Below are positions 1-64,000 of a DNA stretch of 64,000 bases, piece after piece; positions within the stretch are counted from its first letter, which is position 1, and each line of letters opens with the position of its first letter. The stretch is from Tubulanus polymorphus (taxonomy: Eukaryota; Nemertea; Palaeonemertea; Tubulaniformes; Tubulanidae). The translations under genes and the position numbers were made by a program. The notes beneath the pieces were generated by a model. The model was not told the origin of the DNA, searched no databases, and worked only from the letters and a program-made list of their open reading frames with translations. The stretch covers positions 23,652,001 through 23,716,000 of the forward strand of contig NC_134025.1 of assembly GCF_964204645.1 (NCBI RefSeq). The letters are read 5' to 3'.

Positions 1-97
1 TTCTCCATTCCAATTTGGTGTTGACTGCATCTGGGACGACAGTGGTAATACATATAAGTACTACAATTAGACTTAACGAGGCACGTTGTCCTTCCAT
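1..97 (-). CDS. N-terminal coding exon of an unidentified secreted or membrane protein (partial, runs off the left edge)
   Basis: On the minus strand an ATG at 97-95 opens a frame that stays open to the window edge (32 codons plus one base). It begins MEGQRASLSL, followed by a hydrophobic run (IVVLICITTVV) and then a more polar stretch, the layout of a cleavable signal peptide with cleavage near the VN/T region. A splice acceptor (catttcag) lies 7 bases upstream of the ATG, so the 5' leader is probably split by an intron. The rest of the gene lies outside the window and I do not recognise the family. The ORF is short, so the call rests on the signal-peptide composition and the acceptor. Confidence 0.5.
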   Translation of the reverse strand, partial: MEGQRASLSLIVVLICITTVVPDAVNTKLEWR

Positions 98-2232
98 CGT
101 TGCTCTGAAATGATGAAGATTTCTTATTTCAATTATCAATTAGATATACGACAGGTATTATATCATTTAGATTTACAATGCCCGACCTAGCATTCCAAAA
201 ATAGAAACAAATTTAAAGTTTTATGAAATATCTGTCAGTGTAAACAATTTTCGTTTTTGGATCAACCATTTCAATGCACTGATATTGACGAGTCAAAGTA
301 CATTGACCACACCTTTCTGCTCTCAGAGAAAGTGTCTTATCCTGTCCAATTTTAGAGTCCTCGTGTAGAGATTAATCAATATCTGCTCAAGGTTTTTGAA
401 CGATGATTGAATACGATTTCATATTTTTCTTGTGTCCAATTACGATTATAAATTCTGATTAACTTGTGAATGTTTGCGATAGTTGCGCGGTTTACAGAGA
501 GTATGCAAGAAAAAGATGGTCAGAAAGATAGCACACGATCTTTAAACACACCTTGTGTGTGAGGCGAAATGGAAGTTGATATCAGTACTGAGACACATTG
601 ACGGGTCAGTTCACCAGAGGGGTAGCAAAGCGTTCATTCATAAAGGAAACAGCTCGTAACCACACAACAGCGTGTTAGTTACCATAATCTTAAAAGGACT
701 AAGCAGCCAATGAAATAACTGAATTTCTGAGTCCTTTCAAAGCATGTTCTTCTTGACCCCTTAATGAATCTTTCACCACGATTATCTATCACGCTTACTT
801 GCTTGCGCGTCCGTTAGTTCATAGACACACGTCAATTACAGTTAGGCCTAACTGTGACTGTGCAGTTCGCCACTTACACATTTGACTTAAGTTTATTTTT
901 TCTCTGGGATCGGTTTTTGGATATTTCGCTCAATAAAACGAAATGTCTTTTGAACACACACCTCAAATTGGTAAAGAGGCTCAATTTTATGAACTAAATC
1001 AGTTTCCATTCCTGGCATTCAAAATCAAATCACATTATCAAATTCTATTCAATTAAAAGATCATGGTTCGTAGGCATGGAAACACAGGAAATATATTGTT
1101 TAAAACCAAAAAATGACCGGTCATTGCTCTGTAAATATGAGAAAAAAGAGTTTCCGCAATCCTTCAGTACAATTTGTGCATGTTCAAAATTTAAGAGAAA
1201 TACCCCCAGACAACCCCCTGCAATCACAGTGACATTTTGAAAGAATAGTCTTGCTCCCTTTGAAAAAATTGGCAAAAGTTACTCAATAAGGTGATCTGAA
1301 TTGGTGTTGTTCCGTGTATGAAAACGTTACGAGACTATTACGTAGAAACCCCCTGCTTTCACACAAAATTATTCTCTGGATGTCTTTGTAGCCTAAAGAT
1401 TATCATTGTTAAGAATAGTTATAGAATTCAGAAAGGTATTCTAACAGGTTCTGTTCCATTGATAATATGTTATAGACATATTACATACTGATTGGAATAA
1501 TTCAATTCAATGCGGAGATAGAGCACATTTATAAAACTTTTAGGTGAGAGATTTAAAAAAAAACTAAAAACCTCGAAAATTGAAATAACACGATACAGGG
1601 AGCCGCGAAACTGCAACATCGCAACAAATGATAATTATACATCCGTTTTCACATTAAGAAAATTGTGTATAGATTTTTTTTATCTATACGTTTATCAATT
1701 ATGCATACGAGAGAGTTGCGCGTTATATAAATGAGCAGGAATCACTAGTAGGTTATGATCCGGTACGTAATTTTAGTGTAATTCGACTCCTCACTAGAAG
1801 TATGGAATGTCTTAGAACAAAAACACGAAGGTCAGAAGAAGAACAGAGTGGAATGCATCTTTAACCAAAGAGAGCTGAAATCTATTTTATGCGGTGTAAA
1901 ATGAGAACAACATAACCGCTGTTGCAGGTGTGGTAAACTTCTCGATGAACCCTAAGTGAAAAGCTCGTTCATTATTGCGTTACTGTAACTTATCAAACAC
2001 GATTTATCCCTTACGTGTTTTGACTTTTCAAGCAAACAACCCTTTTCATTTTGAAAGTCTTGATAGAAAATATATATAGTGATAAGCTTTTTATCATTTG
2101 CAAATTGTAAAAAATAGGAATTAGGAGATTAGCAAAAAATAAAACCGGAAAGAGATAAGCAGATTTCATAATCATGTAAACTTGCGTTGTTAGTAAAGAA
2201 AAAAGTCATAATCAGAATATGAATTGTCCTAC

Positions 2233-2310
2233 CTTCGATGAAAGATCCGCATGAAACGATTTCTGAACTAACTGTAATGGTATGTTGTAGAAATGCCGCT
2301 CTTTTATAAA
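2233..2310 (-). promoter_or_regulatory. Possible TATA promoter and untranslated first exon of the left-edge gene
   Basis: Read on the minus strand, a TATAAA box (2308-2303) is followed about 30 bases later by a short leader that ends at a donor-like GTAGG (gt at 2232-2231). The next good minus-strand acceptor before a coding ATG is at about 105, beside the signal-peptide exon. This is the arrangement of a TATA promoter with a non-coding first exon and an intron of about 2.1 kb. It is inferred from signals only; no transcript evidence is available. Confidence 0.3.
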
Positions 2311-3320
2311 CTTCTTGTCGGGGTGAAGTAACCTCGCTTCACTGACGGAGATATTTGAATAATAAAGCAGCTAATCTGCAATTATACAAGGTGCCCGCCA
2401 GGGGCTGCACACGCACCGCAAAATACACACGAATTCGATTAGGTAAAAATGAGATTTCCAGATTCAATTAGACATTCATTGATGAACGTCCACGAAGCGA
2501 ATGAGCGCGCTTTCGAAAAGCTAATGAAACGAACCAAACTGATGGCAATGTTCCTCAAAAGTGAAGTAAAATGTTTGTAGTGAGCACCGGATAAATTTCC
2601 TGCCTTTATTGCCGGTATCGATCAGCTGCGATTGATCTTAAGCAGTCGTAATCGAATATTTGAGCGTCACCGATTTGACCATAATCGTGTGATAAGCCGG
2701 AAAATTACACGCGGGAAATGATGACGTAGAAGATTGGCGAACCCGTCCCGGCTCACGTATCACATTCCCAGTTTAACCTTTAACGCGGAAGCTTGGTACT
2801 AAATTTATCACATGAAACAAATTATTGATTTTTATAGTCCATTTCTATCAGTCAGTCCGAACGGTCAGTCTAGCTGTCATTCAGTTATGCTCAAGTATCT
2901 GACTCTACCGCTCGAGTCAGCACCTTTAAAAATCATATCATGAAGTACCCTGTGTTTAGTGTGATACCGATATTGCAAGATTTTGTTTTCTGTCAATCAA
3001 TAAGAAAGGGAGCCCAGACATACGTAAAAAATATGCGACGCAATATCAAGATCATTACAATGGCTAATACATTAACTCGTTTTGTCCAAATTGCATAGAT
3101 GTAGGCTATAAGGACATCCAAATATCATGATATCAAGTATTCTTATATACATACGTACACACGAAGTACTTACAGCTCAAGCATTACTGAATGAGTTTTA
3201 ACTAAGTAAATTAGGTAGATGACAATGTACAAAATATTTTTCGTAGGACATACTGAATCACATATTGAATCAATTGGTTTAATAGAAGCAGCGATAGAAA
3301 ACAAGTCCTGAAACAAGGTG

Positions 3321-3445
3321 GTGTTTTCAGGACCTAAGAGGTGCTGAAATCAACGTTACGGCCTATAACAAATAAAAGTGTTTTCAGGACCTAAAAGTTG
3401 ATTCCAGTAGGTGCAGAAATCAACTAGTTGTTTACGTGACGTGCT
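3321..3445. repeat. Short degenerate tandem/inverted repeat
   Basis: The 17-base string gtgttttcaggacctaa occurs at 3321 and again at 3378 (57 bases apart). Each copy is followed by a variant of 'gtgc-gaaatcaac', and a third partial copy (gtgctgaaaacaac) lies near 3440. GTCCTGAAA just before the first copy is the reverse complement of part of the unit. It looks like a small decayed repeat or the remnant of a mobile element; no coding potential. Confidence 0.5.
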
Positions 3446-5730
3446 GAAAACAACTTTCTTAAACTTTTTTTAGAATCGACATGAGATTCTGTAGCCCGAA
3501 TCAGCAACCAGAGTTAGCAATTCAGGCATTAAAACGTAGGCATACGTATCTCCCCCCTCGATTGTGAAATAAGGAATTGTAAGAAGCGCGACTATGTTAT
3601 TTAGTGCATTCTATACGTCCACACGCCAATCATACGATTTTTTAGCATGTGATTTTATTATCTCGCTTTGATATATATTATGAATTACGGGAAATTAATG
3701 GATCCTGTTTGACATAGTTCTTTTTAATGGTCCACCTTTCACGATGAACACACGGCTATAAACTGAAAACTGTGGGCATGTGAAAAAAGGTATATGTCAG
3801 TGAAAATTCATTCAAATCGTGTGGCTGTCGTCTTACAAGCACAAATTTTTACGTGAGCGTTCATAATAATTCATATTTGAGCCCCTGTTTTTAAAAATGG
3901 GGTGTTCATTGAACTGAATACATACACGTAGGCATATACTGGTACCGAGGACGTCCTAAATAGCGCCGCTCGTTTTCAATTCTGACCACCCGTATAAAAA
4001 CATAACCGTATTTTAATGAACAAATAATGGGTTCCTTTGAAAATTCTCTCGGTTAATGCAAAGACGGGTTTAACCCGTTGTGGGTAAATTATTAATTCAG
4101 TTGAAGCGTTTACGCATTCGTGATTTTACATATATGAGACGTGCGTATATTTTCATACATATAATGGGGTGCGTAGGCCTAATTCAAATTTCATTTTTTG
4201 CACCGGACATATTTTTTTTCATAGTGTCAAAGCCGAGACAGAAATATTGATCCGATCCAAGAGATTGATGTTAAAACCCTACAAATCTATAGAAAACATA
4301 GAAATTGAGATTTGAGTAAAAAAATAGAAGAAAATAATTCTTTTGCAGTTGAAGCAGATCTGTAATGGCCAAATTGAGACATGGGTGAGATGCATTTTGT
4401 CCACTGTCGAAATTGTTTTATGCCAATAGAGGAAATAATGTGCATAAAATAAAACCAACGGGTTTTAGACAAACATTCTAAGATACAGCCGAAAGGTAAC
4501 AACACTGGCATTGGCGTTTTGAGTAGCGCCAAAGTTGCAAATCTATTTTCGTACGGTTGATTGGTTTCCAGCTTGTTGTACGAAATTGATTCGGATTGAC
4601 GCATAACCTATAATCCTCATCACTTCGCACTGTATGCCACCTAGATATCCGGAATCCGATTTTTCATTTAAAATATATCTCTGATTTGCAGACGCTAGGG
4701 GGATTAGTTACCAAATAAAGACATGCTTTCGATAAACAAGTAATAAATGATATACGCATCTGATTTCACCTATCAACGTAATAACTAACTGAATGTATTA
4801 CTGGTTTATAATAACATTACCAATAACTATAATGCATCAATACACACAAAACGTGATACACACGAAACGGGCTTTGGCAACTTGGAAGAACAATTTACGT
4901 TAACCTATAAGATATAGAGTTATCAATCCAAAATTTGAAGAAAGACTGATTTCCGCCGTAGATCTGTTTGTTTTCCTAAACAAGCGAACAGTCTGAACCT
5001 ATTTTGTAAGCACGACGGAACGCCCATGAAAAATCAAACCCCAGTAGCATTTCCTTTTCACACCGGAAAAGCAATTATTAACGGTCCTCTGATTGTGCAA
5101 TGGACTGACTAAAACGATATCGGGGTTACGTATCACTGGCGACATTAGAATACAGCTCATCGGCTCCGATAGTCCGCTAGTCAAGTTTCTCTCCACGCTT
5201 GTCAGTTTCTTCATTTCAAATCGCTGTTTCTTCCTTGCACCACGAGAGATAACCAGCCAACATTTAAGAGATTTCTAGGTTAATTTTGCAAAATGAAAAT
5301 TCACTTTATCTACAAAAACAAGCAAATTCAACTTCAGCACCGTTCAACTCACGAATTTTGATTTTACTTTCTTCCTTTCTTCCGTACGAAGCGTTATTGA
5401 AAAATTTTTATGATTATCATCCGCATTCGGTTGATCTTAGATGATTTGACCGATAGTTGTGTAGCATTCAGTAGATCTCAGCACGGAATCACTATATTTA
5501 ATGCCAAGGAAAAAATGCTTAATCAAATCAAGGACCTTGCGCAGGAGATCATGCAGGTATGAATCTGTATCAATGAACCGGCACCATCAACAGTCGTGTT
5601 CTAGATCTGAACGGTCATTTTTGGAAGTATCGTAATCTACAATATTAGGCTTTATTGTTAGACATTTTGATAAGTAATGTTTTTTGTGAAGTTTGGATAT
5701 TCATAAAATGGCCGACGATCGTCGATAATT

Positions 5731-5790
5731 GTGTCGAATGTGAGAAAAACGGACAGGCCTCAGATTATCTTCCCCTTTCACATTCGACAC
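5731..5790. repeat. 13-bp perfect inverted repeat (hairpin)
   Basis: gtgtcgaatgtga at 5731-5743 is the exact reverse complement of tcacattcgacac at 5778-5790, with a 34-base loop. No flanking gene or terminator context gives it a function; it may be the core of a small MITE. Confidence 0.5.
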
Positions 5791-6984
5791 ATTAGTCAAA
5801 ATTAAAAGATCCAAAATTTGAATCGTATTCATAGATCCGTATCGTCTCACACCCTATTTAAACAGCTATAAATTAAAACTGATATCAATTAGAAGAATTT
5901 ATACGGTGATTACTTTCTTATATTTCTAAAGCATTTTTTGGTTTTCTGCAAGTGAATATTGATAGATAGAGTAAATATGACTGCGCCATCTTTACAAATT
6001 ACATCGTAATGCGATGTTTATTAGTCAACTGGAGTCCAACCTTTGCGAGGGAAATTCCATTGGGCTAACCAGGGGGTGCCTGTGGGCGTGATCTACGATT
6101 TCTAAAATGTTAAATGTGCCCATACGCACTGACTTAATCGGTCATAGATATTATAGTATCTTTTTTTGAAATATCGGGCAATTAGGCCTATAGGGTGGGT
6201 TTTGTGGTAACAAATATATGACCGTGGAAACGGGCACACGTATTGCGATAGGTTCATAAACTAAACGAAAAAGACATAGTCTCGAAAATAATGTTGATTT
6301 ATGTAGGATGCTAGTAAAATGGATGATTTCAAGTTTGGTGTAACTTTAAGCTAAATGACAGATGTAATTTTGTTGATACGGATTAACTCCAGGGCCGAAA
6401 TACCCATTTCCTTTTCGGATCCTCTGCTAGGATTGAATTACACCCTCAAAATTAACAGCGGACAGCGGACGTATAATATTTCAACGTTTGTTTTTTAAAG
6501 TACCGTGGCTGGGACTGACTGTAGTCGCAGTGACAGAAAGGTACAGTTTAGGGGGTCAATCAGGCATAACACGGAATGCCTCACACTGTAAAGCTGCTTG
6601 CTATTAATATTGTTTTTCATCTATAAAAAACTAAGAAATTGTCTGTTGCCATCATGTATTTTGTATTTGAAGAAGGATATGAACAACAAAGATATCTTTC
6701 ATTAACCGTCAGTCGAGACAGCCTTGTACGGTTAATTACTGGTCATGTCAAATTGCGGCCAACCAATCTCTTAAAATACCTCGTATAATCACCTCGCTTC
6801 GTTTCCTCTCTGTAGTTGGTATCGGTATATAATTTCACATAAAAAAGAAATGATTTATATAGGCCCTATTGTATTTTTCATTACACTTGGGGATGACCAT
6901 TAGTGCGTGGTCGAGAAATGTATGTATTTTTAAGTCTATGTCTGAATGAACTCCAGGCCCGTAGAGTGGGGTGCGGTGGCCGTA

Positions 6985-8430
6985 AAGCCCGCGCACACGG
7001 CATAACATTTGTTTCGCCAAACAGAAAACATGTTTTTCACATAACGTTTTTCGTATAACGTTTTGCCCGCAAACGATAAAATGTTCAACACACACGGCAT
7101 AACGAAAATGCGCAGAAAACATTTCTTGCACCATGGACTCCATGGAGACAACAACACATTCGTTTACTCACATAAATTTTTGTATTTATTATTATTATCT
7201 TTATTGCTCCATTTTTTTAAACAAAATTTCGATCACAGAAAAGAAAATAAATTATTGTCACATGCATACATACATATATACAAATTACAGTTTTAGGGTT
7301 CCGGTTTAAATTCGGAGTTAGAGTTGATAAAGCTCGTTTAGTTTCTTCAGAAAAATAGATAAATTACGCAGCACAGTGAATGTCTTTTGAACTAAATAGC
7401 TGCGAGAATTTATGAAGATTTGGGTTTTCATAGAAATATGCTAATATATATAGTTTACGGAGGTCTTCAAAGAAACTACACTCCAAAACAACATGATACT
7501 CGTCACCGATTTTGTTTAGGTTACATCTGGTACAAATTCGTTCTTCTCTCGGTATATTTACGTATCTGCCTGTTTCTATGGGTAAGGCATGGTTCGAGCA
7601 TCGGAATTTTATCAGTGTCATTCTCAGATTAGGAGTAAGTGAGAGTGAACATGTTTCCATACCCCATTCTGGTCTTATAATGTTATAAGTATCTAGTTTT
7701 GACGAATTTTCTTAGTTTTGACGCCAATCTTGTCTAAATTGATCTTGCAATCTAAGTTTCATTGATTCCATTAAATAATTAACGTTGGGGAAATTTTGTT
7801 TATACCAGATGTAACCTAAACCACAGTTTTCAAAAATCGATTGAACGTAACTAGTCCATTTACTAGGCTTATCGTTGAGGTGATTTTCGTATACAATACG
7901 GTACATTTTCACAGAATGGGTCTCTTCGTGTAAAAAGGTGGGCCCAAAAAACTTAACTACTTTCAGTTTTACTTGAATTTCTATTGGAAAACATCCAGTT
8001 TCTCCATATACCATACAGTTTGGCGTAGAGCGCTTTAATTTCAAAATATATTTACAGAACATTAGGTGTATACGTTCTATTTGTGTAGGGTTTGCAAAAA
8101 CCAGACCTCGCTATCAAAAAGGATTGGGGCGACTAGTGCATCAAATAAACGAATACCATAATGATGCATTGTTGCTCGCTGATTGGTTATTCAGCCGTGG
8201 ATGTTTTGCAAAACACAAAACATCGATCCACCGAACATGGGACGAAAAACGTTTTCAACAAGACACGAAACGTTTTTCGTAAATCAAGCAGTGCTTGTTT
8301 CGTGAAAAACGTTTTTCTGTTCGGCGTTTTGTGTTTTGACTCCCCGCACACGGCATAACAAAACACATCAAAACCGTTTTTCGCGAGAAAAAAATGTTTT
8401 TTTTCGGTGCCGTGTGCGGCGGGCTTAACG
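6985..8430. mobile_element. Fold-back (inverted-repeat) DNA element interrupted by a LINE fragment
   Basis: The left end (from about 6985) reads aagcccgcgcacacggca. The right end (about 8407-8428) is, on the reverse strand, aagcccgccgcacacggca, one base different. Inside both arms the motif cacacggcataac recurs (near 6993, 7090 and 8346), together with many aaacgtttttcg-type blocks, and the right arm has its own palindrome around 8268-8313. No transposase is visible, so this is a non-autonomous fold-back or MITE-like element. The centre (7364-8160) is a dead LINE piece. I cannot define the target-site duplication or assign a superfamily. Confidence 0.6.
7364..8160 (-). pseudogene. Dead LINE reverse-transcriptase C-terminus
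   Basis: On the minus strand the frame starting near 8092 reads IERIHLMFCKYIL, then continues through GYIWYKQ and ALPIETGRYVNIPREERIC to a C-x2-C-x8-H-x4-C knuckle. These are features of the C-terminal region of jockey/CR1-group non-LTR retrotransposons. The frame is broken: a stop at 7714-7712 divides it, and a frameshift near 8085 separates the upstream piece (LFDALVAPIL and EVW) from the rest. Endonuclease and RT catalytic domains are absent, so this is a 5'-truncated, inactive copy. It lies between the arms of the fold-back element. Confidence 0.75.
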
Positions 8431-8439
8431 ACTGTGAGT

Positions 8440-9966
<1,527 letters not shown>

Positions 9967-9977
9967 CATTTTCGAAG

Positions 9978-10065
9978 ATGAGTAACTTATTGAAACTGAT
10001 TGATGATGATTTACGCAATGAACTTGGCCCACTTCATACTGTGAGCAAAGCCCTAACAAATCCTT
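9978..10065 (+). other. Candidate first coding exon of the large Lys/Arg-rich gene
   Basis: After the TA array an ATG opens MSNLLKLIDDDLRNELG, a protein-like, charged amphipathic start, continuing to TNP before a donor-like GTAATG at 10066. The exon would be 88 bp and end in phase 1. The big exon's acceptor at 11208 leaves two bases before its first codon, so the phases match (1+2) and the join is open. Without a transcript this remains a proposal; the ATG at 11229 is the alternative start. Confidence 0.35.
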
Positions 10066-11208
10066 GTAATGTAGTGGGCCTAGACTACATTTTTTGTCTG
10101 TAACCGTTTTTTGCAATATTTCGCTGAATTATTTGAGTAAAGATCTCAAATTGATCGCGATATGAACAGTGAAATTGTGCTGTCTGAATAAATCATTGTT
10201 TCATATCCTTCATACAGTATATCGAAAGATTGCCAGTCTTTTTTAGCCTCAACTTGATTTGGAGAAAAACTAGGCCTACCCCATTTTTGAATTAGATCGA
10301 AGTTTAATTACTGGCCTGTATCCCTGCCTACAGAGAGAAGTTATCTTAAAATTATCAAAATCATTTGGGGGCATGGAAACTTAAAAAACCCATTGTTACC
10401 GTAAAGAATGGAGTCACTTTTTATTTTCTGGCCGTTCAACTTGCATTAAAGGAAATTTTTCAGCGATCCTTCAATTACATGTAATATGAATATAAAATTG
10501 ATTGTTCATTCAGACTGCATAATTTCACTGGTCATCTTAACACCAATTTGAGGTTTGTACTCAAAACATTTATGCGAAATACTCTGAAAACAGTTAAGAG
10601 ACCATAAAATAATAATATAGACTATGATAGGCCAAGTCGTAGCTGATACCCTCAAGCTCCAGTCGAGATCCCAGTCCTGGATGTGCCTGCAATCACTTCC
10701 AGGGTACATGTATTAGCACAGGCTACGTACTTATGAATTGCTGCTTTAGTTATATTGGGGTTATATTATTTTACCATAGGGTGCTCTTGCACCTCCTTGA
10801 TATATCTAAACTAAACAGCACTCATGGTCCTATTCCCTCAAATACGAAGAACCAGACATACCATGTACATGGAAATAGGTACATAAGAATTGAAAAGAAC
10901 TTTTCATTGGATGATTGGAAAATAGAGTTACAAATGTACTTCAGATTGGAAAATAGACTTACTACAGTTACAATTTGAAGCGGCCTAATTGGCCAACACG
11001 CAAGCTATATATGTAATGTACACATTTTCTCATTTTAGCAACAGAAGGTGTACATGAAATACTTAGATCTTACTTTTTTGACTGCTGTAACAATGTGATC
11101 ATTTGATTATAATAAAAGGTAAAAAACGTCTATCATTCAAAGACCTATCTTAAATTGCCCTTGCCTTTAATATCCAACACTGATATATATGAACTTTTTG
11201 TATTACAG
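10066..11208 (+). other. Putative intron or upstream region of the large ORF
   Basis: No convincing exon. The region is AT-rich and ends in a good polypyrimidine tract and acceptor (tttttgtattacag) at 11208, which supports its being intronic with respect to the large downstream exon. Confidence 0.4.
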
Positions 11209-14200
11209 ACTTAAACTCGATTGATGATATGCAACAATCACCATCCCAACAATCACCATCTAACTTAGGCCTACCACGAATAGTTCAGTGGTATCAAAAA
11301 ACTAATGCGCTTATCGATGGAATACCTACAAGCTTACTCTTGCCCATCTATGGAAAAGACTTCAAGGTTTCGAATCAATGCCTTGGAAGTAATGATATAG
11401 AAACACAACCTTGCGATCTTGAGGGAAAAGGCGGAAAAGTAGTAACTAATTGTATTAAAGCGGATAAAATATCAGAAAAGACAAAGAAAATAAATGCATA
11501 CGATTCTTTTAAAGCACAATCAGCGGCATTCCCAGAACTGGAGACGCACGAACCATCTACGATATCATTATTGGGACAGAACACATCATTCGATAAAGGA
11601 CAACAAGACATTACATTGCAAACATCTCACCAAAGGTTAGCTTTGCCTTTGAACAATTGTTCAAGCACAATAAGTAATGTTCATAAACAAATTGATGAAA
11701 AACAAACTGGTGTGCAGCATCAGCTGTTCAACACAAACTACAACAATGCATCGATGCCGCCATGTACAGCTAAAGATTTGACCTACGAACGACCAAATCT
11801 CTTTATTCCTGATTCGCAAATACAGACGAAACCCGATGATTCGGGTACGGGTAACTGTCGAAAGATCTTGGCTCCTAACAGTTGGAATGCAAAAAATGTT
11901 TTGATATGCAACCCATCCAATCCAGCAAAAGATATAAAGAAACCTAGTAAAAGATGGGTAAAGAATAAAACTAAGCCTATGAAAGCTAAATCGACGTCAA
12001 GGTTCATAAAGCAGACACAAAGCGGGATGGAAATCCGAAATATAAATTCGATTTGTCCTACCTCCATTAGTCAGTTTACGCCTATTAAATGTGTAACGCC
12101 GAAAGAAAAAACCGAGACAAACCAGTTATGTTTGAAAGGTTATGTACCAAAAGCAAAATCAGAACCGAGTGTACTAGATACGCGCAGAGGTGCAACAAAC
12201 CGGTTACGTTCTGAAGACTACACGAAAGTTCTATCTCTATCATCTGGAGCAGATATAGCCGTAAAGCCTGGCGTAACGAACCATTCTAAGTCGTGTTTAG
12301 AAATCAACGCAGAAGTTCCCTACTCCAAACTGGAAAAACCATTGACACATCAGCACGGGTTCATTCGTCTTCCAGTTACGTCTAATTTAGTTGATTATGG
12401 CGATGAAGGCTCCGGTAGCTTGAAGATACAAGATGTTTTTTGTCGCGACCCACGTTTCACAACAACGTGCACGGCGAAACAGTTGGTACCGTCGAACAAT
12501 GATGGGGTCCAAACGAAACCAATAAAAAACTCGGCTGGCAAGAAATCGCTTAGAAACGAACCAGATAGTAAGCTGACTGAGCACGCATTCGCGAAACCTC
12601 TCAAAGTGAGCGAAATTGCTTATCCAAAAAGGAAATGCGAGTCCATCATGTCTTCTTCCACCGTGAACAATGGAGATGTGGTGCGAGGCGACAATTATCA
12701 AGTACTTTTGGCCCAATTAAATGTCGACAAACTTGCTGTAGATGAAACAGCTGTTGCTCCTGCGAACTCAGAAAATTATTCAAATGTTGATTATTCGATG
12801 TTGCCAGTACAAATGACTGGCAAACAGTATAAATGTTCGAAGCCGTTCAGACTGGTAAAACGACAGCTAATTGAGGGAAAATTAAAATCATTTGTTTTGC
12901 CAATAAACGAAGCAGCTAATGCGGATGTTATACATGCATTACCACCCAAACCGAGTGAACATGGGAAGAAGGTGCCTGCCGTGAGAAACGAAGTTAAACG
13001 ATGTTCCTTGGATATGAAAAGAATGACGTCGAAATGCCGACCGAGTTCGGTTGACAAAACACCAAATTCCAATCAACAGCGAGGCGCCTTTGATAGTTTA
13101 GCTCGCATCTTTGCCGAAGTTATCGGTTCATTTTCCGATAAAAACGATACTCCTATTGAACAGAATGCAAATGAAAGTGAATGCGGTAGAACTTTTCCTG
13201 ATTCCGGGCTGAAAGAAAAAAACATTGCTGACGATGGGCCTGTTTCGTTCCATGTAAGCGATGTCAGCGGAGCGAACCACACAGGCGTTGTTGAAAGTGA
13301 ATCATCACTTGAGAAAATTAGTAAAGTGTCTACTATATCAATTTCCGAAGGAAAAACTGATTTGGCGAGCAAACCTGATGTGGCTGCCAACGGAAACCCG
13401 TGTGATGCAATCGGCAATATCCAGCCTGATTCGAAAAAGACTGTCGTTTCCTTATCCGATATCGTCAATCCCGATCCGATGAAAAGCGATGATAACATGA
13501 CGGTCGGTAATGTCCATTCGGAATCGAATGAGCCGATAGTTTATTCAAGGGTACCAGCCCCGCCGCGAATCTGCAAAGCTTATCGAGAACGATTTGGTAT
13601 CGTAAAAATGCCAATAGTTCGCTTGAAGAACGTCGGCTATTTGATGCGCAACAAACCGTCAGTTTTGCTAACACAGCCGAAAATGAAGAGATATCTCCGT
13701 CGAACGTATCCTCATGTACTAGATTCGTTGTCAGGGAAAGGTTTTCTCGCATCCTTGTCCCCAGATCTTGTACAGACACGCCCCCGTGTAACCAAACGTG
13801 GTCGAAAAAGTATAGCCGGATCGACTACTAAAACCGATGCAAACGATGCGCGAAATGGTAGATTTTCTTGCGCCACTGGAAGCCATTCAATCGACGACGG
13901 AAAAACCGTGGAAAACATGCTGCAATGCAAACCGAAAAGCTCACCTGATAGAAGCACGTGTCTCGAAGTAGATGAGAAAGCCAGATATATTCGTTCTAGC
14001 GATTCAGTTCCCAGAAAAATCTCTCGACTGAAAACCGATTTAGTTATAGCTGAAGACGAGAGAAAAACCACCATAAGACGGCGGGTATCCAGATTGCAGA
14101 CGCAAAAAGGCCTATGCACCAAATCAAAACTGATGAATGATGTGGATGAACACAAAGAAATCCCTTCTGCTGTCTCAAGAATACGTAGGAAATACATTAG

Positions 14201-15218
14201 AAAAGGAGTCGCGGAGAGATTGAAATCTACTAAAAGGCAAAAAAAGAAATCTGGGCGGTTGTATGAAAAGTCTCAAAAAGAATTATCATTAATATGTATT
14301 ACTGAAAAGTCTGAGGAAAATGGCCAAAGGCTATCCACAGGCAGCACCGATATTAAAGCGGTTTCCGATCAGCAGTTTCCACTAACAGCTCGAACGAAGT
14401 TATCTCGTGAAATTTCAAGGCTGAAAACTGCGCTAGTAATTGCTGAAGACGAGGCGAAGGCCATGCAGGAAGACAGGTCTGTTGGTCGCAGGAAGACCTC
14501 CAGACTGCGTTTTACGAATGGAAAGATAGGGCGATCAAGAAACAGCAAGAGACGGAAAGATAGGAGCGACTTAGCTCAAAAACAAGGGACTGATTTCGCA
14601 GAATCTTTCACCCGAATTCGCAAATCCACCAAAGACAAGTTGAGGCAACTCGCCCAAAATCGGAAGTACAAGCATAGTCAGCTGAGTTCTGCTGAGGGAT
14701 CCTGTAAAGTGGAAATAATAGATAGCACCGATAGATCGAAAACTGGCATCGGGTTAGTGATGCAAAGTGACGATTTGCATTCCTCCAATCCTGTCTTGGA
14801 ATCTGTACGGACTCCGGAGAAACGAGAACTCGATGCAAATATTAATAGTTTATTTGAAATTGCCAATTTGCACGAAGAACCTACGAAAGATGAAATAGAT
14901 CACGTATCTCTGCTTGGCCTCGAATCGACAGATTGTGATTATGAAGCTTACACCGACGAAAAACGGTTAGAAGATGGGTCGACCCACCTAGTGAACACCC
15001 GATCGCCAAAAGTTGCTGGAGAAATTGATTCGACTCGGGTAATTATAGCTGGTGATGGTAATTCGTCTCGCGTAGAAAGCACTGAGTCTACAACACGTAT
15101 CGATTCATTTATTAAGATTCGTAGTCGAAACGAAGAAAGAATTTTCAAATTGAAAAAACGTCTTCAAGAACAACAAAAGGCTCTCGAGAACGTTAGAAGC
15201 TTCAATACAAACATCTAA
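11209..15218 (+). CDS. Large Lys/Arg/Ser-rich protein of unknown family (single giant terminal exon)
   Basis: An acceptor at 11208 opens a frame that runs 4 kb to a TAA at 15216-15218; from the first internal ATG (11229) it encodes 1329 residues. I recognise no catalytic domain. The protein is rich in Lys, Arg, Ser and Thr and looks largely disordered, with many basic clusters that could act as nuclear localisation signals. A motif of about 17 residues, ISRLKT-x-LVIAEDE, occurs twice, near residues 930 and 1062, each followed by a basic stretch ending in SRL. A conserved-looking block (PAPPRICKAYRERFG) lies near residue 775. The last 40 residues are heptad-like (FKLKKRLQEQQKALENV), suggesting a short C-terminal coiled coil. 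The composition suggests a chromatin- or cytoskeleton-associated protein, but that is inference only. A 3' UTR and AATAAA follow. Confidence 0.8.
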
Positions 15219-16271
15219 TTAGCTGTGATTCTAGGTTGAGGTTATATTTTAGCTCATTTTGGACTTAGTGCCAACAGGCTATAATTGCGTTCACTTTTCG
15301 CCCGTCGTCAGTCTGTAGACGAAAATTTTTCTATACGCTTTAGTGTATGGCCGTATCTACATTGAATAGCTTAAAGCTACGCCTCCATGAAAGTTTCTAT
15401 GATTGTGGTGATTTTAAGGTCATTGGCTTCTGCATACAGGGGTGTTGCATGGGAGAAATTACTTAGTATTTCGATTGATATTGGGATCTATGCTTATTTA
15501 TCACATTCAATTGCTAAGTTGTAGCTTCGACGTGTTTATATGCTTATGAGTGTGGTGAGCTTCAAGGTCATTGGTTTTTGTTTATGGTCACCAAGGACGT
15601 AGAATTTTGGAATTGTCAGATTTTCGAGCATTTCAGACCATTTTCGTAGTGGGCATGGTGTCCCTAGACCGCTAGTTTCCAATATGATTTTCTGTTGACA
15701 TATTCAAGATTAATGAATGACAGTATATCGAGCTCTAGATTTCTTAATTCAGAATTTGATAGATTGAAACACACGTAACATGATGAGTGCGTGATGGGAA
15801 TATATTTATATGCCGGATAATTGTATGTATTTGTTCAACGGTTTACTATCTACGCAACTATTAGAATTGATTGAATCGAACTTTTTGAATTTTGCAATGT
15901 TGTTGTTATGAAGTTTCTCTACTCCTTCAAAATCGAGTAATGTTATTGTGTTATTTAAATAATATTTGGAATCTATATGAAATTTGTCTCTTCCTTTAAA
16001 ATCAAGTTACATTGTACTATATTATGTTAAAGATGTTTTCATCTTTCTCCGCGAGGTTGATTACATGTATTTTCGTGTATCGCTGGGTGATAAGATCATT
16101 TCGTACGATGTGAGTTAACTTGAAATCTGATAAATGTCTGCATTTTGTAATCACTATAATTGTAGGGTGGTGGTTAGAAGAATAATTTTAGCACTTTGTT
16201 GACTAACTCTTACATTGCTGTTTGTATGTTTTTTTTTTGCATTTATATGAAAGAAAATATTAAGAAATAAA
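15219..16271 (+). other. 3' UTR of the large ORF with poly(A) signal
   Basis: AT-rich non-coding sequence follows the TAA. An AATAAA at 16266-16271 is the first strong polyadenylation signal downstream. No exon or repeat is visible in between. Confidence 0.5.
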
Positions 16272-17012
16272 TTTTTCAAATTAAACTCTGGCCAATGTTA
16301 GTTGATGCTTTGCTGGGCATGAGGATACTCGCACTCGTGTCTACCCTCCGGTATTGTAGCTCGATATTACACCAGTAGAAGATCCGTTTAAAAGGAGTAA
16401 GGTGGTACTAAGCGGAAGATGAAAGACGTCAATGCGAGGGCGGGCATAGGGGGATTCCATGGGAGCCCAAGTAGATATCCAAAAATCTAAACATCTCGTC
16501 AAACATAAAATTACTCGGTGCTAACACCTAAACAGTATTACATCAAACGAGATTATTCATTTCTGGCCAGATAAAGGCTTAAAAATCTATGTATATACAT
16601 TTATAGGGGAAAAGTGAGCAGCAATTCTAAATTGAAAAAAAGTCACAAGATTTCTATCTAGATTATTAATGTAGCTCTCAAATTAAGTATCGTTTCGTTT
16701 TCCCTGGAATTATCATACTGTGGATTGATTTACATGTGTAAGGTAGAATAAATACATTTCGACTCGTCCAGTAATCGGTTGGTATGAGTGATTTCCACTC
16801 TTTTCCGAATGTTACCCTCTCGACTTAAATATGAAATTCGTCACCAAAGTCACTACATGTACACAGGACTTCTCAAAATATTCACGATAGCTATAACGAT
16901 CTCTTTCAACAGGCAACCTATAATTGCTTGAACAAAATTTAAGTATTTTTTCCTTTTACTTGGAGGTACTTTTTAGACCGAATTGGTATGCTAGAATAAT
17001 CTAGTTTACCAC
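16272..17012. other. Intergenic spacer before the LINE
   Basis: No gene, RNA or recognisable element. The tract around 16310-16400 is more GC-rich than its surroundings, but I cannot assign it. Confidence 0.4.
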
Positions 17013-17024
17013 TAGGCCAATCAG

Positions 17025-17705
17025 ATGCGTTGTTTCTCACCGGCAGATTTACCCGTAATCGGGGACTCAAATCTTCGGGAATGTGATATCCCAACAGGTG
17101 TTATTATTTACCAACCAGGCGCAACCAGCGATAAAATATCGTCACTTCTGACTGAAGCTGATTCCGCGGTTCCGGATAGGTCGTCAATTGGTGACGTAAT
17201 TTTACACTTGGGTACCAACGATGTAAATAACAACAAGAATGACACTGACTCAGTTAAAATGAATTTGTCTTTAGCTCTAGCTAAGACTACAGAACATTAC
17301 CCAAATGCGCATGTTTTCTTATCCAGTATAATACCAAGAAAAGGAGGCGACAACAACGTAAAGGCATTCAATAACGCTGCAAAAGGGGTTAACAGTTATA
17401 TGGAAAAACTATGTACAAAACAAAACATTTGTTTCATTGACAATGACACCTTGCTTAAAACAGCTTCGGGAAAGACGCAGGAGCGTTTTTACTCGCCAAC
17501 AGATAAAAGTGGTGTTCATCTGAACGAGACTGGAAAGCTGGCGCTGATTAAAAACTTCTGCGAAGCGATTGACGGCACTGGAGATCGTGATGTTTTCCAA
17601 ACTCCGGGTTCTGGAAATAAACTCAAACGCAAAGAGCGATCTTTAACATCAACGCCACCGTCGGCTGAAAAAACGTCAAAAAAACCAAACGTAAACGCAG
17701 AATAG
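17025..17705 (+). CDS. LINE ORF1 fragment: SGNH/GDSL esterase-like domain
   Basis: 226 residues. SGNH block I is visible as VIGDSNLRE (catalytic Ser in GDS), block III as LGTNDVNNN (GTND), and a late D-x-x-H (DKSGVHLNETG) gives the catalytic Asp/His pair. These blocks define the SGNH hydrolase fold, which is found in ORF1 of CR1/L2-type LINEs, where the esterase is thought to help in RNP or membrane association. The C-terminus is basic (KLKRKERSL and KTSKKPN), suited to nucleic-acid binding. The usual N-terminal coiled-coil or zinc-knuckle part is missing, so the ATG at 17025 may be an internal Met of a truncated ORF1. The stop is followed after one base by the middle ORF's ATG. Confidence 0.75.
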   Translation: MRCFSPADLPVIGDSNLRECDIPTGVIIYQPGATSDKISSLLTEADSAVPDRSSIGDVILHLGTNDVNNNKNDTDSVKMNLSLALAKTTEHYPNAHVFLSSIIPRKGGDNNVKAFNNAAKGVNSYMEKLCTKQNICFIDNDTLLKTASGKTQERFYSPTDKSGVHLNETGKLALIKNFCEAIDGTGDRDVFQTPGSGNKLKRKERSLTSTPPSAEKTSKKPNVNAE

Positions 17706-17706
17706 G

Positions 17707-17985
17707 ATGAGTGACTTGAATATACCGGACATAGTCAATACTTGTGTTTATGTCATTTCGATCGTTTTTCTCCTCGACGTGGTGAATTTCTCTTTCCCTT
17801 CTCACACTGTGAGAAATATAAAAAATAATTATGATTGTCTCAATGTCTATGGTAGTCAATCTTCAATTATAGGTTTAACTAAAACCTGTACACAATTTAA
17901 AAACTATAGCGTAGTATTATATATTTTACTACATTTGGGTGTTTATTCATTGAAATTCCAATGCGTAAACATCCAAATGAAATAA
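17707..17985 (+). CDS. Small middle ORF of the LINE, hydrophobic, unknown function
   Basis: 92 residues starting at an ATG one base after the ORF1 stop (TAG-G-ATG), a layout that would allow termination-reinitiation. It has two hydrophobic stretches (near residues 12-28 and 68-80). It ends about 50 bases before the ORF2 ATG. I know of no standard LINE protein in this position; it may simply be an open stretch of the inter-ORF spacer. Confidence 0.3.
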   Translation: MSDLNIPDIVNTCVYVISIVFLLDVVNFSFPSHTVRNIKNNYDCLNVYGSQSSIIGLTKTCTQFKNYSVVLYILLHLGVYSLKFQCVNIQMK

Positions 17986-18036
17986 TACGTGACTTAAATA
18001 TTTGTGTTCTTTATATTCATTCAAACTTTTGTGAAA

Positions 18037-20952
18037 ATGGATGACGATATACTTAACTGTGAATACAAATGTTCCTATGATTTTGATGTGAATTTACTAA
18101 ATCATGATGGCAAAGATTCACCTCTCAGTTTTTTTCATGCGAATGTACGAAGTGCAAATAAAAATTTTGATTCATTTTCCGATTATCTCCAAACTTTGAA
18201 CTATAATTTTTCAATTGTCGGTTTGTCAGAAACATGGACTGATGACAATTGTCAAAATGATTCATTGTATCATTTGCCGAATTATTCGAGTTTATTCCGC
18301 AGTAGAAACGATAAAGGAGGTGGCGGAGTTGCGCTTTTGATTAAAAATTCTATAAATTTTAAGATCAGAGATGATCTCTCCTTAGCTGAATCTTTGTTTA
18401 TAGAAGTCCCTCTTAAACCGAAAAGCATTATCGTCGGAGTTATTTATCGTGCTCCTGATAGTGATATAGCTAATTTCATCAAAGAATTTCAGTCATTTAC
18501 TGAACGCGTAAATAAAGAGAAATTAGATGTTTTAATTTTGGGGGATTATAACATTGATTTCGGAAATTACGGTGCGAGTGGTCAGTGTGACGCTTTTATG
18601 GATGAGGCTATTTCCAATTCATTTATGCCATTAATTAATATCCCTACTCGTGTCACTGACCACTCGTCAACCGTAATTGACAATATTTTGGTAAACTTTT
18701 TTGATAATTACAGTTTTACTAGCGGTGTATTTTTGGCGGACATAACTGACCATTATCCTATTTATACTTTTGTTCACGGTTTGTACGAGTCTCATGATAC
18801 TAAACTACCGCGGATTAAAATCCGAGATATTAATCCTCGGACCACGGAACGCTTCACGCGCTGTTTATTATCATGCGACTGGCAAAATGTGTATAATAGC
18901 AATGACCCAGAAGTCTCATGTAAGGAGTTCTATAACATTGTTGATTATTATTTTGAAATCTGTTTCCCTTTTAAGTATGTAACTCCTGGCGTGGAGAAAA
19001 ATGATAAACCGTGGTTAACCTGTGGTATTCGACGTTCTATCAAACAGAAAGAAAAACTGTATAAAAAATATTTACGTAAAAAAACCCAGGAATGTAAGGA
19101 TAAATATTGTACGTATCGAAATAAGCTCAATTCGATTTTAAAGAAATGTAAGCAAATGTATTATAAGAATGTATTCGCCTCCTGTAAATCAGATCCTAAA
19201 GAAACATGGAAACAGGTTAATAACTTACTCAATAAACAGAAACGCGATAAACCCCATTCTCAATTTGTATATAAAGACAAAGTAATTTCAACAGATTATG
19301 ATATAGCCAGTGGTTTTAACGACTATTTTGTTAATATTGCCGGCTCCTTAGAATCAAAAATACCGCCTTCCGATAAACATTTTAAAGATTTTCTAGAGGA
19401 ACGAAATCATATAAACTTTTTTCTGTCACCGACGACACCCAATGAAATTGAATTAATTGTGCATGGCTTTAAAAATAAACTATCCAGTGGTTGTGATCAA
19501 ATCAGCACTAAACTATTGAAATCAATAATTCAAGTTATTTCACAACCCCTTTGTCATATTTTTAATAATAGCTTTCTTACGGGTATTGTTCCTAGCATAT
19601 TTAAGATCGCTCACGTAACACCTATTTTTAAAAGTGGCGATAAATCGCAGTTCAATAACTATCGACCTATTTCTGTCCTTCCCGCTATATCTAAGATAAT
19701 AGAGAAACTCGTTTATAATAGACTCCAGGCATTCCTTGAAAATTTCAATATTCTATCAGATCGTCAATTTGGTTTCAGGAAAAATAGATCCACTGCCTCA
19801 GCCTTAGCATTTATTACGGATAAGATAACTGATTATCTTGAAAATGGCAAAGTCACGATTGGTGTCTTCGTTGATTTGTCAAAGGCTTTTGACACAATCA
19901 ATCATAATATTTTAATTTCAAAATTGGAAAATTATGGAATTCGTGGGCCCCCTCTACAATGGTTTCGAAATTACCTAGAAGACCGTAAACAATGTGTTAA
20001 ATATAATAACTCCTTATCTCCAACTAGAAATATAACTTTCGGAGTTCCTCAAGGCTCAATCCTAGGTCCTTTGCTTTTTCTTGTATATATCAATGATTGC
20101 CCCTCTTCTTGTAAACTCCTAGAGTCAATTTTTTTCGCTGATGATAGTAATTTTTTCATCAGCGATAAGGACCCCAAGAAACTAGAGCAAGTTTTAAATT
20201 CTCAGCTGGAGAAACTTCTTCAGTGGTTTCGAGCAAATAGGCTCTCTGTGAACGCTATTAAAACTCATTTTATTGTCTTTGGTTATAAGTGTCTAGGTCA
20301 AATTAATCTTTTTTTCGATGGACAAAGAGTTTCGCGTGTAGATAGTACTAAATTCTTAGGTGTAATTTTTGACCAGAGACTGACATGGCGGGACCATATT
20401 CAATACATCTCTCGAAAGGTTTCCCGGGGAATTGGAATCATCAATAGGCTTAAACATGTTCTTCCTTTTGGTGTTCTTAAAAATTTATATTATTGTTTTG
20501 TCAATCCACATCTTGCATATGCAACTTTAATCTGGGGTAATTCATGTAATATTTACTTGGAACCCTTATTTCGTCTCCAAAAGAAAGCAATTCGGATAAT
20601 AACACATTCTTTTTGGCTAGCACATACATCTCCAATTTTCAAGAAATTAGAAATCTTAAAGCTACACGACATATATCAATTTCAGCTGTGCAATTTTGTC
20701 TTCAGTCAAATTAATCAAAACTTACCATCAATTTTCAATGAATTTTACTGTTTTCTAAAATCCATGACAGGGCGACCTTCTCGTCGCCCACTAAATTTAA
20801 AAGTGGAATATGCGAAATCTAACTTTAGAATGAAATCATTAAAAATCCAAGGTGCAAGATCCTGGAACTCCCTTCCCAGAAAACTCAAATCTTCGAAATC
20901 ACGCCCTTTCTTTAAAAAATGCTTAACCAATTATTTGGTCGCAAAATACTAA
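18037..20952 (+). CDS. LINE ORF2: apurinic-type endonuclease plus reverse transcriptase, apparently intact
   Basis: 971 residues from the first ATG (upstream in-frame codons lack ATG). The N-terminal EEP endonuclease shows HANVRS, GLSETW, the GGGGVALL loop, VIYRAP, ILGDYNID and the terminal TDHYPI. The central RT shows VTPIFKSGD, NYRPISVLP, QFGFRKNRST, FVDLSKAFDT near residue 612, GVPQGSILGPLLF and the catalytic FADD near residue 701. The C-terminal region (WRDHIQYISRK, LYYCFVNPHLAYATLIWG, GARSWNSLP) is standard for CR1/jockey-group elements. All catalytic Asp residues are present and there is no internal stop or frameshift. It would nick the target and copy the LINE RNA by target-primed reverse transcription. 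Assignment to a specific clade needs a tree. Confidence 0.93.
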   Translation: MDDDILNCEYKCSYDFDVNLLNHDGKDSPLSFFHANVRSANKNFDSFSDYLQTLNYNFSIVGLSETWTDDNCQNDSLYHLPNYSSLFRSRNDKGGGGVALLIKNSINFKIRDDLSLAESLFIEVPLKPKSIIVGVIYRAPDSDIANFIKEFQSFTERVNKEKLDVLILGDYNIDFGNYGASGQCDAFMDEAISNSFMPLINIPTRVTDHSSTVIDNILVNFFDNYSFTSGVFLADITDHYPIYTFVHGLYESHDTKLPRIKIRDINPRTTERFTRCLLSCDWQNVYNSNDPEVSCKEFYNIVDYYFEICFPFKYVTPGVEKNDKPWLTCGIRRSIKQKEKLYKKYLRKKTQECKDKYCTYRNKLNSILKKCKQMYYKNVFASCKSDPKETWKQVNNLLNKQKRDKPHSQFVYKDKVISTDYDIASGFNDYFVNIAGSLESKIPPSDKHFKDFLEERNHINFFLSPTTPNEIELIVHGFKNKLSSGCDQISTKLLKSIIQVISQPLCHIFNNSFLTGIVPSIFKIAHVTPIFKSGDKSQFNNYRPISVLPAISKIIEKLVYNRLQAFLENFNILSDRQFGFRKNRSTASALAFITDKITDYLENGKVTIGVFVDLSKAFDTINHNILISKLENYGIRGPPLQWFRNYLEDRKQCVKYNNSLSPTRNITFGVPQGSILGPLLFLVYINDCPSSCKLLESIFFADDSNFFISDKDPKKLEQVLNSQLEKLLQWFRANRLSVNAIKTHFIVFGYKCLGQINLFFDGQRVSRVDSTKFLGVIFDQRLTWRDHIQYISRKVSRGIGIINRLKHVLPFGVLKNLYYCFVNPHLAYATLIWGNSCNIYLEPLFRLQKKAIRIITHSFWLAHTSPIFKKLEILKLHDIYQFQLCNFVFSQINQNLPSIFNEFYCFLKSMTGRPSRRPLNLKVEYAKSNFRMKSLKIQGARSWNSLPRKLKSSKSRPFFKKCLTNYLVAKY

Positions 20953-21383
20953 TGCCCGCAACGTGGCCGCCATTTAATTGTTTATATATGTAAAGGGTGA
21001 TTCTTGTAACGAATGTGCGTGTATGTGTAAGTGATGAGTGCATGTGAGTGTGATTGTTGACCGAGGGGTAAGGACTCGTATAAGTCAAATTTTGACTTCT
21101 CCTTACTCCTCGCACTATATATTGTTACTCTGAATATAATGTATATTGTGTCGATATTTTTTGTAACAATTTATTTTGCAAATAAATTCAACGAATTGTT
21201 CAACGAATTTGCTACGCATCTGATTGGCTAGATATGTAGACTGGTGGCAACCAGTACGCCTAAGAATCTCGGGCATGTAATACTGCGTGGCCTTGATTCC
21301 AATCTACGAATTATATTTCTGTAAGATTAGAATGCATAAAATGAAGACATGTGTGAATTTTCTGAAAACGCTCACAAATTCAA

Positions 21384-21561
21384 TATAAAGGCCCAGTTCG
21401 GCTGTTAGATCCGAGTTGTATCTTGACTACACCGCACGTAGTCATGGACATCGGTTTCTATGGTAAGTGTGTCGCGAGGGATATTTCTCTAATTTCGTTT
21501 TACACGACGAATTACGTTCTTCTTCCTACGGAGATACGCGCATCTAATTGTTATTTACACG
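21384..21561 (+). promoter_or_regulatory. TATA box and leader of the protease-like gene, with an upstream ORF
   Basis: TATAAAG at 21384-21390 is followed by a leader. An upstream ATG at 21444 (MDIGFYG) runs, if unspliced, to a TGA overlapping the main ATG at 21562, so it is a potential regulatory uORF. A donor-like ggtaagt directly after the seventh codon is an alternative, but joining it to the next acceptor gives an early stop. Which leader is used is not decidable here. Confidence 0.4.
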
Positions 21562-22651
21562 ATGGATGATGATACGAGATCTGAGTTCATATTTGCTAGA
21601 CGTCGTCTGAGATGTCCTCAAGTAAGAATAGTTGATCGAATATATTTCAAAACAGGACAGTAGGTTAATTCGTCAATTGGGTCATATCAGGTAGGCATAT
21701 ATACCAATGTATATGTTCGCTCTTCAATTCAGGATATTTCCGAACGAAAAAGGAAATTCGATAGCGACGATGATTACGAAACCATTCATAAACGACAACG
21801 ATGCTCAAATAAACAGAGATTTGCGAATCCAAGCTCTACTTTGCAGTCTTCTTTCAATCAATGGACCGTACCAAACGGGCGAAACTCTCCCCTGAGAGGA
21901 TCTCAATGTACGTCTATATCGGTTTCTGCGATTTTAGCATCGCAGATTTGCCCAGCCGATAGCTGGGAAAAGAGCCACATCGATTCAATTCTGGGACTCG
22001 GTCACCAAGTTCACAAAAGAACGATCAAACGATTGAAAAGAAAGGGTAAAGCTCCTTACAGAAATTTCCTAATGCCAAAAGAGATCCCCAAGAAATATAT
22101 GCGGAAAATCCTACCAGAAACAACGGTAAATCTTCTAAAAATCCTGGTCAATTTCTTTTATCAAATGCCTATGAATACTTCGTTTGCATAATATATACAT
22201 CAGTTTTTTACATTTTTACTGTTTCAGGTGAAATTAATGGATCCAATGGTCGGTTTAGTTTCACGAGATGTAACGGATCCTGATTTGATTGAGCATGTCA
22301 CTTCGTTGTATGACGCCATTTCCGTCGTCGGAAGCGTAGATTATGCAGGTCCGTTTTTTTCTATTCAAACCATTTTGTCGCTTGATTTTTTATCCTCGTC
22401 CAAGCGCTTTGCAAATTAGTTTTCAAATGATAGACAACACATTTCCCTATTTTGCAGGAGGCCTACTGACGACCAATGACGAATCTGTCGCAATCCTGAA
22501 ATCGTCAGAACCTGAAAGCACGAAATTACATGTCCTAGATCCTCACAGACGAGACCTTGATGGAAAGAGTGACCTTAAAGGCAAAGCAGTGCTCATGTCT
22601 TTCGATTCTGTACACCATCTCGTTAGGTACTTGAAGAAGCAGTCGGCGTGA
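21562..22651 (+). CDS. Putative cysteine protease with Q-C and D-x-H motifs (tegument-type deubiquitinase-like fold)
   Basis: Four exons with matching phases: 21562-21621, 21733-22125, 22228-22348 and 22458-22651, giving 255 residues and a TGA. The N-terminus is basic (SERKRKFDSDDD, HKRQR). Then RGSQCTSISVSAIL places a candidate catalytic Cys at residue 79 with Gln just before it. The C-terminus has ESVAILKSS, then HVLDPHRRDLDG with Asp219-x-His221, then GKAVLMSF and HHLVRYLKK. Cys early, a D-x-H motif late and a following G-x-x-VLL/M-x-F strand is the arrangement I associate with the large-tegument-protein USP family (peptidase C76-like) and with metazoan proteins sharing that fold, often linked to mobile elements. 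The family call is from motif pattern only. No transposase or helicase domain is next to it; the LINE upstream is unrelated. Confidence 0.6.
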
Positions 22652-23565
22652 TTGTCCCTTGAATTTCTCCTCGTTTTGAATGATTTAAATTGACAAATAT
22701 GAAAATACGATGCTATTGTAGATACTGCCAGGCTATGGATGATTTTGGCGATAAACAATTTATGATAACTCCTTTCATTGTCAAGGACAAATCAATCGTG
22801 GCCTCGTGAGCTATCTTGTAAGTATATCTCAGTAATTTAATATTTCACTTTTCCATTCTAATTCGTCTATTCAATATCTATCTAATCTGTGCAGGGAAAG
22901 GATGAAATCCTGGTGGTCAATTGGTTTGTTATCTAACTCCCTGGGTGTATGGAACACCCCAACGTACTTGAGACGGAAATAGTGGCGTGTCCTATCGAGC
23001 GACTACAAGAGTCGGGACAGAATTCGAATAATGTTACACATTGAACTTTTTTTATAATGTCATAATATCAGAAAAATACATTTATATACATTTATAGTTT
23101 TTCACGAACTACACTTTGTTTCGTCATTTTTTAACAAAAGGCTGTTTATCTTCTGAAATCGGTATATCTGAGAGGAATATCCGGGGAATATGAGAGGATC
23201 TAAAAAAGCCAGCACAAAGCAACAATCTTCTAGTAGAAATGACGATTTTTGTGGAATCTTGCTTCCGGTATTTCCCACCATTCGACGGAAAAGATGCATT
23301 CGTTTAAAATTATGTTAACGTTGCATTGATAATTACATGTGATGAGTGTCAAGTAAATATTTATTGCCAAAGTCGGCACGATTTCGACCCGCAGATAACC
23401 TGCATCCGGCATTTCCGGTCATTTTGGACAGAGAATTACCCAGTTTGTACCATCGACGATGCGACAGTTCTTCAAAGTAATTAAGCCTTAAAATGAATGG
23501 TAAATACGTAATGGCCCATGATAATCGTGTGAGTAGTGACAATTACGCAAAATTTGATCATGTGG
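22652..23565. other. 3' flank of the protease-like gene and spacer before antistasin gene A
   Basis: No exon seen. AT-rich, with short unsupported open frames. The last 50 bases lead into the TATA box of the next gene. Confidence 0.45.
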
Positions 23566-23573
23566 TATATAAG
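23566..23573 (+). promoter_or_regulatory. TATA box of antistasin gene A
   Basis: TATATAAG lies 58 bases upstream of the ATG at 23624. The spacing is about the same in the neighbouring gene B (63 bases). Confidence 0.65.
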
Positions 23574-23623
23574 CACGCGTAGAATCATTGCTGGTCATTT
23601 CACTTTTCTACAACGAAGGAACA

Positions 23624-25508
23624 ATGAAGTTTTTCATCGTGTTTGCCGTGATCGTAGTTGCTGCCCAGGGTAAGTTTTAAGTTACTCACATCTGAAATGT
23701 CTTGATATGAAAGAAATGGCTGCGCTTTGGCATTTATCTTGTCTATACATGTACTATGATATTTATGTTCGACGTTGTAACATCGATGTTCGTTATAACT
23801 TCAAAATATTTCGAACACCAACAGGCTGTCCAGATTTTATGTGCATGATGCATTGTGAACACGGTTTCCAAAAGGGACCTGATGGTTGCGATATTTGTTT
23901 ATGTAACGAGGAACCAGGTAAACATTATTACAGTCTTTATCCAATGATGTCACTTGAAATATTGTTACATCTACATAGAAATTGTCATTGAAATTAAATC
24001 TACTTTCTATTCTATTTGCTCGTGTTCTTCACGGATACATTAGAAAAGAGAAGTAAGTTTCATATCACAGAGATCTAATAAGACGATTGGTAAATTCCAC
24101 TTCTTTACATATGAATGTATGAATAACTGTTTCTAATTCCAGGCTGCCCAGATGTAATGTGTATGGTGCATTGCGAGCACGGGTTCCAGAAGGGACCTGA
24201 CGGCTGTGACACATGTCAATGTCACGACGAACCAGGTATGTATAATTCAATATTCTTATTTTGACGACGATACAATAATAATGACGCGTGGAAGTACTTA
24301 ATGAATCATCCATCTTTTTTCTTTTTTACACAGCTGCATTAGAAAAGCGAAGTAAGTTTATTATCCTTGTAATAAAAAAAATGGTCATAATGGTGGTAAT
24401 CGGAACTTGCGTTTTACATTGACTTGCTTATATTTGATTCTAGGCTGTCCAGATGTAATGTGTATGATGCATTGCGAGCACGGGTTCCAGAAAGGCGATG
24501 ATGGTTGTGCAGTCTGCAAATGTAACGAGGATCCAGGTAACTTTGATTTGAAAATAATCAACATATTTCCATTTAATTGAACTTCCTCCGAAAATAGAAT
24601 CTCATTCACAATCTCATTCATATTTCGGGGCTTAATCGAGTGTATTTGAAATTTCAATAAAAACGCAAGATTTTTTTGCAGCTGAAGTAGAAAAAAGAAG
24701 TAAGTAGAATAATGAGCGATAGGATTTGAAGCCAAGGACGTTGCCCAAGCATTTTGAGTGTAAAATTCGGCTATTCATTTACTTCGATTTCATTTCTCTT
24801 AGTTATTCAAGATGTTTCCTCGATATGAATCGATAAATCCTTGTTTTTTTTTGTTTTCTGCCAAAAGGTTCAAAGCATTGTAAGACATGTAGAATGCACT
24901 GTCCCCACGGTTTTGTAATGGGAGCTGATGGTTGTCCTTCGTGCGAATGCCGCCAGATTGAGTTGCCACCTTTACCTGAAGGTAATGTCACCAACACCTA
25001 GTTTTATTATATATTTTTCATTTTACATGCATATAGTTATGAAGAAAAAATGTTGTTAAAAACTTTCTTGAACTTTTTTAAACGGATGATAATTTCTGAT
25101 ATTTTATCACATCTATCCGTTTAGAACATTGTAAGACATGTAGAATGCATTGCCCAAACGGTTTTGTGATGGGTGCTGATGGCTGTCATTTGTGCGAATG
25201 TAAACAAGTACTACCTCCACTCGAAGGTATGTCGCATCACATTCTGGGACTTTCTTTATCTATCGATGCTTACGTCTATCCTTGTATCTAATCCTCATGA
25301 TTATGTTCAGTTCCAGCGAGAAAACCGTGTAGAACTTGTAGAATGAGATGTCCGTACGGTTTCGTTATGGGCACAGACGGTTGTCCAACTTGTGAATGCA
25401 AAGAAAGTCATCAATGTACGTATATATATCTACGAAAGGATCGTTTATGCAAATTCTTCTGAAGTTAAAATTCTCATCTTGTTTAATTTTGTTTTTATTT
25501 TCACAGAA
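23624..25508 (+). CDS. Antistasin-type protease inhibitor polyprotein A (six domains)
   Basis: Exons: 23624-23669, 23825-23917, 24044-24052, 24143-24235, 24334-24351, 24444-24536, 24682-24699, 24868-24981, 25125-25226, 25311-25415, 25507-25508; 230 residues. Exon 1 encodes a signal peptide (MKFFIVFAVIVVAAQG). Six 30-residue antistasin-like domains follow, one per large exon. Three have C-x4-C-x3-C-x10-C-x2-C-x-C spacing (CPDVMCMMHCEHGFQKG type) and three have C-x2-C at the start (CKTCRMHCPNGFVMG type). Antistasin domains inhibit serine proteases; the targets here are unknown. All introns are phase 1. Microexons of 9, 18 and 18 nt encode EKR, AALEKR and AEVEKR linkers between or after the first three domains, so dibasic processing is likely. 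The stop codon is split (T at 25415, AA at 25507-25508). AATAAA at 25618. Confidence 0.88.
24607..24656 (+). repeat. Intron tract shared with gene B
   Basis: These 50 bases, in the intron before the AEVEKR microexon of gene A, match 27480-27529 in the last intron of gene B with one mismatch. They include the central string ttcggggcttaatcgagtg. In gene B the tract runs straight into a used splice acceptor; here it does not. Confidence 0.85.
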
Positions 25509-25617
25509 AATCTAAGTGTTGATCTGCGTGTGTGACAATTTTCCAGTTCCGGTGCTCTTATAATTAATTAATCAAAAAGATCGTAAAATTCACACCATTA
25601 TGATATACATGGAATGA

Positions 25618-25623
25618 AATAAA
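25618..25623 (+). terminator. Poly(A) signal of antistasin gene A
   Basis: AATAAA 110 bases after the split stop codon. Confidence 0.6.
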
Positions 25624-25940
25624 GAAAACGTTTTAGTAAACAGATGCATTTTCTTAGATTTGTTTTGGTTGTTGTTAACCGAAAGCTCCATTATTATATG
25701 TAAATCACCAAAGTAACAAGTGGAGCGATAAGAGGAGACACGTATTTATCGGTTGAAGAAAAACGTCAGTCTAGAGCTAATCTGATAAAAATAGAAATTT
25801 CATTGAATGCCACTTTCATTCACCGAACTAATGAAATGGTCAAAGCCTACCGATAAACGCGTTGACCTGTTGACTCGCTAATGGAAACCATGTGTTAACT
25901 TTTACATCGATTAAATTGATAACCAAACGATTGAAACTAC

Positions 25941-25947
25941 TATAAGT
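25941..25947 (+). promoter_or_regulatory. TATA-like box of antistasin gene B
   Basis: TATAAGT lies 63 bases upstream of the ATG at 26004, in the same place as the TATA box of gene A. Confidence 0.5.
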
Positions 25948-26003
25948 ACTACCAATAAACTATGCCGGTCACTTCCACCTGAAGGAACGCATACAGACGG
26001 AAA

Positions 26004-27619
26004 ATGAAGTTTTTGATCGTACTCGTCTCGGTTATCGCTGCTACCCATGGTGAGTGTTTTCATATTGCCGTCGATAATAGAAATCTTTAGCTAAAGGAAA
26101 CATTTTTTCATGAACTGTTTTCCCTACTGAAGGCTGCTCTGATGTTATGTGCATGATGCATTGCGAAAACGGTTTCCAAAAGGGGCCTGACGGTTGCGAT
26201 ATTTGCGCATGTAAACCAGGTACGTTTATAAACATAGTTATCGTTTGAGGATCTGTCAAATTATTCCGCAATGGTTATACCTTCGACATGAGAAAAAGTG
26301 AACATGCATATTCAAAATAAATTGAACCGATTATTACTTTTCAATAGCGATATAATATCACCCTGAAAAGTTGATCTCGTCCATTGGCATCTGGTAAAAT
26401 GTACATAGATCTAATTTCTAATTGAAGTCTGCTCAGAAGCTATGTGCATGATGCATTGCGAATACGGTTTCCAGAAGGGACCTGACGGTTGCGATATTTG
26501 CGCGTGTAACGACAAACCAGGTAATTTTGTATTACTATTAGAGCATAGAACCAGATAAAATGACAGAAGGAACTGTTTTTCTAATACATGTTTCTTTATC
26601 AATCTCTTTACAGCTGCAATAGAAAAGCGAAGTGAGTTTAGATTATCTAGATAATGATTATCTACATAACATTTAATGGTCATACGAAGCATAAACATGG
26701 AAACATGACTATCACGTTTACCCATACGACTCAAAGCGTAAATGTCTATCATTCCAGGCTGCCCAGATGTAATGTGTATGATGCATTGTGAGCACGGCTT
26801 CCAGAAGGGACCTGACGGTTGCAGCGTGTGCAAATGCAACGAGCCAGGTGTGTTAAAATATTTGTTTGAATCAAGTGATTTTTATCCTTATTAATTGCTT
26901 TATCAAATTTCTTTGATTTTTCCAATCGTATTTATCGTCATTCTTTTTTATTGATTACAGCATTAGTGAAAAGAAGTAAGTATATTTATTAGCGGCCAGT
27001 CAGTCAAGAACTTGTATATCAATCTGACTACACTATTCCATTATAACGTATATTAAAAGGAGTTCCATAATTTCTATTTTAGGCTGTCCAGATGCTATGT
27101 GTATGATGTATTGTGAATATGGATTCCAGAAAGGATCTGATGGCTGTGATATCTGTCAATGTAAAGAAATACCAGGTAAGTTCGTAGCTTCCGTCATGCA
27201 TCACATTGAGATATGTAGTTTCTATTTGATTTCGTAATTTGCTGGGTACGAAATAGTCATCATTCGCTAAAGATTGTTTTCCGTAATGTTTTTGGGTGTA
27301 AAAAAGTTTTGCATCAGTACTTAAATAAGTCTTTTTCGTTGATAATTTTCGCAGCACCAAAGTTCTGTAAAACTTGTCGAATGAGATGTCCGAACGGTTT
27401 CATAATGGGCGATGATGGCTGCCCAACATGCAAATGTAAAGCAACTCCGGAAGGTATGTAAATAAAAGGTTATTATTGACACAATCTCATTCATATTTCG
27501 GGGCTTAATCGAGTGTATTTGATATTTCAGAATGTGCCCGCCGCCCAATGTGTAGAATGTACTGCCAAAATGGATTCATGCAAGGTCCCGATGGCTGCGA
27601 CATCTGCAAGTGCAAATAG
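26004..27619 (+). CDS. Antistasin-type protease inhibitor polyprotein B (six domains)
   Basis: Exons: 26004-26049, 26133-26219, 26428-26520, 26614-26631, 26758-26847, 26961-26975, 27083-27175, 27355-27453, 27531-27619; 209 residues and a TAG. The signal peptide is MKFLIVLVSVIAATHG. Domains 1-4 have the C-x4-C opening (CSDVMC, CSEAMC, CPDVMC, CPDAMC), domain 5 has C-x2-C (CKTCRMRCPNGF) and domain 6 has C-x5-C (CARRPMCRMYC). Microexons of 18 and 15 nt give AAIEKR and ALVKR linkers flanking domain 3; domains 1 and 2 are joined without a dibasic site. All introns are phase 1. The gene is a tandem paralogue of gene A, about 500 bp downstream in the same orientation. Secretion and protease inhibition are inferred from the family; targets are unknown. 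Confidence 0.88.
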
Positions 27620-27803
27620 ACATTCGGGTACGTGGAGCGATCTGTTCGTGTTTCTTGTATGAAATTCTTCTTCGTAAAAATATCTTTTTCCTTCAGAATT
27701 TCTTTCTCTGTATTTCCAGTCTCAAGATTCAAGAGATTCGAGTGAAAATCCCTGTGATTAATCAAAGTTTTTGTCTAATTTTTTCATTGTAATGAGAAAT
27801 GAT

Positions 27804-27809
27804 AATAAA
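27804..27809 (+). terminator. Poly(A) signal of antistasin gene B
   Basis: AATAAA 185 bases after the TAG of gene B. Confidence 0.55.
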
Positions 27810-27829
27810 CGAATGATAAAATGTAACAT

Positions 27830-28345
27830 CTGAGTTTTTACGCGCCGATGGATATTTTTACATACACCTTCATCTCAGTTACGTCGAATCATTTCTATCA
27901 TTCATACAACTGTAGTTGTTGATTTCCAAATAATAAGAAACTCTAGATATATACTTCTCTAGTAATAAAAACAAAGTTTATTTCAAATAAAGAATTTACA
28001 TAATTGATAACACAATATTGCTGATAAGCTTCTATGGTTAAGATCGTTGGAAATTTAAAATCGACTGATAGTAAAATGGACTGGTGAGAAATGCGTTGGA
28101 AAGTGTCCTGTTGTTACGGCCAAGTTGGGAATCGACATCTCCATTATTCCTACGTAATACAACTGAATCATCGGCGAGTGAGCTGTTGTACTGAAAAATT
28201 TGAATTTATAAATTGTAAGTTAAAATTGGAAAATCCGATTTTACAATTATTTGTATGTTTTATTACGTTATTTATTATGGAAAAATAGAACAAAATGGAC
28301 AATACTTCCGCTAAACATTGTCTCCATGGCAACGGAAAGCGAAAT
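27830..28345. other. Convergent 3' spacer between antistasin gene B and the SMOC gene
   Basis: AT-rich; contains the likely minus-strand poly(A) signal of the SMOC gene (tttatt on the plus strand at 27977-27982). No further exon is visible. Confidence 0.45.
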
Positions 28346-31300
28346 TTACATCTTAAACGAATTGATGATCGGTACTGCTGGCAAAGCAACAAATAGTTTA
28401 GCCATTAGATCATCGAAAAGTAACAACAAATTTGGTTTCTTAATTAGGATTTATTATTCCAAGTTATATTACAAAATAATGTAAATTCGAAATTTGTGTC
28501 AATTTTTCGAAATCCGTTGCCATGATTTCAGAACCATCCGTTCATTTCCTGTAAATAAAATTTCAATTGCGAATTCACAATGTCCATTCAGAAAACAACG
28601 AAATTGATAAATGAATTTTTGAAACTCATACATACATAGCTTACCTTCTTGACGCGCCTCTAAATCCATATCCTCGATATCTGACCCTCAAACTATCAAA
28701 TGTTTTGCGAAACAAACAAGATATTGCATTTTACATACCTGATCGGCGTTTTATTAAAAAGACAAAAAGGTCTACAAATACATCATGAATCGTTACGATC
28801 AAATTGGACGCCGTCCAACAAAGTTTAGAGAGATATGTACAAAATGCAATGAATTTATACACGCTATATCATACTCCAGTAGTTGAAGCCTATGCTAACC
28901 ATCTAACGAGAGTGCAACTAGACTTCTATTCACCCGCGGTTAAAATCAATTGTCAACGAATTCCTTAAAATACATTCATCATCACAGTTTGTACGCCATT
29001 TTGTACGCGATTCTATTTTCGTGATTGTCACCATAATATTCATAGCACAGTATATCATATATTGAAATTGTACAATAGCACTAAAAATCCCGGGTTTCAC
29101 TCCGATCGTCGGTAGGAAATATTATATCATTTGATAATATCCTTTGCGTAGAATCAATCCACAGGTGAATGTTTTCTTTTTTAATCACTGTGTAGATACT
29201 TACTAAACGGATTCGGTCCTTTACGCTTCGGTTGCTTGGGAAGCTTCTTATCTGAAATGAAAGGAGGTACGGTAAATGATTACTGATAGTTCGTTGGATT
29301 GACAAAAGTGGCTGCTAAGTGAATAGTATCGCACCATGTATGCCCATACAATCGACCCATTCGTCGATTGTGATTTTCTTGTTGTTATTCGCATCGCAGA
29401 ATTTCACGAAATTTCTAGCGCATTTCCGTAACGATTTCTTTCCTTTCACGTCTTTGTTCGATCGTATTTCGAGTTTAAGATTTCGTCTTTCGCGTCGGTC
29501 GATCATCTGAAGAAGAATCGAAACGTCCAAATTCATCGATAAGTTTTATGAAATTCCCAAAGAAAAATGATCGCCCGAAGAAGCAGCACCGAACTTCAAG
29601 AGTAGACAGTATAATAAGAGACAGAAACCCTCACTCACGTTTTGAAAACATTAAAAATATTTCGTAAGTGCAACTTACCATATTATTATTTTCGTCCAAC
29701 ATGTGAAGTTTCCAACGTATAGCCTGTTCCTCTATCGAATGTTTTGGATCAGGATCTGGAACTTTCCTGCAAAACAATATGTAAACTTTTCGGTACTTTA
29801 AACGTATGGAATTCAATGAAATAAATCAAATTGAATTCACGTTATCATAAAGGAAGTCACTCGGAATGCAGACATAAATCATCTCATTTTACTATGGGTT
29901 ACATCAAAAGTACATAAAAAGGATGTATTTTTGCTTGCATATATTTCTGAAATGTATTCATTGAATCCAGTAGGTGTCTCACCTTGTACCGGTATTGTTG
30001 TTGGCATATTCAACCATATCTTTAGTCATTTTGTCTAACTGGGCGGTTATGAACCTTCTCCTGTGCACAGGTGGGCAATCTGTTGCAATAAGAATAAAAT
30101 AAAGAAGATAATATTAATTCCAATTCAGGTTCATTATAATTCGTATATATGTTACACTTATATGGACCTTTCATGATACGTATGTTGATGTTTTCGCAAC
30201 TCGGCGTTACTTTGAATGTTGATGTTCCGGCGATTGGTACGCCCGTATTTTCATCTGCACACCAGCAATAGCCAGTCGACTCGTGACACTGGGTCGATTG
30301 AAATTTACCAGCCGCGCTGCATTTCGGTATGAATATATTACCATTCGGGTCGGTTCGATGGTTTTCCAGGGCCACTTTCCGTTCGTGCGCGCAATCTTTC
30401 GTTTCTTAATAAAAATGAGCTTTTTGTAGCAACATGTATACGTATATATTGCACGTGCATTTATATAATGAATACATTTTTTTTCAAACTAAAGCTGAGT
30501 TCTAGGATTCTTACCTTCGGTATTATCAGTATCTTCCTCTTCTTCTTCATCTGTTCCCACATCGAGCCAAGCAGCGGCGCCACCTGATAAATCTTTGTGT
30601 AAAAACGGAAAGGCATTCATCTCATTAAACAACATAATTTTGCAAATATCTTACAATAAAGAAATCATTAATCTAGTCACTAATAGAGGATGTACCTTGT
30701 TCATGTTGTATAGATAGTGTTGTGCCCGAAGTAACTATTCGTCTTAAACAAATTATATTTCTAGGAGTGAAGTGCTTTGTGAAAACTAGCTTTTTACTAT
30801 TCTGATGAACTCAGAGCTCATTTTAAATCTTACTCATATTTTACCGAATGTGTATATATATTTTTTCAACTTCACAGTCGACGAGGAAAATCTGGTAAAC
30901 TCTGCCTTACCTCCTAGCTTGCTAATGGTTGACTTCTTTTCGGGCGTGATCAGAGGTCGCGCGGTGACTTGCTTAACGTCTGAGTTGAGCGACAAAAACA
31001 AGCGGAATGAAACTATATAAGACAGGTGTGAGGAGCCCTGTTCTAGTCGTAGAACAGGAAATATATTGCACTTATGCCCGGCCTGCTTTTACTGGTTAGC
31101 AATTACAAGAACAGATAAAAAGAAGACATTAGCAGCGATGTTAGCAAGCGAAAGCAATAAATTTGTTTGGTTCTGTTTATCATTCGAAACTGTAGTTTCA
31201 CACTTTTGTTTTTCACAGTTTTGACCAAAAGAGAAAAAAATCTCCAAATTTTCTGTAAGTTGATAATTACGCACCAGAAAAACTATTCCGAGCAAAATGC

Positions 31301-34300
31301 GTTTACGCCACAAAATCCAGTGTTCGGTGTTCGCAACATGTGCTTTTTACAATTGTTGTTATACACAAGCAAGCGAAGCAGTTACCTATTTTCTAAAGTA
31401 AGAGCGGGAATACGAAGATATTTTACAGAAAGACCCCACCACCGTCATTTCAGATACATACTCAGACAAACACGCATCCATTCGGCGATAAGAAATGAAT
31501 TTATATATTTTTCGATTGAGTTGAATAAACCTGAACTAATAATTTAATATTCACCACAAGCATCATAGGTCTTATCAAACAAAGAAGCATAAACGACTCA
31601 GGCTGTAGCTACGGAGAATTTTTTACATCATCTAATTATACATTCACATTCTAGCGAATATGGTTCAATTGGGTTCAAGCATTTGTTGAGATTAAGATAT
31701 TTGGTTGTTTACTAATTCATCGTTACTCTGTCAACTTAGTTTTGGGTCTGGAATTTGCCGCACGATGTAAGCAATTTTTACGTAGTGATTTTGTCAATAA
31801 TGGGAAGGAAAACAAATATGCGTACATACACGCACGCACTCACACGCTCACATATACAAAAATATTGCACATTTCCCAAACGTTTTCTGCTTTCTTAGAT
31901 CATGCCCGGTTAACTCTGACCGCTACTTCGTGTATGACTGTCTCGGCTCGTATTTGAATTCTATTCTAAAACACTGCGAAGATGACTTACTATTGATATC
32001 GACTCCAAGGCAGACGGACCATTCGCTGCGAGCTATGCGGCTGTCAGAATCTATATCACAGTACTGCATGAAATCGCGGGCACATCGTTTCGGTTTCACG
32101 TGGCGTCGTATCATCCGAGTCAGTGAACGTATTTCAGACTTCTTCAGTCGGTTATCTCGGTTTTTATCCATCTCACTGAACTTCCATTCGATCACTCGTT
32201 TCTCGAACGTGTCTGCGAAATGTTATCATTATTTTTTTCCTCATTATTTCAAAGACAAGATTAATATCATTCGTACACACGTTTTATTTAATGTAATCAT
32301 CTGAGATTAAGATGAATGTTTACTCCGATATGAGGATTTGCGTAATAAAAAAGCTCTTGGGATTAATTTGTGAAACTATAAGACAATCGTGTATTCGATG
32401 TTTATAATGCCAAAATTTCGAAATGATTAATTGTGCAATTCACCATCGTGGATTTATTCCGTTTGGATGGTGTTCACGCTTCAGTTACATGTTTACTTAG
32501 AATTACCTGTAATCCCACTTTGTTTTAATTTCGGTTGAGAGTCTTTCGGTAATCTATGATATTCCTTTTTAAATAAATTTACGAGATTTGAATTAAACGT
32601 TGATCTATCGGTTTGGTTGCATCCTGTAAAGATAAAGTTCAATACTTTTCAATACTATAATTGGTAAGGAAAAATGGTTAAAATGTAATGCAGTCAAAAC
32701 TTGAAGACCAGGGACACCGTGCCCACTTGACAATCCGACAGCTTTAACACTGAACGCTCCCTGGTAAAATACAGAAACATGACCTCGAAACACGTCACAA
32801 ACACATCAGGATTTTGGCAAACACTACTGGCTGCAAGCGTGATTCTGATCAGGCCAATTTCTAAGCCGCCGATGTGTCGTCTGGACATGTACAAACGAAA
32901 TATCAAGACAATCCATCGAAGCGTCTTCGAAACCTTTCAAAATAATTTGATTCCGTCTACGGACAGACAGTTGAACGAAAACTGAACGCAATAGCCCACT
33001 TGGGGCAGCTAAAAACATACCCTTCTTTCCCTTTAAGCGTTTCTTTCTTTTCTTTCCTTGCTCTAGAAAAAAAAACAACAAATGCAAAATATAAGAATTG
33101 TGAATTTCGAAAATATATATCGTAGAAAATCGGAATCGAAGTTTATTATGGTTGCTTTAGGGTAAAACTACCAAGGGAGTTGCTGATTACTCATCATTTC
33201 AAAGAAAATAGTACTTTTGCATTTTCGTGCTCGAACAACTCTGATTAGTCCAAGTCGCCCTTGCTGCGAAAATGAATGCTAAAATAAGTGCAGCTTGTCT
33301 GGCGATCGATCTTTCTCTGAGACAGACTACAAGCGGCGGTCACAAGATAAATCAAGATTTGATCGCGAATAGAACGTAGTTGTTCGAAAGCAGATCGCTA
33401 TCTGCGGTCATACGTCGTTGACGTAAATTGCTTCGTAAAGAAAATTAGCCGGCGATATAGATTTCGAAATGGACGTCGGTTTATCATCAACGCCGCAATA
33501 GAGCATATAACTTAATATGCTTATGTACGTACTAGAAGATGTGCTTACCAATTTCACCCGAGCTTAGCAAAAGCTACAGAGTGTGCTCTGCACCAATTCA
33601 ATTCAATTCAAAATACAACAAACGCGTGTACTCGTGAAAGAATTTCCAGCTAGGCCACTTACTTTGGCATTTTGGTTTCTTTCCTTTTACTGATGTGCCT
33701 GGAATGGGTTTGCCTTCCTTGTTTACGCACCAGCAATAACCAGTGGCCTGGTGGCATTGCACCTTGGAAAAAGAACCATCTGCCTCGCAGTTCGGTATGT
33801 AAATGCCCACAACTCCAGCCCCAGTCGCCCCATCGGACTGCTGTTGGCTTTTCTCAGCTTTCAGTTTCTCCTCTTGACAACGCGTTGGGTCTAAATGAGA
33901 ACGAGAAAACTGACTGGCAAGTTTATTGGTTATCTTGCTAAATGATGTCTAGAATAAATGATATAATACAAATTGTATAATATTATGGACCAATACAGTT
34001 ATTTCGGATTTCAATTGACCGGCAACGAGCGAAGTATTGATGACGTCGTGCACATCCTCTCAAAAATAATTATTGGAATTTATCAAAAATAGAATAAGGG
34101 TTACGAAATATATCTAATTAGAAAATAAACACCAAAATTCACAATTGCAATTGTTATTTTGAAACGCCAATATTGATGACGTAGTGCACGTCGCCTCATA
34201 CAGAACCTCTTAAGTAACGCATACTAGGTATATATACAAACATTATTCTAACGGTTTTTATAGCGTCAGAAAATTAGAAGATATCTTTTTGACTATAGCA

Positions 34301-35562
34301 TTTCATTCCATAATTCTAGGTGAATATTTTTTTAAACATGTATAAGTGGACTAAATTGTCTCGGTCGAACCAACTCGCAGGTGGCGAGGTATATTGTAGC
34401 GAATAGAAATATTATGACGAATAGAATATAAACGGATTAGTCGTAGATTTTCGATTTGGAAATTTCATTATGTGAAATGTCATCTTTTGACGCAACTTAA
34501 ACAAAATGCAGGTGTACATTTCGTGTGTGTGTGTGTATGTGACTGAGCAATATCTATGGACATTTCAAGTAGTTCTGAATAAGATCTTTAACTCGAGTGG
34601 TCGTGCTGGCAACAATACTCATTTCGAGTGATTAATTTGTGATGTGAACATTTCGTGGTTGAAGTGTGCAACCCGAACGTGAAATTATGCGCAATCTATA
34701 GACATAGACATGACGTGATCCACAAAACCGAACCAAACCAGCACCTGCACGATAATGGCCCTATTTGATTGTTTCAGCGTCGTACGGGACATGCAAAGAT
34801 CAAGCGCAAAACTTGAACGTGAGTTTAGTGTTTTTTTCGATGAAAGGTTGAGATTTCTTACAAGTCAACACGTCTGTCTGTACCGAAAAAATTGCGATTT
34901 CACGAGATTTTTATACAGGTGGCCTAAAAGCTGAAATGGCACATCCTTCTTAGAATCGTTCAACGGTGAATAGAATTGTACATCGTTTATTTCTAGTTTT
35001 TAAGAGGACGCTCGACTTCAATTGAAATCGGGTTCATGGGAATGTGAGAACTTACAATATGGCATTACATAATCTAAAAAGGACATTATGATTCAGAAAT
35101 AAATGACGATCATCTGATTATGAACAAATGGACGCAAATTCAGACTAGAGACATAACGCGCCAACGCACATATTCTCGTAATTGAGCAGATTTATCATGT
35201 ATCAATTTTTGTATAATTTCCGTATAATGTTTGGTATCTCCATCAGACGAGAACTGTTGCAATTGGGCTACTAACATTTGACATAAGTCAACTGCTTCAT
35301 CATTTTGTGACTGTAGGTATTATCACACGCGTCCTTCTAATATTCCAGATTTAGACGATACTAAAGAAGATATACTATTAAACTAACCTGAACATTTTCC
35401 TTTTCTTATTACTTTGATCGGTCGCTTTTCGCAAGTTTTCAAACGCAAAATCTCACATCTGGATTGATACGTTCGACCGTCTGAGGCACATACTTCTCGC
35501 GGCTTAATCTGCGTACAGTTCACCGAACAATTTGTGCTTCGACGGAATCGCAATGATGAGAT
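28346..35562 (-). CDS. SMOC: SMOC-type secreted modular calcium-binding protein with two EC domains (signal-peptide exon not found)
   Basis: Minus-strand exons: 35562-35388, 33890-33663, 32623-32507, 32212-31991, 30583-30515, 30404-30168, 30079-29983, 29766-29679, 29506-29335, 29251-29204, 28680-28645, 28377-28346; 506 residues, phases closing exactly. Order: Kazal/follistatin-like (VCASDGRTYQSRCEI), thyroglobulin-1 (QCHQATGYCWCVN), EC domain with EF-hands MDKNRDNRLKKSE and CDIDSDSRIARSEW, acidic linker (AAAWLDVGTDEEEEED), thyroglobulin-1 (QCHESTGYCWCAD), second EC domain with EF-hands LDENNNMMIDRRE and CDANNNKKITIDEW, then a basic tail (KLPKQPKRKG). SMOC proteins are extracellular matrix proteins that bind calcium and modulate BMP signalling. 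The vertebrate order as I recall it is Kazal, TY, SMOC-region, TY, EC, so the first EC is extra. The donor after the second TY (GTCCAT) is weak, and the two last short exons are the least certain. Confidence 0.85.
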
Positions 35563-38500
35563 CTAAAGAGAAGAAGATTAGCATGTCAGTCAAAATTGAA
35601 TATTCTTTGTTGAACTGAAGTGAATATCCTAATGACGATTTCTGAAATTGGTTCATTAATTAACACATTTCTCTCAACACTATTTTGGTTTTGGATGTCT
35701 GATCTTCAAAAAATAAACGTTGTCGAAAAGGACTCGGGATAGAATCGTTGCATCTATTTTGTTTCGGAAAGCCTTTTCTCAACGGATATCAAAAGCTGCC
35801 GATGTATCGAAGCAGAATGGGAAACGACAAAATACCGGAGAGATTAAAATGTCGGTTAGGAGGAAATGTTGTCCTACTTTTGGTGGTCATCAGCGTACAT
35901 ACATACGAATGAATGTAAAAGGAAATACGTGGCACGTGTAAGGAAACTATATATTGCAGAGAACTTGCGAGAGAACAAAAAATTTGAAAATTGTCAAAAT
36001 CGGTGGTACTAATTCGGCTGCTTTTGTATTTGTTTGTTTCTCAGCTACGGATTCTTTAACTAGCTCGACTCTTTAAAACATTAAGAAAGATCATCTCGTA
36101 ATTTTTCGACGTTTCTTTCTGATAATTCGTTTGGCCACCTTCAAAACTTACGTAAACCCCGAGTAATGAACTTCATCGGGTCACGTGTTAACTATTCACC
36201 GCAACCCATTTAGACTATTTCAACCAGAATTGATGCACTCAATAAAGCGAATTACGGTGACAAAAAACCACCGTACGTGCAACCACCCTGGAGAAAATCT
36301 GCTTGATTCTTTGCGAGGTTCGGCACCTTTTTTCCAATTTTCGATGCTCGCATAAACACAGCCGTCTTCAAGTGAAAAAATGCCAGGGCGGATCTAGGGG
36401 AGATGTCAGGGTGTCCAAACCCCCCCTCAAATTTGAAGTGCCCTCAAAATGTCACCCCAAAATATTTTTTGGACCAAGGTTTTCCACCCATAATAGTTTT
36501 TTCAACGCATGAAATGACCGAAAGCACCCCTTAAAATGTTGTAGAAGTATCCGGAGTACGTAGTGTTTCGTAGATAGTGCCCTTTTTTCTCATTGGACCC
36601 CCCTCCCCCCATGGAAAATCCTAGATCCGCCCCTGATGGATCACATTCGATTCGCATTCGATAATCACATCGCGTTTACAATAACTGCCAAATGAGCAAA
36701 ATGGCTTCGATGTAGTTCAAGAGACTCTCACTGTCCTGTCGAGATTATAACACTTTCTCTTGTTTATGGGCTTCACATATGTCATTACTTGAGGTCAGCG
36801 TAAAATGAGCTACCTCAACTGACATGTAGATACAGGGACATATAATGTAGCTTACACACATTTTTTACATTGACTTGATTATGATCATTTTGATTTTCAA
36901 AATGCTCGTAAAACGCTCGTAATATATTTTTACATAATGTACATAATCTTATTGTTACTTATTCTACCATAATCATAATGAAGCAACGAGAGCCGGGTGC
37001 GGGCTTTCAATAAAACTGAAAAACTCATTCTAGATTCCTTCTTCTATATTGGAAAAAAACTAGAAACAACTGCGTTTAGATTTCCCGATAGTTCCGACAC
37101 TGCTGTGATAGTTTTTTTCTTTAGATTTCAGGTACAAATTCTTAAACGAAATCGTTTGGTTAACGACCGGAATTCTTTCGAAGAAAAGAAATCGGCCCGT
37201 ACTTTTTTCTGCTTTTAATTGTAAAGAGAAATGATTTTTCGCATTTCGTGACCTCCCATATAGTCTGGATGATATGGCAGTGTGCGAGGATATCTATCAT
37301 TATCTAGATTGAAGTCTTGTAAATGCACTCACTGCTCCATTGTGATGGGCACGATTTGGATATACAGGAGTCTATTTAATTCAATGAGATAAAAATTAAT
37401 AAGCGACAATACTTTTCATAGTCTGCAGTGTGTCATCATCGCCGTTGAAATATGTCAACGCCGAGTAGATTAAAGACCAGACGATTTGTCAAAAATAGAA
37501 TGGTCGCCCGGGTTTTTGAAGACTTCGCAATATTACGATATAAGAGTGGCTCTATTAGTTTATTATCGGTACATTATACCGATGCGCAAAACGAGAAATA
37601 ATTTCAGGGTCGTACATGCAAAATATTATGAATGTGATAATCGCTTTGTTGATAACGCTTATTACACTATGGTGCGTGAAAAATAGCAAATAACAATGTC
37701 GATCTACAAAACTACAGCAGTCTGTAACTCGGTGAAAAAATGCGTTTACTTCACGGGCACCTATTGCGACGGGGAATAAACACCCATACGTTGCCACAGG
37801 GCTCACATTGAAGCCGAAATACCACCTTCGAAGCGTCGGAAGTTTTGATTAACAATTACCCGACAGAAATGATCGAGAGTCTCTTAGCTGCCGCGACTAC
37901 GGTCGGAACAGCAGGGATCTTATTGTTGAATCGCGGTGACCGGAAAATCCGTACGCGACGGCATCAAAACGATGATGTTGCTAAGCATAGTCCGTATTTT
38001 GTAATTTTGATTTCTAGCCCACCGACCGAACACGCTGCGAATTTTTCAATTGAGAGTGTACTTTTCAGCTAGATAACCTCGATTAGATAGATTATATGGA
38101 AATATATATGTGCAGAAGATGTTTTTGTCCTTAGACAATCATATCTACATATCAACAAAACCATATCTAGATATATACGTGGGCCTTGAAGCAAAATAAT
38201 TTCATACCTAAAAAGACTTAGCATAAGTAGTTTTTCAAACGATATAATACGTACTATATTGCATAATGATATATGTTTCGAACCTGACGTACCTGTTGTA
38301 AACCTTCAGTGTAACTAAATACTAGGAATCCTGTTAGGCATATAGTTTGTAATGTATTCCACGACAATACCCTGTGTTCCATATCACGATTCCGATCTCT
38401 TCAAGTCACTTCTGATCTAAATATTACAACCAGGGAGAGAGCTATAAATAATATCGTATCCTCTAGTCGGACTCGTTAATGACTGTCGATGGAAATATGG

Positions 38501-39670
38501 GGTAATCGCTGATGTGAACCATACGTCTCGATTGCGAATGAATGTCACCAGAAAGAGCGTGCAGCCCACGCCGTGTTTTCGCGACAATTGACAGGGAACC
38601 AACTGCACATAGACGACCAGACAGTCGCACGATATTCACCGAATGAACATCAGCCCAATGAAACGTTACGCTAAATCCCAGAATCGTAATCGCTCGGTCA
38701 TGTGATTTGACTAATGCGAAGAAATATTTCTCTTTGATTGGTTCTGGTGCGAATAGCATGCCGATGTTTATATGAAAAGCGCGTGTAGATCTATTTACAG
38801 CTCGAAAAAGGGCTCGAAATTAAAGTCTGATGGGTCACGGTAATGCGTGCTTTTCGTTAATTTCGCAATGGATCGTCCGCAGCGCAGACACGTTTTACAT
38901 GCGTGTGACGTGATATATTATACGCTTAAAATATTCTCGCGTTTAATACGACACGATCAAGAGGCAATATTCATTGAATAACTGGGCAGATAAATGGCAC
39001 ACCTGCGAAAACATCCATTAGCCCGTCCATTATTTTTCAAGTACGGGACATTCTTGTAGATCTTGGAACTTTCAACTCTTGAAAGTCCCTCGCTTGTTTT
39101 GAGTGCCGGCGGTGCACCGAAATTCGTGAGATCGTGAAAAGCGTTGAAGTTTTTTCCCGCACAAACCGGTTTTCACGATTTTTTTTTAGTAACCGAACAC
39201 AACCACAATTCACGCTGTAAAGCAAGCATCGAGTTAACTAAAAGGAATTTTGAAACTGTGGCCAATCAGCAAAAGAAGTCGTTCCTTAAATCTCGACCGT
39301 GATAGCTTCCGACAAATTGCCATATTTTCTCTCGGAAATTTCTCTCGTGCCAAAAAAGTAGAATTTGTGTGATTTTTGTGCTGCTTTCCTTATGGTCTGC
39401 GTGATGAGAAATTGTAAACGAAAAATGTCATTACAAACCAAATATTCAGATATATATATATATATGTATATCATATTTTATTTTCCTTTTTATGTACGAA
39501 ATACACAGGTTTCATGATTTGTTAGAATATGTGAAATCGTAGATACACGTGTTTCAAAAATCTGAAAAAGAAATAGAAATATGTAACGAGGAATCAAGTA
39601 TACAGTACAGATTTACGTAGCGAAAATGTGACATAGTAATCGCATACGTACATTTTCAATTGCGATGAAG
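35563..39670. other. 5' region of the SMOC gene and spacer to antistasin gene C
   Basis: The signal-peptide exon of the SMOC gene must lie here or further away and should end in phase 0; I could not identify it. A minus-strand TATA-like catataaac near 38770 is a possible promoter. A minus-strand AATAAA (39482-39477) about 190 bp beyond the stop of gene C is that gene's likely poly(A) signal. Small TA arrays occur at about 39450 and 39797-39822. One MITE is listed separately. Confidence 0.4.
36383..36636. mobile_element. MITE-like element with gcggatctagg terminal inverted repeats
   Basis: The left end ccagggcggatctagg (36383) and the right end, reverse-complemented, caggggcggatctagg (36620-36635), match over about 15 bases with one indel. 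The interior is non-coding, about 250 bp, with C-rich runs (ccccccc and ccctcccccc). No transposase. Similar palindromic elements are common in invertebrate genomes, but I cannot name the superfamily. Confidence 0.65.
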
Positions 39671-39790
39671 TTAAGCGCATTTACATAATGGACAACCATC
39701 GTTTCCCATTACGAAACCGTTTGGACAGTACATTGCGCAGGCGACACATGGCTTGGCTGAAAAAGATGCATTGTATCATTTAATGGATTC

Positions 39791-39825
<35 letters not shown>

Positions 39826-42800
39826 CACAGAAAGACAAGATTGATTGAGACAACTTACATCTCTTCTTGGCTGAAATCAAATAAAAATAAAACCGTTTTG
39901 TACCTTAGAATAACGTGATCGACTATAGTTTGAATATAATTCAAAGTGACTAATTACCGATACTTCGTTTCGACTTTTTGCATTTGCAAAGTGGGCATCC
40001 GTCCTTTCCCATCACGAAACCATTTGGACAATACATCTTACAGGTAATACAGGGTTTCCTCTTGACAAGTGATGCTAGAAAAATATTTGAAAGCATTGGA
40101 AAATACTTTGAATACTAATGTAGAGAGTTGTTGGTTCTCGTTCTTTGCAAATGTTGCGTCTTTTAGTGAAAATCGGAGTAATGATGAAAATGATGGAGAA
40201 CATCGATTAATCAAACTTATGCTAAATGAGGCTGATATTCATCTCACCCTTGCATTTACAGATGAAACAACCATCGGGTCCTGTTTCAAATCCGTTCTCA
40301 CAAAACATAGCACACATTGGACGACGAGCGCATTCTAAAGTAACAGATTTCATAAATGTATTGTTTACCGATACAAGTATTATCACTATCATTTAGGCAC
40401 TAGTATATTCACCTTCAGGGGTAGCTTTGCATTTACATATGGGGCATCCGTCATTTCCCGTAATGAATCCATTCGGGCATTCCATGAAGCATGTTTTGCA
40501 TGGAGCTAGAAATTAAAATGGCAAAGATGAGGTATATATGCGTTAATTGTTATAGAGCTGTGATGTCTGATGATTAATCCGTTATCATTTACCTCTCTTT
40601 TGCATTAATTCAGCTGAAAGGGGAATATCCGTGCGATTAGTATTCCTTAGACAAATTCCTTAGATACGTCGTGTCATTTATGATATAACTAATAAAACTT
40701 ACGTGTTGGTTTGTCGTTACATTTGCAGATTTGACAACCGTCCGCTCCTCTCTGGAATCCATATTCACAGTACATCATGCACATCTCATTTCCGCATTCC
40801 GCTGAAAAAAAGAATATTTAATATCTGTAAAATTCATTTGACATTTTTCAATATTTCCATAGTTTAGTAATACTTATTCTTAATCATCCACTGATATCAG
40901 GTTTTTTGAAGACACACTTACGTTCATTTCTTTTGGCCAATTCAGCTGGAAAAATGAATACATTTAAATATAGTATAGAGTTTTCAAAATACAGATTATC
41001 GAGAAACGCTTGAAGGTATATAACCTACGTTTTGGTGGGTTACATTTGCAAATTTCACAGCCGTTAGCATCAGTTTGGAATCCAAATTCACAGTACATCA
41101 TGCACATAAGTTTACCGCATTCTAGAAGGGGATTCAAGGTTCGATAGAATTCATTTTCAGTAAAGAATTTGGTCGATTTTTCATGATAGATATATATATA
41201 TTTTTGGTACTTTACCTCGTTTCTGCCTCAATTCAGCTAAAAAGACAAAAAAAATAAAATAATGAACGGTATGGAAAAACATCATCTTGCAATAATACAT
41301 AAAATTCAGGGAAAAATACTTGAAGTCTGATATGAAAATGTACGTATTCAATCTTTCTCGATAGCAAAAAAACTAGGTATGCAACTTACGTTTTGGCGGG
41401 TTACATTTGCAAATTTCACAGCCGTTAGCATCAGTTTGGAATCCAAATTCGCAGTACATCATGCACATAGCTTTACCGCATTCTAGTTGGAAACCGAATA
41501 GATATGATGTAATTAAGTGACCAAATAATGATAAAATCAATTCGAAATTAGTTTACTTATTTGGAAATGTCTATTTTACCTCGCTTCTGTCTCAATTCAG
41601 CTAGAATTATAAATAAAAATATTTTTATTTTTCAATCAATTCTTCTCTTATATTTCTTAAGTATGTGACGGACAATAAACTAATAAAACTTACGTGTTGG
41701 TTTGTCGTTACATTTGCAGATTTGACAACCGTCCGCTCCTCTCTGGAATCCATATTCACAGTACATCATGCACATCTCATTTCCGCATTCCGCTGAAAAA
41801 AAAAATTTAATATCTGTAAAATTCATTTGACATTTTTCAATATTTCCATAGTTTAGTAATACTTATTCTTAATCATCCACTGATATCAGGTTTTTTGAAG
41901 ACACACTTACGTTCATTTCTTTTGGCCAATTCAGCTGGAAAAATGAATACATTTAAATATAGTATAGAGTTTTCAAAATACAGATTATCGAGAAACGCTT
42001 GAAGGTATATAACCTACGTTTTGGTGGGTTACATTTGCAGATTTCACAGCCGTTAGCATCAGTTTGGAATCCAAAATCACAGTACATCATGCACATAAGT
42101 TTACCGCACTCTAGAAAGAGATTCAAGGTTCGATAGAATTCGTTTTCAGTAAATAATTTGGTTGATCTTTTTATGATAGATATATCTGTCAGATACTTAA
42201 CCTCTTTTCTGCCTCAATTCAGCTAAAAAGACAAACGAGTAAAATAATGAAAGGTATGAATAAAACATCATCATGCAAACAATGTATAAATTCAGGGAAA
42301 CACTGGAAAGGTCAAATATGAAAATGAAAATGTACGTATTCAATCTATTTGGGTAGTAAAGAAAGCAAGGTATGCAACTTACGTTTTGGTGGGTTACATG
42401 CGCAAACTTCACAACCGTTAGCATCAGTTTTGAATCCAAATTCACAGTACATCATGCACATAACTTTGCTGCATTCTAGTTAGAAACCGAAATAGATATG
42501 ACGTAATTAAATGACCAAAAAAATCATAGAATCAATTCGAAATTAGTTAAAAATGTCTATTTTACCTCGCTTCTGTCTCAATTCAGCTGGAAATTATTAA
42601 TAAAGATAAACATTTTTTTTCAATTTTTCAATGTATTCTTCTCTTATATTTCTTAAGTATGTGACGAACAATAAACTAATAAAACTTACGTGTTGGTTTG
42701 TCGTTACATTTGCAGATTTGACAACCGTCAGCTCCTCTCTGGAATCCATATTCACAGTACATCATGCACATCTCATTTCCGCATTCCGCTGAAAAGAAGG

Positions 42801-44482
42801 ATATTTAATATCTGTATAATTCATTTGAGATTTTTCAATATTTCCATTATTTAGCAATACTTATTCTTAATCATCCACCGATATGAGGTTTTGGAAGACA
42901 AACTTACGTTCATTTCTTTTGGCCAATTCAGCTGGAAAAATGAATACATTTAACTATAGTATAGAGTTTTCAAAATACAGATTGTCGAGAGACAATTGAA
43001 GGTGCATGCAACTTACGTTTTGGTGGGTTACATTTGCAAATTTCACAGCCGTTAGCATCAGTTTGGAATCCAAAATCACAGTACATCATGCACATAAGTT
43101 TACCGCATTCTAGAATTAGATTCAAGGTTCGATAGAATTCGTTTTCGGTAAAGAATTTGGTCTATTTTTTATGATAGATATATCTGTTAGGTACTTTACC
43201 TCGTTTCTGCCTCAATTCAGCTAAAAAGACAAACAAGTAAAATAGTGAACGATATGAGTAAAGCATCATTTTGCAAACAATATATAAAATTCAGGGAAAC
43301 ACTGGAAAGTTCAAATATGAAAATGTATTTATTCAATCTTTCTGGAAAGAAAAGAAAGCAAGGTATGCAACTTACGTTTTGGTGGGTTACATGCGCAAAT
43401 TTCACAGCCGTTAGCATCAGTTTGGAATCCAAATTCACAGTACATCATGCACACAGCTTTACCGCATTCTAGTTGAAAACCGAAATAGATATGATGGAAT
43501 TAAGTGACCAAATAATGATACAATCAATATGAAATTAGTTTACTCATTTGGAAATGTCTATTTTACCTCGCTTCTGTCTCAATTCAGCTAAAAATTGTAA
43601 ATAAAAATAAACATTTTTTAATTTTCAATCTATTCTTCTCTTATAATTCTTAAGTATGTGACGAACAAAAAATAAAACTTACGTGTTGGTTTGTCGTTAC
43701 ATTTGCAGATTTGACAACCGTCCGCTCCTCTCTGGAATCCATATTCACAGTACATCATGCACATCTCATTTCCGCATTCCGCTGAAAGAAAAAACATTCT
43801 AACTCATAAAGAATCGTAACCTTATTATGTAACTAATTAAATACTATTGATTGTTCATTTGTTTACGAAAAAAATGGATTTATAGCTCGTATTTCGTCGT
43901 ATGTTTTTACAATTATTCGACAATAAGAGGTTTTCAAAGACAATCTTACGTTCGTTTCTTTTTGCCAATTCGGCTGGAAAAAAAGAAAATCATATACATC
44001 ATATATACGATCAGGAAATTGATGATGAGTTACTATGTTGTGCAGCAGCCACTTACGTGTTGGCTTTGTGTTACATTTGCAGATGTGGCAGCCATCAGGT
44101 CCTGTTTGGAATCCGAATTTGCAGAACATTTTGCACATGGGACGTTTGGAACATTCTATCGAGAAAAATGCATACTGAAATTACTATCCATAATTTTTTT
44201 TTGTTGAAATATCTACACGTATATATTATGGTATTGGACACATTTGGTTGAAATTTACCTTCGAGAGTAGCTTTACATTGGCATTTTGGACACCCATTTT
44301 CACCCATCACAAATCCGTTCTCACATTCCATAAGACACTGCCGGCATACTTTCGCTGAAAATGTATAATTATTTATATACGGGCATGTCAATTTGATCGA
44401 TTACATATATATGGGGATAATTCAAACAGGACTTACCAGTAGCAACGACTATCAGAGCAGCGAATATTATAAGGAGCTTCAT
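39671..44482 (-). CDS. Antistasin-type protease inhibitor polyprotein C (sixteen domains)
   Basis: 29 exons, 610 residues. Signal exon 44482-44437 (MKLLIIFAALIVVATG). Domain exons: 44354-44259, 44155-44057, 43781-43683, 43468-43376, 43109-43017, 42788-42690, 42475-42383, 42110-42018, 41792-41694, 41482-41390, 41121-41029, 40801-40703, 40505-40413, 40334-40248, 40074-39958, 39756-39671. Microexons: 43973-43950, 43587-43567, 43220-43200, 42931-42908, 42586-42566, 42222-42202, 41934-41911, 41600-41580, 41236-41216, 40945-40922, 40613-40593, 39870-39859. Ten central domains have C-x4-C spacing (CGKAMCMMYCEFGF type); the end domains are C-x2-C or C-x5-C types. Linkers read ELRQKR, ELAKRNE, ELMQKR and AKKR, so almost every central domain is bounded by Lys-Arg. 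All introns are phase 1. Probably a secreted precursor of many single-domain serine protease inhibitors. Confidence 0.87.
40703..43781 (-). repeat. Higher-order tandem repeat of about 993 bp, three copies plus a partial
   Basis: Exons of the GNEMCMMYC type start at 43781, 42788, 41792 and 40801, spacings of 993, 996 and 991 bp. Each full unit holds three domain exons (99, 93, 93 bp) and three microexons (21, 21, 24 bp) in the same order. Introns are also nearly identical: compare 40818-40945 with 41808-41934, which share the string tcttaatcatccactgat. The fourth copy is cut after its first domain exon. Confidence 0.9.
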
Positions 44483-44565
44483 GGTTGGTTTTGGTTTCGT
44501 TGGTGCGGGAGACTTGTAACCTGTACTGAGCGTTACGGTCAATCTGAATCAAACCTGAAACTTCC

Positions 44566-44577
44566 GGGTTTATATAC
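44566..44577 (-). promoter_or_regulatory. TATA box of antistasin gene C
   Basis: On the minus strand, gtatataaaccc lies about 85 bases upstream of the ATG at 44482. Confidence 0.6.
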
Positions 44578-44599
44578 AAAGGTTCTGTCAATAATCACG

Positions 44600-47500
44600 A
44601 GATAGAGGATCAATTGAAAGACCTGTTATCATTTTTTGATGAGGTCGTTAAAAACGATACTTCTACATTTAATTATGACACTACGTGTGAGAATGAAAAA
44701 TATGTTTCAGCGATTATGGTTGTCTGATTGAACAGTAACGTACGCACACATTGATTTCACGGCCAAATAATTCTCTAACAGAAAAAAACCGGTTTGGTTG
44801 AAAGGTTTTCCTTAGTCAATGCCTCATGGATTCCAATGTGTTGTAATATCCCTCTTGGAAAATTAATACCGTAAGTAATTGATGCAAAAAATAATGAACG
44901 TATGCGTCACGAAATTCGGCAGTCATCTGGATTGATAGTCCGAAAGAGACTTACTTTGAAAGTTCATTTATTACATCAACACGTATATCAATCGGGTCAG
45001 AAACCATCGTCGCAGACATATGAGTTTTTCAACAATTTCTCAATGTTAGTGTGATTTAATCAGCTCTATTGTTTGACGGTATTGAACATACATACGATCT
45101 GATTTCGAAACGAATGTAACACAGCTACCACATGTTGATATATATATATATTACATGCATGTAAGGTACTAAAATTTGTTCATATTACACTGTTGGACTG
45201 TTGAAGAGGATTGCATCGGTTATGAATTGGAAAACGAATGACCAAGATGCAAAAAGTCAGCTGATATGCAGACGAAGAATTAAAGCTTTTTGAAAGGGAA
45301 TGCTTCTCATTCTTGCATTAGTAGTCAAAGACGATACGATGAATAAATCATTTGGATACAATTATTATGAATTTCTTTTTATCCAAATGATTTTTGAGAG
45401 ATAGATACGTGATATGTAGTGTTGTTAAAACATTTATACTTATACAATGATAATATGATGGCGTCGTATATTAGGATTAAGGTTATTCGATATATTTCAT
45501 GCCAAATAAAATCTCCATTTATTGTGAACAACAACTGGTGGGATTATTCGATGACTGATTGAATGCGAAAGCAAGCTGCTATCTAATGTCGAACACAGCA
45601 ATCCGTGAATGTGCCACGGCATTTCGGTTGTTTCCTACATCGCCACCGATCCATATACAGGCTGTGTGAACAAACAACCGAGAAGTTCCGGCAGCAATAA
45701 AACTTTTAATTTCGAAAAAAGTTCATCATGGGATGTCGTTAATTCGTTACGTTAATCCTGTTAGTGCGGGGGATTTCTTTCTGGTGGTGAAAATGAGGAA
45801 ACATCTGCCGGTATTCTAGTGCACTTTGTTATTGATTACAAAGTTAAGGGTAAATAATCGTCTGTCAGGAAATATGACGCATAGCCCTATCATTCGATCT
45901 AATCTTCTCAAGTCGTCATTTATCAACCGAAGCTCTGTTTCCCGCTTTACTACATTGCTCCATTCCTTATTCATGTCATCTTTTCGCACAAAAGCTAGTC
46001 AAAATTGATCTCGAGTTATCTATAGATACTGGTTATATTATATAAGAGTGGGTGAATTTTTGTTTAGTGAATTATGATCAATAACCACTCACAGCGCATT
46101 TATCACTTATTTCTTTCATGTTCTGTGTTTCATGTTGTGTTGTCTCACAAGGGCGCCATCACCGGGGGAGAGGGCAGAAGGACAGCAGCCCATTCACTCG
46201 ATATGTGTCTACTCATGAAAATATTTCTGGGATCGACCTTCGTGTCCACCGTTCTCAGCTGTGTTAAGATTATTTGTGCTCGATGGCACAAACGACAAGA
46301 AAATCTCTACAAGAAAATACTTTGCTGCTCGTAGCCCTGTACTAGCGCTGAGTGAAATAATCATTAAATATGAAACTTTATGCTTTAGAATATATATACT
46401 TTTATCAGACAGGAAATGATAGAGAATAGAATATGCAGCATAGTTTTAGATGAAACATATGCAACGAAATCTGCAATTGCAATTAAACAGAATGATGAGT
46501 TATGTTGTATCACATACGCACATATCCTTGGTTCTTAAACATTACATCAATATTCCGGTGTGCCGCCGATACAATCAAACGACCATATCAATAAAAATTC
46601 ATTTTATAGTGTTACTTCCCTCATGATAGTCTATGACGTCTATGCACTTAACCCAGTCATCGAGCGACTTTTTAATCTCGAAATCAAGCTCAAGATGCTG
46701 TTAAGAATGTATCCCCGTCATATAAAACAAGCACTCGGCGATGAGGGTAAGCAATTGAACAGCGTGCCAAAATCTTCTCAATCGACACTTAGACGTTTTT
46801 CTACGAAACAGAAAACTAAAAACATAATTCCCCATACTGAACGTCTTCATAGGAATATTTCATGAAACCGAGTCGTTTCATTTTGGATTTGGGTTTGTTA
46901 TGATCGCTTAGCCTACTTTTTGGAGTACACGGTATGTTTAATTTGGAAATGGTGAATTGACGACACTAATAATTTTGTAGAGACGTCCTTCCATTTGCGA
47001 AATTGTCTGGTGTTCAAGTTACGGGTGCACAAATGCGATTGGGTCCGCTAAACACAAACAATTCCCGGAGTACCATTAGTTTAAGTTGAAAGCTGCAGCC
47101 ACCATCCTATATTCTAGCTTCCGCCAAGGTGTACGTAGGTGCGCGTATAATTGAAACTGGTGACATGCGGGGTTGTGCAAGATGAAAATGTAATTGGCTC
47201 CCGAGAGGTTGTCAGCGCAAAAATTGACTTTTACAGATTGATTGATAAAAAAAATTCTGAAATATCTCCTTGAAACCAAATTTAATGTATCTTGGTAATG
47301 TAACATTCGTGGTAGCTCTCATACAGAAAATACATTTTCAACAAAACACATAACTTTGATAAAACGTCTATATGAGATATCTTTACGTATTTTGTATTAT
47401 AGAATGTATGTTTGTTTTGATCGGCTAGATCTTAGATTGCCGTTCGTAAATTCTGGAAGCGAAATTGTGAAGTTGCTAATAAAAAGGATGAAAATTTGAA

Positions 47501-50500
47501 ACATTACATCTATGTGTGCTTCACCTCAAAGCTGTATAATCCTAAAATAATTTTCCGTGAAATGTGGAGGAAATATGAACAGTTTGATATCTGATTGTTC
47601 TGTTTCAGGTTACCTAAAACAACCATTCTTGGCACTTATCTTCGTATTCATTGCCAATGTCTCAAAGGTATACACTTTTAAAACGACGTCATTGTTTGTT
47701 ATTCACCACACAGAAAGCGGCCTGAGCTGTTATATCACAGATGAAACCGATTTTATACACGGAGTTATCCGCCATCTCCCAAAAGATGTCATTCGCGCAA
47801 GGGGGACTTGTAAGATACGTATATATACATTCACTCTTACATATACTGTCTTGCGATCAAGCGGCTTGAAATATAGAAAGAAAAGATTTCGATTTTAACC
47901 AAATTCTGACATGATATCTTCGACTTTTGAATCCAGCAAATTATGTATTCCTTCATGAAATATACCGTGTAAAATGTATCTGTATCACCATTCACGTATC
48001 TAAATTACAGTGTGAGTGAAATACCGTTTGTAAAGAGTGTTCAAAAAATCGCTAGAGATTTTTTTCTTGCTTCATTTTTAGAATATGATATGCAGTTTTG
48101 TTGTTGGAAATGTCAATTGCGCTTATGTTTATCTCTTCCACGCACGTGTACATTTATTTTCTATCGAATCGTTTTATCCACACTTTGCGCAAACATAATC
48201 AATGGCGAAGATTTGCTTAATCAGTCTTGAGTCGATTTCTATAAACGGCATTTTGGCACCATTAGTATTGACTGGCCGAGCGAAAATAGATAATCAATCC
48301 ATCAACATGTCCGTATTATCAATTCATTAGCAGTCGAATAGTTGACGTTCTCGGCGACTGCGGATCAGAAGAAACCTTAGCAAATTCGGCCTGAACACAC
48401 GCGACGTTTAATTAGCAGCGGAGATGAGTATTAAATGTCGAATGGATTCGTATTTCAGATATATTCATTCGACCAAACACGTGATTATAGCGTGTAGAAA
48501 GGTGTGGTCGAAATATCCATCTTCATTTGAACTATTCTTACAGTCCACACCCGCAATATTTCTCATATTTGACAGGTAACGTTGTAGTCATGAAAAGAAC
48601 ATGTTTTCATTACGTCGCAGCGAATATTGTACGTACATGCATATATATTCAAAAATACACGGTCTCGCACAATTGATGAATAAGATTTTCGATTCGATCA
48701 ATGCTAATAGAGTTGAAAACTAATTTCAATCGTAAATGTTCAGGAGGAATTCAATTATTGAACTGTCGTAAATGAAGCCCATATGCTACTCGCTTCAAGT
48801 GGCCAACATTTCATTGCAGTGTTCGTCGAGTTGAAAGCAATTTCAGGATCGCAGGACGTTCGTACATTACGATTAGAAATCTAATAGCTGGTAATAATAT
48901 ACACGTTTGATGAACTCAGTCAGCCGCACGAATTTGAACTGGCATCCACCCGATCGCTGAGTAAACTGGGTGATAATGGATGTTGGGTGGCATGAAATTC
49001 TGACCGCGTTAACTGTAGGTAATTAAGGGAGTTCTTGGTCTACACCAGTGGGCAAAACTACAGAAACTGCAAGTTCGAGGTGAATATTCCATGATTCGCG
49101 TCGCGGAAAACGAACGCCATCTTTGGCAGAATTTGGCAAAGCTAAGGATACACGGCTCGGGTGGTTTGATTTAATTTTAAATGCCGGTAGTTTAACTCAA
49201 CCGATAGTCAACTGAGCTGAAATAACCCTAAGAATACCGATCTATAAAACTGGTCCCCTTGCCCAGTTGTTGGACAATGTGAGAAAGCAGTCTCAACAAC
49301 TTGAAGTTCAAGCTATAGATAAAAGTTAGATAGTCTGGCCCACTTCCAACGCATTTTTTTTAAATAGCTTATTAGTGAACTCATGTGGTAGACTGTATGC
49401 TGTTGATGTTATTAATGTGACACGCTTGACGGAGGATTTCCATATTACTCAAGATATAATCATATAGTTTCCCGGCATTCGTTCGGCGATCCGAGAGTAG
49501 ATAAACACGGCAGAAAATGAGAAAAGTTACCGACGTCTTTCGCTTGTTTAAAATTGACGCTTATAGACATGAAAGAGAACCTCATTCTTCAGATGATTTT
49601 CCAAGTGGGTGGGTAGCTTCAATTCTAAAAGAAATTTCAAATAAAGCTTAAGCAGTAATTCAAACGTGTATTGACATTGTACATACCTGAACTGCGGGAA
49701 AGCACGACACAAAGAAAAGGCTGCAAATAGAAAAGAACAAATATTTCACATTGACTTATTTCTAGAGAAATTATGATATCTGAATCCCCAGGCTTCATTT
49801 TGTAAAATTCATTATTCAAGAAGCTCTATTAGCAAATACAAGAAAACTCCATTAAAATCACCGAGGTTTTGCCAGAAAAATATAATTTACAGATTTATTG
49901 ACGGTATATCGGAAGCCGAAGACATCGATCGATCCATCATTTGTAGCGTGTACCACCGGAACGAATGAACGCGAGTAAATGTTTTAGTACGACGGTATTA
50001 TATCAGACGGATTTATGGCCACCGATAAATCTTGTTTTGTTCTCTTTTCGTGGATTAAGAACTGCTTTCATCGGTTTGATATCCGGCTCGGTTTAAATAC
50101 AACGCAGTTAAGAAGCAGGCTGCTATTATATTCGAACGCCCACCAGTTTCCCAGCCGCTGTTCCACACGGGTTTCGAGCACCAGTGAATCCACGTGACAA
50201 AGACTCGAGTGAAAAGCAACTTAAACTTTCTCCTACCAACCTAACTGGTGCAAGATTTATTTGATCATATTGGAAAAAAACTGTTGGCAGTTACTTAATC
50301 AATGCTTGTTCGACAACGCGTCTGGGGTATATATGCACCGCGTCCTCTGGGCGTGAAATCCCCATGCGACAGGAACTTGAATTCCTAATTTAATGAGGTA
50401 TTGCGAATCGGAAATTGCAATATTGAAGGGCCTTGAAGCTTAGCGTACCGCGCACAAACTTATTTGCCAGAACAATTCGGTCGTATACCCGTTTTTAGAT

Positions 50501-53500
50501 ATCAAAATCTTCACCTTTATTGGTTATATCCTCTTTAACAATCTATATATACCCTAGTGAATCAGGCTATATGGTCGTCTGATACGTGTTGCCAATCTAA
50601 AGGTAACAATAAATTAGTGCAAAGACAAACTGGACGCTGCACTGATTGGCTTGAAGGCCAGACGGCGACAGAACGTCTTTCGGGTTTTGCTGTTTGTGAT
50701 GCCAGCAGACGTGTCGCTGCTTCGGATGAAATGGTCTAGCAAAAATAATCGAAAAACTCTTTATTTAGGGTCTATTTCAATAAACCATATGAAAAAAAGA
50801 ATATGATACCCGTGCTGGATGTGCGCGGAGACATGTCGGTTGAACAGTTAATGCATTATTCAAGGCCTTCTAAAATAGCATCGCATTTATTTGCATTCAA
50901 AGTGAAGTCGATTTCGATGCATGAAACCAATTGATCATCGGGCAAGATACTTTCCCGAGATTAACAGCGGCATTATCTGTTGATCTACGTCTGTCTGTGT
51001 GAGACGCATGGATAGGTAATGAAAATGTCTTGTCTCGTCACTTTCAAAGCGCTGATCAAAGCTGCGATTGTAGCCGATATCAGTAGTATCTTATTATTCC
51101 AGAACTTGAATTAATGGTTTACCGAGAAGAATTAGGGAAAACAGTGACATTTCTGTCATTCAACCCTTAGCTTCGAAACATTTTTTTGCGGTTCATTCCA
51201 ATTTTTTTGGTTTTTTTTTCATTAATCAAAGACAAACTGTTTATGGATTTTATACATACATTTTATACACACTCCATCATATCTCTCACAGTTCTGTTAG
51301 TCAATTTCGATGGCATCAATCACGGCTGGGGGCTTATTTAGGCTCATAGTCGACGTGGCATAATCTGATTAGAGGCATCACCATCGAAAATAGCAACGTC
51401 TAAGTAATTCGACCATGAACTCTATAGAGTCAATGATTAGACGAAGAAAACAAATCCTCAAAATGATTTTGTTTTCGCCACGTGGAGAATGTCGAAACCT
51501 TTATATATGATAACAACTATCGTAGACTTTACACAGATTCCATCATTAAGAAGTGACAGTGAATAATGTGCACTCGGGACCCCGAAAAATAGCGCGCTAG
51601 ACCAATAGAACTATGCATATTCACTTCACCAGTGGTTATAGGATGTTGTCCTAACGCGTAACGCTACCGTAACGCTGCCCTCCCCTCTAATTGTATTACT
51701 TCTATTATAACTTATCATATCATGTTGTGTTTAATTATATTTTGTCTTATCATGTAGCCCATTGCCGAGATCACTTTGGGGCTCTACTTACAATGTAACG
51801 AATGAGAACGAATAAGTGACAACGGCAGTGTAGTCACCGAAGATCGAACCTGGGTCTCATACACCAAAGCAAGTGTTCTAACCAATAGGCCAATATAGCT
51901 AGTCCTCTTGGTCAGTGGTTATACATCATGATGTCGTAATGAGTAACATTATCAGTCTGCGCGTGATTTAGGATTAAAATTTTAAAAAAAATTATTTTAT
52001 AAGCATAATAATATCATCTTCGTTGTTTTGGTTTCATCCACATACATATTCATTATCACATTTCCATAGACATCCCTGGCGTTTGTTTCAGTGCTAATCG
52101 GTATCAATTTTTAACTTATTTACCAATTAATGACGTCGCTGAAAATGAGACGATAATTTGGCATAGAATCTTTTTTTTCGGTAGACTGATCCCTAGCATT
52201 ATTATTACTATTTTAGACATCAATCAAATCATTTGCAGTTTGTGGAAACACAGTTAAATGTCAATTCGTGCTGTATCACTCCCTTGTGAATATCGTCGAG
52301 ACATTTTATATGTATACATATCCGCGTTATATCACATCACAGTAAAATAATATTTTGCAAAATTCTCTTCTTCGTTGTTGTCATTAATCATCGAAAGATC
52401 CAAATTTTCATACACTTTATACAACGGGTGTTGACTTTACCGACAACTATACGTATATCATTTACTCATAATCAACACAAGTCATCTTTCTAACTGTAGT
52501 TCGGACCTCCAACCATTTCCGCATTTTTGTGGGCGTCTATTTCTATTCCCATAAATATGAAATCAATTCGCGTTTCATTTGCACATGTCCAATTCGAATA
52601 ACAACGCAAATTTACCTGTGTCGCACGACAAACATCGCTCTGGAAGGCAGTGCGGACAATTTGTTATCATCTATACGTAATACAAACTCATCTATCTCAG
52701 ATTTAAGCCCAAACCATCGCTTAATTGGATAAAATGAGGATACAATAGTCATCGTAACCGTATTAATCATTTTGGCCCGAGAGTTTCAACGGCGATTTCC
52801 CAATTTGTGTTTCAATATTGTAGTTGAGTTCCACATATATCCTGAACTTCGCTTATTACTGCAAAATGGATTTCGTCACCATAGCAACAGATACGACTCT
52901 TATGTCTTCATTTCTAATCAATTTATCGCTTTGCCGACTGGACACCTGTAAACTGGTTCTTTGATCCATGAAATATCGAGTACCCTAAGTATGATAATTG
53001 AGCGTTTGTTTGAACTTGTATCTTATTTCGATAGAAATCGAAAGATATCATTTTCAGCCTACGTTGGAAATGTAACAAACAAAAAAATCGGAAATAAGTT
53101 ATCAATTACGTAAATTAGTAATCTATGTATTTCAGTCTACTACATATCTATATAGATGGCAATCGAACTTGATAATTTACGTCATCTATTCTTGGTTCAC
53201 CAATATGTGTGACTAAAGGGTTTTCATGTACCAGTTTTAAGTAGAATATAATATCGATATACAATATCTCAAAGCGTATCACAGGCGTGATTAAATTCTG
53301 TTTAACAACACGCTAATATCATATTTAACGCCGCCATCGATAACCACCTGTTTGTCGTCGAAATTAAAAGCTCTTTTGGCCCATCCAGTCACGTAAACTG
53401 ATTCGGTCTGCATACTCACTTCCCGGACTCGCTTATTCATCAACGTTAACGCAATATAATAACCTGTGAGACCTCACTAAATGGGCTGATTGGCATTTGA

Positions 53501-56500
53501 TTTCTCCCCAAAGCCTATTCGCCGATGTCGATTATAATTTCGTCTTTGGTACTGTTTTGGAATAGCTGCGCACGTGTCGAGATGCCATTATAACATTTTA
53601 CCCCCGCTTTAATCAATTTAATGGGTGATACGTGAACAGGTGCTTTTAGCGAAACCGGTAACTAATTGCGTGTTGGTTTTTCATGCAATTCATATTGGCC
53701 ATGAAATATTTCCATCAACGACGAATAAAAACAGTCACCTGGAAATTTTAGAACGCCATATCACCCGCAAAGTCTAAGTTCGCAGGAAAAGGATTCAGCT
53801 TCATTATTTCTTTCGTCGTGACAATAATGAAATCTCTTGCTTGGTGTATACTGGGTAGTTATTTCATGTGGCAAAAACAGTTTGAACTAATCGGAAATGT
53901 CTGTAGGAGCGTTAAGAATATAGCTAACTGTCACTTTCTCCTAGCAAGCCATATCTGTTGCTGGAATACACTGCGAGTTGAACAAATATCGGCGCCGCCG
54001 GGCTAGATCTGCATAACAGTTAGCGGGTATCAATAATAACGCTATTAGGGTTGCACAATTTTCGCTATTAGACTAGGGAGATGTATCCCACCTCTCTGAT
54101 AATACCAACGCGAGCTCAAAATCTGTAGATACATTAAATCATCGAAAATACATGCGTTACATCATCGTGTAATAAACAGTGCGGTGGTCTTACCGGATAA
54201 ATCATTTAAAAAAATGGATATATATTGGTCTTGCCAGGAACCTTCATAGTCCATATTGTCTAGGTCGATATTATACCAACCAATTTCGTTTATGCGTCGT
54301 TTTTGTCGATACGGATAAAGATAAACGTATAATAAGACCATTAACCACACCGATGTCACATCCGCGGTTACACCATCCCGGTGCCACGATCTTCCGACGG
54401 TAATTATCCAACCGAAGCAGGAAGGGCAAATAGACCCGTCACCAAAGCAGATTTCTTGCGATTGGGTCAAGGATGCAACTTACTCTCTTGTCATTAGTCT
54501 TACCTTCCGAAGATGATGTCGATATTGGTGTGTAATTGAATAGTGGTTGAGCAATTTGAGGAGGGGCAATTATCATCCGATGTGACATTCCGCCTTCGAT
54601 CAATCAAAACCGATCGGTTCGATTTTCATCTCAATTTTAATAATGGATTTACCGAAATACACTTATTTTTATTTCGATAAAATATCTATTTACAACCTCG
54701 ATTAAGGCGTTTCCAACAAAACAACGTCATCATTATTGCAACTATCAACGTCTTGTTTTTGAAAATGAGCCTCCGGTGGAATGGTATTTTGAACACCGAG
54801 AAGATAATGAATAATGTTGTTTTCCTTATAATGGTGCATTTTTCTGATAATAGTTATAGATGGTGTAGACCTACATATGAATCGTATGAACGTATGAGGG
54901 AATAATAATATTAGGCTTACGCATTCCCTTGAATCTCTCCATGTGTCGTCGTTTGTATAATGGTAAACATTTTCATATCTTTGTTTGCACGGTAAGCATC
55001 TTTACGCCATCACGTGAATGGAGATAAAGATGGAAAATATCGTTCGCTGCAAACAACCATAAGCTGATTTCACTGCGACAGATCGGGGCAAGCTCGTCTG
55101 CGTCACGCGGATTATTGCGGTCAAGGTCGCAGTTGAAATGGACCCAGCCTATACCTCGCTCGATAAATGTGTGTGGATTTTAGAAGTTAACTCCCATGAA
55201 TAAGAAAATTTTGAAGTTGAGAGATTCATGTTCGCCTACCAACAAAGTGCAGCAGTAGTTCATCCATATTTAGAAACAGTCGGAAGATGACGCGAGCAAT
55301 TATTGGATATACATACGAACTACATCAGGGATAATATTTGATGATCAATCAACATCAACAAGCTGCGAGTCGTATTTCCTACCAGGATTAATTCGTTCAG
55401 AGGTCTCGACGGAGTTAGCTCCATGTTTTCACTAGCAGGTTATCTTATAGCATCCCGGCTTCACCAAACACCCGATGTAGAAACATTTCATTAGTCGGCG
55501 ATTTTCTCCGCAATGGTCTACTTGATATTCGGCACGTGCCCTTGTCTGGACTCCCCTGATCTTATCCCTGGGAGGATGGATAGTCAAAGGGCTAATGCCC
55601 CTGTCAATAGAGACGGAAAAAAAAGATTCGTCGCGATGATTTAGCTAGCACTACAAACCTTGGCAATCCAAGTATTTGCATCACAAAACAAGTCACGTTT
55701 AAAGGGTAATCATTTTTCATGCGTTATGTTCTATAGTGCAACTTGACAATCATTAAATTAATATTCTATACCGTTACCTTTGTTATAAATCGTTCTCTCC
55801 AATATAATTTATTCATTCTTGCAATCCATTGTGGGTTTTAAGGCCAGTGCTAATTCACGGGTAGTATATAGTAACGCATTTGAAATTGATTGCGTCCCCG
55901 ATGTTGACGCTGGTGGTTTACTTATGTCAACTGGGAATTGGGCGATTTGTCTTTGATGGCTTACGCGTTCTAGCTTTTAATTAAACCGGATACCACGTGT
56001 GTTAAACCACACATTTCAGAGCTGCTTTGATGGATATTATGTTTGTATTGAATGAAATGCAATAGATATCCCGGGAGTCTCTTCAACAACCCGGTCACGT
56101 AACCCCAATCCCGCACGCTAAATAATTCTAAGCGATGGAATTCCACTTTCACGCTCGTGATGAAGAAACAATGATGATCATCAGTAATTCGAAGCTTAGA
56201 CTGTCAATATCCGATATTGCCATCATTTCACGCGAAAGCAATTTATTTTTATTGTACGGAGACCATTTGACTGAATACATTTCCATTTAAAAAATTGACG
56301 GACGGTGATAAGCGGGTGTTCTTTATTTATGTGAATATTTCTTGTGCGCTGTATTATGTGTACAAGATAATGCGATGGGTATGGGAAAACTGCTAGAAAA
56401 TGTAACCTGCATGCATCGTTTCATAGAAATGAATGAAATACCTTTAAAACCGTTAAAAATAAAAGTTCTTTTGATTTTCTTACTATTTCTCTGCGATTTT

Positions 56501-58869
56501 GTTTTTCTTTTGTTTTACTTATTAAAAAATTCTTTTTAACGAAGATTATCTACGTGGTATCTTTTAGGACTCTGGAAGTATAAGACGACCGAAGAATTAC
56601 GCATATACAAATAGAACATACCGGTTTTAAAAATTGAACAAATACTGTTTGCGTCTGCTACTAATTCCAACATTGTTCACGTGGATTAAACACACAGTGA
56701 ATATAACAGAAGATACGACGTGAAACTTGTTGTGCCACATTTTGATACACCAAGAATTATTAACGGAAAACTAATGTGATGGCCAGAAAATATTGTTGAA
56801 AAAGTCCCTTAATCATTCGTACAAGAAATAACATGAATACATGTAGATTTTGGATGATCGCATCCTGGTTACGGTATCATTGCAAGTTTCAACATTGTCG
56901 TTACATAGGATCGATTCTTGGTTTCGGTTTTCACCCATAAATTGGTTTGATTTGTGGCCAGAACAAGGATGCGACGTACGTACGTGCATACAACTATTTG
57001 AGATACATATAGTCTGTGTCTACACCCGTGTAATTAGTGCCTGATTACATACCGCGCCAGGATGTAATTATTCCGGCTGTTGTTTTTTCCATGGCAATGG
57101 GTTTGGAGTCGTGGGCTGCTGCTGCAGAACCACAGCTATTCAGTGAGTACTTGATGAGGTTTGCTGTCGTCACGTCACGGCAAAATACCATTTAAATGCC
57201 TTCGATCGAATGAATACACACATGTGATACGTAAACATAAACTAGGTACCGCAAATTTTAGATGAGCAGTGTCGTACCCAGTGAAGCATAAGTTGCATTT
57301 ACTTATACTTAACATACCATTGTGCGAAGATAATACGCACTAACATCTAATTTATACCCGTTCTTGAAAAAGAATCTGAAAACATATGGTTTGTATTTGA
57401 ACTGCCGGCTGAAACTCTTTCGGCAGATGGAGAATCATGGACTCTAAAATGATGTAGAATTTAGATGGTGTGTGGCTATTTTTGGAAACAGGAGCTGCGA
57501 CAGTCTGAAGTGTGACCTGATACTGAACGAATAATAACCGACATTAGGCAGTCCTTTTGGTCAAGTAGCTTCTGGTATACGTCTGTTAAGAATAATGTTA
57601 ATGAAACATTTCTAGCATTTCCAGACCGAGTGGTTCGAGTGATGTAAAAATCGCGTGGGCTGTCGATAAGGCATCATATATGAAAAGTGAATATTTGCCA
57701 AATACAGTGAACGCACGTTCTATCTTCATGCGGAATAGACTTCTAAAAGAGTAATAAATTCAACAGTGAAAGACGAATACATTACTTTTTATTTCATTGC
57801 ATTTGATTTTACTTTCGAATCAATTTGCAACGTTGAAAGGGAAATAAAATGCTTTAATGGTGCTATTTGTTGAATTTATGGGGTCGGAACACTTGAATTT
57901 GATTTTCATTGGATTCTCATATTTCATTTCATAACACTGCCACAAGATGTGCCCACGCTCATCGCGTGTGATTCATCAATTCGAAAAAGACATATTTCTA
58001 TTTTAAACCACTGTTTGCAATGGAAATCTTACATAAAAAGCCTAACTACCTCATACACGTCCTAAAGCAATACATTACATATGTACTTCATACATTTTCT
58101 TGGTTATCCTTAATGACTTCTAGGGTTTATTGAGGTGCCGATATATATGCTAGAAATTCTGACGGAACTATATAAAAAACGATGTTACGTGTATATATCA
58201 AAATACTTACGTCTACCCAAACAAGTAAATCATCCATCGAAAGAAGAAAGGTCGTCTCTGTTATAGTAGCTTACATATACATGTATTTCGGTCTATTCGT
58301 CTTAATACACATTCATCATTCGAATTATCAAATATAATATCATTATTAACACCATTCCATAGGAATCTACATAACCACCATTAAACAAAAGCATGTAACA
58401 CGTGATTGTGACTATAATGCGCCGAATAAACCGAAAAGCCCGTTTCCATCATAAATACTAATTCATAAATATATAATTTATGTATATATTTATAAGTCAC
58501 GAATACTGTGGGTTCGTCGCAATATCTATGGATCAGTTCAATCAGCACTTTTATGCCCTAATACTCGCGTCCTTTCAGAGTTTCCATCCGTTCGCCATAT
58601 TCACGCACAAAAGAAGCCGAATGTCGGAATGACAATGTGGGAACGGAATGATGCATTACCGATATACATATAGAAATACGTATATTCATGTACAGTACAT
58701 ATATGCATGGTCGTAAACGTGATTATGTACAAATATAACTTCCGTGAGTATATGTACAACTGTCGTTTTACAAAAACCGTACAAACTAACTCATGGAACG
58801 CCGATATTTACACAAAGGTTACAACTGAAAACGTCCCCAGGAAAACAACATAGACACATGCTATTTTTG
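44600..58869. other. 14-kb region without a convincing gene
   Basis: Open frames here are short (about 60-115 codons) and show no domain, signal-peptide-plus-splice pattern or codon bias that I trust. It may hold introns of an unseen gene or regulatory DNA. One tRNA-derived SINE is listed separately. A weak candidate exon near 57091 (MAMGLESWAAAAE followed by a gtgagt donor) is noted among the rejected items. Confidence 0.45.
51690..51915 (-). mobile_element. tRNA-derived SINE-like element
   Basis: On the minus strand, ttggcctattgg (51893-51882) resembles a polymerase III A box. About 32 bases on, ggttcgatct (51850-51841) matches a B box. Between them is tRNA-like text (gttagaacacttgctttgg). 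Downstream on the same strand are a body and an AT-rich tail toward 51690. Ends are approximate. The tRNA-like part lacks a clean acceptor stem, so I call it a SINE rather than a functional tRNA. Confidence 0.6.
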
Positions 58870-58969
58870 TCACTACTCAGTTCCAGTCATCAGCGATTTC
58901 ATTAGTGCGTCAAGACTTTTTCCTTTATTATCTTGATAAAATCCAGCGAGCGTACAAAACACGCGCTGG

Positions 58970-59449
58970 CTACGAAATTGATTGTCCAAAAGCGTCAGTT
59001 CCAACTTGTCCGGAGTTCCAGTCGCCCGTCGCTCCCTTCGATCGTGTTGAGGCACTTCGGTTGATTTGATTGTTCCCTATGCCCGGGAGAATTCCGTACT
59101 GAAGTTTTTGGTTAGTCTTTGGTTGTTTTGTGCGCGCGAAGCCCGAATGAGCCATAGATATGGATATGGTCGGTCGTACTTGTAAGGAGGATATCTCCAT
59201 TCGAGGCGTCCTCGACGAAAATCGACGCCGCTTCGTCCAGTTTTCCCAGCAGGATGTAAAAAAACAGCTTTCGCTATCGACACTCGAACAAATTGGGTCT
59301 CGACATCGGCCACGTTTTCGATAGTGATATCGCAGAAACGATCCAAGTAAAAATCCAACGAAACATATCGTTATGAGAACATACGGAATCCATAGTATCT
59401 TAGCTTTTTCGAGCCCTTCATTTTCGAGCGTTGTGTTGTTATTTTGCAT
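58970..59449 (-). CDS. Candidate single-exon membrane protein, 159 residues, unknown family
   Basis: The frame starts MQNNNTTLENEGLEKAK, then one strong hydrophobic segment (ILWIPYVLITICFVGFLLGSF, about residues 18-38), followed by a very basic stretch (YHYRKRGR) as in a type II or III signal-anchored protein. The rest is polar, Ser/Thr- and Lys/Arg-rich, and unrecognised. A 7-codon uORF begins 13 bases upstream and overlaps the start. The -1/+1 frame is also open for 282 bp across the same stretch and reads protein-like (see findings), so either frame, or a frameshifted pair, could be the real product. Confidence 0.35.
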   Translation of the reverse strand: MQNNNTTLENEGLEKAKILWIPYVLITICFVGFLLGSFLRYHYRKRGRCRDPICSSVDSESCFFTSCWENWTKRRRFSSRTPRMEISSLQVRPTISISMAHSGFARTKQPKTNQKLQYGILPGIGNNQINRSASTRSKGATGDWNSGQVGTDAFGQSIS

Positions 59450-60573
59450 GTTTATCTGCCATGAATTAATCGTAAATAGTATTTGTCGCGTCGATTTCGC
59501 GTCGGAAATGTGTTAATTACCCTCAGTAACTAAGTCCCTGTTTCGCTGTGTGTGTATCGTTCTGATACATGTATGCAAATACAACCTATCTCATCGAAAA
59601 CCACCGTCTGAGTGTCGCTGCTCAGATTGTCGCTTTACTTCTTAGAATTCTATTGTTTCTCGGAGTATATCGAATATCGCCAGTTATTGTGTCTATATAA
59701 AGAAACGCTGTAAACCACCTTCTAATAAGATAAGTCTACCTGCCTCCGTGTTCAACACGCTGTGCTGAGTAAAATGTCATAGGTTTCAGCATGAAGTGAT
59801 GATGACAACAACGTACGTATACCGCGTAGAACACCGTGTCACCGAGAATAGTCAAGTCCGTTGAACGAATTTCACATTAACACGTTCGAATAGACAGCGT
59901 TAATCACACGATATAAAACAAAAGACTACGGCGATGATATTACCAGATCATTTCGGTGGTTAGATTCTCGTCGTTCGATCTCCGGTACAGTCCGTTGCGC
60001 TTCGAGAAATGTCACCATGGTCGTACCATTGCGGTAGGAAGCGGTACTCTAACTTGATATGGCACCCGGCTCTTCGTTTTCCGAGTGCTGCCATTTGCTC
60101 ACTGGCACAGCTTACCGAATTACGCGAGGCAGATTTTATCAGATCGGCGAAGGTTCCGAGTGTTAGATCGCGCGCAGTGTTTTACGGAGGGAGAGAGCTC
60201 ACTCTCGCTAAGCTATCGAGCCAGGGTGTATCAGAGAAACATGCGTGAGTGAAAACTGCCAAGCCAGCTCGAATGAGTCCGATAATCTTCGGTCGACGAA
60301 GATAACTTTTTTCCTAACGTGATCAATCTGGCGAATGAAGACGAGCTTCTATCTGATCTGACGTAGACAAAAAAAAGATTATCGTTTGGTTGTGTGTTGA
60401 TCAACCTAATATCATTGCCGAAGGCCTTATAACGAAAATCGATTCGAATTCAATTTTACCTGATGTAGCTACCTGACGTAAAATTCTCAAATCGTCATCG
60501 ACCGATGATGATCTCGGCGGTGTATATGCATATACACCACATAGTGTTATCCATAATTCATATTCTATTCATA

Positions 60574-60880
<307 letters not shown>

Positions 60881-61167
60881 GCAAATAAAACTGCAGTGCT
60901 CATAGCACGATATGATTCAACAAAAAGTATCATTCTTTTAATGGTTGTCATAGAAATCTACATGACCAATGCTTTGGGCGTTGCCAGAAATAGCGTCACT
61001 TCAACAGCGTCACGAAAAGAACACAATTTCCTTCGTTGAGATCAAACAATATTCGTTCCGTCAACCTTGACTTGTAATCAACGTCAGTCGAGGACTTGCT
61101 ACAAGAGTGTTGTATTAGGGACTCTCGAATTTCAGTTCTCAACATAATTTTCTTCCAAACATACCGT

Positions 61168-61187
61168 GCACGCGCGCGCGCGCGCAT
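61168..61187. repeat. Alternating purine-pyrimidine (GC)n tract
   Basis: gcacgcgcgcgcgcgcgcat, a strict alternating tract and a potential Z-DNA former, about 1.2 kb upstream of the GCN2 start codon. Confidence 0.7.
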
Positions 61188-62254
61188 CGTTTCGTTGAGA
61201 ACAAGTTCTTATAATTTTACATCTGTCACATACAAGAATGTGACGATATGCCTATAAATTAATCTAAAAGTTGACGTTTCAATAATGGCACGTGCGTTTA
61301 GCTTTCCGCCAGACATATTTATTATGTTCTATGAATAATTTCATATTTGAAAGGTTTGTGTCTGTATCGCATGGCGCACAACCTGACTAAAAATAGATGA
61401 CCGAGGCCAAATTTTAGAAAAATATATATATATATTATAAATACGTTCATGACAGAAAAATCTTATTAGAAATTTAAGTATTTCTCATTACTGTATTGTG
61501 AAATGAGGCCTGTAATGAACTGAATAGCAAATGAAAAACGCATATCGGAAGATGACAAACATTGCTTGAGCGACTATCAGTTGGACAAACATGGCAATAG
61601 CAATATATTGAATTTAGTCAATCTAGGAATACTCGATGATTAAATAAATTATACTCTTTCACATGAAGTAGAACATGTACTTGAATTATTTTCGCAGCTT
61701 AATTTACTTCAGATCGCAAAATCATTATCTGGAGGAATTGTGTTCAGAACTGGCTAAGTCTGGCTAAGTGTGATGACGACAGCACTCGACATCAAAAGGC
61801 CAGCTGTGTCGACATTTAATAAATCAGGGTTTTCACATTATCGAGAGTCTTCCGCTCAGAACTTCAAAGGACCGCACAAAAATTCAGGCGACCTGTACAC
61901 ACATTTGGCAGGAACTGCACCTTTTTAAAGTCATTCTCTCTAGTATATTACATTAATAATTTTTCTTGTCAAGTTTTTCTGTAATTTCCATCACCGTGAT
62001 CACACAGCATGAGTCGCGGCGGCGATGGGTAGGCTCGGCACCATGGGTTTTTCGAAAGGCATACCCTACTGTCAAAGGATTTTTTTAAAGAATTAAACAC
62101 AGTCATATCAGGCGATTCTCCAATGAAAGTCCTTTTGTCTTAAGTCGTGTCGTAGAAAATACGCCGACGGTGTGGCGGGCCGCTCCGAAAATAATTCAAT
62201 AATGCTTAATTGAATTGAATCGATGCATGGCAGCACCTTACGGGATGATTTGGC

Positions 62255-62267
62255 AATATGGCGGCGC
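62255..62267 (+). promoter_or_regulatory. YY1-like motif upstream of GCN2
   Basis: aatatggcggcgc matches the AAnATGGCGGC consensus of YY1, which in animals is often found just downstream of transcription starts of TATA-less housekeeping genes. It lies 115 bases before the GCN2 ATG, and no TATA box is visible, so it probably marks the transcription start. Confidence 0.5.
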
Positions 62268-62381
62268 CCATGAAAAAAAAAATTCCCAAAATAAAATTTA
62301 ATTTTATCGCTTAATTACTCTTTTTTGAATTGTCAGTACATTTTAAGTATAGATTATGCGTTTAAGTCGATTGATTGAAAT

Positions 62382-63949
62382 ATGAGCACTGATATTGCCA
62401 CTCTGAAAGATCGCCAACGCGATGAAATTGAAGTGATTAAGTCTGTTTTCAATGATGATTTCCATGACCTTCGAAAAAAAGATGCTTGGAAGGTACCATA
62501 CACTACTACATATCTTTTATCCGCTCAATAAATTGCAGCTTGAATAGTGTTACTACTTGTCACAAACCCCTCTACCAGTTTAAACTCTAACCGGTTTAGG
62601 TCACCTTTCCCCTACAACGGCGCATGGGCATGGCGCTAGTGTTATTATAAGGAATATATGGGTGGGGCCTTTAGTGACTAGTTTGCAGTTGCGATCCAAC
62701 TGCAGTTGAGGTCACCTTCCCACTGCAGTCGCTCCACAGTTATTCCTTTCATGCATTCACTAAGATAATTTCATGCATTTGCGGTAGTTAGTTACCTAAT
62801 CGTTGGTGGTAAGCTTTTTATAATCGGATGAGCTTATGTGGTTTGTGAAAATATCCGATCGTGAAACTAAACCACAGTCAGGTTACTGACTAGTTTGGAG
62901 GGTCTGTGTTAAAAGAGGAGAAAAAGAATGTGCATAGTAGGCCTACTTTTGATCACCTTTGACCCTGGAAAATTGATTGTTATAACCTATCATTGATCCA
63001 AAATTGAATTAGTTTCCCATTTCAACCACACTTACAGCTCGACCGACCACCAGAAATCAAATTGGCATTGACGCCTTTACAGAGCATGCATGTTCACAGT
63101 GAAGTTTATGCTAAAATTGACTTGATTATTCGATGTACTGCAAGATATCCTGATGAGTAAGTGATTTCAGTAATTTTGATAGGCCTATGGGATTATCTCA
63201 CCTACCTAGTAAAATATTTAAATGTTAGGGTTTGTCAGCTGATTTACTTATTCTCTGGATTTTTATTATTAGGATCTTTCTTCTCTTGTCGCGCTTTTTA
63301 ATAAGTATTTTTTACTCTGATTAAAAAAATTGTTCAGAATAATTTTCTTGTTTCCTTGATTGATTGATATTTAAGTCATTGAAGATTGAAATCGTTTAAA
63401 CCTAGTTGATCTGTTTGTTTGTAAAATCTTAATGATGACCATTATACGGGATACACAAAAATGTGCATCTCGCAGAAAACCCTGTTATCACTGCTTTGCA
63501 GCTATATTTAAAATTAGATGTTGTCTTGCAGAGTACCAGCTATATTACTTGAAAATCCTAAAGGCCTATCTAAACAGACAGTTAGTAAATTACATAAGGA
63601 CTTGGTAGAAGTCGCAAATCAATGCAAAGGACAGGTAAGCTCCAATTACAGTATTTTAGTAAAGAATCACCTGTATCTTAACCACTAGTGCATAGATTTT
63701 TAAACCTCAAACCATCCTGAAATGTGTCGTAGTTCCTTTGCGATGCTATAGAAATTGTTTTTTTACTCTCTCAAGGAAATGATGTATGATCTGGCTCATC
63801 ATGTCCAGAATTATCTTCACGAACACAACAAGCCAGCACCGAAATCTTTCTACGAGGAGATGATGACTAACAAGAGGAATCAGGAAGAAAAGTTGGCCAA
63901 AGAGGAACAGAAAAAACGCGAACTTCTGAAGAAAAAAGAAGAAAAAGAT
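62382..63949 (+). CDS. EIF2AK4: GCN2 eIF2-alpha kinase, N-terminal RWD domain (partial, runs off the right edge)
   Basis: Four coding exons with matching phases: 62382-62492, 63038-63156, 63532-63634 and 63776 to about 63949. The start MSTDIATLKDRQRDEIEVI leads into an RWD domain (SVFNDDFHDLRKKDAW, then PPEIKLALTP, RCTARYPDEVPAILLENPKGL), followed by YDLAHHVQNYLHEHNKPAPK, which closely matches the end of the GCN2 RWD domain, and by the charged coiled linker (KLAKEEQKKRELLKKK). GCN2 senses uncharged tRNA and stalled ribosomes and phosphorylates eIF2-alpha; the RWD domain binds GCN1. The kinase and HisRS-like domains lie beyond the window. The last donor (GTAGGC at 63950) is weak, so the end of exon 4 is provisional. 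Confidence 0.92.
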
Positions 63950-64000
63950 GTAGGCCTAGCTATTCATATTCATATTACAAGCAAAAATATGATTTGATAT

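Follow-up and report, generated by a model that had tools for sequence, protein, structure and literature searches.

Three antistasin genes of Tubulanus polymorphus with Lys-Arg pairs encoded on predicted microexons between the inhibitor domains

The window, a stretch of 64,000 nucleotides from contig NC_134025.1 of the nemertean Tubulanus polymorphus, contains three neighbouring antistasin genes, of which G1 and G2 lie on the forward strand and G3 on the reverse strand. Their models were reconstructed one exon at a time (Table 1). All three reading frames are open through to the stop, and the stop codon of G1 is split between the last domain exon and the next exon (25507). The modelled junctions are all GT-AG, and the modelled introns are 77-208 nt long and without exception phase 1, including those in linkers that carry no microexon. 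Each of the 28 domains occupies an exon of its own, which confirms the preliminary description, where most antistasin domains had been read as single phase-1 exons. Within G3, a unit of ~990 nt that holds three domains and three microexons occurs three times. The N-terminal exon of the precursors is hydrophobic, as judged by eye, and the gene products are predicted to be secreted precursors.

The domains are joined by 25 linkers. The dibasic microexons of 9-24 nt that the preliminary description placed between many domains were recovered in 17 of these (lengths 9, 12, 15, 18, 21 and 24 nt), but not in the other eight. All 17 predicted microexons encode Lys-Arg (KR), written as AAA-AGA in seven, AAG-CGA in five, AAG-AGA in three and AAA-CGA in two. 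The residues flanking the pair differ across the genes (AALEKR, AAIEKR, AEVEKR, ALVKR; ELMQKR as against ELRQKR). Two further KR pairs are found within exon D15 of G3, one of them inside the start of the exon, in the microexon-free D14-D15 linker. The D5-D6 linker of G1 has only RK, followed by Pro. The acceptor of the EKR microexon in G1 is poor: by eye, it reads ACGG where the sister copies at 24334 and 26614 have ACAG, so that this microexon must use an AG inside the old exon. Exons as short as these are easily overlooked by gene finders, and a gene model without them would show fused inhibitors without cutting sites and thus predict the wrong products.

Table 1. Coordinates of the rebuilt antistasin genes and their exons in the window
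Feature	Position	Strand	Details
G1	23624-25415	+	228 aa/codons, 6 domains, 3 microexons
G1 signal exon	23624-23669	+	
G1 domain exons	23825-23917, 24143-24235, 24444-24536, 24868-24981, 25125-25226, 25317-25415	+	
G1 microexon 1	24044-24052	+	9 nt, EKR; lowest acceptor score of the 17
G1 microexon 2	24334-24351	+	18 nt, AALEKR
G1 microexon 3	24682-24699	+	18 nt, AEVEKR
G2	26004-27619	+	209 aa/codons, 6 domains, 2 microexons
G2 signal exon	26004-26049	+	
G2 domain exons	26133-26219, 26428-26520, 26758-26847, 27083-27175, 27355-27453, 27531-27619	+	
G2 microexon 1	26614-26631	+	18 nt, AAIEKR
G2 microexon 2	26961-26975	+	15 nt, ALVKR
G3	44482-39671	-	610 aa/codons, 16 domains, 12 microexons
G3 signal exon	44437-44482	-	
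G3 microexon D2-D3	43950-43973	-	24 nt, ELAKRNE
G3 microexon D3-D4	43567-43587	-	21 nt, ELRQKR, donor GTAAAA
G3 microexon D4-D5	43200-43220	-	21 nt, ELRQKR, donor GTAAAG
G3 microexon D5-D6	42908-42931	-	24 nt, ELAKRNE
G3 microexon D6-D7	42566-42586	-	21 nt, ELRQKR, donor GTAAAA
G3 microexon D7-D8	42202-42222	-	21 nt, ELRQKR; odd donor GTTAAG, lowest donor score of the 17
G3 microexon D8-D9	41911-41934	-	24 nt, ELAKRNE
G3 microexon D9-D10	41580-41600	-	21 nt, ELRQKR, donor GTAAAA
G3 microexon D10-D11	41216-41236	-	21 nt, ELRQKR, donor GTAAAG
G3 microexon D11-D12	40922-40945	-	24 nt, ELAKRNE
G3 microexon D12-D13	40593-40613	-	21 nt, ELMQKR
G3 domain exon D15	39958-40074	-	start ASLVKRKP, end KKSKRSI
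G3 microexon D15-D16	39859-39870	-	12 nt, AKKR
G3 last domain exon	39671-39756	-	

The Pfam Antistasin profile PF02822 matched 6, 6 and 16 stretches in G1, G2 and G3 (E 2e-45, 7e-45 and 1e-123), with scores of 153, 152 and 404 bits against a curated cut-off of 21.2. It alone exceeded its cut-off in the three proteins; the pacifastin profile did not. All 28 domains fit a C-P1-x-x-C reactive loop followed by C..GF...GC..C.C, and all have six cysteines instead of the ten of the leech type. Matches among PDB entries were 1skz (E 1.4e-6) and 1c9p (E 0.0027). Leech antistasins, guamerin, hirustasin and bdellastasin share the reactive-site half C-P1-x-x-C, with P1 directly after the cysteine. The leech forms consist of one or two domains, each with ten cysteines in five disulfides (PMC6265900), whereas up to 16 six-cysteine domains are joined by KR linkers here.

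Met occupies P1 in 14 of the 16 heads that are predicted to be released singly, as it does the predicted P1 of the leech elastase inhibitor guamerin (PMC6265900), and the Met-P1 heads would be expected to inhibit proteases of the elastase, chymotrypsin or subtilisin type. However, P1 is no sure guide, since poecistasin has Arg at its inferred P1 and yet also inhibits elastase (PMC6265900). Nine of the 11 heads with Arg, Leu, Lys, Phe or Ala at P1 would remain in pairs or triples after the predicted cutting. A KR microexon is present in 16 of 18 linkers that touch a Met-P1 head versus one of seven others (P 0.001), an association that may reflect ancestry.

In AT-rich introns it is easy to propose exons of this size, and the microexons could be misread intron sequence that is absent from the mRNA. 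The 25 linkers were compared with 300 dinucleotide shuffles, with splice-score limits lowered to the level of the weakest microexon in the models. At this low stringency, 6.4 microexon candidates of any sequence were found per shuffled set, and besides the KR microexons the real linkers yielded three candidates that lacked a dibasic pair. As for linkers with a KR microexon, the shuffled sets had 0.07 on average (maximum 2) and the real sequence 17, and chance microexons were rejected on this basis. Among the three repeat units of G3, 1 of 66 microexon columns is variable, compared with 15 of 285 domain and 98 of 618 intron columns (P 4e-4 for microexon versus intron), and the introns are gapped while the microexons are not. 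Ten homologous G3 microexons show seven synonymous and no replacement differences when both RQKR exon types are pooled, and five and none within types. Given an expected synonymous share of 0.248, P is about 6e-5 for seven of seven, and the substitution tests overstate independence because the repeat copies are related by duplication, perhaps with conversion. Low divergence and synonymous-only differences provide indirect evidence that the G3 microexons are translated and constrained at the protein level. In view of these observations, we regard a misreading of introns as highly improbable.

The explanation that we favour, and consider probable, is that the genes encode secreted precursors in which the microexons are normally included and which are cut after Lys-Arg into single and multi-headed inhibitors; inclusion in the mRNA, secretion, cleavage and targets are all deduced from the DNA sequence. 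Each gene would give a secreted precursor of short six-cysteine antistasin domains, and the microexons, normally spliced in, would place a Lys-Arg site between them. A proprotein convertase of the secretory pathway would cleave after KR (a furin-like enzyme at the six R-Q-K-R sites, a KR-type one elsewhere), and a carboxypeptidase would then remove the basic pair. The predicted products of the three genes total 21, namely 16 single, three double and two triple inhibitors. Up to 16 single-domain inhibitors had been proposed earlier; this number does not hold, and G3 is predicted to give 14 domain-bearing products, 12 single and two double. The models match the usual pattern of dibasically processed precursors, with an N-terminal hydrophobic exon (by eye), several domains and KR between them, and to this extent the secreted precursor of the preliminary description is upheld by inference. 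As for its furin/PC-type processing, the furin motif is R-X-K/R-R, with Arg preferred at P4. KR is present at all 17 microexon sites, but R-X-K-R at only six, all in G3; the other 11 lack the P4 Arg, so that cleavage there might be slow or depend on different convertases. The eight linkers without a microexon, the many microexon donors that are weaker than domain donors and the differences across genes in the residues flanking KR also count against the favoured explanation.

The missing P4 Arg at these 11 sites would also suit KR linkers that serve as exposed bait or spacers, in a precursor that leaves the cell intact, with any cleavage left to extracellular trypsin-like proteases. A precedent for cutting between repeats is tick sculptin, a repeat thrombin inhibitor described as similar to part of hirudin, which is cut between its repeats by factor Xa to give active fragments (PMC5431157). 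However, neither a spacer nor a bait for trypsin would require two basic residues in a row, yet all 17 microexons keep KR, not a single K or R, and six of them have it as R-Q-K-R, so that we consider this role unlikely. Another alternative is regulated skipping, a switch already suggested in the preliminary description, by which certain tissues or stages would drop microexons and make fused tandem instead of free inhibitors. As had been claimed, all 17 microexons are multiples of three with phase 1-1 borders, and skipping any of them would be silent for the frame. This symmetry does not set the microexons apart, however, since all modelled introns are phase 1, also in linkers without microexons. 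With three exon bases counted, 11 of the 17 microexon donors have lower scores than any of the 29 domain donors; with the six intron bases alone, six do. Judged by sequence, these six weakest donors (GTAAAA three times, GTAAAG twice, GTTAAG once) are apparently those of the six ELRQKR microexons, and thus of the best furin sites. Since microexon donors tend to be weaker than those of domain exons, some skipping may occur. On the other hand, the sequence gives no sign of regulation, and the acceptors are on a par with those of domain exons (median score 11.6 versus 8.9): one of 17 falls below the domain minimum and 16 are good, in microexons that are all shorter than ~30 nt. Moreover, the flanking introns are short (83-168 nt), skipping would need a single intron of 197-331 nt, and the ELRQKR microexons belong to the set that shows no change in KR or in protein sequence. 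We therefore think that regulated skipping is improbable. The same doubt attaches to the more specific proposal that splicing sets inhibitor valency, with each linker microexon as an on/off cassette for one proprotein-convertase site. If it were true, one gene could issue free single or fused tandem heads depending on the cutting sites included, the weakest-donor microexons of G3 with their strongest sites (R-Q-K-R) would be natural control points, and splicing and peptide processing would be directly linked.

Precursors of this general kind are known. Insect pacifastin precursors are likewise secreted strings of six-cysteine canonical inhibitors with dibasic sites between the domains, several locust ones have been shown to be cut into single domains, and they too are encoded by clustered paralogous genes, with some heads that stay double and splice variants that alter domain content (PMC2689174). 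They belong to a different domain family, and in the insect genes described an exon may carry a single domain or several, unlike in G1-G3. Domain-free exons occur in two genes (exons III-IV of nvpp-1, exon 4 in Trichoplax), but linker microexons are not mentioned in the excerpts of that paper (PMC2689174). The human fifteen-domain inhibitor LEKTI/SPINK5 similarly yields several products in a furin-driven cascade, and an altered cutting rate at one of its linkers changes the fragment formed (PMC10218509); it differs in being a vertebrate protein with Kazal domains.

While dibasic inhibitor precursors are thus known, an antistasin precursor with its cutting sites on microexons is new as far as we have searched. 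In keeping with the claim that the arrangement is undescribed, we found no report of it in open-licence PMC papers: there was no paper combining antistasin and microexon, and nothing on a linker micro-exon in a multi-domain protease inhibitor. In the retrieved text on antistasin and furin, furin was mentioned only in a reference title, and the paper found for microexon and dibasic was, by its title, unrelated. Among the matches listed for furin, cleavage and splicing terms, the one with the word microexon was PMC6954182, on Gpr126. The polyprotein is built modularly, with inhibitor head and cutting signal on separate phase-1 exons.

Of eleven other antistasin loci fetched from the genome, six (L009, L019, L011, L016, L012 and L013) were scanned, and no dibasic microexon candidate was found in their 49 linkers; microexons are thus not a general feature of the antistasin genes scanned. 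The contrast is weaker than it looks, since only 8 of the 49 gaps are as long as the shortest linker with a microexon in G1-G3 (197 nt) or longer, two are six-base gaps inside one exon, and the domain pattern is loose. L010 (11 of 13 pattern matches in one 802-codon frame), L014 (two matches, 1.5 kb apart), L015 (a profile match with zero pattern matches), and L017 and L018 (one pattern match each) were left out. L009 and L019 (17 and 28 pattern matches) resemble G1-G3 in having mostly one phase-1 exon per domain and basic pairs in some linkers, but there the pairs are encoded by domain exons, the domains are strongly basic, no linker has a dibasic microexon candidate, and most interdomain gaps are too short for a microexon and two introns. 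A search of the 268-Mb genome with two patterns for the 18- and 21-nt microexons (up to 2 mismatches) returned only the window's own copies. No relatives were found in viral contigs, and there was no Rfam match at the gathering threshold. Decayed microexons were not detected in the microexon-free introns: in seven tests, the best alignments did not exceed those of shuffled sequence (P 0.34 to 1.0). The one exception in eight tests was the start of exon D15 (P 0.007), which looks like a microexon fused to the domain exon.

A six-frame search of the window gave 28 short antistasin cores, 12 on the forward strand (spanning 23827-27613) and 16 on the reverse strand (44346-39677). Exon borders were placed by phase and splice signals, yielding three precursor genes, G1 to G3 (table), in each of which a 46-nt first exon is signal-peptide-like. 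As the preliminary description had stated for most of them, the domains are single exons; the models have one per domain, and all modelled introns (77-208 nt) are phase 1. Candidate TATA-like words lie 58, 63 and 94 nt upstream of the three ATGs, and AATAAA, a candidate signal, is found 3' of all three genes. G2 and G3 are separated by exons of a SMOC-like gene with matches to thyroglobulin type-1 and to SPARC calcium-binding, two of each. The short stretch common to introns of G1 and G2 may be a small piece of mobile DNA or have arisen by conversion.

Features of the window and of three other antistasin loci (L, local coordinates)
Feature	Position	Strand	Content
G1	23624-25415	+	6 domains; 228 aa; Pfam: 6 Antistasin stretches
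G2	26004-27619	+	6 domains; 209 aa; Pfam: 6 Antistasin stretches
G3	44482-39671	-	16 domains; 610 aa; Pfam: 16 Antistasin stretches
G1/G2 intron stretch	24607-24656 and 27480-27529		50 nt, 98% identity, non-equivalent introns
SMOC-like gene exons	about 29300-34000	-	
Open frame	11193-15218	+	1341 codons; no Pfam match, E up to 0.001
Non-LTR retrotransposon	17016-20952	+	ORF1 and ORF2
Retrotransposon ORF1	17016-17705	+	GDSL-esterase
Retrotransposon ORF2	17998-20952	+	endonuclease-reverse transcriptase, 984 codons open
Long TA repeat	about 60500-61000		several frames open
L019 (contig C5)	3972-9719		28 antistasin pattern hits, most of them in a phase-1 exon of their own
L009 (contig C5)	625-4823		17 antistasin pattern hits, most of them in a phase-1 exon of their own
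L010	3196-4701	-	11 antistasin pattern hits in a single 802-codon open frame

The microexons reported between many domains were recovered in the gene models in 17 of 25 linkers (G1 3/5, G2 2/5, G3 12/15), and the dibasic content claimed for them holds throughout, with Lys-Arg (KR) in 17/17, via four codon pairs. As a chance control, the 25 linkers were dinucleotide-shuffled 300 times and scanned, the splice-score thresholds being lax enough to admit the weakest microexon. Linkers with a KR microexon then averaged 0.07 per shuffled set (maximum 2), compared with 17 among the real linkers; candidates of any kind numbered 6.4 per shuffled set versus 24, 21 of which are dibasic, including four shorter forms of the same microexons. 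An internal AG in two 18-nt G1 microexons and one 18-nt G2 microexon gives a possible 9-nt version that keeps EKR.

G3 contains a unit of ~990 nt in three copies, each with three domains and three microexons. Variable columns between units number 1/66 in microexons, 15/285 in domain exons and 98/618 in introns (microexon vs intron, P 3.7e-4; the repeat copies are not independent and P values are thus guides only), with pairwise divergences of 0.010, 0.035 and 0.107, respectively. When ELMQKR and AKKR are excluded, the other ten G3 microexons differ only synonymously (7/7 differences, against an expected synonymous share of 0.248); two of the differences distinguish the two RQKR exon types and five fall strictly within types. 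Adding ELMQKR introduces one replacement, R to M. Domain codons show 6 silent versus 7 replacement changes. The residues preceding KR vary from gene to gene, but KR itself is invariant. These patterns indirectly support inclusion of the microexons in mRNA.

Splice sites were scored with matrices derived from the domain exons. Microexon acceptors match domain acceptors (intron-side median 11.6 vs 8.9), only that of 24044-24052 being poor and under the domain minimum (1/17). Donors are weaker: over nine bases, 11/17 score under the lowest of 29 domain donors, and on the six intron bases alone 6/17 do, although the six-base medians are close (8.1 vs 7.7) and eight of the 17 donors are GTAAGT. The six low-scoring donors, GTAAAA (3), GTAAAG (2) and GTTAAG (1), belong in the gene models to the six ELRQKR microexons and therefore leave room for incomplete inclusion of these. 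Judged from sequence, they are the sole hint favouring the proposed switch, in which skipping would toggle between free and tandem inhibitors.

Cleavage after each linker KR would release 21 domain-bearing products. Over the three genes, 16 single products (14 with Met) are predicted, together with 3 double and 2 triple ones that would remain joined. P1 was taken as the residue following the cysteine in C-P1-x-x-C, by alignment to antistasin 1skz and the placement in poecistasin, itself inferred (PMC6265900). The 28 heads have predicted P1 Met (17), Arg (5), Lys (2), Ala (2), Leu (1) and Phe (1). A tree built on 29 columns sets the Met heads apart from the rest at one branch (support 92/88, under the tool's firm-support mark), and microexons occur in 16/18 linkers adjoining a Met head versus 1/7 remaining linkers (P 0.001), an association that may reflect shared ancestry. 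The freed heads should target elastase- or chymotrypsin-like proteases, because Met occupies the same position in guamerin (predicted P1), which acts on such enzymes and not on trypsin-like ones (PMC6265900), and in the printed sequence of the elastase inhibitor poeciguamerin (PMC10342134). P1 is not decisive, however, since poecistasin, with Arg, also inhibits elastase (also PMC6265900). Subtilisin is suggested as a further target.

The principle proposed for G1-G3, in which secreted inhibitor domains in series are cut apart at dibasic linkers, is shared by insect pacifastins (PMC2689174; predicted also for the wasp Pteromalus puparum, PMC5691223) and by LEKTI (PMC10218509). Exons of pacifastin genes carry a single domain or more than one, apart from a few that carry none, and splice variants alter the set of domains included (PMC2689174). 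The repeat inhibitor sculptin of ticks retains activity after cuts between repeats (PMC5431157). In open-licence PMC literature no report joining antistasin and microexon was found, and within that scope the arrangement is undescribed, as had been supposed; as far as these searches go, both antistasin domains in a precursor with predicted dibasic cutting and cutting sites borne on microexons of their own are new.

Searching the genome (268 Mb, 77 contigs, E up to 0.001) gave 49 antistasin matches, 27 within the G1-G3 cluster (one of its 28 domains unlisted) and 22 at eleven further loci. No dibasic microexon candidates were found in 49 linkers of six scanned loci, as opposed to 17/25 in G1-G3, but only 8/49 gaps reach the length of the shortest microexon-bearing linker; basic pairs in some of these linkers are encoded by domain exons. 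Two DNA patterns, of 18- and 21-nt microexons, had no occurrence in the genome beyond the G1-G3 locus. Within these limits, dibasic microexons look like a feature of the three-gene cluster. The exon of D15, the fifteenth G3 domain, opens with a KR linker resembling a microexon joined to a domain exon, which suggests that the two may fuse or split. Antistasin stretches at L019 and L009 are extremely Lys/Arg-rich with short linkers. The layout of L010 is the opposite of that in G1-G3, its eleven pattern hits sharing one frame instead of having one exon each.
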